Source: Zeus faber (taxonomy: Eukaryota; Chordata; Actinopteri; Zeiformes; Zeidae). Taken from it: a stretch of 64,000 nt of DNA. The notes below the pieces were generated by a model that was not told where the DNA came from, did not search any database, and worked only from the letters and a program-made list of their open reading frames with translations. Made by a program: the position numbers and the translations under genes. Every line of letters starts with the position of its first letter. Within the stretch, counting starts at the first letter, position 1. Positions 1-64,000 of this stretch are shown here, piece after piece. The stretch lies in the NCBI GenBank assembly GCA_960531495.1, contig OY482864.1:8415644-8479643 (forward strand). Direction: 5' to 3'.

Positions 1-560
1 TTTTCCGCACTATAGGGCGCACTGGATTATAAGGCGCACTGTCAATAAGTGGTCTATTTTCGATCTTTTTTCATATATAAAGCGCACCGGACTATAAGGC
101 GCATTAAGTGAAATAAAACAGTCAGATAAGTCAGTCAGTCAAACGTTAATAAATGTATTCACAATAACTCTCAACATTGTTCAAACGTTAATGAGCGTAT
201 TCCCAATAACTCCCAACCTTGTTCAGTTGTAGTTCATTCCTCGTCCACAAATCCCTCAAATTCTTCATCTTCAGTGTCCGAGTTTAACAGTTGGGGGATT
301 ACGGCATCCAGCATGCCCGGATCCCTCTCGTCATTATCCGAGTCAGTCTCGTTGCTGTTACCTGGCAGTTCAGTGATGATTCCGGCCTTCGTCAAAGCTC
401 GGACCACCATTGAGACTGATACCTTAGCCCAGGCATCCACGATCCATTGGCAGATAGTAGCGTAAGTCGCCCGGCGCTGTCTCCCTGTCTTGGTGAATGT
501 GTGTTCGTCTTCTGTCATCCACTGCTCCCACGCAGCTCGCAGGAAAGTTAAAATAAGTCA
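1..560 (-). mobile_element. pogo/Tigger-like DNA transposon, 3' part
   Basis: The left 110 bases contain repeated GGCGCAC-type motifs (for example GGCGCACTGGATTATAAGG near position 16 and a similar motif near 83), which look like the terminal inverted repeat and subterminal repeats of a fish pogo/Tigger-type element. The C-terminal transposase segment lies just inside on the minus strand. The element runs off the left edge of the window or ends at about position 1, and its right (5') portion is missing beyond about 545, so the copy is truncated and inactive. Family assignment is from recall of the terminal motif and the protein tail; the outer boundary is not determinable here. Confidence 0.55.
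234..518 (-). pseudogene. pogo/Tigger-like transposase, C-terminal fragment
   Basis: The 94-residue open frame is the tail of a DDE transposase of the pogo type. It has a W-x-x-D-A-W-x-x-V segment (residues about 25-34) followed by S-x-x-x-V-R-A-L-T-K-A-G-I, the usual end of the catalytic domain where these proteins read S-F-K-K-C-G-I. An acidic tail rich in D/E follows (residues 54-94), with a DPGMLD motif. The DNA-binding helix-turn-helix and the catalytic aspartates are absent, so this is only about the last fifth of a transposase. The methionine at 518 is internal to the original protein and is not a real start. A domesticated gene cannot be excluded, but the adjacent terminal repeats argue for a dead transposon. 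Confidence 0.5.
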
Positions 561-906
561 AAACACTGTGTTTGTACCAAGTCCTAAACCTCGTCCCTAA
601 ACCTCTAACCGAAGAGGTTTAGGGACGAGGAAGGGTTGGGAGGATAAAAGTTGAGGTAATTGTTTGAGTTATATCTGATTGACACTGGGTAGATATCGGG
701 CTTGTATATAACAGCATTTTGGTAGTTGTTTGTAAGTTGTATGTGTGATAAATATTTAGTTACTTGTTTGAGTTCTGGAGAAGTGATTGGACCACGTAAG
801 TGAATACTTATGCTGGTATATGTTTATTGTTCATTTTTATTGTTAATCTTGATTTGTTTTAACTTACTGTTACATGTTTGAAATGAGTAATCAATTGAAA
901 AAGTGC
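561..906. other. unassigned AT-rich spacer
   Basis: Apart from the perfect hairpin at 589-630, I recognise nothing here: no coding frame of note, no RNA gene and no known transposon end. Base composition is AT-rich, unlike the GC-rich LINE DNA to the right. Confidence 0.4.
589..630. repeat. perfect 18-bp inverted repeat (hairpin)
   Basis: The arms CCTCGTCCCTAAACCTCT (589-606) and its exact reverse complement (613-630) are separated by a six-base loop, AACCGA. It sits at the broken inner edge of the Tigger-like fragment. It could be a palindromic scar of a repair event or the ends of a tiny palindromic MITE; nothing indicates a transcript or terminator. Confidence 0.7.
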
Positions 907-992
907 AATGACTCACAGTTTTACGCTTTTACTGTGAGCGAGGCAGATATCTTAGTGTTTACCACTCTGTGATTTACTTGTACAATGTTGTT

Positions 993-1042
993 GGGCTTCG
1001 CCAGTTGGAAAAGCCTACCAAAGATAGGCGAAACTCTTAGTT
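993..1042 (-). pseudogene. U5 snRNA 3'-end fragment
   Basis: Only the 3' stem-loop, a mutated Sm site (the spacing is kept but the core reads CTATCTTTGG on the minus strand) and a few bases of the 3' strand of stem I remain. Loop I and the 5' half are replaced by the distal part of the unit. Confidence 0.7.
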
Positions 1043-1253
1043 CGCTTTAGCAGTCCACGCCACCATTTAACCATGTATACCAAATCAGAACAATGAACGG
1101 GTGTCACTTATGTACATACAGACTCAGACTGAGGGAAAGTTTTCTCTGGGATTAAAACAGTAAAGACTTCTGTGACAGCCTGCTCTGCATTTCCCTGAAA
1201 AGCCTCAGACGTGGGAGCATGAGCGAGGAAGGAACATCAACATACCGCCTCGC

Positions 1254-1325
1254 CTCCCCGTCGGGGAACTGAACACCGGTCTCCTGCATGACAATCAGGG
1301 ATACTGGCCACTATACTAACAAGGA
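1254..1325 (-). pseudogene. tRNA-Asp relic
   Basis: The 72-base span aligns end to end with the intact tRNA-Asp copies and keeps the GTC anticodon. It carries a mismatch in the anticodon stem (an A where C pairs with G), an altered T-arm (GGTGTTCAGTTCC) and a changed acceptor base. It is the most diverged member left of 50 kb. Confidence 0.7.
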
Positions 1326-1929
1326 TCTGCCAGGCGATCATTCACAGACCAAAGTTAAAAATATCTTTTGTCACAAGGAAAACGTATCTGCAGATAGATG
1401 GTTATGGTATGCCTTATTTAGCTGGACAAATGAAATGGGCCGATGTATTTCCTAGGCCAGGGATGGGCTAATATTTTGGTTCAAGGGCCGGTTAGAGTTT
1501 TGAAAACAATGTGAGAGGCCACATTCAAGTTTATTCAAGTTTCCTTTCTTTTTGGCTCATCAAATGAGGAAGAAGCTTCAAAAAGGGACTTGACTTTTGA
1601 GCATGTTTTGAGCAGAAGCTGGCACACAGAATTAAAATCGCTTTAGAGATACGACAACCGTACAAAATGTAGGTGGAACGATTTAACCGGCTTGGGGACA
1701 ACCCGCTGGGTTTTCAGACCATGGCTTTAATCATTCACTTTAAAATGAAAGGAAATTCACACTCTGTATTGTTCACTCGTATTCCTGTATCTGAATTACT
1801 GCGTGGAGGTGTGGGGTAACATGTACCAAAAAAAAGCCATGCAGGATTGACTCAGTTTTACGCTTTTACTGCGAGTGAGGCAGATATCTTAGTGTTAACC
1901 ACTCTGTGATTTACTTATACAATGTTGTT

Positions 1930-2012
1930 GGGCTTCGCCAGTTGGAAAACTCTACCAAAAATAGGCGAAACTCTTAGTTGTCCCTCTCCACGGAAGTCTT
2001 TAGTAAAAGGCG
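1930..2012 (-). pseudogene. U5 snRNA 3' half, split by LINE A
   Basis: This is the 3' half of a U5 gene, from inside loop I to the 3' stem-loop. Its loop-I end (TTAGTAAAAGGCG on the plus strand, 2000-2012) abuts the first base of LINE A. The matching 5' half is not found beside LINE A because A is fused to LINE B. Confidence 0.85.
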
Positions 2013-2151
2013 GTTTATGTGGTTTTCATTCAAAACATCACCAAAACATACAATCCCCACACCACTGTGGGACAAGGCATTTCCGGAACAAACAGAGAAT
2101 GATAACCGCCCAACAATTCTTTACACGTGACAATTTGCATAATCCCAAACC

Positions 2152-5032
2152 CTACACTAAGCCCAAACCCCCTTTCCACCTCTCTCGGGCCGCGTGCTGT
2201 CCCCATCTCCCCACGTCTGCCCTGATCCTCCCTCTCACCACCTCCTCCACCCTCCTTATGACCCCCTCAACCCCACATCTCCCGAGCCTGATGAGGTCCT
2301 GCCTGGCCACCCACAATCCCTTCTTGAAGAGGCTTTTGAGAAGCCAGAGCAGGAAACCTTCCCTCCTGTTCCCCCCTCTGCCCACCCCCCTCTCCACGCT
2401 GGTCCAGGTCAGGGTGAACCCTCTCCTCACCCTGCTTAGTAGCTCCCCTGCCCTTGCCCACACCACCCCCGCGAAGGGGCAGTCCCACATGACATGAGCG
2501 ATGGTCTCCTCCTCCGAGCACGCGGCTCGGTGGCACCCGGGGGATGTCGCCAAACCCCGCTGGTATGTGGTGGTACGTACAGGCAGTGCTTTCTGGAGGC
2601 AGGACCAGTTCAGGTCCTCGAGCCCACTATCCAGGCCGGGAGGCCGGACCTCCAGCTAGACTGCCGCCGGAATCCCTACGGCAGCCGGTGCGGTCACCCC
2701 TCGTCTCGGCGTAGAGCCTCCTCTGGTCCAGCCCCAAACCCCCCTCCCAAGCCTGGGGGTGAGCCCGAAGCCACTTCGCCGCATGGCCATAGTGCCATGG
2801 CATCTGCTCTGACCGGGGCCCCAATTTGCCCAAAGGCCCCATCACCCTCCTCGCCTGGTAGGAGAAATACAGCCGGAGGAAGTGTCCCGATGGGTGGACC
2901 ACCGGAGAGGACAGCTCCCTCAACAAAAAGGATACAAAATAACCGTCCAGTTTTAGTGGGAGGTGAGGCACGCCCCTTCCGCCCTCCCCGATCGGCGCGT
3001 ACATCCGGGCCCTCGCCGCATACTCGCACCGGCCTCCCCACACGAATCCGAACATGAGCCGCGTGAGGGGCGCCCGCATGCTTGCCGGCATCGGGAAGAC
3101 GTATGACAAGTACAGTAGGGACGGCAACACGTCTGCCTTCAAAACCAGCACCTTGCCCGTAAGGGTCAGTGTCCTGGATTTCCAGAGGGCGACTTTCCTC
3201 TGGACAGCTTCTATTCGCCCGGTCCAATTTACCGTGGCGCTGTGGGCTGCCTCAAAATCCACCCCGAGTATTCTCAGGGGTCCTACGCAGAGCGGCAGCC
3301 CCCCTGGTGCGTCCGTCCTTCCCTTCCACCGCCCAAAGAACTTGACCGAGGTCTTTGCCAGATTTAGCTCGGCGCCAGACACTCGGCCAAACTCCTGGAA
3401 GATCTCCAAGAAGCGGAGCAGGCAGGCATCACTGTCCAGCAGCAGGGTGGTGTCATCCGCATACTGGGACAGCTTTACCCTAAGGCCGCCGCTGCCTGGC
3501 ACCAGCAGTCCCCTCACACCCGGGTCAGCCCGAATGGCCGCCGCCAGGGGCTCCATGTAAAGGATGTAGAGCAGGGGTGAAAGCGGACACCCCTGTCTTA
3601 CCCCTGCGTGCAACCCAAAAGGTTCCCCTAGGTGCCCGTTAACACAAACCGTGCTCCCCACGGCCGCGTAGAACGTACGCAGCCACCCAACGAACACCTT
3701 CCCTAAACCTACTCTCTCTAAGACTCTAAACATAAAGCCCCAGTGAACCCTATCGAAAGCTTTGGCCTGATCGAGGCCTACCACCATTAGGGGTAGCCCT
3801 CTATCTTCCACCCAAGCGATAGCGTCTCTGATGAGCTGGAGGTTCCATCTCACAGAGCGCCCAGCCACTCCAGACTTCTGGTCCACGTGGACCGCATCCG
3901 GGAGCACTGTGCGCAGACGGTCAGCGAGGACCTTAGCTAGAAGCTTGTAGTCCATACACAGCATGGTCAATGGCCGCCAGTTATTAAGGTCAGAGGCGTC
4001 TCCCTTCTTGAAAAGAAGGGAAATCACCTCCTTAGCCATCGACCCTCCAAGAGCCCCCGCGCGGAGGACCTTGGTCAGCACCTCTAGCACCACCGGACTG
4101 AGCACACCCCAAAATTAGAGATAAAACTCGGCCGGCAGGCTGTCGATGCCCGGGACCTTTCGCTTTCCCATCCTTCGGAGGGCACCCTCAAGCTCCTCCA
4201 GAGTGAGGGGGGTCTCCAAAGCTTCTGCCAGGTCAGGCGCACGCCGCGGGCAACCCTCTCTAAGAAAAAAAAAAAACTCTGGTGAAGCTGCCACTGATCC
4301 GTCCTCCTCGAGGATACTGGGATTTAACTTCCAGTATCCCAGGCCGAAGACCGGAGCACAGGACCGGACCCGGAGGAGGACCCCATCGTGGTCCGAGAAA
4401 AAGACGGGGAGCACCCGCCCAGACAGCATGCCCAAGGATCTTGAAAGAAAAACATAGTCCAGCCTGCTCGCACTCCCCTGGGTGTTTCGCCATGTGTGAC
4501 CATCCAGTCGCGGGGTGACCACCCTCCCCCCGTCCACCAGCCCGTGCCCCGCCATGAAACCCTTGACACAAACCCTGCTCGTGTCCCTCCCTATATCTAA
4601 GTTGAAATCCCCCCCAATGATCACCTGTCTGTTGTTGGCCAGGTGTGGTCCCAGACCGGCCACCATCTCCCTTCTCTCCCTCGTTCCCTGAGGCCCATAA
4701 AAAACAAAGACCCTCAAACAAAGACCCCTATACGCAATGTCCGCTTCCAGCACCCTTCCCTGCTCCACAACATAAACCCCCTCTACCCTCACCCCCCTCT
4801 CCCCGAAAAGGATACCCACCCCTGAACTGTGAACGCCCCCCACACTCCAGACTGACGCCCCCTTGTCCCACTCCCTCGAAAAAATTCCCACGTCCCTCTC
4901 ATCTCTCAAATGAACCTCTTGCAAGAAACAAATTGTGCATCCCAAACCCCCAACAAAATCAAAGACTGCCCTCCTCTTAACTGAGTTCCTCATTCCCCGT
5001 GCATTGATTGTGACAACCCCCATACAATTCAT
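2152..5032 (-). pseudogene. LINE A ORF2 (endonuclease-reverse transcriptase), broken
   Basis: The frame starts at the same MNC-VVTINARGMRN start as copy D. The APE-type endonuclease is at the N terminus (QEV, GGDFN and LDYVF motifs), followed by reverse transcriptase with DQAKAFD, QGCPLSPLLY and QYADD, and the C-terminal Cys/His motif. Compared with copy D, about 170 residues between the endonuclease and the RT are missing (around 4,250-4,290, next to an A-run that encodes a phenylalanine string on the minus strand). A stop separates the two long frames near 4,110, and the C-terminal ~150 codons are out of frame with the RT. It cannot make a full protein. Confidence 0.85.
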
Positions 5033-5131
5033 TTCAACACAGGTGAACCAAAATCGTGCCCTGAAAACCCTCCAACCCAAAAAACACCAAAAAACAATAC
5101 CCCCATCTGAACACAGCAACAAACCCTACGT

Positions 5132-6614
5132 CAGTCATACAACCCCAACACCATGTCATCTGGGCTCTCGTCCATGAGTTGACCCCATGAATAGGGCATG
5201 TTGTTGGGGGAGGCGGGTGAACCCCATGGCCCCCCCTTCCCATCATTCTCCAAAGGGGAGGGGCTTTCCTCCAGACAGGGGGGTCTCCCCCTGACATCTG
5301 CCGCCACTCCCTCCCTTAGGCCGTCCTCCCCTTGACACCCCCTGCCACTTCCCTCATCTTTTTGGGGGCCACCTTGCCCAACTGGAGGTGGTCCCTCCTC
5401 TTCCTCTGGGTCGCCGCCTGGGTGCCTGACCCAGCGGAATCTGCCGGTGGTGATGCCTCAAGAGGGACCGTCGCAGGTGGAGGGAACGCCGCAGGAGACC
5501 CTTCCGCAGATGGAGCCGCCATCGTCAGGGCCACCGCAGGGAGAACCTCCCCAGGTTCTGCCACAGAAAGAGCAGCAGCCGCAGGGGGGGCCGCCGCAGG
5601 AGGAGTTTCGGGGGGGGGGCGGGCACTTGGGGGCCGCCTGCCCAGGGACCCCCACACGGCGGTGCTGCCCCGGGGGCCGTGGCTGCAGCCGGAGCCGTGC
5701 AGGGGAAATGCTGCGGGAGAAGCCTTTCCGGGGACCACCGCAGGAGGTCCCGCCGCATTGGGCGCCGAGACCGCCGCTCCTGGCAAATCCAGCGCCAAAT
5801 CTGGATCCCCCTGATGCCGGCACACCGGGACGCCGCGGGAGGAGGATACGCTGGCTCCGCAGTCGGTCGATCCGGCTCCCTCTTGAGTCTGCCTATGCCC
5901 CTCAAAGCGGCCACGTAGGCCCTACTGCGCCCCTAGGCGAGGTGCTCGGACGATTCGCAGATGTGGTAGGCCCTGGGCATCGGACACTCCCTTGCCCCAT
6001 GCCCAAGTTCCTGACAAAACCTGCACCTTTGCTGTCCACATTCTCCCGCTGCGTGGCCGCTAGCCCTGCACCTACGGCAGAAAGCCGGCCCCGATCTGCC
6101 CCGATGTCTAAAAACGCCGGGGGGTGGGCCAAACCCCCCACCCCCGCCGCGTCCTGCCCCTGGAGGACCTGATACTGGCGCTTACCTGTCCAGATGCCGT
6201 TGCTGTCCCTCAGGTGCCTCAGGGCAGTCAGCACCTCCGTGTACCTCCCCAGGAACGCCGCCACAGTCTGATCGACACATAGGGGTTGTACATGTGGACC
6301 GTCACCACCTGAAAGTTCGGCCTGTCCAGGCTTTGCAGATTGAAAAGAGAGACTGGCCTTGCTCCCGCTTTCCACCGGTCTCCTCCAGGGCCCTGTCGCA
6401 CACCTCCTGTCCCAGGAAGGTGACGTCGAAACTCCTGTCCGCGTTGTTCGTCTGCAGGCAGAGTAGATCCTCCGCCTTCAGTTTCAGGGCCCCAAACAGG
6501 ACAGCCCTCCCAAATAGCTCCCTGGTCATCATGGGCTCCTTCTCCTCCTTCTGCTGATAGCGTAGCCCTCAGCCCAGCCCTCGGGACCGACTGTGAAGTT
6601 CCAGCCTGCGCCAT
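5132..6614 (-). pseudogene. LINE A ORF1, broken
   Basis: The region is homologous to copy D ORF1 from the MAQAG start (6614) to the stop at 5132. It is split among several frames by small indels. The CCHC knuckle region (about 5,900-6,070) and the proline/alanine-rich tail are recognisable, but two knuckle cysteine clusters are damaged. No continuous ORF1 product is possible. Confidence 0.75.
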
Positions 6615-6720
6615 GTTGCAGCTGTGCTTTCTTTCTCCAACAGCGATAAAAACCTCTCCACCGGACACTAGAGTCCCCAAGCAGGTTTCACATATATTGC
6701 AATTCGCATAATCCCAAACC

Positions 6721-7098
6721 CTACACCAAGCCCAAACCCACTTTCCACCTCTCTAGGGCCGTGTGCTGTCCCCATCTCCCCACGTCTGCCCTGATCCTCC
6801 CTCTTACCTCCCCCTCCACCCTCCTTATGACCCCCTCCACCCCACAGTCCCTCCCGAGCCTGATGAGGTCCTGCCTGGCCACCCACAATCCCTTCTTGAA
6901 GAGGCTTATGAGCAGCCAGAGCAGGAAACCTTGCCTCCTGTTCCCCCCTCTGCCCACCCCCCTCTCCACACTGGTCCAGGTCAGGGTGAACCCTCTCCTC
7001 ACCCTCCTTAGTAGCGCCCTCGCCCACACCACCCCTGCGAAAGGGCAGTCCCACATGACATGAGCGATGGTCTCTCCCCAAGTTGCCCAAAGGCCCAA
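6721..7098 (-). pseudogene. LINE B ORF2, C-terminal fragment
   Basis: This encodes the last ~120 residues of ORF2, including the HVMWDCPF part of the C-terminal Cys/His motif and the basic tail ending before the stop at 6721. At 7078 an internal deletion joins it to a short piece from further upstream in ORF2, and at 7099 LINE sequence stops. Confidence 0.8.
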
Positions 7099-7574
7099 AT
7101 GTATTTATATAGCACCTTTCCAACAATAAATGCAACTCAAAGTGCTGTACAACACCGCATTAGAAAGTAAAAGATTTAAACATTAATCAGAGAGTAAAAG
7201 ATTAAAATCAAGCCATTAATCATAAGAATTAGAAGATGCAAAATCAAAAACATTAACCATAATAATTATTAAAAACAAGCCAAAGCACAGTTTCCGCAGT
7301 CGATGTCTACTAATTTAGACACCTAAAGATTTGTGGCCTATACATATATTTTAAAGCAACAAACTGTCCCTCAGTCTGTGTCTAGTCTCCTTCATTGGAA
7401 TGTCAGTAAATGTCGGTAAATTTCTAGAACTCTAACCTCAGGTTTTTTTACGTTTTAATTATAGAAGGACTTTAACCAGGTTTTTACTTTTATAATTATA
7501 GAAGGACTTTAAACAGGTTTTGAGGACTTCAACCTCTAGAGAACCTTAACCTCAGCAGATAATCCAAACGTTCT

Positions 7575-7898
7575 CTATATTGTAAATAGACACAACTTCA
7601 GAATTTTGTTCAAAATCACAATCGATCCGCGAGTCTCTAAACATTGTTTATGGACATTCAATCTGACTAAATCCTTCATTGGCACATTCTTTTTCTTTCT
7701 TAACCTCTTTTCTTCCTCTGCAATCCTTTCACCCACTTTCCTTAACTGAGTCATACTCAAGCTTCCCCTCGCGGGAAACCCCCCGTGTTCGACCCAGTCT
7801 TCCATACATGACATACATTTGTCCCTATGTTTACTTCTCATTTGCATATTGATCGGAGGACCCCAATCTGGTTTCTCCTTACTCGGCGTGGACCCCAT
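7575..7898 (-). mobile_element. possible retroviral Gag-like fossil
   Basis: The 107-residue frame begins MGSTPSKEK, a plausible myristoylation signal of the kind found at the start of retroviral matrix proteins. It continues with a W-V-E-H-G-G-F-P segment and a basic helix. No LTRs or pol are visible next to it. The assignment is weak; it may be an unrelated frame. If viral, it is an isolated broken remnant. Confidence 0.3.
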
Positions 7899-8053
7899 AT
7901 TGCGTGTGAGCTTTTATTTTATTCATTATTTTTTTTGTTATAAAACAATAAAAGTCTTGGTAGGCCTACTAGGTACAGTAGGTGCAGCAATAAAACAGTA
8001 GGTACAGCCAATAGGAAATAGCAGTGCAGTGGAAATAGCAGTGCAGGAGAGCT

Positions 8054-10708
8054 CTAGTTGTAGGCTAGAGTGAATAGATGCGTTTTTAGTTTTCTTTTAA
8101 AGATGGCAAACGAGCCGGCTTTCCTAATATCTATAGGTAGTGCATTCCAAAGCTTTGGGGCATAAGTTTCGAAGGCTGCACTCCCGATTTTCTTCTGTGT
8201 ATTACTTGGTGCTTCTAACAGGCCAGCAGTAGATGATCGTAGCTCTCTTGGGGGCACATAGTTAGTAAGGGAGTTGGTGATGTATTCTGGTCCTTGCCCA
8301 TTTCGAGCTTTATTTATGAGGAGAAGGACCTTAAAGTCTACTCTAGATGTAACTGGAAGCCAGTGTAAGGCAGCCCTATTACTTTGGGAAGGTCAGTGAG
8401 AAGTGCATTACAGTAGTCAAGCCGGCTTGATACAAAGGTGTGAATCAGCTTTTCAGAATCCTTTTGGTTTATGAAAGGTCTTACTCTTTCTATATTTCAA
8501 AGGTGAAAAAATGAAACTTTCGTCACCTTGTTAATATGGGACTTGAAGCTTAGGTCGGAGTCTAGAATGACACCCAAACTTGTAACCTCAGGTTTGACCC
8601 AGGGTGCCAGTTTCCCTAGGTTTTTAAGTAGCATGTCCCTTTTTTGAGAGGGGGGGCAATCAGAAGGATTTCAGTTTTGTTTTCATTTAGCTTCAGGAAG
8701 TTATTGCTCATCCACTTATTTATCGCTAGAAAACAGTTTGTGATGGACTGTAATGGCTACAGTGTAATTTGGTTCTGCCGAGATGTATAACTGTGTGTCA
8801 TCGGCATAGCTATGGAAGCGTACATTGTGCTCTCTAATGGTGTGCCAAGTGGGAGCATGTATAGTGAGAAAAGCAAAGGGCCAAGGCAACTTCCTTGCGC
8901 GACTCCGAAGCTGCTGTCATGTTTCTCTGATACATGATCTCCCAGCTTAACGTAGAACTTTCTCCCTATAATGTATGCTCTGAAGCAATTCCATAATGTT
9001 ATTTTCTTTGAGAAAAGAGTTTATTTGTACTGAAACTATCTTCTCGAGTACCTTACTGATGGAGGGAAGATTGGATATTGGCCTATAGTTTTTCAATTCG
9101 TTCACATCTAGATTGGCCTTCTTTAGAAGCGGTTTCACCACAGCTGTTTTGAAGGCGTCTGGAAAGATGCCAGTTGAAGTGACATGTTTATGATCATCAG
9201 GACGTGACTTGCGACACTATCAAATACCCGCTTTAAGAATGCCGTTGGTATAGGGTCAAGGCAGGAGGTGGCTGAGCTACATTCGTCAACAGTCTTGCAG
9301 AGGTCTGACATTGTATTGCAGGCAAAATCCTGGTTACTTCCATGGTTACTTCTTTTCTGTGAGATTGACTGATCTCGTCTGTTATGCTCACGTGATGCTC
9401 GCTCTGATCATGGTTATTTTATCCTCAAAGAAGAACGCAAACTCCTCACATTTCCTGGCTGACTGCTGTGATGGAAGTGGGGGGGGGCGCATTTATCAGC
9501 CGATCGATAGTGGAGAAAAGCACTCTGTGGTTACCTGTATTTTCTGAAATTATTTTGGAGAAATTATCTTTTCGTGCAAGTCGTATTGCTGTATTGTAAG
9601 TAGTCAAGGAGTTTTTGTATATGCTACAGTGAACTGTGAGCTTGGATTTCCTCCAGTTTCGCTCAGCTGTCCTACACCTTCTTTTTTGGTCTTTGATATC
9701 GGTGTTATTCAGCCGAGGGGGAAACTCTATCAGTTTTCACCTTTTTGACCTTTAGGGGGGCAACTGTGTCTAGCACTGTTGACAGAGTGCAATGAAAATT
9801 TTGGACTATCTCATTCAGGGGGGGGGGTCATGGCACGGCCTGATTGATCGCATAATATTAGAGAATTTGGTCTCAGCGCTGTCGTCTAAGACCCTTCTGT
9901 GGACAAGGAGTTTGCTTCTGGCCGTTTTCATGATTAGTTTTGTCTCATAGAACACGCAATAATGGTCGGAAATATGCATTTGTTGCACCGACACATTCTC
10001 AATATCTAACCCTGCTGTTATTAGTAGGTCTAATGTGTTCCCATATCGGTGGGTGGGTTCGTGTATTTGCTGCGTCAGCCCAAAACAGTCTAGCATGTTC
10101 TGAAGCTCATAACCTTTGGGGTCGTTCTCCTTGTTAATGAATATTCAGGTCTCCATTTAAGATTATTTTATCATATCTAGAAGGCAGATTGAGATCATTT
10201 CTGAGAATTCCTGTACAAACACTGATACTGAGTATTTTGGTGGGCAGTACAGTATCACACTGATTAATGGAAAGTGTGTTCTAATTTCTATAGCAAGATA
10301 CTCAAATGATGGATATGTGCCCAAGTCAACGTTATTTGACGTAATCTGCAGTGCCACGATGATGGCTATTCCTCCTCCTCCCTTTCCCCTCGGTCTGGTT
10401 GATTGATAAGATTTAAAATTGGGGGGGCACGCTTCATTTAATATCCCAGGACCAGTGTCCTTGTCCAGCCAGGTCTCCACTAAAAACATACAGTGTAGAT
10501 CATTTTCAGTTATTAGCTCATTGATCAAAAAGGTTTTTTGTTTCAAAGCCCAGACATTAAGCAGCACTAATTTCAGCTGAAATGAGTCTGCGGGGGAACA
10601 AGAGTCTGTTGGGGGACAGGGGGCGCTCTGATTTGGTTTAATACAGATAAGGTTTGACTTACATTCAGGGCGTGCTGAGTAATTATTGTTCTTTCTAACC
10701 GTTATCAA
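8054..10708 (-). pseudogene. L2/CR1-type LINE ORF2, decayed
   Basis: The N-terminal endonuclease is readable at 10,163-10,708, with LNVWALKQKT, FLVETWL and PRGKGGGGIAI. The RT entry segment ([19 protein letters not shown]) lies near 8,950-9,130, and the catalytic YADDTQLY lies at 8785-8808. The C-terminal segment (KLWNALPIDIRKAGSFAIFKRKLKTHL) lies at 8,060-8,160. All are on the minus strand in several frames, so the gene carries many frameshifts and stops. The C-terminal signature and motif order fit the L2/Rex-type branch of the CR1 group rather than Tx1. An R1/Jockey-type assignment is less likely. Confidence 0.8.
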
Positions 10709-10737
10709 AGTTGAAATGGCATCTGGTGTGTGATCAG

Positions 10738-11530
10738 TTATTTGGCCTTGAGTGATGCGGTTTTTGTCTGTCTTTTCTGCACAGTGGGCATGGAGAACGG
10801 GGGTGGCAGACGACGGGGCCTTTTCTGGGTGCTGGGTGTGTGGGGGGCTTTGGGGGTAATTGGCGCCTGTTCCTGGGAGCTGGGTGTGGGCGAGGCTTTC
10901 TGGGGGGTGTTTACTTGTTTTCGAGGGCTGGGCGCGGGGGAAGGGGGTCGCTGAGGGCTGGGCGTGGGGAAGGGGGGTCGCTTGGTGCGGGCGGGTCGAG
11001 GGGAAATTGCGGAGGGTCGGGCGAGTGAGATGGAGGGAGGTCGTGAAAGGCGGGCAGGTCGAGGGGGAGTTTCGGATGGCCGGTGGGGGCTGGCCGAGGG
11101 GCTGGGTATGTTGAGGGGTTTCAGGGGGAGGGTAGAAGGTTTGGTCGTGGGGGGGATGATGGACAATGATGGGGGTGGGGGGGTGGGCGGGAAGGGCCTG
11201 TCCAGGAAGGCGAGGCCAGCAAATTTCGATAAATATCCTGGTGATGGCGACGTGGTCTCCGCAAGGGGCGAGGCAGGTCGAGGGGGAGTTTCGGATAGCC
11301 GGTGGGGGCTGGCCGAGGGGCTGGGTATGTTGAGGGGTTTCAGGGGGAGGGTAGAAGGTTTGGTCGTGGGGGGGATGATGGACAATGATGGGGGTGTGGG
11401 GGTGGGCGGGAAGGGCCTGTCCATGAAGGCGGGGTCAGCAAATTTCGATAAAAATCCCGATGATGGCGAGGTGGTCTCCGCAAGGGGCGAGGCACCTGGC
11501 AGCGCGGTGGTCCCGCTTGCTGTGGTGCCT
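10738..11530 (-). repeat. proline-rich low-complexity region with a 219-bp tandem duplication
   Basis: On the minus strand a 228-codon open frame (10,738-11,424) encodes a protein rich in P, S, T and K. Within it a 219-bp segment occurs twice in tandem (11,054-11,272 and 11,273-11,491) with only a few differences. Upstream (toward 10,900) the same P-K/R-P-P-S-P flavour continues in shorter imperfect repeats. It sits directly 5' of the L2 ORF2 endonuclease, so it may be the expanded N-terminal or inter-ORF part of that LINE. Confidence 0.6.
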
Positions 11531-11565
11531 TGTGCGCTGGGGGGAGGGCAGCCAGTGAGCAGGTA

Positions 11566-11905
11566 GTCAGCGGGGTGATCTGGTCACCAGCTGTGGCGTC
11601 CGGGTGCGAGGTGATCTGGTCACCAGCTGTGGCGTCCGGCTGCGGGGTGGTCTGGTCACCAGCTGTGGCGTCCGGCTGCGGGGTGGTCTGGTCACCAGCT
11701 GTGGTGTCCGGCTGCGGGGTGGTCTGGTCACTAGCTGTGGCCTCCAGCGGGGTGGTCTGGTCACCAGCTGTGCGGTCCGGTGGGGTTGTCTGGTCGCCAG
11801 CTGCGGCGTTCGGCTGCGGGGTGGTCTGGTCACCAGCTGCGGCGTTCGGCTGCGGGGTGGTCTGGTCACCAGCTGCACCACCCAGCGGCGATGTAGTCTG
11901 GGCGC
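11566..11905 (-). repeat. 36-bp minisatellite, about nine copies
   Basis: The unit CTGCGGGGTGGTCTGGTCAC plus 16 bases repeats with point changes and one or two shortened units. On the minus strand it reads as a 12-residue repeat, QTTPQPDATAGD. The period is a multiple of three, and the repeat stays open in the frame that runs from about 12,314 to 11,340, so it behaved as coding at some time. Confidence 0.75.
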
Positions 11906-11957
11906 TAGCTGTGGCATTACATTTCACTGCATATATGTATGAAAGTATGTATATGTA

Positions 11958-13559
11958 CAGTGGGGCAAAAAAGTATTTAGTCAGCCACCAATTGTGCAAG
12001 TTCTCCCACTTAACAAGATGAGAGAGGCCTGTAATTTTCATCATAGGTACACTTCGACTATGAGAGACAGAATGGAGGAAAGAATCCAGGAAATTACATT
12101 GTAAGATTTTTAATGAATTCATTGGTAAATTCCTCTGTAAAATAAGTATTTGGTCACCTACAAACAAGCAAGATTTCTGGCTTTCACAGACCTGTAACTT
12201 TTTCTTTAAGAGGCTCCTCTGTCCTCCACTCATTACCTGTATTAATGGCACCTGTTTGAACTCGTTATCAGTATAAAAGACACCTGTCCACAACCTCAAA
12301 CAGTCACACTCCAAACTCCACTATGGCCAAGACCAAAGAGTTGTCAAAGAACACCAGAAACAAAATTGTAGACCTGCACCAGGCTGGGAAGACTGAATCT
12401 GCAATAGGTAAGCAGCTTGTTGTGAAGAAATCAACTGTGGGAGCAATTATTAGAAAATGGAAGACATACAAGACCACTGATAATCTCCCTCGATCTGGGG
12501 CTCCACACAAGATCTCACCCCGTGGGGTCAAAATGATCACAAGAACGGTGAACAAACATCCCAGAACCACACGGGGGGTCCTAGTGAATGACCGGCAGAG
12601 AGCTGGGACCAAAGTAACAAAGGCTACCATCAGTAACACACTACGCCGCCAGGGACTCAAATCCTGCAGTGCCAGACGTGTCCCCCTGCTTAAGCCAGTA
12701 CATGTCCAGGCCCGTCTGAAGTTTGCTAGAGAGCATTTGGATGATCCAGCAGAGGATTGGGAGAATGTCATATGGTCAGATGAAACCAAAATATAACTTT
12801 TTGGTAAAAACTCAACTTGTCGTGTTTGGAGGAGAAAGAAAGCTGAGTTGCATCCAAAGAACACCATACCTACTGTGAAGCATGGGGGTGGAAACATGAT
12901 GCTTTGGGGCTGTTTTTCTGCTAAGGGACCAGGACGACTGATCTGTGTAAAGGAGAGAATGAATGGGGCCATGTATTGTGAGATTTTGAGTGACAACCTC
13001 CTTCCATCAGCAAGGGCATTGAAGATGAAACGTGGCTGGATCTTTCAGCATGACAATGATCCCAAACACACCACCCGGGCAAAGAAGGAGTGGCTTCGTA
13101 AGAAGCATTTCAAGGTCCTGGAGTAGCCTAGCCAGTCTCCAGACCTCAACCCCATAGAAAATCTTTGGAGGGAGTTGAAAGTCCGTGTTGCCCAGCGACA
13201 GCCCCATAACATCACTGCTCTAGAGGAGATCTGCATGGAGGAATGGGCCAAAATACCAGCAACAGTGTGTGAAAACCTTGTGAAGACTTACAGAAAACGT
13301 TTGACCTCTGTCATTGCAAACAAAGGGTATATAACAAAGTATTGAGATGAACTTTTGTTATTGACCAAATACTTATTTTCCACCATAATTTGCAAATAAA
13401 TTCTTTAAAAATCAGACTGTGATTTTCTGGATTTTTTTTTCTCATTTTGTCTCTCATAGTTGAGGTATACCTATGATGAAAATAACAGGCCTCTCTCATC
13501 TTTTTAAGTGGGAGAACTTGCACAATTGGTGGCTGACTAAATACCTTTTTGCCCCACTG
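11958..13559 (+). mobile_element. Tc1/mariner transposon, complete ends
   Basis: The 1,602-bp element starts CAGTGGGGCAAAAAAGTATT and ends with the inverse, flanked on both sides by the TA target dinucleotide (11956-11957 and 13560-13561). The terminal inverted repeats are long, roughly 110 bp near-perfect at the outer ends (11,958-12,070 against 13,445-13,559). The inverted repeats are preserved, but the transposase has stops, so the copy could only have moved in trans. It is inserted in the minus-strand L2/minisatellite block, splitting an AT-rich sequence whose two parts are 11,915-11,957 and 13,560-13,595. Confidence 0.95.
12323..13345 (+). pseudogene. Tc1-like transposase with two in-frame stops
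   Basis: The 340-codon frame from [10 protein letters not shown] to the terminal TGA at 13345 has the family's usual length. The N-terminal paired-type helix-turn-helix covers residues about 1-110 ([18 protein letters not shown], then a GRPR-like basic patch). The DDE domain follows: first D in WSDETK (about residue 154), second D in HDNDPKHT (about residue 241), and E in [11 protein letters not shown] about 34 residues later, so DD34E. One reading frame runs throughout, but TAA at 12794-12796 replaces the Glu codon after K-I, and TAG at 13124-13126 replaces the Trp codon before P-S-Q-S-P-D. With only two stops and no indel the copy is young. No active protein is expected. Confidence 0.93.
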
Positions 13560-13732
13560 TATGTGACAAATAAAAATCTTGAATCTTGAATTGGGTGGTG
13601 AGATGCTCTGCTCCTGTGTCAGGGCCTTGCGCTTATCGCTGACTGTCCTTGTGCTGTTCCCATGTTCGGCTACTGTCGGCTGGATAATAGCGAAGGCTAG
13701 ATTGTTTATTAGCAAAGCTTGGCCGGTTTGGT

Positions 13733-14041
13733 TTAAAGTGCCAGCAAGTTGTAGACGCCCGATCGTAGCCAGAACAGATGAAAGTTGTCAACAAAGTTCA
13801 GCTTGTATAGGTAGCACACAATTGTTAGCCATGTGTTGAGTCCAAGCAGTCTGCTAAATAGTTCAGATCTCTGTCTGGCAGGGGGCAGGGGGCCACTAAC
13901 ATAGACATCTACGTGTAGAGCGCTTAGCAGCTGAAAAAGCTCGGAGAAGTCACTTTTCAGTAATTCCGACTCCTTCCGTCCGACTGTGTCACCAGTTCCA
14001 ATGTGTAGAATGATCTTATTGACACTTTTGTAATTAGCCAA
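13733..14041 (-). pseudogene. L2-type ORF1 esterase domain remnant
   Basis: The frame reads ILHIGTGDTVGRKESELLKS, then VYVSGPLPPARQRSE, FSRLLGLNTWL and FVDNFHLFW. These match blocks of the SGNH/GDSL-like esterase found in ORF1 of fish L2-type LINEs (normally H-x-G-T-N-D, V-x-V-S-G-P-x-P and N-F-x-D-N-F). The GTND block here reads GTGD, so the asparagine of the oxyanion hole is lost. The frame reads toward ORF2 at 8-10.7 kb, consistent with one L2 element opened up by minisatellite growth and the Tc1 insertion. Confidence 0.7.
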
Positions 14042-14149
14042 AATTTGTGGGATCTTTGCTGCTATGTATGAGGCCAGTTAATGTGGAAAACAACATGTCA
14101 TGGTGTTTTTGCCGATCTTTAAATGCTTCATTGTCGAGTCACCAATAAA

Positions 14150-14228
14150 GTTCAAGTTCAAGTTCAAGAGGTTATTTGTCACATACATATACATAAGGTC
14201 ATACATATATGCAGTGAAATGTCATGGC
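14150..14228 (-). repeat. TTCAAG-tailed repeat, inverted relative to the Tc1-split copy
   Basis: A (TTCAAG)n tail followed by TATTTGTCACATACATATAC and a GCAGTGAAATG block lies here. The reverse-complementary sequence occurs around the Tc1 insertion (11,915-11,957 plus 13,560-13,595). It is a pair of oppositely oriented copies of one short retroposon-like end; the family was not recognised. Confidence 0.5.
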
Positions 14229-14300
14229 ACCCGGTGATTACGCACAATAAGCTTTATAAGCTGTAAAAATACTGAAATGTGCGTAATCGACACAAGGTGC

Positions 14301-14905
14301 TCACGCAGAGAGTGTTGTTATTTGCTCTGATGGGCCATCAACATTACCTTGTTGTGGTGTTTGGGGTCCAGGCCTGCTGCTGGCAGTAGCTTGCTGTGTT
14401 GCAGCTTGGGTAACATTAGCTGGTCGCGTATTCTTCGTGTGACCACTCCCCCCTCCATGGTATCGGGGTGTTGTGGGTACACTATCTTGTATTTGCTCAA
14501 ATCTATTTTCTAGGCTCATCAGTGGAAAAATTAGTGCTTTGACAGCGGCAACTTTTTTCTAAATTTTTGTTTCACGGCGGTCCCCGGCAGCTGTCCATTA
14601 CTATCAGTTTGTAGTTTTGCTTGCTGTCTTGTGTTGCCAAGTCGCTTATCTTGGGCTGTTTCATGGCTGCTAGTCAGCGAAGGCCATCCAGTCGCTGAGC
14701 TAATCTCAGATTGCGAGGGACCATTGCATGTGTTAGCTTCATGAATTTCAGGAATTGTGATTGTCATCAGAGGCTTTCTCAGGTAAGCAGCCTCGTTATC
14801 TTCCTTGTAAGTTGTTTTGCTTGGCAGAACACCCGGCAGAGTGAGCCCAGCTGTGTTGTGGGACGGGCAAGGCCTGGTAGCATTGTCTAGCTTAGCAGTA
14901 CTCAC
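14301..14905 (-). pseudogene. possible N-terminal part of L2 ORF1
   Basis: Two open frames (14,301-14,519, 72 residues; 14,531-14,905, 124 residues) on the minus strand are rich in Q, T, P and S and match nothing I recognise. Their position just 5' of the esterase block and on the same strand is the only reason to link them to L2 ORF1. The TTCAAG repeat lies between them and the esterase. LINE B sequence begins at 14,965. Confidence 0.35.
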
Positions 14906-14964
14906 GTTAGCTCGGTTGACTGAATCCTTCAGATTTAATACTGTTGTTTCAAGTAGTCTCGAAA

Positions 14965-17255
14965 GCTTCGATTCGCCCGGTCCAATTTACCGTGGCGCTG
15001 TGGGCTGCCTCAAAATCCACCCCGAGTAATCTCATGGGTCCTACGCAGAGCGGCAGCCCCCCTGGTGCGTCCGTCCTTCCCTTCCACCGCCCAAAGAACT
15101 TGACCGAGGTCTTCGCCAGATTTAGCTCGGCGCCAGACACTCGGCCAAACTCCTGGAAGATCTCCAAGGAGCGGAGCAGGCAGGCATCGCTGTCCAGCAG
15201 CAGGGTGGTGTCATCCGCATACTGGGACAGCTTTACCCTAAGGCCGCCGCTGCCTGGCACCAGCAGTCCCCTCACACCCGGGTCAGCCCGAATGGCCGCC
15301 GCCAGGGGCTCCATGTAAAGGATGTAGAGCAGGGGTGAAAGCGGACACCCCTGTCTTACCCCTGCGTGCAACCCAAAAGGTTCCCCTAGGTGCCCGTTAA
15401 CACAAACCGTGCTCCCCACGGCCGCGTACAACGTACGCAGCCACCCAACGAACAGCTTCCCTAAACCTACTCTCTCTAAGACTCTAAACATAAAGCCCCA
15501 GTGAACCCTATCGAAGGATTTGGCCTGATCGAGGCCTACCACCATTAGGGGTAGCCCTCTATCTTCCACCCAAGCGATAGCGTCTCTGATGAGCTGGAGG
15601 TTCCACCTCACAGAGCGCCCAGCCACTCCACACGTCTGGTCCACATGGACTGCATCCGGGAGGACTGTGCGCAGACGGTCAGCGAGGACCTTAGCTAGAA
15701 GCTTGTAGTCCACACACAGCATGGTCAATGGCTGCCAGTTATTAAGGTCAGAGGCATCGCCCTTCTTGAAAAGAAGGGAGATCACCCCCCTAGCCATCGA
15801 CCCTCCAAGAGCCCCCGCGCGGAGGACCTCGGTCAGCACCTCTAGCACCACTGGACCGAGCGCACCCAAAAACTTGAGGTAGAACTCGGCCGGCAGGCCG
15901 TCGATGCCCGGGACCTTTCGCTTTCCCATCCTTCGAAGGGCACCCTCAAGCTCCTCCAGAGTGAGGGGGGTCTCCAAAGCTTCTGCCAGGTCAGGCGGCA
16001 CCCGCCGGGCAACCCTCTCTAAGAAGGCTTCTTCCCGGGTCTCATCCACCACCCTTTCACAGAAGAAGGAGCGATAGTGGTCAGTGGCGACCCTCACCAT
16101 TGCATCCGCTTCTGTCACCACCTGTCCCTGACTGTCCCTGACCCCCGTGAACACCTGCCGCGCCTTCTCGGTCCTAACCGAGCCGAAGAAAGCCGCCGAG
16201 CACGTCTCATTGCTCTCTGCGAACTCCCGACGCGACCGCAGCAGGTACGCACGGGCCCTACTCTCATAGACTCCCCTAAGCTGCGCTTTAAGGGTGTCAC
16301 AAGCCCGCCGGTCTACAGTGCCACCGAGGTTCCCCACGGCATACTCGAGCTCGAGGAGGCGTTGCAGGCGGAGCACCTCCCTCTTCGTCTTCCTTTTGCT
16401 GTACCTGATGGCGTGGGCTTTAATCCTCTCCTTTGCCACTTCCCACCACTCTACCACTCCAGCACATAGAGGCCTGAGCCCCTCGAGACCCCGGAAAACC
16501 CCGGCGAAGCTGGCATCGAACTCGTCCTCCTCGAGGATACTCGGATTTAACTTCCAGTACCCCAGACCGAAGACCGGGGCACAGGACCGGACCCGGAGGA
16601 GGACCCCATCGTGGTCCGAGAAAAAGACGGGGAGCACCCGCCCAGACAGCACGCCCAAGGACCTTGAAAGAAAGACATAGTCCAGCCTCCTCGCACTCCC
16701 CTGGGTGTTTCGCCATGTGGGACCATCCAGTCACGGGGTGACCACCCTCCCCCCATCCACCAGCCCGTGCCCCGCCATGAAACCCTTGACAAAAACCCCG
16801 CTCGTGTCCCTCCCTATATCTAAGTTAAAATCCCCCCCAATGATCACCTGTCTGTTGGTGGCCAGGTGTGGTCCCAGACCGGCCACCGTCTCCCTCCTCT
16901 CCCTCGTTCCCTGAGGCCCATAAAAAACAAAGACCCTTAAACAAAGACCCCTGTATGTGATGTCCGCTCCCAGCACCCTCCCCTGCTCCACAACATACAC
17001 CCCCTCTACCCTCACCCCCCTGTCCCCGAAAAGAATACCCACCCCTGAACTGTGAACCCCCCCCACACTCGAGACTGACCCCCCCTTGTCCCACTCCCTC
17101 GCAAAAATTCCCACGTCCCTCTCATCCCTCAAATGAACCTCTTGCAGAAAACAAATTGTGCACCCCAAACCCCCAACAAAATCAAAGACTGCCCTCCTCT
17201 TAACTGAGTTCCTCATCCCCCGTGCATTGATTGTGACGACCCCCAGACAATTCAT
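14965..17255 (-). pseudogene. LINE B ORF2, 5' two-thirds
   Basis: From the MNCLGVVTINARG start (17255) the endonuclease is intact up to a TGA at about 16,730, where copies C and D have CGA (TPRLDG). The frame then continues uninterrupted through the rest of the endonuclease, the connector and the RT (KVPGIDGLPAEFYLKF, DQAKSFD, QGCPLSPLLY, YADD) until the LINE is cut at 14,965. One nonsense change plus loss of the C-terminal third make it non-functional. The DQAKSFD motif has Ser where the other copies have Ala. Confidence 0.88.
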
Positions 17256-17358
17256 TTAACACAGGTGATGAAAAACAAAATCGTGCCCTGAAAATCCTCC
17301 GACCCAAAAAAACAAAAAAGAACGATACCCCCATCTAAACACGGCAGCGACCCCACCA

Positions 17359-18399
17359 TCAGTCATACAGCCCCAACACCATGTCCTCCGGGCTCTCCTC
17401 CATAAGTTGACCCCAGGAATAGGGCATGTTGTTGGGGGAGGCAGGGGGACCCCATGACCCCCCCTGCCCGTCGTCCTCAAAAAGGGCGGGGCTTTCCTCC
17501 AGAGGGGGGGGCTTCCCACTGACCTCCGCTGCCACTCCCTCCCTTTGGCCCGGCACCGAAACCGTAGGCGGGTCAGCCGCGACTACCGCCGCGGAAGGAG
17601 GGGGCGCTGGCTCCGCAGCCGGTCGATCCGGCTCCCCCTTGGGGCCGCCTATGCCCCTCAGAGCGGCCGCGTAGGCCCTGCTGCACCCCTTGGCGAGGTG
17701 CTCAGGCGACCCGCAGATATGGCAGGCCCTTGGCATCGGACACTCCCTTGCCTCATGCCCAAGGGCCTGACAGAACCTGCACCTCTGCTGGCCACATTCT
17801 CCCTCCGCGTGGCCGCTAGCCCTGCACCTACGGCAGAAAGCCGGCTGCCTCGAATAAAACAGGTAGCCCCGATCCGCCCCGATGTTGAAAAACGCCGGGG
17901 GGTGGGCCAAACCCCCCACCCCCGCCGCGTCCTGCCCCAGGAGGACCTGATACTGGCGCTTACCTGTCCAGATGCCGTTGCTGTCCCTCAGGCGCCTCGG
18001 GGACGTCAGCACCTCCGCGTACCTCCCCAGGAAGGCCGCCACAGCCTGGTCCGACACGTACGGATTGTACATGTGGACCGTCACCACCCGAAAGTTCGGT
18101 CTGTCGAGGCTTTGCAGGTTGAAGAGGGAGACTGGCCTTGCTCCCGCTTGCCGCCGGCTCTCCTCCAAGGCCCTGTCACACACCTCCTGTCCCAGGAAGG
18201 TGACATCGAAGCTCCTCTCTGCGTTGTTGGTCTGCAGGCAGAGTAGGTCCTCCACCTTCAGCTTCAGGGCCCCAAGCAGGACAGCCCTCCCAAACAGCTC
18301 CCTGGTCATCATGGGCTCCTTCTCCTCCTTCCACTGGTACCGCAGCGTAGCCCTCAGCCCCGCCCTCGGGACCGACTGTGAGGCTCCAGCCTGCGCCAT
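17359..18399 (-). CDS. LINE B ORF1 (CCHC nucleic-acid-binding protein), internally deleted
   Basis: The frame is open from MAQAGASQSV (18399; an upstream in-frame Met at 18483 is less likely because the copies share MAQAG) to the stop shared with C and D. Three CCHC knuckles (CRRC...HAEGEC, CRFC...HEAREC, CHIC...HLAKGC) are intact. Compared with copy D, about 160 residues of the proline/alanine-rich region after the knuckles are missing in frame. The deletion ends lie in the short repeat CCGGCACCGAAACCG, so replication slippage or recombination in that repeat is likely. ORF1 proteins of Tx1-type LINEs bind element RNA. Confidence 0.8.
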   Translation of the reverse strand: MAQAGASQSVPRAGLRATLRYQWKEEKEPMMTRELFGRAVLLGALKLKVEDLLCLQTNNAERSFDVTFLGQEVCDRALEESRRQAGARPVSLFNLQSLDRPNFRVVTVHMYNPYVSDQAVAAFLGRYAEVLTSPRRLRDSNGIWTGKRQYQVLLGQDAAGVGGLAHPPAFFNIGADRGYLFYSRQPAFCRRCRASGHAEGECGQQRCRFCQALGHEARECPMPRACHICGSPEHLAKGCSRAYAAALRGIGGPKGEPDRPAAEPAPPPSAAVVAADPPTVSVPGQREGVAAEVSGKPPPLEESPALFEDDGQGGSWGPPASPNNMPYSWGQLMEESPEDMVLGLYD

Positions 18400-18543
18400 G
18401 TTGCAGCTGTGGTGTGTTGGCTCTCCAAAGGCGAAAAAGCTCCCTTCCACACGACACTTGACTCCCCAGGCAGGTTTCACCAATGATTTCTGAAGGTGTA
18501 ATACACCTTCATGATCACTGTCTCCCCTCCCGGGTAAGTATCG

Positions 18544-18592
18544 TTAGTAAAAGGCGAAAGGCTTATTCGGGCCGAAGAGAGACCAGAGTAAT
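18544..18592 (-). pseudogene. U5 snRNA 5' half, split by LINE B
   Basis: This is the 5' half of U5 from the first base (18592) to loop I (CGCCTTTTACTAA on the minus strand, 18556-18544). It is followed immediately by the 5' end of LINE B. It retains upstream promoter-like sequence to its right, so it could in principle drive transcription into the LINE. Confidence 0.88.
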
Positions 18593-18899
18593 GAATAAGA
18601 TTGATGCAAATGATGGAAATGGGTGTTGGTGCTGTCGCCTATCAGAATGACGGTCCTGCTTTTTGGCTAGGTGCAGAGCGACTGAAAGGTCTTACATTGA
18701 CTAGCAGTCCACGCCACCCTTTAACCATCGATTCCAAATCAGAACAATGAATGGGTGTCACTTATTATGTACAGACAGACTGAGGGAAAGTTTTCCCTGG
18801 GATTAAAACAGCAGCACTACTACAGTTTTACGCTTTTACTGCGAGCGAGGTAGATATCTTAGTGTTAAGCACTCTGTGATTTACTTATACAATGTTGTT

Positions 18900-19018
18900 G
18901 GGCTTCGCCAGTTGGAAAAGCCTACCAAAAATAGGCGAAACTCTCAGTTGTCCCTCTCCACGGAAGTCTTTAGTAAAAGGCGAAAGGCTTATTCGGGCCG
19001 AAGAGAGACCAGAGTAAT
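18900..19018 (-). ncRNA. RNU5: U5 spliceosomal snRNA
   Basis: The 119-base span matches vertebrate U5. It begins ATTACTCTGG, has loop I CGCCTTTTACTAA (19,018-relative nt 37-49), the conserved CCGTGGAGAGG strand, an Sm site (ATTTTTGG) and a 3' stem-loop closing on GGCTT/AAGCC. U5 is the core RNA of the U5 snRNP and holds exon ends at loop I during splicing. This copy is of the variant with GTCTCTCTTCGG on the 5' strand of stem I and CTGAGAG on the 3' strand. Confidence 0.92.
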
Positions 19019-19314
19019 GAATAAGATTGATGCAAATGATGGAAATGGGTGTTGGTGCTGTCGCCTATCAGAATGACGGTCCTGCTTTTTGGCTAGGTGC
19101 AGAGCGACTGAAAGGTCTTACATTGACTAGCAGTCCACGCCACCCTTTAACCATCGATTCCAAATCAGAACAATGAATGGGTGTCACTTATTATGTACAG
19201 ACAGACTGAGGGAAAGTTTTCCCTGGGATTAAAACAGCAGCACTACTGTGACAGCCTGCTCCGCATTTTCCTGAAAACCCTGAGACGTGGATGGATCATC
19301 AACATACTATTCCA

Positions 19315-19386
19315 CCTCCCCGTCGGGGAATTGAACCCCGGTCTCCTGCGTAACAAGCAGGGAAACTTGCCACAATACTAACGAGG
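19315..19386 (-). tRNA. tRNA-Asp-like gene with GTT (Asn) anticodon
   Basis: The acceptor, T-arm and length are those of the neighbouring tRNA-Asp genes, but the anticodon loop is TTGTTAC, giving GTT instead of GTC. The D-arm is also altered: the conserved A of the A box is T (GTATTGTGGCAAG) and the D-stem loses a pair. The body is Asp and the anticodon Asn. Because of the weakened A box I think it is a pseudogene rather than a recoded tRNA. Confidence 0.65.
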
Positions 19387-19995
19387 ATACGCCGGGTGAA
19401 TATTCACAGAGCAAAGTTAAAAAATATCTTTTGTCACAAGGAAAACGTATCTGCAGACAGATGGTTACGGTAAGCCTAATTTAGCTGGACAAATGAAATG
19501 GGCCCATGTATGTCCTAGGCCAGGGATGGGCTAATATTTTGGTTCAAGGGCCGGTTACAGTTTTGAAGACCATGTGAGAGGCCACATTCAAGTTTATTCA
19601 AGTTTCCTTTCGGCTTTTTGGCTCATCAAATGAGGAAGAAGCTTCAAAATGGGACTTGACTGTAGGACATGTTTTGAGCAGAAACTGGCACACAGAATTA
19701 AAATCGCTTTAGAGATACGACAACCGTACAAAATGTAGGTGGAACGATTGAACTGGCTTGGGGACAACCCGCTGGTTTGCAGACCATGGCTTTAAACATT
19801 CACTTTAAAATTAAAGGAAATTCACACTCTGTATTGTTCACTCGTATTCCTGTATCCGAATTACTGCGTGGAGGTGTGGGTAACATGTACAAAAAAAGAG
19901 CCATGCAGGACTGACTAACAGTTTTACGCTTTTACTGCGAGCGAGGCAGATATCTTAGTGTTAAGCACTCTGTGATTTACTTATACAATGTTGTT

Positions 19996-20114
19996 GGGCT
20001 TCACCAGTTGGAAAAGCCTACCAAAAATTGGCGAAACTCTTAGTTGTCCCTCTCCACGGAAGTCTTTAGTAAAAGGCGAAAGGCTTATTTGGGCTGAAGA
20101 GAAACCAGAGTAAT
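19996..20114 (-). ncRNA. RNU5: U5 spliceosomal snRNA
   Basis: Full-length copy of the second type: 5' strand GGTTTCTCTTCAG and Sm context CCAATTTTTGG, which is closer to the human U5 sequence than the first copy. Internal loop 1 reads CCCAAATAAGCC, one base different from its neighbours. Confidence 0.92.
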
Positions 20115-20412
20115 TAATAAGATTGATGCAAATGATGGAAATGGGTGTTGGTGCCGTCGCCTATCAGAATGACGGTCCTGCTTTTTGGCTAGGTGCAGAG
20201 CGACTGAAAGGTCTTACATTGACTAGCAGTCCACGCCACCCTTTAACCATCGATTCCAAATCAGAACAATGAATGGGTGTCACTTATTATGTACAGACAG
20301 ACTGAGGGAAAGTTTTTTCCTGGGATTAAAACAGCAGCAATACTGTGACAGGCTGCTCCGCATTTTCCTGAAAACCCTGAGACGTGGATGGATAATCAAC
20401 ATACTATCCCAC

Positions 20413-20484
20413 CTCCCCGTCTGGGAATTGAACCCCGGTCTCCTGCGTGACAAGCAGGGATACTGGCCACTATACTAACGAGGA
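20413..20484 (-). tRNA. tRNA-Asp-GTC: tRNA-Asp(GTC), one T-stem mismatch
   Basis: The D-arm, anticodon arm (CCTGC TTGTCAC GCAGG) and A/B boxes are canonical. The T-stem reads CCCAG in place of CCCCG and loses one pair, so function is uncertain. Confidence 0.75.
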
Positions 20485-21092
20485 TACGCCGGGTGAATAT
20501 TCACAGAGCAAAGTTAAAAAATATCTTTTGTCACAAGGAAAACGTATCTGCAGACAGATGGTTACGGTAAGCCTAATTTAGCTGGACAAATGAAATGGGC
20601 CCATGTATGTCCTAGGCCAGGGAGGGGCGAATATTTTGGTTCAAGGGCCGGTCACAGTTTTGAAGACCATGTGAGAGGCCACATTCAAGTTTATTCAAGT
20701 TTCCTTTCGGCTTTTTGGCTCATCAAATGAGGAAGAAGCTTCAAAATGGGACTTGACTGTAGGACATGTTTTGAGCAGAAACTGGCACACAGAATTAAAA
20801 TCGCTTTAGAGATACGACAACCGTAGAAAATGTAGGTGGAACGATTTAACTGGCTTGGGGACAACCCGCTGGTTTGCAGACCATGGCTTTAAACATTCAC
20901 TTTAAAATTAAAGGAAATTCACACTCTGTATTGTTCACTCGTATTCCTGTATCCGATTACTGCGTGGAGGTGTGGGGTAACATGTACAAAAAAAGAGCCA
21001 TGCAGGACTGACTAACAGTTTTACGCTTTTACTGCGAGCGAGGCAGATATCTTAGTGTTAAGCACTCTGTGATTTACTTATACAATGTTGTT

Positions 21093-21211
21093 GGGCTTCG
21101 CCAGTTGGAAAAGCCTACCAAAAATAGGCGAAACTCTTAGTTGTCCCTCTCCACGGAAGTCTTTAGTAAAAGGCGAAAGGCTTATTCGGGCTGAAGAGAA
21201 ACCAGAGTAAT
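21093..21211 (-). ncRNA. RNU5: U5 spliceosomal snRNA
   Basis: Full-length copy combining the GGTTTCTCTTCAG 5' strand with the CTATTTTTGG Sm context and the GGCGAAGCC 3' stem. It therefore looks like a mosaic of the two U5 types, a hallmark of gene conversion within the array. Confidence 0.92.
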
Positions 21212-21508
21212 TAATAAGATTGATGCAAATGATGGAAATGGGTGTTGGTGCCGTCGCCTATCAGAATGACGGTCCTGCTTTTTGGCTAGGTGCAGAGCGA
21301 CTGAAAGGTCTTACATTGACTAGCAGTCCACGCCACCCTTTAACCATCGATTCCAAATCAGAACAATGAATGGGTGTCATTTATTATGTACAGACAGACT
21401 GAGGGAAAGTTTTCCCTGGGATTAAAACAGCAGCACTACTGTGACAGCCTGCTCCGCATTTCCCTGAAAACCCTGAGACGTGGATGGATCATCAACATAC
21501 TATTCCAG

Positions 21509-21580
21509 CTCCCCGTCGGGGAACTGAACCCCGGTCTCCTGCGTGACAAGCAGGGATACTGGCCACTATACTAACGAGGA
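21509..21580 (-). tRNA. tRNA-Asp-GTC: tRNA-Asp(GTC)
   Basis: The cloverleaf is complete: acceptor TCCTCGT/ACGGGGA, anticodon GTC in TTGTCAC, and B box GGTTCAGTTCC (A-to-G in the loop relative to its neighbours). The base outside the 3' end is G rather than the usual GG. Confidence 0.88.
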
Positions 21581-22188
21581 TACGCCGGGAGAATATTCAC
21601 AGAGCAAAGTTAAAAAATATCTTTTTTCACAAGGAAAACGTATCTGCAGACAGATGGTTACGGTAAGCCTAATTTAGCTGGACAAATGAAATGGGCCCAT
21701 GTATGTCCTAGGCCAGGGATGGGCTAATATTTTTGTTCAAGGGCCGGTTACAGTTTTGAAGACCATGTGAGAGGCCACATTCAAGTTTATTCAAGTTTCC
21801 TTTCGGCTTTTTGGCTCATCAAATGAGGAAGAAGCTTCAAAATGGGACTTGACTGTAGGACATGTTTTGAGCAGAAACTGGCACACAGAATTAAAATCGC
21901 TTTAGAGATACGACAACCGTACAAAATGTAGGTGGAACGATTTAACTGGCTTGGGGACAACCCGCTGGTTTGCAGACCATGGCTTTAAACATTCACTTTA
22001 AAATTAAAGGAAATTCACACTCTGTATTGTTCACTCGTATTCCTGTATCCGAATTACTGCGTGGAGGTGTGGGTAACATGTACAAAAAAAGAGCCATGCA
22101 GGACTGACTAACAGTTTTACGCTTTTACTGCGAGCGAGGCAGATATCTTAGTGTTAAGCACTCTGTGATTTACTTATACAATGTTGTT

Positions 22189-22271
22189 GGGCTTCACCAG
22201 TTGGAAAAGCCTACCAAAAATTGGCGAAACTCTTAGTTGTCCCTCTCCACGGAAGTCTTTAGTAAAAGGCG
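22189..22271 (-). pseudogene. U5 snRNA 3' half, split by LINE C
   Basis: This is the 3' half of the U5 whose 5' half is at 27735-27783. The two together make one ordinary U5 gene interrupted inside loop I. The Sm site reads CCAATTTTTGG. Confidence 0.9.
22259..22271 (-). repeat. target-site duplication of LINE C, left copy
   Basis: TTAGTAAAAGGCG (plus strand) at the 3' end of LINE C. The identical 13 bases recur at 27735-27747 at its 5' end. In U5 sense the repeat is CGCCTTTTACTAA, i.e. loop I, U5 nt about 37-49. Confidence 0.92.
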
Positions 22272-22381
22272 GTTTATGTGGTTTTTATTCACAACATAAT
22301 CAAAACATACAATCAATCAAGGCATAGAAGGACAACTGTCCAACAAATCTTTGCGGGTAACAATTCACACAATCCCAAACA

Positions 22382-25300
22382 CTACACCAAGCCCAAACCC
22401 CCTTTCCACCTCTCTAGGGCCGCGTGCTGTCCCCATCTCCCCATGTCTGCCCTGATCCTCCCTCTCACCTCCCCCTCCACCCTCCTTATGACCCCCTCCA
22501 CCCCACAGTCCCTCCCGAGCCTGATGAGGTCCTGCCTGGCCACCCACAATCCCTTCTTGAAGAGGCTTATGAGCAGCCAGAGCAGGAAACCTTCCCTCCT
22601 GTTCCCCCCTCTACCCACCCCCCTCTCCACACTGGTCCAGGTCAGGTTGAACCCTCTCCTCACCCTCCTTAGTAGCGCCCCCGCCCTCGCCCACACCACC
22701 CCTGCGAAAGGGCAGTCCCACATGACATGAGCGATGGTTTCCTCCTCCGAGCACGCGACTCGGGGGCACCCAGGGGATGTCGCCAAGTCCCGCCGGTACA
22801 AGGTGGTGCGTACCGGCAGTGCTTTCTGGAGGCATGACCAGTTCAGGTCCTTGAGCCCATTATCCAGGCCGGGAGGCTGGACCGCCAGCCAGACTGCCGC
22901 CGGAATCCCTACGGCAGCCGGTGCGGTCACCCCCCGCCTCGTCTCGGCGTAGAGCCTCCTCTGGTCCAGCCCCAAACCCCCCTCCCAAGCCTGGGGGTGA
23001 GCCCGAAGCCACTTCGCCGCATGGCCATAGTGCCATGGCATCTGCTCTGACCGGGGCCCCAAGTTGCCCAAAGGCCCCATCACCCTCCTCGCCTGGTAGG
23101 AGAAATACAGCCGGAGGAAGTGTCCCGATGGGTGGACCACCGGAGAGGACAGCTCCCTCAACAAAAAGGATACAAAATAACCGTCCAGCTTTAGTGGGAG
23201 GTGAGGCACGCCCCTTCCGCCCTCCCCGATCGGCGCGTACATCCGGGCCCTCGCCGCATACTCGCACCGGCCTCCCCACACGAATCCGAACACGAGCCGC
23301 GTGAGGGGCGCCCGCATGCTTGCCGGCATCGGGAAGACGTATGACAAGTACAGTAGGGACGGCAACACGTCTGCCTTCAAAACCAGCACCTTGCCCGTAA
23401 GGGTCAGTGTCCTGGATTTCCAGAGGGCGACTTTCCTCTGGACAGCTTCTATTCGCCCGGTCCAATTTACCGTGGCGCTGTGGGCTGCCTCAAAATCCAC
23501 CCCGAGTAATCTCAGGGGTCCTCCGCAGAGCGGCAGCCCCCCTGGTGCGTCCGTCCTTCCCTTCCACCGCCCAAAGAACTTGACCGAGGTCTTCGCCAGA
23601 TTTAGCTCGGCGCCAGACACTCGGCCAAACTCCTGGAAGATCTCCAAGGAGCGGAGCAGGCAGGCATCGCTGTCCAGCAGCAGGGTGGTGTCATCCGCAT
23701 ACTGGGACAGCTTTACCCTAAGGCCGCCGCTGCCTGGCACCAGCAGTCCCCTCACACCCGGGTCAGCCCGAATGGCCGCCGCCAGGGGCTCCATGTAAAG
23801 GATGTAGAGCAGGGGTGAAAGCGGACACCCCTGTCTTACCCCTGCGTGCAACCCAAAAGGTTCCCCTAGGTGCCCGTTAACACAAACCGTGCTCCCCACG
23901 GCCGCGTACAACGTACGCAGCCACCCAACGAACAGCTTCCCTAAACCTACTCTCTCTAAGACTCTAAACTAAGACTGGGGATGGTAGCTCAGGTGGTAGA
24001 GCTGGTGGTCTAGTAATCTAAAGGTTGCTGGTTCGATCCCAGGCTCCTCCTGCTAGCATGCTGTAGTGTCCTTGAGCAAGACACTTAACCCCTAATTGCT
24101 CCTGATGGCTGCGTCCGTCGGTGTTTGAACAATTGTAAGTCGCTTTGGATAAAAGCGTCTGCTAAATGACTAAATGTAATGTAAATGTAAACATAAAGCC
24201 CCAGTGAACCCTATCGAAAGCTTTGGCCTGATCGAGGCCTACCACCATTAGGGGTAGCCCTCTATCTTCCACCCAAGCGATAGCGTCTCTGATGAGCTGG
24301 AGGTTCCACCTCACAGAGCGCCCAGCCACTCCACACGTCTGGTCCACATGGACCGCATCCGGGAGGACTGTGCGCAGACGGTCAGCGAGGACCTTAGCTA
24401 GAAGCTTGTAGTCCACACACAGCATGGTCAATGGCCGCCAGTTATTAAGGTCAGAGGCATCGCCCTTCTTGAAAAGAAGGGAGATCACCCCCCTAGCCAT
24501 CGACCCTCCAAGAGCCCCCGCGCGGAGGACCTCGGTCAGCACCTCTAACACCACTGGACCGAGCGCACCCCAAAACTTGAGGTAGAACTCGGCCGGCAGG
24601 CCGTCGATGCCCGGGACCTTTCGCTTTCCCATCCTTCGAAGGGCACCCTCAAGCTCCTCCAGAGTGAGGGGGGTCTCCAAAGCTTCTGCCAGGTCAGGCG
24701 GCACCCGCCGGGCAACCCTCTCTAAGAAGGCTTCTTCCCGGGTCTCATCCACCACCCTTTCACAGAAGAAGGAGCGATAGTGGTCCGTGGCGACCCTCAC
24801 CATTGCATCCGCTTCTGTCACCACCTGTCCCTGACTGTCCCTGACCCCCGTGAACACCTGCCGCGCCTTCTCGGTCCTAACCGAGCCGAAGAAAGCCGCC
24901 GAGCACGTCTCATTGCTCTCTGCGAACTCCCGACGCGACCGCAGCAGGTACGCACGGGCCCTACTCTCATAGACTCCCCTAAGCTGCGCTTTAAGGGTGT
25001 CACAAGCCCGCTGGTCTACAGTGCCACCGAGGTTCCCCACGGCATACTCGAGCTCGAGGAGGCGTTGCAGGCGGAGCACCTCCCTCTTCGCCTGCTTCGC
25101 CTTCCTTTTGCTGTACCTGATGGCGTGGGCTTTAATCCTCTCCTTTGCCACTTCCCACCACTCTACCACTCCGGCACATAGAGGCCTGAGCCCCTCGAGA
25201 CCCCGGAAAACCCCGGCGAAGCTGGCATCGAACTCGTCCTCCTCGAGGATACTCGGATTTAACTTCCAGTACCCCAGACCGAAGACCGGGGCACAGGACC

Positions 25301-25967
25301 GGACCCGGAGGAGGACCCCATCGTGGTCCGAGAAAAAGACGGGGAGCACCCGCCCAGACAGCACGCCCAAGGACCTTGAAAGAAAGACATAGTCCAGCCT
25401 CCTCGCACTCCCCTGGGTGTTTCGCCATGTGGGACCATCCAGTCGCGGGGTGACCACCCTCCCCCCGTCCACCAGCCCGTGCCCCGCCATGAAACCCTTG
25501 ACAAAAACCCCGCTCGTGTCCCTCCCTATATCTAAGTTAAAATCCCCCCCAATGATCACCTGTCTGTTGGTGGCCAGGTGTGGTCCCAGACCGGCCACCG
25601 TCTCCCTCCTCTCCCTCGTTCCCTGCGGCCCATAAAAAACAAAGACCCTCAAACAAAGACCCCTGTATGTGATGTCCGCTCCCAGCACCCTCCCCTGCTC
25701 CACAACATACACCCCCTCTACCCTCACCCCCCTGTCCCCGAAAAGAATACCCACCCCTGAACTGTGAACCCCCCCCACACTCCAGACTGACCCCCCCTTG
25801 TCCCACTCCCTCGCAAAAATTCCCACGTCCCTCTCATCCCTCAAATGAACCTCTTGCAGAAAACAAATTGTGCACCCCAAACCCCCAACAAAATCAAAGA
25901 CTGCCCTCCTCTTAACTGAGTTCCTCATCCCCCGTGCATTGATTGTGACGACCCCCAGACAATTCAT
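22382..25967 (-). pseudogene. LINE C ORF2, interrupted by a SINE
   Basis: The endonuclease and the first half of the RT are open from 25967 to the SINE at 24187, and the rest is open from 23969 to the stop at 22382. Without the SINE the frame would be equivalent to copy D's 1,120 codons. Differences from D in the shared parts are few (for example a Pro instead of Leu in ERVARR-x-PPD, and G instead of V before G-P-L-R-L-L), so the SINE is the main lesion and is recent. Confidence 0.9.
23970..24187 (+). mobile_element. tRNA-derived SINE, V-SINE-like, in LINE C ORF2
   Basis: The head GGGGATGGTAGCTCAGGTGG carries a perfect RNA polymerase III A box (TAGCTCAGGTGG) and a B box (GGTTCGATCCC). A central part (GTCCTTGAGCAAGACACTTA) follows, and the tail is AAGTCGCTTTGGATAAAAGC then GTCTGCTAAATG, the 3' tail that fish V-type SINEs share with L2-type LINEs, ending in ATGTAA repeats. 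It is flanked by TAAAC on both sides (23965-23969, 24188-24192) as a short target duplication. The intact promoter and the uninterrupted sister copy D show that it is young. Confidence 0.9.
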
Positions 25968-26071
25968 TTAACACAGGTGATGAAAACCAAAATCGTGCCC
26001 TGAAAATCCTCCGACCCAAAAAACGCAAAAAAGAACGATACCCCCATCTAAACACGGCAGCGACCCCACCA

Positions 26072-27589
26072 TCAGTCATACAGCCCCAACACCATGTCCT
26101 CCGGGCTCTCCTCCATAAGTTGACCCCAGGAATAGGGCATGTTGTTGGGGGAGGCAGGGGGACCCCATGACCCCCCCTGCCCGTCGTCCTCAAAAAGGGC
26201 GGGGCTTTCCTCCAGAGGGGGGGGCTTCCCACCGACCTCCGCTGCCACTCCCTCCCTTTGGCCCGCCCTGTCCACGACACCCCCTGCCACTTCCCTCATC
26301 TTCTTGGGGGCCTCCTTGCCCAACTGGTGGTGGTCCCTCCTCTTCCTCTGGGTCGCGGCCTGGGGGCCTGGCCCGGCGGAATCTGCTGGCGGTGATACCT
26401 CGGGAGGGACCTGCGCAGGGGGAGGGAACGCCGCAGGAAGCCCTTCCACAGGTGGAGCCGCCTTCGGCTTGGCCACCACAGGGAGAGCCTCCCCAGGATC
26501 CGCCACAGGATGTGCGGCTGCCACAGGGGGAGCCGCCCCGGGGGCCGTGGCTGCGGCCGGAGCAGGAGGAGATCCCGCGGGAGAAGCCTTTCCGGGGACC
26601 ACCGCAGGAGGAGCCGATGTCTTTTTCCCCGTCGCCGGAGGTGCCGCCGCACTTGGCGCCGAGACCGCCGCTCCTGGCACAGCCAGCGCCAAATCCGGAG
26701 GCCCCTGGGGCCGGCACACCGGGACGGGGGCCACCGGCACCGGCACCGAAACCGTAGGCGGGTCAGCCGCGACTACCGCCGCGGAAGGAGGGGGCGCTGA
26801 CTCCGCAGCCGGTCGATCCGGCTCCCCCTTGGGGCCGCCTATGACCCTCAGAGCGGCCGCGTAGGCCCTGCTGCACCCCTTGGCGAGGTGCTCAGGCGAC
26901 CCGCAGATATGGCAGGCCCTTGGCATCGGACACTCCCTTGCCTCATGCCCAAGGGCCTGACAGAACCTGCACCTCTGCTGGCCACATTCTCCCTCCGCGT
27001 GGCCGCTAGCCCTGCACCTACGGCAGAAAGCCGGCTGCCTCGAATAAAACAGGTAGCCCCGATCCGCCCCGATGTTGAAAAACGCCGGGGGGTGGGCCAA
27101 ACCCCCCACCCCCGCCGCGTCCTGCCCCAGGAGGACCTGATACTGGCGCTTACCTGTCCAGATGCCGTTGCTGTCCCTCAGGCGCCTCGGGGACGTCAGC
27201 ACCTCCGCGTACCTCCCCAGGAAGGCCGCCACAGCCTGGTCCGACACGTACGGATTGTACATGTGGACCGTCACCACCCGAAAGTTCGGTCTGTCGAGGC
27301 TTTGCAGGTTGAAGAGGGAGACTGGCCTTGCTCCCGCTTGCCGCCGGCTCTCCTCCAGGGCCCTGTCACACACCTCCTGTCCCAGGAAGGTGACATCGAA
27401 GCTCCTCTCTGCGTTGTTGGTCTGCAGGCAGAGTAGGTCCTCCACCTTCAGCTTCAGGGCCCCAAGCAGGACAGCCCTCCCAAACAGCTCCCTGGTCATC
27501 ATGGGCTCCTTCTCCTCCTTCCACTGGTACCGCAGCGTAGCCCTCAGCCCCGCCCTCGGGACCGACTGTGAGGTTCCAGCCTGCGCCAT
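26072..27589 (-). CDS. LINE C ORF1 (CCHC nucleic-acid-binding protein)
   Basis: This open frame of 505 codons starts at MAQAGTSQSV; an in-frame Met 18 codons upstream exists but is not shared. Residues about 30-170 form a conserved domain (FGRAVLLGALKLKVEDLL, VTVHMYNPYVSDQAV). Three CCHC knuckles follow at 189-202, 207-220 and 226-239, each C-x2-C-x4-H-x4-C. A long proline/alanine-rich stretch lies at about 255-430 and a basic patch (KRKRRDHHQLGKEAPKKMRE) near 425. ORF1 of this group coats element RNA. It is virtually identical to copy D ORF1, including length. The 104-base gap to ORF2 implies reinitiation or a separate start for ORF2. Confidence 0.9.
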   Translation of the reverse strand: MAQAGTSQSVPRAGLRATLRYQWKEEKEPMMTRELFGRAVLLGALKLKVEDLLCLQTNNAERSFDVTFLGQEVCDRALEESRRQAGARPVSLFNLQSLDRPNFRVVTVHMYNPYVSDQAVAAFLGRYAEVLTSPRRLRDSNGIWTGKRQYQVLLGQDAAGVGGLAHPPAFFNIGADRGYLFYSRQPAFCRRCRASGHAEGECGQQRCRFCQALGHEARECPMPRACHICGSPEHLAKGCSRAYAAALRVIGGPKGEPDRPAAESAPPPSAAVVAADPPTVSVPVPVAPVPVCRPQGPPDLALAVPGAAVSAPSAAAPPATGKKTSAPPAVVPGKASPAGSPPAPAAATAPGAAPPVAAAHPVADPGEALPVVAKPKAAPPVEGLPAAFPPPAQVPPEVSPPADSAGPGPQAATQRKRRDHHQLGKEAPKKMREVAGGVVDRAGQREGVAAEVGGKPPPLEESPALFEDDGQGGSWGPPASPNNMPYSWGQLMEESPEDMVLGLYD

Positions 27590-27734
27590 GTTGCAGCTGT
27601 GGTGTGTTGGCTCTCCAAAGGCAAAAAAAGCTCCCTTCCACACGACACTTGACTCCCCAGGCAGGTTTCAACAGTGATTTCTGAAGGTGTAATACACCTT
27701 CATGATCACTGTCTCCCCTCCCGGGTAAGTATCG

Positions 27735-27747
27735 TTAGTAAAAGGCG
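27735..27747 (-). repeat. target-site duplication of LINE C, right copy
   Basis: Identical to 22259-22271. The neighbouring AAAGGCTTATTC continues the undisturbed U5 sequence. Confidence 0.92.
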
Positions 27748-27783
27748 AAAGGCTTATTCGGGCTGAAGAGAAACCAGAGTAAT
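27735..27783 (-). pseudogene. U5 snRNA 5' half, split by LINE C
   Basis: The first 49 bases of U5 end in loop I. It is of the GGTTTCTCTTCAG type, with the promoter-like PSE region kept upstream (to its right). LINE C lies in the same orientation directly downstream, so the U5 promoter may read into the LINE. Confidence 0.9.
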
Positions 27784-28080
27784 TAATAAGATTGATGCAA
27801 ATGATGGAAATGGGTGTTGGTGCCGTCGCCTATCAGAATGACGGTCCTGCTTTTTGGCTAGGTGCAGAGCCACTGAAAGGTCTTACATTGACTAGCAGTC
27901 CACGCCACCCTTTAACCATCGATTCCAAATCAGAACAATGAATGGGTATCATTTAATATGTACAGACAGACTGAGGGAAAGTTTTCCCTGGGATTAAAAC
28001 AGCAGCACTACTGTGACAGCCTGCTCCGCATTTCCCTGAAAACCCTGAGACGTGGATGGATCATCAACATACTATTCCAG

Positions 28081-28152
28081 CTCCCCGTCGGGGAATTGAA
28101 CCCCGGTCTCCTGCGTGACAAGCAGGGATACTGGCCACTATACTAACGAGGA
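28081..28152 (-). tRNA. tRNA-Asp-GTC: tRNA-Asp(GTC)
   Basis: All stems pair, the anticodon is GTC, and the B box is GGTTCAATTCC. The unit around it shares the G preceding CTCCCC with the copy at 21,509. Confidence 0.9.
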
Positions 28153-28760
28153 TACGCCGGGAGAATATTCACAGAGCAAAGTTAAAAAATATCTTTTTTC
28201 ACAAGGAAAACGTATCTGCAGACAGATGGTTACGGTAAGCCTAATTTAGCTGGACAAATGAAATGGGCCCATGTATGTCCTAGGCCAGGGATGGGCTAAT
28301 ATTTTTGTTCAAGGGCCGGTTACAGTTTTGAAGACCATGTGAGAGGCCACATTCAAGTTTATTCAAGTTTCCTTTCGGCTTTTTGGCTCATCAAATGAGG
28401 AAGAAGCTTCAAAATGGGACTTGACTGTAGGACATGTTTTGAGCAGAAACTGGCACACAGAATTAAAATCGCTTTAGAGATACGACAACCGTAGAAAATG
28501 TAGGTGGAACGATTTAACTGGCTTGGGGACAACCCGCTGGTTTGCAGACCATGGCTTTAAACATTCACTTTAAAATTAAAGGAAATTCACACTCTGTATT
28601 GTTCACTCGTATTCCTGTATCCGATTACTGCGTGGAGGTGTGGGGTAACATGTACAAAAAAAGAGCCATGCAGGACTGACTAACAGTTTTACGCTTTTAC
28701 TGCGAGCGAGGCAGATATCTTAGTGTTAAGCACTCTGTGATTTACTTATACAATGTTGTT

Positions 28761-28879
28761 GGGCTTCGCCAGTTGGAAAAGCCTACCAAAAATAGGCGAA
28801 ACTCTTAGTTGTCCCTCTCCACGGAAGTCTTTAGTAAAAGGCGAAAGGCTTATTCGGGCTGAAGAGAAACCAGAGTAAT
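28761..28879 (-). ncRNA. RNU5: U5 spliceosomal snRNA
   Basis: Full length; loop I and the CCGTGGAGAGG strand are intact. The Sm context is CTATTTTTGG and the 5' strand is GGTTTCTCTTCAG, the same combination as at 21,093. Confidence 0.92.
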
Positions 28880-29176
28880 TAATAAGATTGATGCAAATGA
28901 TGGAAATGGGTGTTGGTGCCGTCGCCTATCAGAATGACGGTCCTGCTTTTTGGCTAGGTGCAGAGCGACTGAAAGGTCTTACATTGACTAGCAGTCCACG
29001 CCACCCTTTAACCATCGATTCCAAATCAGAAATATGAATGGGTGTCACTTATTATGTACAGAGAGACTGAGGGAAAGTTTTCTCTGGGATTAAAACAGCA
29101 GCACTACTGTGACAGCCTGCTCCGCATTTCCCTGAAAACCCTGAGACGTGGATGGATCATCAACATACTATTCCAC

Positions 29177-29248
29177 CTCCCCATCGGGGAATTGAACCCC
29201 GGTCTCCTGCGTGACAAGCAGGGAAACTGGCCACAATACTAACGAGGA
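29177..29248 (-). tRNA. tRNA-Asp(GTC) with altered D-arm
   Basis: The anticodon is GTC. The D-arm reads GTATTGTGGCCAGTTTC, with the invariant A-box A replaced by T and a D-stem pair lost. The acceptor has a tolerable G-T wobble (CCATCGGGG on the plus strand). Probably weakly or not transcribed. Confidence 0.65.
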
Positions 29249-29856
29249 TACGCCGGGTGAATGTTCCCAGAGCAAAGTTAAAAAATATCTTTTGTCACAA
29301 GGAAAACGTATCTGCAGACAGATGGTTACGGTAAGCCTAATTTAGCTGGACAAATGAAATGGGCCCATGTATGTCCTAGGCCAGGGATGGGCGAATATTT
29401 TGGTTCAAGGGCCGGTTACAGTTTTGAAGACCATGTGAGAGGCCACATTCAAGTTTATTCAAGTTTCCTTTCGGCTTTTTGGCTCATCAAATGAGGAAGA
29501 AGCTTCAAAATGGGACTTGACTGTAGGACATGTTTTGAGCAGAAACTGGCACACAGAATTAAAATCGCTTTAGAGATACGACAACCGTACAAAATGTAGG
29601 TTGAACGATTTAACTGGCTTGGGGTTAACCCGCTGGTTTGCAGACCATGGCTTTAAACATTCACTTTAAAATGAAAGGAAATTCACACTCTGTATTGTTC
29701 ACTCGTATTCCTGTATCCGATTACTGCGTGGAGGTGTGGGGTAACATGTACAAAAAAAGAGCCATGCAGGACTGACTAACAGTTTTACGCTTTTACTGCG
29801 AGCGAGGCAGATATCTTAGTGTTAAGCACTCTGTGATTTACTTATACAATGTTGTT

Positions 29857-29975
29857 GGGCTTCACCAGTTGGAAAAGCCTACCAAAAATTGGCGAAACTC
29901 TTAGTTGTCCCTCTCCACGGAAGTCTTTAGTAAAAGGCGAAAGGCTTATTCGGGCTGAAGAGAAACCAGAGTAAT
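29857..29975 (-). ncRNA. RNU5: U5 spliceosomal snRNA
   Basis: Full length, of the CCAATTTTTGG Sm type with a GGTGAAGCC 3' stem. The C-to-T in the terminal stem (cac instead of cgc on the plus strand) weakens one pair of the 3' hairpin. Confidence 0.92.
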
Positions 29976-30272
29976 TAATAAGATTGATGCAAATGATGGA
30001 AATGGGTGTTGGTGCCGTCGCCTATCAGAATGACGGTCCTGCTTTTTGGCTAGGTGCAGAGCGACTGAAAGGTCTTACATTGACTAGCAGTCCACGACAC
30101 CCTTTAACCATCGATTCCAAATCAGAACAATGAATGGGTGTCACTTATTCTGTACAGACAGACTGAGGGAAAGTTTTCTCTGGGATTAAAACAGCAGCAC
30201 TACTGTGACAGCCTGCTCCGCATTTGCCAGGAAAGTCTGAGACGTGGATGTATCATCAACATACTATTCCAC

Positions 30273-30344
30273 CTCCCCGTCGGGGAATTGAACCCCGGTC
30301 TCCTGCGTAACAAGCAGGGAAACTGGCCACAATACTAACGAGGA
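30273..30344 (-). tRNA. tRNA-Asp-like gene with GTT (Asn) anticodon
   Basis: This is a second Asp-bodied copy with the TTGTTAC anticodon loop, again linked to the GTATTGTGG D-arm change. It differs from the copy at 19,315 in the D-loop (GGCCAG here, GGCAAG there), so the two share an ancestor but have since diverged. Confidence 0.65.
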
Positions 30345-30952
30345 CACGCCGGGTGAATATTCACAGAGCAAAGTTAAAAAATATCTTTTGTCACAAGGAA
30401 AACGTATCTGCAGACAGATGGTTACGGTAAGCCTAATTTAGCTGGACAAATGAAATGGGCCCATGTATGTCCTAGGCCAGGGATGGGCGAATATTTTGGT
30501 TCAAGGGCCGGTTACAGTTTTGAAGACCATGTGAGAGGCCACATTCAAGTTTATTCAAGTTTCCTTTCGGCTTTTTGGCTCATCAAATGAGGAAGAAGCT
30601 TCAAAATGGGACTTGACTGTAGGACATGTTTTGAGCAGAAACTGGCACACAGAATTAAAATCGCTTTAGAGATACGACAACCGTACAAAATGTAGGTGGA
30701 ACGATTTAACTGGCTTGGGGACAACCCGCTGGTTTGCAGACCATGGCTTTAAACATTCACTTTAAAATGAAAGGAAATTCACACTCTGTATTGTTCACTC
30801 GTATTCCTGTATCCGAATTACTGCGTGGAGGTGTGGGTAACATGTACAAAAAAAGAGCCATGCAGGACTGACTAACAGTTTTACGCTTTTACTGCGAGCG
30901 AGGCAGATATCTTAGTGTTAAGCACTCTGTGATTTACTTATACAATGTTGTT

Positions 30953-31035
30953 GGGCTTCACCAGTTGGAAAAGCCTACCAAAAATTGGCGAAACTCTTAG
31001 TTGTCCCTCTCCACGGAAGTCTTTAGTAAAAGGCG
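30953..31035 (-). pseudogene. U5 snRNA 3' half, split by LINE D
   Basis: The U5 3' half ends in loop I at LINE D. No 5' half exists on the other side of LINE D, where about 300 bases of unit are missing. Confidence 0.9.
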
Positions 31036-31137
31036 GTTTATGTGGTTTTTATTCACAACATAATCAAAACATACAAGGCATAGAAGGACAACTGTCCAAC
31101 AAATCTTTGCGGGTAACAATTCACACAATCCCAAACA

Positions 31138-34100
31138 CTACACCAAGCCCAAACCCCCTTTCCACCTCTCTAGGGCCGCGTGCTGTCCCCATCTCCCCAT
31201 GTCTGCCCTGATCCTCCCTCTCACCTCCCCCTCCACCCTCCTTATGACCCCCTCCACCCCACAGTCCCTCCCGAGCCTGATGAGGTCCTGCCTGGCCACC
31301 CACAATCCCTTCTTGAAGAGGCTTATGAGCAGCCAGAGCAGGAAACCTTCCCTCCTGTTCCCCCCTCTACCCACCCCCCTCTCCACACTGGTCCAGGTCA
31401 GGTTGAACCCTCTCCTCACCCTCCTTAGTAGCGCCCCCGCCCTCGCCCACACCACCCCTGCGAAAGGGCAGTCCCACATGACATGAGCGATGGTTTCCTC
31501 CTCCGAGCACGCGACTCGGGGGCACCCAGGGGATGTCGCCAAGTCCCGCCGGTACAAGGTGGTACGTACCGGCAGTGCTTTCTGGAGGCATGACCAGTTC
31601 AGGTCCTTGAGCCCATTATCCAGGCCGGGAGGCTGGACCGCCAGCCAGACTGCCGCCGGAATCCCTACGGCAGCCGGTGCGGTCACCCCCCGCCTCGTCT
31701 CGGCGTAGAGCCTCCTCTGGTCCAGCCCCAAACCCCCCTCCCAAGCCTGGGGGTGAGCCCGAAGCCACTTCGCCGCATGGCCATAGTGCCATGGCATCTG
31801 CTCTGACCGGGGCCCCAAGTTGCCCAAAGGCCCCATCACCCTCCTCGCCTGGTAGGAGAAATACAGCCGGAGGAAGTGTCCCGATGGGTGGACCACCGGA
31901 GAGGACAGCTCCCTCAACAAAAAGGATACAAAATAACCGTCCAGCTTTAGTGGGAGGTGAGGCACGCCCCTTCCGCCCTCCCCGATCGGCGCGTACATCC
32001 GGGCCCTCGCCGCATACTCGCACCGGCCTCCCCACACGAATCCGAACACGAGCCGCGTGAGGGGCGCCCCCATGCTTGCCGGCATCGGGAAGACGTATGA
32101 CAAGTACAGTAGGGACGGCAACACGTCTGCCTTCAAAACCAGCACCTTGCCCGTAAGGGTCAGTGTCCTGGATTTCCAGAGGGCGACTTTCCTCTGGACA
32201 GCTTCTATTCGCCCGGTCCAATTTACCGTGGCGCTGTGGGCTGCCTCAAAATCCACCCCGAGTAATCTCAGGGGTCCTACGCAGAGCGGCAGCCCCCCTG
32301 GTGCGTCCGTCCTTCCCTTCCACCGCCCAAAGAACTTGACCGAGGTCTTCGCCAGATTTAGCTCGGCGCCAGACACTCGGCCAAACTCCTGGAAGATCTC
32401 CAAGGAGCGGAGCAGGCAGGCATCGCTGTCCAGCAGCAGGGTGGTGTCATCCGCATACTGGGACAGCTTTACCCTAAGGCCGCCGCTGCCTGGCACCAGC
32501 AGTCCCCTCACACCCGGGTCAGCCCGAATGGCCGCCGCCAGGGGCTCCATGTAAAGGATGTAGAGCAGGGGTGAAAGCGGACACCCCTGTCTTACCCCTG
32601 CGTGCAACCCAAAAGGTTCCCCTAGGTGCCCGTTAACACAAACCGTGCTCCCCACGGCCGCGTACAACGTACGCAGCCACCCAACGCACAGCTTCCCTAA
32701 ACCTACTCTCTCTAAGACTCTAAACATAAAGCCCCAGTGAACCCTATCGAAAGCTTTGGCCTGATCGAGGCCTACCACCATTAGGGGTAGCCCTCTATCT
32801 TCCACCCAAGCGATAGCGTCTCTGATGAGCTGGAGGTTCCACCTCACAGAGCGCCCAGCCACTCCACACGTCTGGTCCACATGGACCGCATCCGGGAGGA
32901 CTGTGCGCAGACGGTCAGCGAGGACCTTAGCTAGAAGCTTGTAGTCCACACACAGCATGGTCAATGGCCGCCAGTTATTAAGGTCAGAGGCATCGCCCTT
33001 CTTGAAAAGAAGGGAGATCACCCCCCTAGCCATCGACCCTCCAAGAGCCCCCGCGCGGAGGACCTCGGTCAGCACCTCTAACACCACTGGACCGAGCGCA
33101 CCCCAAAACTTGAGGTAGAACTCGGCCGGCAGGCCGTCGATGCCCGGGACCTTTCGCTTTCCCATCCTTCGAAGGGCACCCTCAAGCTCCTCCAGAGTGA
33201 GGGGGGTCTCCAAAGCTTCTGCCAGGTCAGGCGGCAACCGCCGGGCAACCCTCTCTAAGAAGGCTTCTTCCCGGGTCTCATCCACCACCCTTTCACAGAA
33301 GAAGGAGCGATAGTGGTCCGTGGCGACCCTCACCATTGCATCCGCTTCTGTCACCACCTGTCCCTGACTGTCCCTGACCCCCGTGAACACCTGCCGCGCC
33401 TTCTCGGTCCTAACCGAGCCGAAGAAAGCCGCCGAGCACGTCTCATTGCTCTCTGCCAACTCCCGACGCGACCGCAGCAGGTACGCACGGGCCCTACTCT
33501 CATAGACTCCCCTAAGCTGCGCTTTAAGGGTGTCACAAGCCCGCTGGTCTACAGTGCCACCGAGGTTCCCCACGGCATACTCGAGCTCGAGGAGGCGTTG
33601 CAGGCGGAGCACCTCCCTCTTCGCCTGCTTCGCCTTCCTTTTGCTGTACCTGATGGCGTGGGCTTTAATCCTCTCCTTTGCCACTTCCCACCACTCTACC
33701 ACTCCGGCACATAGAGGCCTGAGCCCCTCGAGACCCCGGAAAACCCCGGCGAAGCTGGCATCGAACTCGTCCTCCTCGAGGATACTCGGATTTAACTTCC
33801 AGTACCCCAGACCGAAGACCGGGGCACAGGACCGGACCCGGAGGAGGACCCCATCGTGGTCCGAGAAAAAGACGGGGAGCACCCGCCCAGACAGCACGCC
33901 CAAGGACCTTGAAAGAAAGACATAGTCCAGCCTCCTCGCACTCCCCTGGGTGTTTCGCCATGTGGGACCATCCAGTCGCGGGGTGACCACCCTCCCCCCG
34001 TCCACCAGCCCGTGCCCCGCCATGAAACCCTTGACAAAAACCCCGCTCGTGTCCCTCCCTATATCTAAGTTAAAATCCCCCCCAATGATCACCTGTCTGT

Positions 34101-34500
34101 TGGTGGCCAGGTGTGGTCCCAGACCGGCCACCGTCTCCCTCCTCTCCCTCGTTCCCTGCGGCCCATAAAAAACAAAGACCCTCAAACAAAGACCCCTGTA
34201 TGTGATGTCCGCTCCCAGCACCCTCCCCTGCTCCACAACATACACCCCCTCTACCCTCACCCCCCTGTCCCCGAAAAGAATACCCACCCCTGAACTGTGA
34301 ACCCCCCCCACACTCCAGACTGACCCCCCCTTGTCCCACTCCCTCGCAAAAATTCCCACGTCCCTCTCATCCCTCAAATGAACCTCTTGCAGAAAACAAA
34401 TTGTGCACCCCAAACCCCCAACAAAATCAAAGACTGCCCTCCTCTTAACTGAGTTCCTCATCCCCCGTGCATTGATTGTGACGACCCCCAGACAATTCAT
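31138..34500 (-). CDS. LINE D ORF2: APE endonuclease-reverse transcriptase
   Basis: This uninterrupted 1,120-residue polyprotein performs target-primed reverse transcription. The endonuclease is at residues 1-225: TINARG (8-13), QEVH (38-41), IGGDFN (139-144), LDYVF (191-195) and SDHDG (213-217), all catalytic blocks present. The connector spans 226-440. The reverse transcriptase is at about 445-730: KVPGIDGLPAEFYLKFW (450-466), NNWRPLTMLCVDYK (508-521), GLDQAKAFDRVHW (577-589), GVRQGCPLSPLLY (635-647) and YADD (682-685), again complete. A C-terminal C-x8-H-x4-C motif (about 998-1012) is followed by a basic tail. The start MNCLGVV is shared by every copy. It lies 104 bases after ORF1 with no overlap. 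It appears competent, although the copy lacks its 5' UTR promoter region. Confidence 0.95.
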   Translation of the reverse strand: MNCLGVVTINARGMRNSVKRRAVFDFVGGLGCTICFLQEVHLRDERDVGIFAREWDKGGSVWSVGGVHSSGVGILFGDRGVRVEGVYVVEQGRVLGADITYRGLCLRVFVFYGPQGTRERRETVAGLGPHLATNRQVIIGGDFNLDIGRDTSGVFVKGFMAGHGLVDGGRVVTPRLDGPTWRNTQGSARRLDYVFLSRSLGVLSGRVLPVFFSDHDGVLLRVRSCAPVFGLGYWKLNPSILEEDEFDASFAGVFRGLEGLRPLCAGVVEWWEVAKERIKAHAIRYSKRKAKQAKREVLRLQRLLELEYAVGNLGGTVDQRACDTLKAQLRGVYESRARAYLLRSRRELAESNETCSAAFFGSVRTEKARQVFTGVRDSQGQVVTEADAMVRVATDHYRSFFCERVVDETREEAFLERVARRLPPDLAEALETPLTLEELEGALRRMGKRKVPGIDGLPAEFYLKFWGALGPVVLEVLTEVLRAGALGGSMARGVISLLFKKGDASDLNNWRPLTMLCVDYKLLAKVLADRLRTVLPDAVHVDQTCGVAGRSVRWNLQLIRDAIAWVEDRGLPLMVVGLDQAKAFDRVHWGFMFRVLERVGLGKLCVGWLRTLYAAVGSTVCVNGHLGEPFGLHAGVRQGCPLSPLLYILYMEPLAAAIRADPGVRGLLVPGSGGLRVKLSQYADDTTLLLDSDACLLRSLEIFQEFGRVSGAELNLAKTSVKFFGRWKGRTDAPGGLPLCVGPLRLLGVDFEAAHSATVNWTGRIEAVQRKVALWKSRTLTLTGKVLVLKADVLPSLLYLSYVFPMPASMGAPLTRLVFGFVWGGRCEYAARARMYAPIGEGGRGVPHLPLKLDGYFVSFLLRELSSPVVHPSGHFLRLYFSYQARRVMGPLGNLGPRSEQMPWHYGHAAKWLRAHPQAWEGGLGLDQRRLYAETRRGVTAPAAVGIPAAVWLAVQPPGLDNGLKDLNWSCLQKALPVRTTLYRRDLATSPGCPRVACSEEETIAHVMWDCPFAGVVWARAGALLRRVRRGFNLTWTSVERGVGRGGNRREGFLLWLLISLFKKGLWVARQDLIRLGRDCGVEGVIRRVEGEVRGRIRADMGRWGQHAALERWKGGLGLV

Positions 34501-34604
34501 TTAACACAGGTGATGAAAACCAAAATCGTGCCCTGAAAATCCTCCGACCCAAAAAACGCAAAAAAGAACGATACCCCCATCTAAACACGGCAGCGACCCC
34601 ACCA

Positions 34605-36122
34605 TCAGTCATACAGCCCCAACACCATGTCCTCCGGGCTCTCCTCCATAAGTTGACCCCAGGAATAGGGCATGTTGTTGGGGGAGGCAGGGGGACCCCA
34701 TGACCCCCCCTGCCCGTCGTCCTCAAAAAGGGCGGGGCTTTCCTCCAGAGGGGGGGGCTTCCCACCGACCTCCGCTGCCACTCCCTCCCTTTGGCCCGCC
34801 CTGTCCACGACACCCCCTGCCACTTCCCTCATCTTCTTGGGGGCCTCCTTGCCCAACTGGTGGTGGTCCCTCCTCTTCCTCTGGGTCGCGGCCTGGGGGC
34901 CTGGCCCGGCGGAATCTGCTGGCGGTGATACCTCGGGAGGGACCTGCGCAGGGGGAGGGAACGCCGCAGGAAGCCCTTCCACAGGTGGAGCCGCCTTCGG
35001 CTTGGCCACCACAGGGAGAGCCTCCCCAGGATCCGCCACAGGATGTGCGGCTGCCACAGGGGGAGCCGCCCCGGGGGCCGTGGCTGCGGCCGGAGCAGGA
35101 GGAGATCCCGCGGGAGAAGCCTTTCCGGGGACCACCGCAGGAGGAGCCGATGTCTTTTTCCCCGTCGCCGGAGGTGCCGCCGCACTTGGCGCCGAGACCG
35201 CCGCTCCTGGCACAGCCAGCGCCAAATCCGGAGGCCCCTGGGGCCGGCACACCGGGACGGGGGCCACCGGCACCGGCACCGAAACCGTAGGCGGGTCAGC
35301 CGCGACTACCGCCGCGGAAGGAGGGGGCGCTGACTCCGCAGCCGGTCGATCCGGCTCCCCCTTGGGGCCGCCTATGACCCTCAGAGCGGCCGCGTAGGCC
35401 CTGCTGCACCCCTTGGCGAGGTGCTCAGGCGACCCGCAGATATGGCAGGCCCTTGGCATCGGACACTCCCTTGCCTCATGCCCAAGGGCCTGACAGAACC
35501 TGCACCTCTGCTGGCCACATTCTCCCTCCGCGTGGCCGCTAGCCCTGCACCTACGGCAGAAAGCCGGCTGCCTCGAATAAAACAGGTAGCCCCGATCCGC
35601 CCCGATGTTGAAAAACGCCGGGGGGTGGGCCAAACCCCCCACCCCCGCCGCGTCCTGCCCCAGGAGGACCTGATACTGGCGCTTACCTGTCCAGATGCCG
35701 TTGCTGTCCCTCAGGCGCCTCGGGGACGTCAGCACCTCCGCGTACCTCCCCAGGAAGGCCGCCACAGCCTGGTCCGACACGTACGGATTGTACATGTGGA
35801 CCGTCACCACCCGAAAGTTCGGTCTGTCGAGGCTTTGCAGGTTGAAGAGGGAGACTGGCCTTGCTCCCGCTTGCCGCCGGCTCTCCTCCAGGGCCCTGTC
35901 ACACACCTCCTGTCCCAGGAAGGTGACATCGAAGCTCCTCTCTGCGTTGTTGGTCTGCAGGCAGAGTAGGTCCTCCACCTTCAGCTTCAGGGCCCCAAGC
36001 AGGACAGCCCTCCCAAACAGCTCCCTGGTCATCATGGGCTCCTTCTCCTCCTTCCACTGGTACCGCAGCGTAGCCCTCAGCCCCGCCCTCGGGACCGACT
36101 GTGAGGTTCCAGCCTGCGCCAT
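34605..36122 (-). CDS. LINE D ORF1 (CCHC nucleic-acid-binding protein)
   Basis: The 505-residue frame starts at MAQAG. The CCHC knuckles at 189-202, 207-220 and 226-239 have every Cys and His in place. The tail at about 255-430 is built of P/A/V-rich near-repeats (APVPV, AAPPA, PPVAAAHP), and the C terminus is acidic (PEDMVLGLYD). The protein should bind element RNA and act with ORF2. The P/A-rich stretch is the part that varies in length among copies (deleted in B). The region is very GC-rich, and long antisense frames there are codon-bias shadows. Confidence 0.93.
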   Translation of the reverse strand: MAQAGTSQSVPRAGLRATLRYQWKEEKEPMMTRELFGRAVLLGALKLKVEDLLCLQTNNAERSFDVTFLGQEVCDRALEESRRQAGARPVSLFNLQSLDRPNFRVVTVHMYNPYVSDQAVAAFLGRYAEVLTSPRRLRDSNGIWTGKRQYQVLLGQDAAGVGGLAHPPAFFNIGADRGYLFYSRQPAFCRRCRASGHAEGECGQQRCRFCQALGHEARECPMPRACHICGSPEHLAKGCSRAYAAALRVIGGPKGEPDRPAAESAPPPSAAVVAADPPTVSVPVPVAPVPVCRPQGPPDLALAVPGAAVSAPSAAAPPATGKKTSAPPAVVPGKASPAGSPPAPAAATAPGAAPPVAAAHPVADPGEALPVVAKPKAAPPVEGLPAAFPPPAQVPPEVSPPADSAGPGPQAATQRKRRDHHQLGKEAPKKMREVAGGVVDRAGQREGVAAEVGGKPPPLEESPALFEDDGQGGSWGPPASPNNMPYSWGQLMEESPEDMVLGLYD

Positions 36123-36164
36123 GTTGCAGCTGTGGTGTGTTGGCTCATCAACATACTATTTCAC

Positions 36165-36236
36165 CTCCCCGTCGGGGAATTGAACCCCGGTCTCCTGCGT
36201 GACAAGCAGGGAAACTGGCCACAATACTAACGAGGA
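36165..36236 (-). tRNA. tRNA-Asp(GTC) with altered D-arm
   Basis: It has the same GTATTGTGG/GTTTC D-arm lesion as at 29,177; the rest is canonical. It lies just beyond the broken 5' end of LINE D, which removed nearly all of its 3' flank including the usual T-run. Confidence 0.65.
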
Positions 36237-36845
36237 TACGCCGGGTGAATATTCACAGAGCAAAGTTAAAAAATATCTTTTGTCACAAGGAAAACGTATC
36301 TGCAGACAGATGGTTACGGTAAGCCTAATTTAGCTGGACAAATGAAATGGGCCCATGTATGTCCTAGGCCAGGGATGGGCGAATATTTTGGTTCAAGGGC
36401 CGGTTACAGTTTTGAAGACCATGTCAGAGGCCACATTCAAGTTTATTCAAGTTTCCTTTCGGCTTTTTGGCTCATCAAATGAGGAAGAAGCTTCAAAATG
36501 GGACTTGACTGTAGGACATGTTTTGAGCAGAAACTGGCACACAGAATAAAAATCGCTTTAGAGATACGACAACCGTACAAAATGTAGGTGGAACGATTTA
36601 ACTGGCTTGGGGACAACCCGCTGGTTTGCAGACCATGGCTTTAAACATTCACTTTAAAATGAAAGGAAGTTCACACTCTGTATTGTTCACTCGTATTCCT
36701 GTATCCGAATTACTGCGTGGAGGTGTGGGGTAACATGTACAAAAAAAGAGCCATGCAGGACTGACTAACAGTTTTACGCTTTTACTGCGAGCGAGGCAGA
36801 TATCTTAGTGTTAAGCACTCTGTGATTTACTTATACAATGTTGTT

Positions 36846-36964
36846 GGGCTTCGCCAGTTGGAAAAGCCTACCAAAAATTGGCGAAACTCTTAGTTGTCCC
36901 TCTCCACGGAAGTCTTTAGTAAAAGGCGAAAGGCTTATTCGGGCTGAAGAGAAACCAGAGTAAT
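36846..36964 (-). ncRNA. RNU5: U5 spliceosomal snRNA
   Basis: Full length, with the CCAATTTTTGG Sm context joined to the GGCGAAGCC 3' stem, a third combination of the variable positions. Upstream, the GTGCCGTC of neighbours reads GATCCGTC. Confidence 0.92.
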
Positions 36965-37261
36965 TAATAAGATTGATGCAAATGATGGAAATGGGTGTTG
37001 GATCCGTCGCCTATCAGAATGACGGTCCTGCTTTTTGGCTAGGTGCAGAGCGACTGAAAGGTCTTACATTGACTAGCAGTCCACGCCACCCTTTAACCAT
37101 CGATTCCAAATCAGAACAATGAATGGGTGTCACTTATTATGTACAGACAGACTGAGGGAAAGTTTTCTCTGGGATTAAAACAGCAGCACTATTGTGACAG
37201 CCTGCTCCGCATTTGCCTGAAAAGTCTGAGACGTGGATGGATCATCAACATACTATTCCAC

Positions 37262-37333
37262 CTCCCCGTCGGGGAATTGAACCCCGGTCTCCTGCGTGAC
37301 AAGAAGGGAAACTGGCCACAATACTAACGAAGA
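37262..37333 (-). pseudogene. tRNA-Asp relic
   Basis: In addition to the D-arm lesion it has an anticodon-stem change (AAGAAGGG on the plus strand breaks a pair) and an acceptor change (CGAAGA). The anticodon is still GTC. Confidence 0.7.
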
Positions 37334-37941
37334 TACGCCGGGTGAATATTCACAGAGCAAAGTTAAAAAATATCTTTTGTCACAAGGAAAACCTATCTGC
37401 AGACAGATGGTTACGGTAAGCCTAATTTAGCTGGACAAATGAAATGGGCCCATGTATGTCCTATGCCAGGGATGGGCTAATATTTTGGTTCAAGGGCCGG
37501 TTACAGTTTTGAAGACCATGTGAGAGGCCACATTCAAGTTTATTCAAGTTTCCTTTCGGCTTTTTGGCTCATCAAATGAGGAAGAAGCTTCAAAATGGGA
37601 CTTGACTGTAGGACATGTTTTGAGCAGAAACTGGCACACAGAATTAAAATCGCTTTAGAGATACGACAACCGTACAAAATGTTGGTGGAACGATTTAACT
37701 GGCTTGGGGACAACCCGCTGGTTTGCAGACCATGGCTTTAAACATTCACTTTAAAATTAAAGGAAATTCACACTCTGTATTGTTCACTCGTATTCCTGTA
37801 TCCGAATTACTGCGTGGAGGTGTGGGTAACATGTACAAAAAAAGAGCCATGCAGGACTGACTAACAGTTTTACGCTTTTACTGCGAGCGAGGCAGATATC
37901 TTAGTGTTAAGCACTCTGTGATTTACTTATACAATGTTGTT

Positions 37942-38060
37942 GGGCTTCACCAGTTGGAAAAGCCTACCAAAAATTGGCGAAACTCTTTGTTGTCCCTCTC
38001 CACGGAAGTCTTTAGTAAAAGGCGAAAGGCTTATTCGGGCTGAAGAGAAACCAGAGTTAT
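37942..38060 (-). ncRNA. RNU5: U5 spliceosomal snRNA, stem-I variant
   Basis: The 5' end reads ATAACTCTGG and the opposing strand AAAGAGTT. The two changes relative to neighbours (ATTACTCTGG, CTAAGAGTT) lie on facing strands of stem I and keep it paired, so this looks like a maintained variant. Confidence 0.9.
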
Positions 38061-38348
38061 TAATAAGATTGATGCAAATGATGGAAATGAGTGTTGGTGC
38101 CATCGCCTATCAGAATGACGGTCCTGCTTTTTGGCTAGGTGCAGAGCGACTGAAAGGTCTTACATTGACTAGCAGTCCACGCCACCCTTTAACCATCGAT
38201 TCCAAATCAGAACAATGAATGGGTGTCACTTATTATGTACAGACAGACTGAGGGAAAGTTTTCTCTGGGATTAAAACAGCAGCACTACTGTGACAGCCTG
38301 CTCCGCATTTGCCTGAAAAGTGGATGGATCATCAACATACTATTCCAC

Positions 38349-38420
38349 CTCCCCGTCGGGGAATTGAACCCCGGTCTCCTGCGTGACAAGCAGGGATACT
38401 GGCCACTATACTAACGAGGA
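38349..38420 (-). tRNA. tRNA-Asp-GTC: tRNA-Asp(GTC)
   Basis: Canonical in all four arms: acceptor TCCTCGT/ACGGGGA, A box TAGTATAGTGG, anticodon GTC and B box GGTTCAATTCC. Its unit lacks ten bases (the CTGAGACG segment) between the T-run and the tRNA. Confidence 0.92.
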
Positions 38421-39028
38421 TACGCCGGGTGAATATTCACAGAGCAAAGTTAAAAAATATCTTTTGTCACAAGGAAAACGTATCTGCAGACAGATGGTTA
38501 CGGTAAGCCTAATTTAGCTGGACAAATGAAATGGGCCCATGTATGTCCTAGGCCAGGGATGGGCTAATATTTTGGTTCAAGGGCCGGTTACAGTTTTGAA
38601 GACCATGTGAGAGGCCACATTCAAGTTTATTCAAGTTTCCTTTCGGCTTTTTGGCTCATCAAATGAGGAAGAAGCTTCAAAATGGGACTTGACTGTAGGA
38701 CATGTTTTGAGCAGAAACTGGCACACAGAATTAAAATCGCTTTAGAGATACGACAACCGTACAAAATGTAGGTGGAACGATTTAACTGGCTTGGGGACAA
38801 CCCGCTGGTTTGCAGACCATGGCTTTAAACATTCACTTTAAAATTAAAGGAAATTCACACTCTGTATTGTTCACTCGTATTCCTGTATCCGAATTACTGC
38901 GTGGAGGTGTGGGTAACATGTACAAAAAAAGAGCCATGCAGGACTGACTAACAGTTTTACGCTTTTACTGCGAGCGAGGCAGATATCTTAGTGTTAAGCA
39001 CTCTGTGATTTACTTATACAATGTTGTT

Positions 39029-39147
39029 GGGCTTCACCAGTTGGAAAAGCCTACCAAAAATTGGCGAAACTCTTAGTTGTCCCTCTCCACGGAAGTCTTT
39101 AGTAAAAGGCGAAAGGCTTATTCGGGCTGAAGAGAAACCAGAGTAAT
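39029..39147 (-). ncRNA. RNU5: U5 spliceosomal snRNA
   Basis: I used this copy as the reference for numbering. The RNA starts at 39147 (A); loop I CGCCTTTTACT is nt 37-47; CCGTGGAGAGG is about nt 55-65; the Sm site AATTTTTGG is about nt 86-94; and the 3' hairpin ends at nt 119. Human U5 is 116-117 nt with the same order. Confidence 0.93.
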
Positions 39148-39192
39148 TAATAAGATTGATGCAAATGATGGAAATGGGTGTTGGTGCCGTCG

Positions 39193-39210
39193 CCTATCAG
39201 AATGACGGTC
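39193..39210 (-). promoter_or_regulatory. PSE-like element of U5 (representative)
   Basis: On the minus strand GACCGTCATTCTGATAGG lies 46-63 bases before the U5 start. That is the position of the vertebrate proximal sequence element, and it resembles PSEs of the form ACCGTAA-x-TTGAAAG. The same sequence precedes each complete U5 here. An octamer, ATTTGCAT, lies between it and the start (about -24 to -17), which is not the usual place for a distal element. Calls are by eye. Confidence 0.5.
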
Positions 39211-39403
39211 CTGCTTTTTGGCTAGGTGCAGAGCGACTGAAAGGTCTTACATTGACTAGCAGTCCACGCCACCCTTTAACCATCGATTCCAAATCAGAAC
39301 AATGAATGGGTGTCATTTATTATGTACAGACAGACTGAGGGAAAGTTTTCCCTGGGATTAAAACAGCAGCACTACTGTGACAGCCTGCTCCGCATTTCCC
39401 TGA

Positions 39404-39407
39404 AAAC
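39404..39407 (-). terminator. RNA polymerase III T-run after tRNA-Asp (representative)
   Basis: The first TTTT on the minus strand after the tRNA at 39,445-39,516 lies about 37 bases beyond its 3' end (GGGTTTTCAGG). Equivalent T-runs occur in the other complete units (GACTTTTCAGG or GGCTTTTCAG). The long trailer is unusual but within the range of functional tRNA genes. Confidence 0.5.
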
Positions 39408-39444
39408 CCTGAGACGTGGATGGATCATCAACATACTATTCCAC

Positions 39445-39516
39445 CTCCCCGTCGGGGAATTGAACCCCGGTCTCCTGCGTGACAAGCAGGGATACTGGCC
39501 ACTATACTAACGAGGA
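39445..39516 (-). tRNA. tRNA-Asp-GTC: tRNA-Asp(GTC)
   Basis: Identical over 72 bases to the copy at 38,349. Only the D-loop (GGCCAG, where mammals have GGTGAG) and the A in the B box (GGTTCAATTCC against GGTTCGATTCC) differ from the mammalian gene as I recall it. Confidence 0.92.
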
Positions 39517-40126
39517 TACGCCGGGTGAATATTCACAGAGCAAAGTTAAAAAATATCTTTTGTCACAAGGAAAACGTATCTGCAGACAGATGGTTACGGT
39601 AAGCCTAATTTAGCTGGACAAATGAAATGGGCCCATGTATGTCCTAGGCCAGGGATGGGCTAATATTTTGGTTCAAGGGCCGGTTACAGTTTTGAAGACC
39701 ATGTGAGAGGCCACATTCAAGTTTATTCATGTTTCCTTTCGGCTTTTTGGCTCATCAAATGAGGAAGAAGCTTCAAAATGGGACTTGACTGTAGGACATG
39801 TTTTGAGCAGAAACTGGCACACAGAATTAAAATCGCTTTAGAGATACGACAACCGTACAAAATGTAGGTGGAACGATTTAACTGGCTTGGGGACAACCCG
39901 CTGGTTTTTCAGACCATGGCTTTAATCATTCACTTTAAAATGAATGTAAATTCACACTCTGAATTGTTCACTTCTATTCCTGTATCTGAATTACTGCGTG
40001 GAGGTGTGGGGTAACATGTACAAAAAAAGAGCCATGCAGGACTGACTAACAGTTTTACGCTTTTACTGCGAGCGAGGCAGATATCTTAGTGTTAAACACT
40101 CTGTGATTTACTTATACAATGTTGTT

Positions 40127-40245
40127 GGGCTTCGCCAGTTGGAAAAGCCTACCAAAAATAGGCGAAACTCTTAGTTGTCCCTCTCCACGGAAGTCTTTAG
40201 TAAAAGGCGAAAGGCTTATTCGGGCTGAAGAGAGCCCAGAGTAAT
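40127..40245 (-). ncRNA. RNU5: U5 spliceosomal snRNA, stem-I variant
   Basis: The 5' strand reads ATTACTCTGGGCTCTCTTCAG; the GG-GC run replaces GGTTTC. Loop I and the Sm site (CTATTTTTGG) are normal. It lies in a unit whose tRNA is degenerate, and its promoter-side tail also differs (GAGCAGCTG, ACTAGCATTCC). Confidence 0.85.
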
Positions 40246-40556
40246 GAATAAGATTGATGCAAATGATGGAAATGGGTGTTGGTGCTGTCGCCTATCAGAA
40301 TGACGGTCCTGCTTTTTGGCTAGGTGCAGAGCAGCTGAAAGGTCTTACATTGACTAGCATTCCACGCCACCCTTAAACCATAGATTCCAAATCAGAACAA
40401 TGAATGGGTGTCACTTATTATGTACAGACAGACTGAGGGAAAGTTTTCTCTGGGATTAAAACAGCAGCTCTACTGTGACAGCCTGCTCCGCGTTTCTCTG
40501 AGAAGCCTCAGATGTGGGAGCATGAGCGTGGAAGGAACATCAACATACTGTTCCAC

Positions 40557-40628
40557 CTCCCCATAGGGTAATGGAACCCCGGTCTCCTGCGTGACAAGCC
40601 GGGATACTGGCCACTATACTAACGAAGA
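40557..40628 (-). pseudogene. tRNA-Asp relic, second subtype
   Basis: The T-arm is disrupted (GGTTCCATTACCCTATGGGG on the minus strand), the anticodon stem has one mismatch (CCGGC against GCAGG) and the acceptor has T-C-T-T-C-G-T. The anticodon GTC and the A box remain. The same relic recurs at 43,851 and 46,057. Confidence 0.75.
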
Positions 40629-41235
40629 TCCACCTGGTGAGCATTCACAGAAATATGTTAAATATATCTTTTGTCACAAGGAAAACCTATCTGCAGACAG
40701 ATGGTTACGGTAAGCCTAATTTAGCTGGACAAATGAAATGGGCCCATGTATGTCCTATGCCAGGGATGGGCTAATATTTTGGTTCAAGGGCCGGTTACAG
40801 TTTTGAAGACCATGTGAGAGGCCACATTCAAGTTTATTCAAGTTTCCTTTCGGCTTTTTGGCTCATCAAATGAGGAAGAAGCTTCAAAATGGGACTTGAC
40901 TGTAGGACATGTTTTGAGCAGAAACTGGCACACAGAATTAAAATCGCTTTAGAGATACGACAACCGTACAAAATGTAGGTGGAACGATTTAACTGGCTTG
41001 GGGACAACCCGCTGGTTTGCAGACCATGGCTTTAAACATTCACTTTAAAATTAAAGGAAATTCACACTCTGTATTGTTCACTCGTATTCCTGTATCCGAA
41101 TTACTGCGTGGAGGTGTGGGTAACATGTACAAAAAAAGAGCCATGCAGGACTGACTAACAGTTTTACGCTTTTACTGCGAGCGAGGCAGATATCTTAGTG
41201 TTAAGCACTCTGTGATTTACTTATACAATGTTGTT

Positions 41236-41354
41236 GGGCTTCACCAGTTGGAAAAGCCTACCAAAAATTGGCGAAACTCTTTGTTGTCCCTCTCCACGGA
41301 AGTCTTTAGTAAAAGGCGAAAGGCTTATTCGGGCTGAAGAGAAACCAGAGTTAT
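41236..41354 (-). ncRNA. RNU5: U5 spliceosomal snRNA, stem-I variant
   Basis: Second-copy counterpart of the gene at 37,942, with the same compensated stem-I pair (ATAACTCTGG/AAAGAGTT). I see no difference between the two. Confidence 0.9.
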
Positions 41355-41642
41355 TAATAAGATTGATGCAAATGATGGAAATGAGTGTTGGTGCCATCGC
41401 CTATCAGAATGACGGTCCTGCTTTTTGGCTAGGTGCAGAGCGACTGAAAGGTCTTACATTGACTAGCAGTCCACGCCACCCTTTAACCATCGATTCCAAA
41501 TCAGAACAATGAATGGGTGTCACTTATTATGTACAGACAGACTGAGGGAAAGTTTTCTCTGGGATTAAAACAGCAGCACTACTGTGACAGCCTGCTCCGC
41601 ATTTGCCTGAAAAGTGGATGGATCATCAACATACTATTCCAC

Positions 41643-41714
41643 CTCCCCGTCGGGGAATTGAACCCCGGTCTCCTGCGTGACAAGCAGGGATACTGGCCAC
41701 TATACTAACGAGGA
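41643..41714 (-). tRNA. tRNA-Asp-GTC: tRNA-Asp(GTC)
   Basis: Duplicate of the gene at 38,349 in the second higher-order copy, including the ten-base deletion in its 3' flank. Confidence 0.92.
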
Positions 41715-42322
41715 TACGCCGGGTGAATATTCACAGAGCAAAGTTAAAAAATATCTTTTGTCACAAGGAAAACGTATCTGCAGACAGATGGTTACGGTAA
41801 GCCTAATTTAGCTGGACAAATGAAATGGGCCCATGTATGTCCTAGGCCAGGGATGGGCTAATATTTTGGTTCAAGGGCCGGTTACAGTTTTGAAGACCAT
41901 GTGAGAGGCCACATTCAAGTTTATTCAAGTTTCCTTTCGGCTTTTTGGCTCATCAAATGAGGAAGAAGCTTCAAAATGGGACTTGACTGTAGGACATGTT
42001 TTGAGCAGAAACTGGCACACAGAATTAAAATCGCTTTAGAGATACGACAACCGTACAAAATGTAGGTGGAACGATTTAACTGGCTTGGGGACAACCCGCT
42101 GGTTTGCAGACCATGGCTTTAAACATTCACTTTAAAATTAAAGGAAATTCACACTCTGTATTGTTCACTCGTATTCCTGTATCCGAATTACTGCGTGGAG
42201 GTGTGGGTAACATGTACAAAAAAAGAGCCATGCAGGACTGACTAACAGTTTTACGCTTTTACTGCGAGCGAGGCAGATATCTTAGTGTTAAGCACTCTGT
42301 GATTTACTTATACAATGTTGTT

Positions 42323-42441
42323 GGGCTTCACCAGTTGGAAAAGCCTACCAAAAATTGGCGAAACTCTTAGTTGTCCCTCTCCACGGAAGTCTTTAGTAAA
42401 AGGCGAAAGGCTTATTCGGGCTGAAGAGAAACCAGAGTAAT
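42323..42441 (-). ncRNA. RNU5: U5 spliceosomal snRNA
   Basis: Duplicate of the reference copy at 39,029; unchanged over its full length by eye. Confidence 0.93.
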
Positions 42442-42738
42442 TAATAAGATTGATGCAAATGATGGAAATGGGTGTTGGTGCCGTCGCCTATCAGAATGAC
42501 GGTCCTGCTTTTTGGCTAGGTGCAGAGCGACTGAAAGGTCTTACATTGACTAGCAGTCCACGCCACCCTTTAACCATCGATTCCAAATCAGAACAATGAA
42601 TGGGTGTCATTTATTATGTACAGACAGACTGAGGGAAAGTTTTCCCTGGGATTAAAACAGCAGCACTACTGTGACAGCCTGCTCCGCATTTCCCTGAAAA
42701 CCCTGAGACGTGGATGGATCATCAACATACTATTCCAC

Positions 42739-42810
42739 CTCCCCGTCGGGGAATTGAACCCCGGTCTCCTGCGTGACAAGCAGGGATACTGGCCACTATA
42801 CTAACGAGGA
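42739..42810 (-). tRNA. tRNA-Asp-GTC: tRNA-Asp(GTC)
   Basis: Duplicate of the gene at 39,445; cloverleaf intact. Confidence 0.92.
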
Positions 42811-43420
42811 TACGCCGGGTGAATATTCACAGAGCAAAGTTAAAAAATATCTTTTGTCACAAGGAAAACGTATCTGCAGACAGATGGTTACGGTAAGCCT
42901 AATTTAGCTGGACAAATGAAATGGGCCCATGTATGTCCTAGGCCAGGGATGGGCTAATATTTTGGTTCAAGGGCCGGTTACAGTTTTGAAGACCATGTGA
43001 GAGGCCACATTCAAGTTTATTCATGTTTCCTTTCGGCTTTTTGGCTCATCAAATGAGGAAGAAGCTTCAAAATGGGACTTGACTGTAGGACATGTTTTGA
43101 GCAGAAACTGGCACACAGAATTAAAATCGCTTTAGAGATACGACAACCGTACAAAATGTAGGTGGAACGATTTAACTGGCTTGGGGACAACCCGCTGGTT
43201 TTTCAGACCATGGCTTTAATCATTCACTTTAAAATGAATGTAAATTCACACTCTGAATTGTTCACTTCTATTCCTGTATCTGAATTACTGCGTGGAGGTG
43301 TGGGGTAACATGTACAAAAAAAGAGCCATGCAGGACTGACTAACAGTTTTACGCTTTTACTGCGAGCGAGGCAGATATCTTAGTGTTAAACACTCTGTGA
43401 TTTACTTATACAATGTTGTT

Positions 43421-43539
43421 GGGCTTCGCCAGTTGGAAAAGCCTACCAAAAATAGGCGAAACTCTTAGTTGTCCCTCTCCACGGAAGTCTTTAGTAAAAG
43501 GCGAAAGGCTTATTCGGGCTGAAGAGAGCCCAGAGTAAT
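43421..43539 (-). ncRNA. RNU5: U5 spliceosomal snRNA, stem-I variant
   Basis: Duplicate of the GGGCTCTC variant at 40,127. Confidence 0.85.
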
Positions 43540-43850
43540 GAATAAGATTGATGCAAATGATGGAAATGGGTGTTGGTGCTGTCGCCTATCAGAATGACGG
43601 TCCTGCTTTTTGGCTAGGTGCAGAGCAGCTGAAAGGTCTTACATTGACTAGCATTCCACGCCACCCTTAAACCATAGATTCCAAATCAGAACAATGAATG
43701 GGTGTCACTTATTATGTACAGACAGACTGAGGGAAAGTTTTCTCTGGGATTAAAACAGCAGCTCTACTGTGACAGCCTGCTCCGCGTTTCTCTGAGAAGC
43801 CTCAGATGTGGGAGCATGAGCGTGGAAGGAACATCAACATACTGTTCCAC

Positions 43851-43922
43851 CTCCCCATAGGGTAATGGAACCCCGGTCTCCTGCGTGACAAGCCGGGATA
43901 CTGGCCACTATACTAACGAAGA
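43851..43922 (-). pseudogene. tRNA-Asp relic, second subtype
   Basis: Duplicate of the relic at 40,557. The second higher-order copy ends a few tens of bases further right. Confidence 0.75.
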
Positions 43923-44529
43923 TCCACCTGGTGAGCATTCACAGAAATATGTTAAATATATCTTTTGTCACAAGGAAAACGTATCTGCAGACAGATGGTT
44001 ACGGTAAGCCTAATTTAGCTGGACAAATGAAATGGGCCCATGTATGTCCTAGGACAGGGATGGGCGAATATTTTGGTTCAAGGGCCGGTTACAGTTTTGA
44101 AGACCATGTGAGAGGCCACATTCAAGTTTATTCAAGTTTCCTAGACTTTTTGGCTCATCAAATGAGGAAGAAGCTTCAAAAAGGGACTTGACTGTAGGAC
44201 ATGTTTTGAGCAGAAACTGGCACACAGAATTAAAATCGCTTTAGAGATACGACAACCGTACAAAATATAGGTGGAACGATTTAACCGGCTTGGGGACAAC
44301 CCGCTGGTTTTTCAGACCATGGCTTTAAACATTCACTTTAAAATGAATGGAAATTCACACTCTGAATTGTTCACTTCTATTCCTGTATCTGAATTACTGC
44401 GTGGAGGTGTGGGGTAACATGTACAAAAAAAGAGCCATGCAGGACTGACTAACAGTTTTACGCTTTTACTGCGAGTGAGGCAGATATCTTAGTGTTTAGC
44501 ACTCTGTGATTTACTTATACAATGTTGTT

Positions 44530-44648
44530 GGGCTTCGCCAGTTGGAAAAGCCTACCAAAAATAGGCGAAACTCTTAGTTGTCCCTCTCCACGGAAGTCTT
44601 TAGTAAAAGGCGAAAGGCTTATTCGGGCTGAAGAGAGACCAGAGTAAT
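44530..44648 (-). ncRNA. RNU5: U5 spliceosomal snRNA
   Basis: Full length, with 5' strand GGTCTCTCTTCAG (GAGAGACC on the plus strand) and Sm context CTATTTTTGG. Its 3' flank reads GTGAGGCAG and TTTAGCACTC, which distinguishes this unit from those to its left. Confidence 0.92.
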
Positions 44649-44945
44649 GAATAAGATTGATGCAAATGATGGAAATGGGTGTTGGTGCTGTCGCCTATCA
44701 GAATGACGGTCCTGCTTTTTGGCTAGGTGCAGAGCGACTGAAAGGTCTTACATTGACTAGCAGTCCACGCCACCCTTTAACCATCGATTCCAAATCAGAA
44801 CAATGAATGGGTGTCACTTATTATGTACAGACAGACTGAGGGAAAGTTTTCCCTGGGATTAAAACAGCAGCACTACTGTGACAGACTGCTCCGCATTTCC
44901 CTGAAAACCCTGAGACGTGGATGGATCATCAACATACTATTCCAC

Positions 44946-45017
44946 CTCCCCATCGGGGAATTGAACCCCGGTCTCCTGCGTGACAAGCAGGGATACTGGC
45001 CACTATACTAACGAGGA
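44946..45017 (-). tRNA. tRNA-Asp-GTC: tRNA-Asp(GTC)
   Basis: All arms are intact apart from one G-T wobble in the acceptor (CCATCGGGG on the plus strand). The A box is normal, unlike the copy at 29,177 that shares the wobble. Confidence 0.9.
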
Positions 45018-45626
45018 TACGCCGGGTGAATATTCACAGAGCAAAGTTAAAAAATATCTTTTGTCACAAGGAAAACGTATCTGCAGACAGATGGTTACGG
45101 TAAGCCTAATTTAGCTGGACAAATGAAATGGGCCCATGTATGTCCTAGGCCAGGGATGGGCTAATATTTTGGTTCAAGGGCCGGTTACAGTTTTGAAGAC
45201 CATGTGAGAGGCCACATTCAAGTTTATTCAAGTTTCCTTTCGGCTTTTTGGCTCATCAAATGAGGAAGAAGCTTCAAAATGGGACTTGACTGTAGGACAT
45301 GTTTTGAGCAGAAACTGGCACACAGAATTAAAATCGCTTTAGAGATACGACAACCGTACAAAATGTAGGTGGAACGATTTAACTGGCTTGGGGACAACCC
45401 GCTGGTTTGCAGACCATGGCTTTAAACATTCACTTTAAAATTAAAGGAAATTCACACTCTGTATTGTTCACTCGTATTCCTGTATCCGAATTACTGCGTG
45501 GAGGTGTGGGGTAACATGTACAAAAAAAGAGCCATGCAGGACTGACTAACAGTTTTACGCTTTTACTGCGAGCGAGGCAGTTATCTTAGTGTTAAACACT
45601 CTGTGATTTACTTATACAATGTTGTT

Positions 45627-45745
45627 GGGCTTCGCCAGTTGGAAAAGCCTACCAAAAATAGGCGAAACTCTTAGTTGTCCCTCTCCACGGAAGTCTTTAG
45701 TAAAAGGCGAAAGGCTTATTCGGGCTGAAGAGAGACCAGAGTAAT
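45627..45745 (-). ncRNA. RNU5: U5 spliceosomal snRNA
   Basis: Full length, GGTCTCTCTTCAG type; loop I and Sm site intact. The unit to its right carries the second-subtype tRNA relic. Confidence 0.92.
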
Positions 45746-46056
45746 GAATAAGATTGATGCAAATGATGGAAATGGGTGTTGGTGCTGTCGCCTATCAGAA
45801 TGACGGTCCTGCTTTTTGGCTAGGTGCAGAGCAACTGAAAGGTCTTACATTGACTAGCATTCCATGCCACCCTTTAACCATAGATTCCAAATCAGAACAA
45901 TGAATGGGTGTCACTTATTATGTACAGACAGACTGAGGGAAAGTTTTCTCTGGGATTAAAACAGCAGCACTACTGTGACAGCCTGCTCCGCGTTTCTCTG
46001 AGAAGCCTCAGATGTGGGAGCATGAGCGTGGGAGGAACATCAACATACTGTTCCAC

Positions 46057-46128
46057 CTCCCCATAGGGTAATGGAACCCCGGTCTCCTGCGTGACAAGCC
46101 GGGATACTGGCCACTATACTAACGAAGA
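46057..46128 (-). pseudogene. tRNA-Asp relic, second subtype
   Basis: As at 40,557, with the neighbouring flank reading GTGGGAGGAAC. This is the last tRNA-Asp before LINE E. Confidence 0.75.
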
Positions 46129-46737
46129 TCCGCCTGGTGAATATTCACAGAAATATGTTAAATATATATTTTGTCACAAGGAAAACGTATCTGCAGACAG
46201 ATGGTTACGGTAAGCCTAATTTAGCTGGACAAATGAAATGGGCCCATGTATGTCCTAGGACAGGGATGGGCGAATATTTTGGTTCAAGGGCTGGTTACAG
46301 TTTTGAAGACCATGTGAGAGGCCACATTCAAGTTTATTCAAGTTTCCTTTCGGCTTTTTGGCTCATCAAATGAGGAAGAAGCTTCAAAATGGGACTTGAC
46401 TGTAGGACATGTTTTGAGCAGAAACTGGCACACAGAATTAAAATCGCTTTAGAGATACGACAACCGTACAAAATATAGGTGGAACGATTTAACCGGCTTG
46501 GGGACAACCCGCTGGTTTTTCAGACCATGGCTTTAATCATTCACTTTAAAATGAATGGAAATTCCCACTCTGAATTGTTCACTTCTATTCCTGTATCTGA
46601 ATTACTGCGTGGAGGTGTGGGGTAACATGTACAAAAAAAGAGCCATGCAGGACTGACTAACAGTTTTACGCTTTTACTGCGAGCGAGGCAGTTATCTTAG
46701 GGTTAAGCACTCTGTGATTTACTTATACAATGTTGTT

Positions 46738-46820
46738 GGGCTTCGCCAGTCGGAAAAGCCTACCAAAAATAGGCGAAACTCGTAGTTGTCCCTCTCCACG
46801 GAAGTATTTAGTAAAAGGCG
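46738..46820 (-). pseudogene. U5 snRNA 3' half, split by LINE E
   Basis: The U5 3' half carries substitutions not seen elsewhere (CAGTCGG in the hairpin loop, ACTCGTAG in stem I, AGTATTTAG at the target). The loop-I end still abuts LINE E at the standard base. The 5' half is not found. Confidence 0.85.
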
Positions 46821-48853
46821 GTTTATGTGGTTTTTATTCACAACATAATCAAAACATACTCTCAATCAAAGCATAGACGGACAACTGTCCAACAAATCTT
46901 TGCAGGTAACCAATCCACACAATCCCAAACACTACACCAAGCCCAAACCCCCTTTCCACCTCTCTAGGGCCGCGTGCTGTCCCCATCTCCCCACGTCTGC
47001 CCTGATCCTCCCTCTCACCTCCCCCTCCACCCTCCTTATGACCCCCTCCACCCCACAGTCCCTCCCGAGCCTGATGAGGTCCTGCCTGGCCACCCACTAT
47101 CCCTTCTTGAAGAGGCTTATGAGCAGCCAGAGCAGCAAACCTTCCCTCCTGTTCCCCCCTCTACCCACCCCCCTCTCCACACTGGTCCAGGTCAGGATGA
47201 ACCCTCTCCTCACCCTCCTTAGTAGCGCCCCCGCCCTCGCCCACACCACCCCTGCGAAAGGGCAGTCCCACATGACATGAGCGATGGTCTCCTCCTCCGA
47301 GCACGCGACTCGGGGGCACCCAGGGGATGTCGCCAAGTCCCGCCGGTACAAGGTGGTACGTACCGGCAGTGCTTTCTGGAGGCATGACCAGTTCAGGTCC
47401 TTGAGCCCATTATCCAGGCCGGGAGGCTGGACCGCCAGCCAGACTGCCGCCGGAATCCCTACGGCAGCCGGTGCGGTCACCCCCCGCCTCGTCTCGGCGT
47501 AGAGCCTCCTCTGGTCCAGCCCCAAACCCCCCTCCCAAGCCTGGGGGTGAGCCCGAAGCCACTTCGCCGCATGGCCATAGTGCCATGGCATCTGCTCTGA
47601 CCGGGGCCCCAAGTTGCCCAAAGGCCCCATCACCCTCCTCGCCTGGTAGGAGAAATACAGCCGGAGGAAGTGTCCCGATGGGTGGACCACCGGAGAGGAC
47701 AGCTCCCTCAACAAAAAGGATACAAAATAACCGTCCAGTTTTAGTGGGAGGTGAGGCACGCCCCTTCCGCCCTCCCCGATCGGCGCGTACATCCGGGCCC
47801 TCGCCGCATACTCGCACCGGCCTCCCCACACGAATCCGAACACGAGCCGCGTGAGGGGCGCCCGCCTGCTTGCCGGCATCGGGAAGACGTATGACAAGTA
47901 CAGTAGGGACGGCAACACGTCTGCCTTCAAAACCAGCACCTTGCCCGTAAGGGTCAGTGTCCTGGATTTCCAGAGGGCGACTTTCCTCTGGACAGCTTCT
48001 ATTCGCCCGGTCCAATTTACCATGGCGCTGTGGGCTGCCTCAAAATCCACCCCGAGTAATCTCAGGGGTCCTACGCAGAGCGGCAGCCCCCCTGGTGCGT
48101 CCGTCCTTCCCTTCCACCGCCCAAAGAACTTGACCGAGGTCTTCGCCAGATTTAGCTCGGCGCCAGACACTCGGCCAAACTCCTGGAAGATCTCCAAGGA
48201 GCGGAGCAGGCAGGCATCGCTGTCCAGCAGCAGAGTGGTGTCATCCGCATACTGGGACAGCTTGACCCTAAGGCCGCCGCTGCCTGGCACCAGCAGTCCC
48301 CTCATACCCGGGTCAGCCCGAATGGCCGCCGCCAGGGGCTCCATGTAAAGGATGTAGAGCAGGGGTGAAAGCGGACACCCCTGTCTTACCCCTGCGTGCA
48401 ACCCAAAAGGTTCCCCTAGATGCCCGTTAACACAAACCGTGCTCCCCACGGCCGCGTACAACGTACGCAGCCACCCAACAAACAGCTTCCCCAAACCTAC
48501 TCTCTCTAAGACTCTAAACATAAAGCCCCAGTGAACCCTATCGAAAGCTTTGGCCTGATCGAGGCCTACCACCATTAGGGGTAGCCCTCTATCTTCCACC
48601 CAAGCGATAGCGTCTCTGATGAGCTGGAGGTTCCACCTCACAGAGCGCCCAGCCACTCCACACGTCTGGTCCACATGGACTGCATCTGGGAGGACTATGC
48701 GCAGACGGTCAGCGAGGACCTTAGCTAGAAGTTTGTAGTCCACACACAGCATGGTCAATGGCCGCCAGTTATTAAGGTCAGAGGCGTCGCCCTTCTTGAA
48801 AAGAAGGGAGATCACCCCCTTAGCCATCGACCCTCCAAGAGCCCCCTCGCGGG
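46821..48853 (-). mobile_element. Tx1-like U5-targeted LINE, copy E, 5'-truncated
   Basis: The 3' end is at the standard U5 base; the 5' side stops within ORF2 at about 48,853. The break (CCCCCTCGCGGGG then AAAATAAATGCC) leads directly into a tRNA-Ser unit, not into the U5 5' half. So either the insertion was 5'-truncated and then rearranged, or it was cut by recombination. The 3' UTR resembles that of copies C and D. Confidence 0.88.
46932..48853 (-). pseudogene. LINE E ORF2, C-terminal part
   Basis: It encodes the reverse transcriptase from about residue 485 of copy D (GGSMAKGVISLLFKKG) to the C terminus, with YADD and QGCPLSPLLY intact. A TAG at 47,097 replaces the Leu codon after LFKKG and removes the last ~55 residues. 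The methionine and first 36 residues of the apparent long frame (48,959-48,854) come from the neighbouring tRNA-Ser unit and are not LINE. Confidence 0.85.
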
Positions 48854-48959
48854 GAAAATAAATGCCAGTCAAATGAAGAAAAAGAGCACACTTGAATTTT
48901 GGAGACATTTCCAGGAGAAACAATGGCAACAACATGAAAGAAGTGAGATCTTTGGCCAT

Positions 48960-49041
48960 CGTAGTCGGCAGGACTTGAACCTGCGCGGGGTAACCCCAAT
49001 GGATTTCAAGTCCATCGCCTTAACCACTCGGCCACGACTAC
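48960..49041 (-). tRNA. tRNA-Ser-TGA: tRNA-Ser(TGA)
   Basis: The 82-base gene has acceptor GTAGTCG/CGACTAC, A box TGGCCGAGTGG, anticodon stem and loop ATGGACTTGAAATCCAT with anticodon TGA, long variable arm (TGGGGTTACCCCG) and B box GGTTCAAGTCC. All stems pair. It reads UCA serine codons. It lies 106 bases from the broken end of LINE E. No T-run of four occurs in the first ~25 bases downstream. Confidence 0.93.
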
Positions 49042-49160
49042 CTAGCAGGAAAAAGAAAATGCAAGGAAATTCCGATGAATTGAATCTTCATGTTTTGAGC
49101 AGAAACTGGCACACGGATTCAAAATCGCTTCAGAGATAGGACAACTGTACAAAATGTAGT

Positions 49161-49226
49161 TGGAACGATTTGAACCAGCTTGGGGACAAAGCTTGGGGAT
49201 TTTCAGACCATCACTTTAACCATTCA
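49161..49226 (-). pseudogene. tRNA-Ser relic of the array backbone (best copy)
   Basis: The minus strand reads GAATGGTTAAAGTGATGG, TCTGAAAATCC and GGTTCAAATCG in the order of a tRNA-Ser(TGA) from A-box region to B box. The acceptor and D-stem start are lost. More decayed versions of the same 60-odd bases occur in every tRNA-Asp unit (for example 39,866-39,931), so the unit once contained both a Ser and an Asp tRNA. Confidence 0.5.
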
Positions 49227-49248
49227 CTTTAAAATGAAAGGAATTTCG

Positions 49249-49363
49249 CACTCTGCATTGTTCACTCGTATTCCTGTATCTGAATTACTGCGTGGAGGTG
49301 TGGGGTAACATGTACAAAAAAAGAGCCATAAGGATTGTAAACAATGCAGGATATTGTGAACGC
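49249..49363 (+). pseudogene. L2/CR1-type LINE reverse transcriptase scrap
   Basis: The plus strand reads LVFLYLNYCVEVWGNMYKK then RAIRIVNNAGYCER, a C-terminal RT block typical of L2/Rex-type LINEs (Y-L-N-Y-C-V-E-V-W-G-N, then L-Q-K-R-A-I-R-I-V). The same block, more decayed, is present at the right end of every U5/tRNA-Asp unit (for example 39,960-40,035). It is cut at 49,363 by viral-like sequence. Confidence 0.65.
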
Positions 49364-51790
49364 AGAATTGTTTGCTGCAAGTAGAGGTCTGATGTGGAGA
49401 GCATTGAGAGTTGCATTTCCAACAAACCTACATCCGGACAACATCTTCATTGAGTTATTGGGCCCACAGGAAAATCCAAGAGTTTATGTGTCAAGGGCTC
49501 ATCAAGTGTGGAGAAATGTCACAGGAAATGATCCAGATTTGAATCAAATGGAGAAGTCAATTTTCCGAGCCAAAATACAGAAGGGGCTGCCTCTACAAGT
49601 GAGGAGCAAATTGGCAGAAGTGGTTGGTCTTGGAAGCAGGACCAAAGGTGTTTATACAGATCACATAGCACATCAAGTGGAGCTATAGGAGAATAAGCAG
49701 AAGGTACAGGACCAGGAGAAAAACTCAACCAAATACAGTTGGTGGATAAGAATGAGGAGAAGAAGGCTCAAGAGAAGGTTTATAGATGTGCAGAACAGAA
49801 GGTATTGTAGGTAGATAATGCACTGTGGTGCCCCCTAACAGGAGCAGCCAAAAGCAAAGGATTCTTGGTGGTGGAATGAGGAAGTAAAGGAGCAGCTATG
49901 AAGATAAACACTGATGATTATTTTGAGAAAGAGCATGAAATTGAGAAGAGTGTGCCACATGTGCCTTTAGGATTTGAGCAGAAGCATATATTACATTAAG
50001 CAGACGCTTTTATCCAAAGCAACTCACAATTGTTCAATCACTGATGGATGCAGCCATCAGGAGCTAAGGGTCTTGCTCAAGGACACTACAGCATGCTAGC
50101 AGGAGGAGCCTGGGATCAAACCAGCAACCTTTAGATCACTAGACCACCAGCTCTACCGCCTGAGCTACCGTCCCCCATAAGAGGAGAAATGATGGAAGAA
50201 GCTGCAGTATTGTCAAGAAAAATAAGTTTATTCGGGTCAAACAATAACCCATGGACACAGAAGCATCTCTGAGAGTCATTTGGAAGCCATTCGAACGGCA
50301 CCAAAGCCTAGAACAGTCAGAGAGATGATGACATTTCTTGGTATTGCGGGATATTCTTCAGCCTGGGTAGAAGACTATGCCTGCCTAACAGGGCCTTTGA
50401 GAGCCATGATAAAAGAGACTGAGAATGCTCAACTCCATTGTAACCTCACCTGGTCGCAGGAAGGTCATATGGCATTTGAGACGATCAAACAGAGGTTACA
50501 AGCTCCAGCGCTAGCGTTGCCAGACTTTTCTAAGAACTTTTTGCTGTATGTGGCCATGTCCACTCGGGGTAAATATGCATGTTCAGTTCTTTGTCAGCCC
50601 ACGGGTACAGGGAAAAGTCCTCAACCTGATTGTATTATTCTACTGCCTATTCAGAAGTAGAATTGGGGCTACCACTGTGCTACAGAGCAATGGTGGGAGT
50701 TTATCTAATGTATGATAAAGCATCATCAGTAACTATGGGTTACCCAGTGACAATTCTTACCCATCATAGTCTCAGAAATCTTTTGAATTTTGGTAAATGT
50801 ACATTGACTATGTCTAGGCTAAGAGACTATCATAGGCTCTTAGAGCAGGAAGATGTCACCTTAGTAAGGTGCGTCACGGTAACTCCAGCTGAGAATTTGC
50901 AAACACCAAAGGATGGGGAGCCACATGATTGTGTTCAGGAAGTAGAGAGATATGCAAAGCTCAGATCAGACTTGCAACCTTTCCCCCTGCATGTGGCAGC
51001 TGTGGAGTATTGTACTGATGGGTTCTGCTATCGAATAAGAGATACATTGAGTGCTAGTTATGCAGTAGTCAAAGCCCAAGGAACTGAATTTGTTGTTGAG
51101 AAAGCAGAAGTAATACCACAACCTGCTTCTGCACAGCTTGCTGAGCTTGTGGGCCTGACTGATGCTTGTCCAGTGGCCGAAGGCAAGCGAGTGACAATAT
51201 ATACAGATTCTGCATATGCACATAATGTTTGTCTTTTATTTGGATCAGTGTGGAAAAATCGAGGATTTAAGAAAACCGATGGTTCTCCGATACAGCATCA
51301 AGCTAAGATAATGAAATTGTTGCATGTAATGATGAAGCCAAATGAAATAGCTGTAGCTAAGTGTGCAGCACACAAAATGGACACATCAAGGATTACACAA
51401 GGTAACAAAGCGGCTGATGAGGCTGCAAAAGCAGTTATAGGGGCAAACAAAGCAGGCAAGGTTCTTCTGGTCACCCATGAAGTGGACTTGGAAGATAAAA
51501 TCCCGCTCAGAGATGTGGTCTCGATGCAAAAAGCTGCGTCAGCCATAGATAAACAATTATGGTTGGACGGAGGAACCACTCAAGACTCTACTGGTCTGTG
51601 GAGAAATCATGAAGGATTGATGGTAGCACCCCCTGACCTGCTAGGTCTGATGATTCAGGAAGCACATGGGTAAGCCCATGTTGCAAGGGGGGAGGTAAGG
51701 AGAAATATCACGAAAGAGTATGGTTTTTGGGAACCGTACTTGCTTGAGCAAATTGATTATGTCATAGGCAGATGTACAATCTGTCTAAAA
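49364..51790 (+). mobile_element. class I-like endogenous retrovirus fossil, broken
   Basis: The recognisable parts are a Gag capsid-like segment (about 49,364-49,690), then the C-terminal reverse transcriptase/connection region and RNase H (about 50,280-51,480), and the zinc-binding start of integrase (about 51,640-51,790). The motif style is that of gamma/epsilon-type fish retroviruses. No LTRs or env are seen. It is broken in many places, and a SINE is inserted at 49,991-50,176. Divergence suggests an old copy. The fossil lies within a tRNA-Ser unit. Confidence 0.75.
49991..50176 (-). mobile_element. tRNA-derived SINE, V-SINE-like, reverse orientation
   Basis: This is the same family as the SINE in LINE C, on the opposite strand: tail complement CAGACGCTTTTATCCAAAGC at left, B-box complement GGGATCAAACC at 50,112, A-box complement near 50,155 and head ending GTCCCC at 50,176. 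It shows more substitutions than the LINE C copy and is therefore older. It lies inside the retrovirus fossil. Confidence 0.88.
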
Positions 51791-52140
51791 AGAAAAACCA
51801 GAGAAACCAGAGAAATTAACCACATTAATGCAAATGATGGAAAAGGGTGTTGGTGCCTTCGCCTATCAGCATGATGGTACTGCTTTTTGGCTAGCTGCAG
51901 AGTGACTGAAAGGTCTTACATTGACGCGCAGTCCACGCCACCCTCTAACCATCTATACCAATTCAGCACATTGAACGAGTGTCACTCATTATGTACATAA
52001 AGTGATTGAGTGAAAGGTTTCTCTGGGATTAAACCAGGAACACTGACAGGTCAGCCCGCTCTGCATTTCCCTGAAAAGCCTCAGATGTGAGAAAATTTCT
52101 GTAGCATGTGAGAAGACGACAAGTCAACATAGCGCTTTGC

Positions 52141-52213
52141 CCACCCGCCGGTGAATTGAACCCCGGTCTTCTGCGTGACAAGCAGGGACACTGGACACTA
52201 CTACTAACAAGGA
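52141..52213 (-). pseudogene. tRNA-Asp relic
   Basis: The anticodon arm (GTC) and B box (GGTTCAATTC) are kept. The acceptor is mispaired, and the D-arm carries extra bases (GGACACTACTACTAAC on the plus strand). Confidence 0.7.
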
Positions 52214-52343
52214 TAGGCGGGGTGCTGATTTGCCGAACAGAGTTGAAAATATCTGTTGTCACAAGGAAAAAGTAACTGCAGACAGATGGTTACGGTAAGC
52301 CTAATTTATCTGGACAATTGAAATGGGCCGATGTATGTCCTCA

Positions 52344-52420
52344 GCCAGGGATGGGCAAATATTTTGGTTCAAGGGCCGAATGGAGTTTTGAAGACCGTGT
52401 GACGGGCCAAATTCACATTT
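52344..52420. mobile_element. hAT-like terminal segment (best copy)
   Basis: CCAGGGATGGGCAAATATTT followed by GGTTCAAGGGCCGAATGGAG resembles the terminal inverted repeat of non-autonomous hAT elements (CAGGGGTGGGCAAA, then a GGGCC block). The same segment, slightly changed (GGGATGGGCTAATATTTTGG), occurs in every array unit between tRNA-Asp and the tRNA-Ser relic. No opposite end or 8-bp duplication was located. Confidence 0.45.
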
Positions 52421-52872
52421 ACAATGTATCATGTTCCGCCATGCTCAGTAAACAACTGCAAAATGAGTATTCCTCATGATATTAATTTACTTTCTCAGAT
52501 CTGTTTCGGCAGTAGTGAATCAGTCAACTACTCGTTGATGTTCATGACTGAGAAGTTTCGCTCACAGATGTTGGTGGAAACAAACTGGACCGACCTACTT
52601 TGGGCCAGTTGTCTTGTATTTGGGCTCTTTGCCTCGCTCAAAGAGGTGAGAGAGGAGAGAGGGAACTCCGGCAGAGCGGATGTCTCAAACTTGTCTTGAT
52701 ACACAAACTTGACACAGCAATGACCCTGGACACAGCTAAAGACACAGGACATGTGTTGCAACTTGAAAATGAAAGGAGATTCCAATCAAATGAGGAAGAA
52801 GTTTTGAAGATGCACTTGGAGCTTGGAGATCCTTGCACAGTGACTTCAAACATCCTGCAAATCTTTGCCAAT
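52421..52872. other. unassigned sequence, possible hAT interior
   Basis: There is a 91-codon plus-strand frame (52,424-52,699) without recognisable motifs, then AT-rich DNA leading into the next tRNA-Ser relic. It may be the interior of the hAT-like element that begins at 52,344; nothing else can be supported. Confidence 0.3.
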
Positions 52873-52960
52873 CGCAGTCGGGAGGCTTTGAGCCTGCGCG
52901 GGGAGCATTGCAGCCAAATGGATTTCAAGTCCGTTGCATTATCCTCTCAGCCAAAACTAC
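52873..52960 (-). pseudogene. tRNA-Ser(TGA) relic
   Basis: The anticodon arm ACTTGAAATCCA is intact, but the D-arm, B box (GGCTCAAAGCC) and acceptor carry mismatches and there are a few extra bases in the variable arm. Confidence 0.65.
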
Positions 52961-53103
52961 ATGTGCGGTTATTCTAAAATGCAGGAAATGCCAATCAAAT
53001 GAGGAAGAAGCAGGAAAAATGTATTTGTCTTTTGGAGATATTTTCAGTGGAAACTGCCACAAAGAATAAAGACATATTCAGAGTTAGGATAGCCTTATAA
53101 ATT

Positions 53104-53140
53104 GTAGTCTGCAGGACTTGAAGCCGCAGAGGGACACAGC
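53104..53140 (-). pseudogene. tRNA-Ser 3'-part relic
   Basis: Only the acceptor 3' strand and T-arm region survive (GTAGTCTGCAGGACTTGAAG on the plus strand). Confidence 0.45.
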
Positions 53141-53253
53141 CAGGTAGATAGTTCGTGAATGCAAATGCAAAGAAACACCAGTCAAATGAGGAGAAACCAC
53201 ACACTTGAATTTCAGAGATATATGTCCAGGAGAAACAAGCATCGTAAAATAAG

Positions 53254-53337
53254 GGACGTCTTTGCAGGATTTGAATCTGCGCAGGGTAACCCCGATGGAT
53301 TTCTAGTTCAGCGCCTTAACCACTTGGCCACAACTAC
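53254..53337 (-). pseudogene. tRNA-Ser relic
   Basis: The full-length outline is preserved with A box TGGCCAAGTGG and B box GATTCAAATCC, but the anticodon stem is broken (GAACTAGAAATCC) and the acceptor is mispaired. Confidence 0.65.
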
Positions 53338-53381
53338 CCAGCAGTGACTTGAAAATGCAAGGAATTACGATGAATTGAGGA

Positions 53382-53660
53382 AGGAAGATTTGAACCAGCT
53401 TGGGGACAACCCGTTGTATTTTCAGACCATCACTTTAACCATTCACTTTAAAACGAAAGGAATTTCACACTCTGCATTGTTCACATGTATTCCTGTATCT
53501 GAATTACTCCGTGGAGGTATGGTGTAACATGTACAAAAAAAGAGCCATAAGGGTAGTAAACAATGCAGCATATTGTGAACATACTTACATGCTGTATTTT
53601 AGGTCACATGCTTTGAAGTTCCTGGATATGGTACACTTCATTACTGCACAAATAAAGTAA
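53382..53660. repeat. tRNA-Ser relic plus LINE RT scrap, right edge of the array
   Basis: The left part (53,382-53,444) is the tRNA-Ser relic. The right part reads, on the plus strand, YLNY-VEVW-NMYKKRAIRVV and later SHALKFLDMVHFITAQI, which extends the LINE-RT homology about 30 residues beyond the point where the other units end. This edge copy therefore preserves more of the ancestral LINE fragment. Confidence 0.6.
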
Positions 53661-53840
53661 GAAATAATTTACTTCTTGGTAACATGCAAAAATGTTCTTT
53701 GATGGGGGGGGGGGTTACATTTCATTAAAAACGCTGTGTTCGTACCACTTTGAAGAGTACTGTATGTGTATCTGAAATTGCGAGGGAAAGAGACAGGAAA
53801 AGCCATCAGCACCACCATCGTTTGATGCTAATCAATGTAA
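53661..53840. other. unassigned, with a G-run
   Basis: AT-rich DNA with an uninterrupted run of about 13 G near 53,704-53,716. No gene or repeat family recognised. Confidence 0.35.
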
Positions 53841-55060
53841 TTCTTTGTATCCTATGTTACCGGCCGGAACTCCCCTGGATCTGGACCTGGACTCCCACCC
53901 TCCCGTACGGCGTCAACTTCCAAATCTACCCAACCTCGTCATTAATGACGAGCCTAACACCATCAACGCAGACATACCAGTGGTCGACCTGGAGAGCAAC
54001 GACGACGATGCCCTGCAAGCAGCTGCTGCCCCGCACATCCCGCTACCTCCATCTCCACCCAACCCGCCAAAAGACGGCAAGAAAGGAAGGACCATGAACT
54101 TGAGACCAAAGAAAGACCCAGTGGAAAACTAATTTCCAATGTTCAAAGTATCTGGCCTGGATTGACTGATTCTGGTGTATCAGCCATGGACAGATGCTGA
54201 TGTCGATGTCGATGTCGCAGTGTCTAACATCCCATCTCCATTTGTGAACTTCAGACTCTGGCAAAGACCATTCGCGGACATGTGTTGGAGTTACCGTCTC
54301 GTCGGATGTGAGATACAAAGAGCCTTTGTCAGGATATGTGGTGTACATTTTCACCACACCACCAGTGCCCAACCTGTTACCTGAGGACAGACTGAACTTA
54401 CGTCCCACACACCTCGACATTGGCCATGCAGACAACCTACAGTGGCGTCAGTGTGTCGATCAGGTCATCGCAGGCGTTCGACAAACCTTTCCTGATGTTG
54501 TCAATCTTTCCAACATCAACAAATGTGGACATAACCCAGAGGAGACACCTCAAGCATATGCCACACGCCTGGAAGTTGTTTTCCACTATCACAGTAGACT
54601 GATAAAACCGGAAGATATGGGGGTAGTTCCTCTGACCCCATATGAGACTCATCTACGATCCGCGTTCATTAACGGACTCATGCCCCCACTTGGGGACATG
54701 TTGAACCGCACGTTTGTCACCTGGAAGATGGCGACCTTTGCTGACACCGTCCTCCACGCTAAACACACCAAAGGGACAAAGACTGCGAACAAGATCAAAA
54801 GAAACATGTGAGTCCCAGACCCAGATGAGCATGCTCGCACAGGCCATCATCCAAGGTCAGCAAGGTCTGTCACGGCCTCAGCAAAACCCCTCCTGCCAGT
54901 GTCAATGAGGCGGAGGATTCCGTGGGAGCCGTATCAAACACAGAGGCCGAGGAGGTCCCAACACAGGCCGCAACACCTGCTATTGCGAAGGACACTAGGC
55001 CTGCAACTTTTTTGTGTCACCACCGAGATGACCACAGGCCAACTGGGGTCAAACATGGGA
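53841..55060 (+). mobile_element. retroviral Gag-like fossil, broken
   Basis: The left part encodes a proline-rich, acidic segment, and the centre (about 54,390-54,800) a capsid-like segment with the pattern of the C-terminal capsid half of class I-like retroviruses. It is broken in several places and ends near the left LTR of the gypsy fossil. It is not the same family as the Gag segment at 49.4 kb. No LTR was identified for it. Confidence 0.55.
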
Positions 55061-55077
55061 ATCAGGACAAAACCCAC

Positions 55078-55345
55078 CTTTGGCGGACAAAGAGGCGTGG
55101 TCAAGTTCCGGCTGAAGACGACAGCACGGTTCCCTTATCCCGTGGCCACCAAGCTGCGTTGAATTGGCCCATCAGCGCTGTGCGGGCGCTGATTGGTCCA
55201 AATCAAGGCAGGGAGTTTTCTTAATGTTTTGTCTGTCTTACAGAGGGGGTCGGCGCATGGGCTGGTGAGCAGCCCAGGAGCGAAACACTATTCCTCCTGC
55301 GTCCAAGAGGACTATTACGAACCCTTATATAAATAGATCCTCATG

Positions 55346-55387
<42 letters not shown>

Positions 55388-58300
55388 TATATAGAGATAA
55401 CTGTGGCCTGCATGCCAATACCCAAATTGAACAGTAAAATTCAAGCCATGTTGGCGAGCCACGGCCAGAAAGATTCCGTCTCCCTCCCTGAACCTGTAAC
55501 TGTGGGAAGGAACTCTCACAAGTGGTACCTGAGCAGAGATGCGGGAGGGGCAGGGCGCCAAGTAAAAGGCGCCCCAGAGTAGATCCGCGGGCTGCGGAAA
55601 CGCCTCGCTGAAATAGAGCGAGAGCGGGAGAATCTCCGCTGCCAGCTGGGGCGCGTCATCTCCAGAGTGAGCTCTCTGGAGCACGCCGTGACCGGCCACC
55701 GGCCCGCCGCCGCCGCCACCCAATAGCCGGCCAGAGGTCCAGACCGCGTCCGTCCCGACCTCTGGGCGGCCCCGTGTCCCCATCCCGTTGCGGTTAACCG
55801 GACGACAATGTCAGGGTGGCCGCTCCGTCCATTCCCAGGACCCACGCGGGATTCGCCGGGTCCCCAGCCTGTCGGGGTGCCCCGGAGGACAACATGAGGG
55901 GAGGAGCGACGTCCGTCCCCAGGACCCAGCCGGGATTCGCCAAGGTCCCCAGCCCGTCACGGTGCCCCAGAGAACAATGTCTGCGCCCGGTGGGAAAGGA
56001 GCCTACCAAGTACCGGTAAGGCTACAAGGGGGTAGATATCAGGCTTTGCTGGACTCTGTTTGCAGACGATGGTCCAGCAACGCCTGGTTCAACCGGAGGC
56101 TTTGGGGGAGGCGTCACAGGTGGAGGTTCGAAATTCGTCACAAGGGAAAAAAGTATAGGGTACAGGCTGCGGTTAGTTCGGTCTTCGGCGAACGTGACAG
56201 GTGCGGGGACGGCGGGATCCCAAGTAGAGTCTTCCCTGGTCCCTGTAACCTTCCCTAACAACAATTTTTTTTCGATGGAGCAGTCGCAAGTCGGCACCCT
56301 ACGCAGGGGCTTTGAGGGGGTTGTTAAAATTGATGCCGTATTAACGCGCCCAGACGCCGTGCTTTCTTACCCGTATTTTTCAGTGATTAGGGACAGGTTA
56401 TATCGAGTGAGCCGTGACACTCAGACAGGAGAGGAGATAACCCAGTTGTTGGAACCGAAAGGCCGCCGGGAAATGCTCTTGCAGGCGGCTCACCATAATC
56501 CGATGGCCGGTCACCTCGGTCACGAGAAAACATGACAGCGGATAATTGCTCGCTTCTATTGGCCGGGCATTTGGGCAGATGTGCGTAAATGGTGCGCTGC
56601 TTGTGCCCAGTGCCAGTTAGTCAACCCTCTGGCTATGTCAAGAGCGCCGTTGAGGCCCCTTCCCCTAGTCGAGGCCCCTCCCCATAGTCGAGGCCCCGTT
56701 CAAAAGACTCGGTATGGACCTCATCAGGGCGCAGTGCCCGTGGGTATCGTTTTGTGTTAGTCCTCGTGGATTATGCAACCTGGTACCCAGAAGCAGTGCT
56801 CCTGCGCAATATTACGGCCAAAAGTGAGGCGCAGGCGCTGTTTCAGGTCATCTCCCGAGTCAGGATTCCAAAGGAAATCCTGACCGACCAGGGCACTAAC
56901 TTTATGTCACGTACACTTCGGGAACTTTATGAGTTACTGGGCGTCCGCTCAATTCGGACCAGCATTTACCATCCCCAGACTGATGGCCTGATGGAGCGGT
57001 TTAATAAAACGTTGAAAAACATGATTCGAAAGTTCGTTCACGACCATAGCCGTAATTGGGACAAGTGGTTGGACCCCCTGTTGTTTGCAGTGCGGGAGGT
57101 TCCCCAGGCCTCCACAGGATTTTCTCCCTTTCAACTCCTTTTTGGCAGGAGACCCAGGGGGGTGCTGGATCTAATTAAAGAAAACTTGGAGGAAGGTCCT
57201 AGCACCAGTAATAATGAAATACAGTATGTTATGGACCTGAGAGCAAAGTTACACGTGCTGATTCGGCTGTTATCACGGGAGAATTTGCTCCGGGCTCAGG
57301 AACGTCAGCGTCTACCAAATTGATGGCTAGACATTCTGACTCCACTGTGCTGTACCTCATCTCCTGCGGTACAGCACTGGACGCTCAGGAACGTCAGCGT
57401 CTCTTATATGACCAGGGGGTTTGACTCAGACAATTTGCACCAGGAGACAAGGTGTAAGTGTTGCTCCCTACATCCGGCTCTAAATTGCTTGCAAAGTGGC
57501 AAGGGCCTTTTGTGGTCACGCGACGGGTAAACAAGGTTGAATATCAGGTCGAACAATAGACAGGCAGGGGGTGATACAGATTTATCACCTAAACCTCTTA
57601 AAAGAATGGAGGGAGGGGGCGTCCGTGGTTCTGGTCATGCCGGTCATTGAGCGGGATGAGTTGGGGTCAGAGGCCCTGAGGCGGGCAGGGCTCACCGACA
57701 ACCCAAAGATGTGCCATGGGATGGGAGGAGGTACGGTATCTGGGATACCACTTGGGTGAAGGCCTGTTCTGACCCCAGCTTGATAAAACCATGGCGGTCG
57801 CAACCACGCCAAGACCTAAGACCAAGAAGGAGGTGAGGCAGTTCTTGGGGCTGGCGGGCTACTATAGGAGGTTTGTCCCCAACTTTTCAGAGCTAACCAG
57901 CCCCTTGACTGACTTAACTTAAAAAGTGCTCCAGATACGGTCCAGCGGTCAGAGAAGGGCCAGCAGGCGTTTGCGAGGGTAAAGTCAGCTCTAAGTGGGA
58001 AGGCAGTGCTGTTTAACCCTAACTTCTCTCTCCCTTTCTGTCTGCAGACCGATGCGTCAAACAGAGGGCTGGGCGCAGTCCTGTCCCAGGAGGTTGAGGG
58101 GACCGAAGGTCCGGTGCCGTACCTCAGCCGCAAGCTTTCAGAGCGGGAGACGGGGTACAGCACAGTGCAGTCCGAATGTCTAGCTATCAATTTGTTCCCT
58201 CCGCTACAACCTCCTGGGACGAGCTTTCACCCTCTGTTCAGGCCACGCCCCGCTGCAGTGGCTCCACCACATGAAGGACACAAATGCCCGGATCACCCGG

Positions 58301-58533
58301 TGGTACCTGGCTCTACAGCCCTTTAACTTCCGGGTGGTCCACAGGCCGGCGGTGCAGATGGTCGTGACTGATTTTCTCTCCCTCTCTGGGTGGGGCGGAG
58401 TCGGCTGTCGGCCAGACGGCTCCCTGGCCTAAGGTGGGCGGTGGGGGTATGTGGCGGACAAAGGGGCGTCGTGAAGCACCGGCTGCAGACGACACCAAGC
58501 TGCCTTGAATTGGCCCAACGCCCGCACGGTGAA
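55078..58533 (+). mobile_element. Ty3/gypsy fossil, Gmr1-like domain order, broken
   Basis: A left LTR (about 55,078-55,340, starting TTTGGCGGACAAAG and holding a TATA-like CTTATATAAATAG) and a right LTR fragment (about 58,449-58,533, TGTGGCGGACAAAG) bound the element. The parts in order are: a Gag-like region (about 55,400-55,980), a protease-like segment (about 56,000-56,060), integrase (zinc-binding part about 56,370-56,640, catalytic core about 56,750-57,160), then the end of reverse transcriptase and RNase H (about 57,780-58,400) up to the right LTR. Integrase before RT/RNase H is the order known for Gmr1-type gypsy elements of fish. Most of the RT is missing and there are many breaks, so the copy is dead and fairly old. 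Confidence 0.8.
55352..55385. repeat. (TA)n microsatellite
   Basis: About 17 TA dinucleotides lie at the right edge of the left LTR of the gypsy fossil. It probably grew after insertion. Confidence 0.9.
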
Positions 58534-58688
58534 GACCATTCATCCATATTCCATGTGATATGAAGTCACAATATGAAACCGATTTGATAGACATAAAAAC
58601 ATAACATAAAAATCCAACGCTGTTCCCCACTCAATCAAGCCACACTACTCGCCCCCACTGACGTCACAGAAAATAAAAGTTTGAACAC

Positions 58689-58910
58689 ATCACACCTGTT
58701 CTTAGATCTCTACATTGGCTCTCTGTTAAAACTATGATTTATTTTAAAATTCTGCTACTTGTAAATGAAGCTATAAATGGCCTTGCACCTCAGTATATAA
58801 AATAAATGCTAAGTATACACGAACCAGCAAGAACTCTCAGGTCCAGAGTCAGTGGTCTTTTAACTCTGCCCTCGTGCCAAAAGAGTCAACAAAGTTTTTG
58901 AGTCTTTGTG
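58689..58910 (+). pseudogene. CR1/L2-group LINE ORF2 C-terminal fragment
   Basis: The plus strand reads ITPVLRSLHWLSVK then YFKILLLVNEAINGLAPQYI, and after a frameshift EPARTLRSRVSGLL. These match the C-terminal ITPVL-x-S-L-H-W-L-P-V / LNGLAP / R-x-LRSS block of fish LINEs of this group. Only ~75 codons remain. It is not linked to the L2 copy at 8-15 kb, whose C terminus has a different sequence. Confidence 0.7.
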
Positions 58911-59683
58911 GCATGTGTCCAGGTCAAAGGCTGCAAATGATTCCAAGCTCTGATTCTTCCTGTTCAAATGATGCGGAAGGAAAAAGTCGAAAGTCACCAA
59001 ATGACCCTAAACTATGCGGTGGGTGACAAATATGTTAATACAGATTTGTGGATTGTTGTTTGATATTTATGCCTTCTTGTTGGAACAGAGTTCTGCTCTG
59101 TACATGCTCAAATACAGACATAACTGAATATGTTATATTTGAAAGTAAGGTGTTGTGTTTTCAGAACCAGGCATTTTTTATAATTCGGTTTAGTGTATAA
59201 TGCCATGTACTCTGGTGTAGATGCTTCTGATCAACCCTGGCGGAAAGATCGTGCAGTAGCAGTGTTACTCACGGACGCCTTTTCCGACGCACCGGTTTGT
59301 CCGGCGCATCAACCAGTTAGTTACAGTATGATTATGTTAATTCAATATTTATTTACTAATTTAACTTTACGTTGAATATTTATTATAACGACTCGCTCTA
59401 TTATTTTATTGCTTATTATTATTAATATTGGCCCATTGATATTAAGAAATTACATTTCTAATCCTACACGTTTGAAATCAGATTTGTTGAATATTACTTC
59501 AACGTCATTATTATTTTATATACATTATGTATTATTATGTACACATTATTATTGTGTACCATAAACTGTACCAACCCCAGATATGACATTTCCTACTCCA
59601 AACACAGGAGCTTCAACCTCTGAAACCAACGCTCGCTGTAGACTCTGAACAGGTATTCCCCAGGATGAGGTCCGAGAGAAGTT
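58911..59683. other. AT-rich spacer before the U3 cluster
   Basis: No coding potential is recognised. It contains a short motif, GACGCACCGGTTTGTCCGGC (59,287-59,306), that recurs upstream of the other U3 copies (61,205 and 62,727) and so belongs to the U3 repeat unit. Confidence 0.4.
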
Positions 59684-59898
59684 AAGATCATACTTTCAGG
59701 GATCATTTCTATAGTCTTTGACTTGAGAAATATCGTGTGAAAGTGATCACCTACGCTACCCACGATGAAGAGTCGTGATGTTCCTTTCTGAGCGCGAAGC
59801 GGACAACGAGTAATGTTTTTATCATACGATCGTTGTCATTGATGACCGTTCCTTGTTCTCGAGTGCAGCTCGGAGGAAGGGAGCATGATCAGAGTGGT
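59684..59898 (+). ncRNA. SNORD3: U3 snoRNA
   Basis: The RNA starts AAGATCATACTTTCAGGGAT and contains box A (GGGATCATTTCTATAG), box B (GAGCGCGAAGC), box C (ATTGATGACCG) and an end GATCAGAGTGGT in the box D position. Length 215 matches vertebrate U3 (about 217). U3 guides early cleavages of pre-rRNA in the nucleolus. This copy differs from the other two in the loop around 59,815-59,830 and in the distal hairpin (TTGTTCTCGAGTGCAGCTCG), where both arms changed together and still pair. Confidence 0.93.
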
Positions 59899-61190
59899 CG
59901 TGTAGATACGTTAATAAAATCAATTTATGTACATATGTTACCAGAAATCAAAACCTTCTGATTATTTACAGCCGTATTGTGAGTCAATGCTTCAGATACA
60001 GATGTTTTACTCAGTTAACCCATATGCTCTTCCATCATTATAACTGGTCAGTTTAAAATTAAGTTCCTGCTGTCTTAATTGTTGTTGTGGCCCAAGGTGT
60101 TGATTGCATCCAGAAATTCTCCATCAAGTGACCTGTATCATTTTTATCTGGAGGTAGTTTTTGATCAGTTTTAGGTGTCTCTTGAAGTGGCTTCACCAAT
60201 ACCAACATTGCTGATCAGAGCAGTGTCACCATTCTTGTCAACTGTTTTCAGAGGGATCCGTGGCAACGGATTTTAAGAGTGAGCCTTGCTTTTCTGATAC
60301 TCGCTCTTTCAAAATGATTTTATTTTTATATTTACACCCAGATCCCTTGAGATTGTTTTTACGGAAGGAATTATGTGTCACACAACCCACAAATGTCATT
60401 TGTCAAATAAACAGAAATGTAAAAGTGTTTAAGTTGCACAAATACCATCCACAAGTCTGTATTCGTTTTGAAATGCAAAAATAAAAAACATTAATATATT
60501 TTCTCTATCCACAAATAATGCGTTAACTTGTGTGTAAACTATTTTCCAAATAAATGTAGCATAATTTTTATGTGATTAAAGATATTTTCAACTGTTCTCC
60601 TTGCATGCAATTGTACTGTAATGTTATATACACACCCCCTGTTACTGATTTAGTTATCTGTTGTGTGTATATGGCAGGTGACTGACAGCAACCTGTGTGA
60701 CGGTAACAGTGACATCAGAAATATGTGGTGAATGTAACCAGGCACAAACTCAGCACTTTGTGGAACATCCCCATCCTCCAAGATCCTCCACAGAGTCCGT
60801 TCCACTTCAGGATGGACTTCCCTCCCTCTCATATACTGTATGTGTGTCACAAAACACAAATGCAAACGGATCCACAAGTGAATCAACTGTTTAAATGTGT
60901 GTTTGGGTGTCTACAAGTTGTAAGGGGTAAAAAACATGAAAATACAATCACATATAAATAATGCTGCATTTGTAAAAGGGTTTGGTCAACACAAGTAGCA
61001 CATTGTTTCCTGGTGGATGGAGAAATATATTGGTATGTGTGTTATGTGGACTTGCATTATTCTGTGAATTCTGTTGCAGTGACAAATGATCTTGTTGTAT
61101 TTTAATTGAAGCGTCACCACAGCGCCATCATGCTGTCATGCTTGTGAACGATTCTAACGGAACCATCGACCCCCCCAACCACTATTCTCA
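59899..61190. other. spacer between U3 copies 1 and 2
   Basis: Mostly AT-rich with no supported gene. At about 60,165-60,265 the minus strand reads VDKNGDTALISNVGIGEATS before a stop, which might be the tail of an unidentified coding exon or transposon. A 78-codon minus-strand frame at 60,650-60,886 has no recognisable feature. Confidence 0.35.
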
Positions 61191-62535
61191 CGGACTCTGT
61201 TTCCGACGCACCGGTTGTCCGGCGCATAAAACAATCCCCTCAATTATCCAATTCTTAAACACGATAGAGTTTGTTACAATGTGCACGTGTATATTTCATG
61301 CAATTGTACAGAGAATATCTCCATAATGACTCAATCCAACAATTATAAAGTTGTTGTTTTTCAATCGTCAAGCCAAAAACGTCCCAGAGACGCCAGCTCA
61401 GCGCTGAGATTTCTGGGTAACGACAAATATGAGAATATAATGTTAGTTTTCTTATTTAAACCACTCTGAACTGGTTGATTCTGTTTTATTTTCGCAAATT
61501 CACAAATGTTCTCTTTTTCCGAGTCGTTATACACATGACTTATATTGTATTCGATTAATGCGCTAATAAAAAAAAACATAAAAAAATGATATATTATATT
61601 TCTCAAGCCCAGTGATTGTTAGACACATGTGCTTTTGGTCAAAGGATGAACTCGTTTGTATTCAGTTCATAATTCACTCTGATGTTTGAAGAAATGTTGT
61701 CGCCTGGATGGAGCTGGAGAAACCTGGAGTGAGAAGGACTTGTTGCAACATGGCTTCCCGCACTCTGCCAGTGAGAAGTTAAGATCATACTTTCAGGGAT
61801 CATTTCTATAGTCTTTGACTTGAGAAATATCGTGTGAAAGTGATCACCTACGCTACCCACGATGAAGAGTCGTGATGTTCATTTCTGAGCGCGAAGCGGA
61901 CAGCGAGTAATGATTCATTTCATATGCTCGTTGTCATTGATGACCGTTCCTCGTTCCCTAGTGGAGCTTGGAGGAAGGGAGCATGATCAGAGTGGTCGGG
62001 TATATATGTTTAATAATATTTGTTACCGTAGACAATGCCTCACCACAGGCGGTGTTAGTAGTTCTTTACATGTGATTCATGCGCTACACTTTCTAGCTTA
62101 TGGCTGTAGCGCAGCCAACCTGACTCCACCTCGATGCTGCAGTAAACCGGTGAAGTGGGAGAGGTTTGGCCTCCGGCAGGTAGACCCGGGTTGGATTCGC
62201 TGTGTGTCAGCTACTTAGACTTGTGCATTGACTTGTTTTTTTTCAATATGTCTAAAATGTGATAAAATCTTGGGTGTGAGAGTTGTTGGAGAAATTCTCC
62301 TGCGTGGTCGGTAAGTTTAATCTGCCCGCTACAAGAAAACAAAACCGAGAGCATTGAAGATATTTAAACTGCACAATTTAAGAGAAAGATTCAGCGCTGC
62401 TCCAAAGCAGAGTTCTGATCAGTCTGCTCCTACTACTGACAAAGAGGGCTTTATACTGATGACAGATTGTGTATCATTGATTAGCTTGTCATTTACAGGA
62501 TGCCAACTCAATCATCAATAATCAAATCAAATCAA
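61191..62535. repeat. 1.415-kb U3 tandem unit, copy 1
   Basis: The unit runs from the GACGCACCGGTTGTCCGG motif through U3 to CAATCGGGCTCATCCAATGG. It matches 62,725-63,974 with small indels. The offset between the two U3 starts is 1,415 bp. Confidence 0.85.
61781..61996 (+). ncRNA. SNORD3: U3 snoRNA
   Basis: Boxes A, B and C are as in the first copy; 216 bases to AGTGGT. It has GTTCATTTCTGAGCG before box B, where the other two have GTTCCTTTCTGAGCG. The box D position again reads CAGA rather than CTGA. The downstream TATATATGTTTAATAAT may be a 3' box. Confidence 0.93.
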
Positions 62536-62724
62536 TCGGGCTCATCCAATGGTTTACGGTCAAACTCAGGTCACAGGTACAGTCCGACTGTGCCATAAAA
62601 CACACACACAAGGCTCTTGTCAAGTTACCCTTATCACCACACAAGGTTGAGTGTGGATGGAACGGTATCTGTTTTTTTCCAATAGGACAATAGGCATTGT
62701 TTAGAAACAAACAAAACAGTTTCT
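62536..62724. other. spacer between U3 units
   Basis: About 190 bases of unique sequence with a short CA run (62,601-62,612); nothing recognised. Confidence 0.35.
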
Positions 62725-63974
62725 GACGCACAGGTTGTCCGGCGCATAAAACAATCCCCTCAAACTATCCAATTCTTAAACACGATAGTTTGTTACAATG
62801 TGCATGTGTATATTTTCATTCCGTAGTTTAATTGTACACAGAATATCTCCATAATGACCTACTCCAACAATTTAAAAGTTGTTGTTTTTCAATCGTCAAA
62901 CCAAAAACGTCTCAGAGACGCCAGCTCTCGCTGAAATTTCTGGATAATGACAATTATGAGAATATAATTAATTATAATTAATGCGCTAATAAAAAAATTA
63001 CATGAAAAAAACATATCTCAAGCCCAGTGATTGTTAGACACATGTGCTTTTGGACAAAGGATGAACTCGTTTGTCTTCGGTTCATAATTCACTCTGATGT
63101 TTGAAGAAATGTTGTCGCCTGGGTGGAGCTGGAGAAACCTGGAGTGAGAAGGACTTGTTGCAACATGGCTTCCCGCACTCTGCCTGTAAGAATTTAAGAT
63201 CATACTTTCAGGGATCATTTCTATAGTCTTTGACTTGAGAAATATCGTGTGAAAGTGATCACCTACGCTACCCACGATGAAGAGTCGTGATGTTCCTTTC
63301 TGAGCGCGAAGCGGACAACGAGTAATGATTCAATTCATACGCTCGTTGTCATTGATGACCGTTCCTCGTTCCCTAGTGGAGCTTGGAGGAAGGGAGCATG
63401 ATCAGAGTGGTCGGGTATATATGTTTAATAATGTTACTGTTACCGTAGACAACGCCTCACCACAGGCGGTGTTGCTGGTTCTTTTCATGTGATTTATGCA
63501 GAACACTTTCTAGTTAATGGCTGCAGCGCAGCCAACCTGACTCCACCTTGACGCCGTAGTAAACCGGTGAAGTGGGAGAGGTTTGGCCTCCGGCAAGTAG
63601 ACCCGGGTTGGATTCGCTGTGTGTCAGCTACTTAGGCTTGTGCATTGACTTGTGTTTTTCAATATGTCTGAAACGTGATAATAAAATTCTGAGTGTGAGA
63701 GTTGTTGGAGAAATTCTCCTGCGTGGTCGGTAAGCTTAATCTGCCCACTACAAGAAAACAAAACAGAGTATTGAAGATATTTATACTGCACAATTTAAGA
63801 GAAAGATTCAGAGCTGCTCCAAAGCAGAGGTCTGATCAGTCTGCCCCTACTACTGACAAAGAGGGCTTTATACTGATGACAGATTGTGTATCATTGATTA
63901 GCTTGTCATTTACAGGATGCCAACTCAATCATCAATAATCAAATCAAATCAATCGGGCTCATCCAATGGTTTAC
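62725..63974. repeat. 1.415-kb U3 tandem unit, copy 2
   Basis: Second member of the U3 duplication. It is shortened by about 90 bases around 62,950-63,020 relative to copy 1. The window ends 26 bases after it. Confidence 0.85.
63196..63411 (+). ncRNA. SNORD3: U3 snoRNA
   Basis: 216 bases. Nearly identical to the copy at 61,781 apart from a few substitutions (for example GATTCAATTCATACGCTCG against GATTCATTTCATATGCTCG). All boxes are as described for the other copies, including CAGA at the box D position. Confidence 0.93.
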
Positions 63975-64000
63975 TTGTCTGAAACGTCATAATAAAATCT

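Follow-up and report, generated by a model that had tools for sequence, protein, structure and literature searches.

Among the retrotransposons tied to small RNA genes, Mutsu and Dewa are members of the Tx1 clade of LINEs, and SINEU are SINEs with snRNA-derived heads. PMC3706591 presents Mutsu, which targets 5S rRNA, and Dewa, which targets the tRNA-Leu spacer, as zebrafish elements that insert site-specifically in multicopy RNA genes. Keno, as described in PMC6136364, inserts into U2 snRNA with the 3' flank TCTGTTCTTATCAGTTTAAT; PMC4640811 describes Utopia, a LINE in the U2 snRNA gene with a restriction-like endonuclease. The DNA transposons Dada-U1 and Dada-U6 likewise insert into snRNA genes (PMC3706591 and PMC4640811).

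The LINE that we describe here shares with Keno its ORF2 domains and its sense insertion within a spliceosomal snRNA gene, and a LINE occupying the Keno site in the same genome is 83.5% identical to it in ORF2. It differs from Keno in targeting loop I of U5 rather than U2, in having another 3' end that lacks an A-rich tail, and in its U1-derived head. Compared by description, it resembles Mutsu and Dewa in being site-specific in multicopy RNA genes, but has a different target. Like Utopia, it is a LINE within an snRNA gene, but it belongs to another lineage and has an endonuclease of another class. Dada-U1 and Dada-U6 share the insertion into snRNA genes but depend on a DDE transposase and are not retrotransposons. 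With SINEU it has in common that the 5' end comes from an snRNA, although the carrier here is an autonomous LINE instead of a SINE. No U5-targeting LINE was found in the literature searched (Repbase and the 2004 Keno paper fell outside that search).

LINE copies end at one base of U5 loop I

Five copies (A–E) of one Tx1-type LINE lie within or beside a tandem U5 snRNA array in the window, i.e., the whole stretch of 64,000 nt that was analyzed. Using the Rfam model, 14 U5 genes scored above the gathering score, all on the minus strand. The features are:

2000..2012, minus strand: U5 loop I adjoining the 3' end of copy A; the neighboring U5 unit is 84–90% identical to others
2013..6690, minus strand: LINE copy A, older lineage, about 86–96% identical to C, by segment
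14957..18543, minus strand: LINE copy B, meeting U5 at its 5' end and lacking the 3' end
18544..18556, minus strand: U5 loop I adjoining the 5' end of copy B
18557..46807, minus strand: tandem U5 snRNA array, the target; each unit spans about 1.1 kb and includes a tRNA gene, in most cases for Asp
22259..22271, minus strand: U5 loop I on the 3' side of copy C, one of the two copies of the 13-bp target duplication CGCCTTTTACTAA
22272..27734, minus strand: LINE copy C, both ends, with both U5 junctions
about 23973-24188: foreign SINE-like insertion inside copy C, recognizable by a head resembling tRNA-Thr and by its UnaL2 3' tail
27735..27747, minus strand: 5'-side copy of the target duplication, copy C
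31023..31035, minus strand: U5 loop I adjoining the 3' end of copy D
31036..36146, minus strand: LINE copy D, meeting U5 at its 3' end
46808..46820, minus strand: U5 loop I adjoining the 3' end of copy E
46821..48855, minus strand: LINE copy E, meeting U5 at its 3' end and truncated 5'

All six LINE/U5 junctions (four at LINE 3' ends, two at 5' ends) are exact and fall at one base of CGCCTTTTACTAA. The 3' junctions read ...CCACATAAAC/CGCCTTTTACTAA (at 2013, 22272, 31036 and 46821) and the 5' junctions CGCCTTTTACTAA/CGATACTTACC... (at 18543 and 27734). The 13-mer itself has 20 exact minus-strand occurrences in the window and 21 matches when up to two mismatches are allowed, compared with a mean of 1.08 and a maximum of 4 such matches in 100 shuffles. 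All five copies share the U5 orientation, and none of the window's four LINE 3' ends has a poly(A). The original prediction, which had claimed the common U5 base for four 3' and two 5' ends, a 13-bp loop I duplication on either side of copy C, an invariable U5 orientation and the lack of poly(A), was thus accurate in each of these respects.

Within the window, only copy C retains both junctions. Copies A, B and E are incomplete. The outer 5' ends of A, D and E and the outer 3' end of B are located off U5 loop I; the 5' edge of copy A adjoins the tail of another LINE, and copy D has lost its 5' end through fusion to U5 spacer at 36146, beside a tRNA-Asp gene.

Encoded proteins

An ORF1 distinct from ORF2, equipped with RNA-binding domains and with CCHC knuckles, is a mark of the Tx1 clade. 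The two reading frames of the LINE are:

26072..27589, minus strand: ORF1 of copy C, 505 aa from the first ATG, with two ZCCHC3-type RNA-binding domains
31138..34500, minus strand: ORF2 of copy D, open, 1120 aa, with an APE-type endonuclease, a reverse transcriptase and a zf-RVT domain

ORF1 matched both the first and the second RBD_ZCCHC3 domain, together with a weak CCHC knuckle just under the cut-off (19.8 vs 20.8 bits). NCBIfam gave a single match, far under its cut-off. ORF2 matched Exo_endo_phos (1.1e-12), RVT_1 (9.4e-32) and zf-RVT (3.4e-7), and so combines an APE-type endonuclease, already called from the letters, with a reverse transcriptase, as Tx1-clade ORF2s do. Among 23 scored copies on contig C20, the matched ORF2 is stop-free in 22, and 19 of these span 1117–1120 codons, which speaks for an active element.

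Insertion sites across the host genome

The host genome (803 Mb) was searched with the exact 18-nt LINE 3' end, so that intact 3' ends were covered. In the flank tabulation that the original prediction had proposed, U5 loop I directly follows 37 of the 40 exact ends, and another LINE piece adjoins the other three; none of the 40 was found in unrelated sequence, the outcome that had been named as speaking against target specificity. Nine fetched copies with both ends, from stretches of contig C20, have the exact 13-bp duplication on each side. These stretches hold 14 LINE 3' ends and 11 LINE 5' ends at 13-mer sites, a count that examined such sites only and is therefore blind to ends elsewhere. 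A BLAST search with the LINE 3' end is not a census, because 40 of 157 candidates were scored. Counting against strict targeting, one match on contig C1 consists of the terminal 22 nt of the LINE followed by CGCCTTTAATAC, without other LINE sequence. Eight genomic TTAGTAAAAGGCG sites were read on contigs C1–C16; none of the eight is in U5, and six lie within another repeat.

A single chance insertion into a U5 gene, spread by array amplification and gene conversion without any target specificity, would be compatible with array units that are 94–100% identical in the window (the flank of copy A excepted), with the truncation that copy E has in common with a duplicate at C20:8680904, and with the identity of some flanks (3' flanks are the same for C and F1, and for F2 and F3). 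We nevertheless consider it highly improbable. At a distance of 6.6 Mb past the array, a copy occupies the same insertion base in a different, dispersed U5 gene, the 3' half of which is 97.2% identical over 108 nt to a neighboring dispersed U5 gene vs 84% over 57 nt to an array unit. Array amplification alone, which had been raised as a possible undoing of the original prediction, is therefore insufficient to explain the site. Moreover, the same base terminates LINE lineages about 10% apart (copy A, the 8531k copy and contig C56), and the lack of unrelated flanks among the 40 exact 3' ends also argues against chance. As in site-specific LINEs, one insertion base recurs in independent copies of the target.

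Some array copies are duplicates, and there are therefore fewer independent insertions than copies. The earlier view that the junctions are independent holds for insertion at the same site, given the copy in another U5 gene, but not for the window taken alone, where copy E has a duplicate. Counting in favor of targeted insertion, LINE and flank histories disagree for copies F3 and F5, which differ at 5 of 5239 LINE positions and at 11/449 and 8/330 flank positions; gene conversion could be a further source of mixed flanks.

A sister LINE at the U2 site

The nearest relative found is a U2-targeting LINE clustered on another contig (the C1 family), with 83.5% identity over 1118 aa of ORF2. A quick tree of 37 rows joins the two as sisters with an SH-aLRT of 100; in this comparison the named Tx1 elements are represented by the relative, which is called Keno-site by its target alone. 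The suspected Tx1/Keno kinship is thereby upheld through a target-named sister from the same genome, with which the reverse transcriptase groups. In all three fetched copies of the C1 family, the LINE 3' end is followed by TCTGTTCTTATCAG and the Keno flank TCTGTTCTTATCAGTTTAAT is present; the U5 LINE has U5 loop I as its flank instead.

Sisterhood at this level of identity might suggest that the LINE is Keno itself, with U5 merely a secondary site of that family. This is very unlikely, as the two form separate sequence families (dS 0.58), each clustered within its own target, and differ at both ends: the U2-site LINE closes with an A-rich run, the U5 LINE with CCACATAAAC, and their 5' ends are also distinct. 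Between them, dN/dS is below 1 in every ORF2 domain. Polarized changes (U5:U2) gave no clear skew towards faster endonuclease change on the U5 branch (endonuclease 8:5, linker 5:4); elsewhere in ORF2 the counts were 4:7 for the reverse transcriptase, 8:3 for 761–950 and 4:3 for the end.

With a U2-site LINE as nearest relative, a target change between snRNA genes is indicated, implying that one of the two sister lineages would have switched target after the split. The direction U2 to U5 seems the more likely, given that frogs, fish, lancelet and hydra have all been reported to carry Keno (PMC4640811). Those relatives that bear a name, a minority, come from teleosts, and the host is on this ground probably a fish. 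No relatives were found in viral contigs; prokaryotic genome contigs gave 10 distant loci of 21–39% identity, which were unused in the analysis.

In three copies of the U2-site LINE (L050, L051 and L052), pairing of the LINE 5' end with the U2 5' end was matched by 48, 9 and 17 of 1000 shuffles; the whole fold, matched by 141, 4 and 23 of 500, was less clear.

A 5' end derived from U1 snRNA

Two features mark the LINE 5' end in copy C:

27695..27734, minus strand: 5' head, CG then sequence from U1 snRNA nt 1–40, by U1 alignment
27683..27701, minus strand: 19-nt palindrome GAAGGTGTATTACACCTTC, hairpin-forming in 60-nt folds, overlapping the U1 head at its end

The head is identical to the host U1 gene in 35 of 40 aligned columns, a score reached by none of 2000 shuffles, and it scores higher on host than on human U1 (54 vs 45). 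The piece includes what we take to be the 5' splice-site arm and the U1-70K loop motif. As regards an snRNA-derived 5' end, the likeness to SINEU is confined to the head, the element itself being a LINE.

Since the Rfam U5 model gives 32 bits across the 5' junction and the head can pair with the U5 5' half, we also considered that the head might not derive from U1 but be a U5 piece, or have been selected because it rebuilds the U5 stem. The alignment to the U5 3' half, however, was equaled by 1213 of 3000 shuffles and that to U1 by none of 3000; the better fit to host U1 likewise speaks for U1. Rebuilding of the U5 stem was rejected as a candidate: 162 and 157 of 1000 shuffles attained the pairing energy of half plus head, and 57–141 of 500 attained that of folds with 24–40 nt of head. 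Folds with 60 nt of head were reached by only 0 and 1 of 500, chiefly through the head's own hairpin. A U5 origin or selected stem is thus most improbable, and these comparisons, made on the sequence level, demonstrate that the LINE 5' end is of U1 snRNA origin.

Discussion

Taken together, we are confident that this is a site-specific Tx1-clade LINE targeting U5 loop I, sister to the U2-site LINE, with a U1-derived 5' end. Its insertion might proceed as follows. The U5 promoter would drive transcription of a U5-LINE read-through RNA; ORF2p would nick the antisense strand at 5'-AGTAAAAGGCG^AAAGGC, and reverse transcription of the LINE RNA would be primed at this nick. A cut of the second strand 13 bp off, after ACTAA, would then yield the CGCCTTTTACTAA duplication. 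One lineage would have changed its target after the U5 and U2 LINEs split, more likely from U2 to U5, and the LINE 5' end would have been swapped for roughly 40 nt from the start of U1 snRNA; the simplest route would be a template switch of the reverse transcriptase onto U1 RNA during an insertion.

More tentatively, the move from U2 to U5 may have taken place within one host lineage, with the U1 5' end gained around that time and the U1 piece kept for function. Three spliceosomal RNAs would then mark this one element, suggesting, as part of the same tentative reading, that its RNA-protein particle may work where snRNAs are made or assembled.

With this LINE, the exon-aligning loop of U5 joins the known RNA-gene targets, and an example is provided of a LINE 5' end taken from host U1 RNA. 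Two sister LINEs with open frames and two snRNA targets in one genome form a natural pair for finding the target-choice residues of APE-type LINEs, and target choice in these elements bears on targeted gene insertion.

The U5 LINE and its insertion site

Within the window, 14 U5 snRNA genes score above the Rfam gathering threshold and form a minus-strand array with a unit of ~1.1 kb, each unit also carrying a tRNA gene. Five copies (A–E) of the U5 LINE, a Tx1-type element in U5 loop I, lie within or beside this array, and four of their 3′ ends and two of their 5′ ends join CGCCTTTTACTAA at the same U5 base; copy C has the 13-mer on either side.

Features of the window:
18557-46807, minus strand, U5 array units with a tRNA gene, mostly tRNA-Asp
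23973-24188, opposite strand, SINE-like insertion in ORF2 of copy C, with a tRNA-Thr-like head and a UnaL2 3′ tail
59684-63411, plus strand, three U3 snoRNA genes

The window spans C20:8415644-8479643, C20 being contig OY482864.1. A complete copy (C20:8595137-8600376) measures 5240 bp between its duplications. ORF1 encodes a pair of ZCCHC3-type RNA-binding domains, along with a CCHC knuckle scoring slightly below the cut-off, while the 1120-aa ORF2 product combines an APE-type endonuclease, a reverse transcriptase (RT) and a zf-RVT domain; the closest solved relatives by sequence are human L1 ORF2p and then R2 proteins. The element ends in ...GAATAAAAACCACATAAAC, without poly(A). The original prediction of a LINE in U5 orientation, lacking poly(A) and encoding an APE-type endonuclease, is borne out: all five window copies lie in U5 orientation, the four 3′ ends in the window lack poly(A), and the endonuclease is among the ORF2 domains.

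LINEs are known to integrate by target-primed reverse transcription, and the U5 LINE would do the same: judging by the LINE 3′ boundary, the antisense strand would be cut after GGCG, and the other cut would fall 13 bp off, after ACTAA. The sense orientation, together with a head that has no promoter of its own, suggests that the element may be transcribed from U5.

PMC3706591 reports Mutsu, Keno, Dewa and R2 as site-specific elements in zebrafish. No U5-targeting element appeared in the titles and abstracts listed by the literature searches; an entry in a database alone, or in a paper beyond that set, may exist.

Flanks of the LINE ends

On C20, we counted only 13-mer sites (at most one mismatch) flanked on one or both sides by U5 or LINE sequence, a count that leaves out the ends of truncated or rearranged copies, which lie elsewhere. 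In the fetched C20 stretches, U5 occupied both sides at 89 sites (two with a mismatch), a LINE 3′ end was found at 14 and a LINE 5′ end at 11 (10 of the main type, one divergent). Nine copies retain both ends, namely C, F1-F7 (outside the window) and a divergent copy at C20:8530927-8535889 that aligns in pieces, and each has an exact duplication.

The flank tabulation proposed with the original prediction was run on LINE 3′ ends across the host genome, using a pattern of the 18-nt LINE 3′ end, 13 free positions and A. All 37 zero-mismatch matches adjoin U5 loop I, the 13-mer being exact at 35 and changed by one base at two; 36 lie at C20:8.44-9.12 Mb and one at C20:15.70 Mb. Since an A closes the pattern, most copies inserted into foreign DNA should carry one mismatch. 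Among the 27 one-mismatch matches, three contain the exact 18-mer, and all three join another piece of the U5 LINE (two in L041, in tandem tail units, and one in L042). In another 16 the U5 13-mer follows, intact or with one or two bases changed; three of these lie on C20, and contigs C56, C75, C93, C118 and C151 hold the other 13, of which the two read (both C56) show LINE sequence of 91–92% identity in the aligned part and U5 units of 91%. One match, on C1, contains only 22 bases of LINE sequence, and the remaining seven, AT-rich, are probably chance matches. Matches with two or three mismatches, only part of which were listed, are uninformative, since a reversed-pattern control matched more often (2461 and 2563 in total, versus 1465 and 1443 for the pattern).

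The C1 match (L040, C1:49167700-49168600) consists of the final 22 LINE nucleotides followed by CGCCTTTAATAC in unrelated surrounding DNA, and may reflect chance or a tiny off-target insertion. L041 (C20:9099700-9100700) is built of tandem ~361-bp units comprising the LINE 3′ end (4900-5240) and ~20 bp, possibly a satellite that arose from the LINE tail. Eight genomic TTAGTAAAAGGCG sites outside U5 were read, and six of them (L011, L012, L014, L015, L016, L018) lie in one other repeat.

Independence of the insertions

The LINE at C20:15.698 Mb lies 6.6 Mb past the last array match, on the opposite strand; it is 86.6–96.3% identical by segment, with deletions, and has lost its 5′ junction. It ends at the same base, but the U5 gene is a different one: over 108 nt, the 3′ half of this gene shares 97.2% identity with a dispersed U5 gene nearby, and its match to the array unit extends over just 57 nt, at 84%. 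Within the array, F3 and F5 are separated by 5 differences in 5239 LINE bases and by 11/449 and 8/330 in their flanks, while F2 and F3 share identical 3′ flanks (450 nt) and differ at 35/330 positions in their 5′ flanks. This disagreement between LINE and flank similarity fits separate insertions, although recombination could have contributed to it. Copy E and the copy at C20:8680904 are duplicates with a shared truncation.

A U1-derived head

The U5 LINE starts with CG, followed by a match to U1 snRNA from U1 nucleotide 1. U1 genes form an array on C7 (among the pattern-search matches listed), one gene of which (L049) served as reference. The heads of copies B and C match it in 35 of 40 columns, that at C20:8551526 in 36 of 40, that of the divergent lineage at C20:8535889 in 29 of 33 (nt 11-43) and that of L042 in 41 of 42; for each head, none of 2000 shuffles reached the score. 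The exact main head type occurs at 18 places on C20, and three other exact matches in the genome, on C1, C5 and C9, continue differently. As a U1 start is common to two LINE lineages ~10% apart, it was inherited and is not an accident of one copy.

In L042 (C20:9120000-9120900), U1 nt 1-42 are joined to LINE position about 5015-5020, with a decayed U5-like 5′ half before the U1 piece and a short LINE tail; a second template switch to U1, a deleted copy and a U1-headed SINE are all possible. In all read heads with an intact U1 start, AUAC is preceded by G (AG in F4, GG in L042, CG in the others), which would fit the copying of a cap. The hairpin after the U1 head, and the U1-70K loop motif in the head, might have a function.

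Kinship with a U2-site LINE

A protein search with the U5 LINE gave 227 matches; among the 120 listed, LINEs are up to 69% identical and the species-named relatives are fish. With one relative (P0014) as query, the host genome gave 9359 candidates, of which 41 were scored: 23 copies lie on C20, the matched ORF2 being stop-free in 22 and open over 1117-1120 codons in 19, and the other 18, at C1:1.77-2.24 Mb, are all stop-free in the matched ORF2. The C1 family has an A-rich 3′ end directly followed by U2 snRNA from TCTGTTCTTATCAGTTTAAT (3/3 places fetched), and the first 29 nt of U2 precede the next copy's 5′ end; this junction is the Keno target given in PMC6136364.

The C1 region (L050-L053) is a cluster of Keno-site LINEs adjoining U2 snRNA sequences. 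The LINE 5′ end there can pair with the U2 5′ end (9, 17 and 48 of 1000 shuffles were as good), and all three U2 units read (L050-L052) contain a weak, sub-threshold tRNA-like match (19.9 bits).

Between the U5 and U2-site LINEs, dS is 0.58 and dN/dS 0.16 overall (endonuclease 0.18, RT 0.08, zinc region 0.35). In no ORF2 domain has the U5 lineage clearly changed more. ORF2 of the U2-site LINE (one copy, L053) is 83.5% identical to that of the U5 LINE over 1118 aa, while the top database proteins, among the matches listed, are 69–70% identical to either. A quick tree with 37 rows, 35 of them taken from the 120 proteins listed, places the two as sisters (support 100). Since these sister LINEs have different targets, one of the two lineages changed its target.
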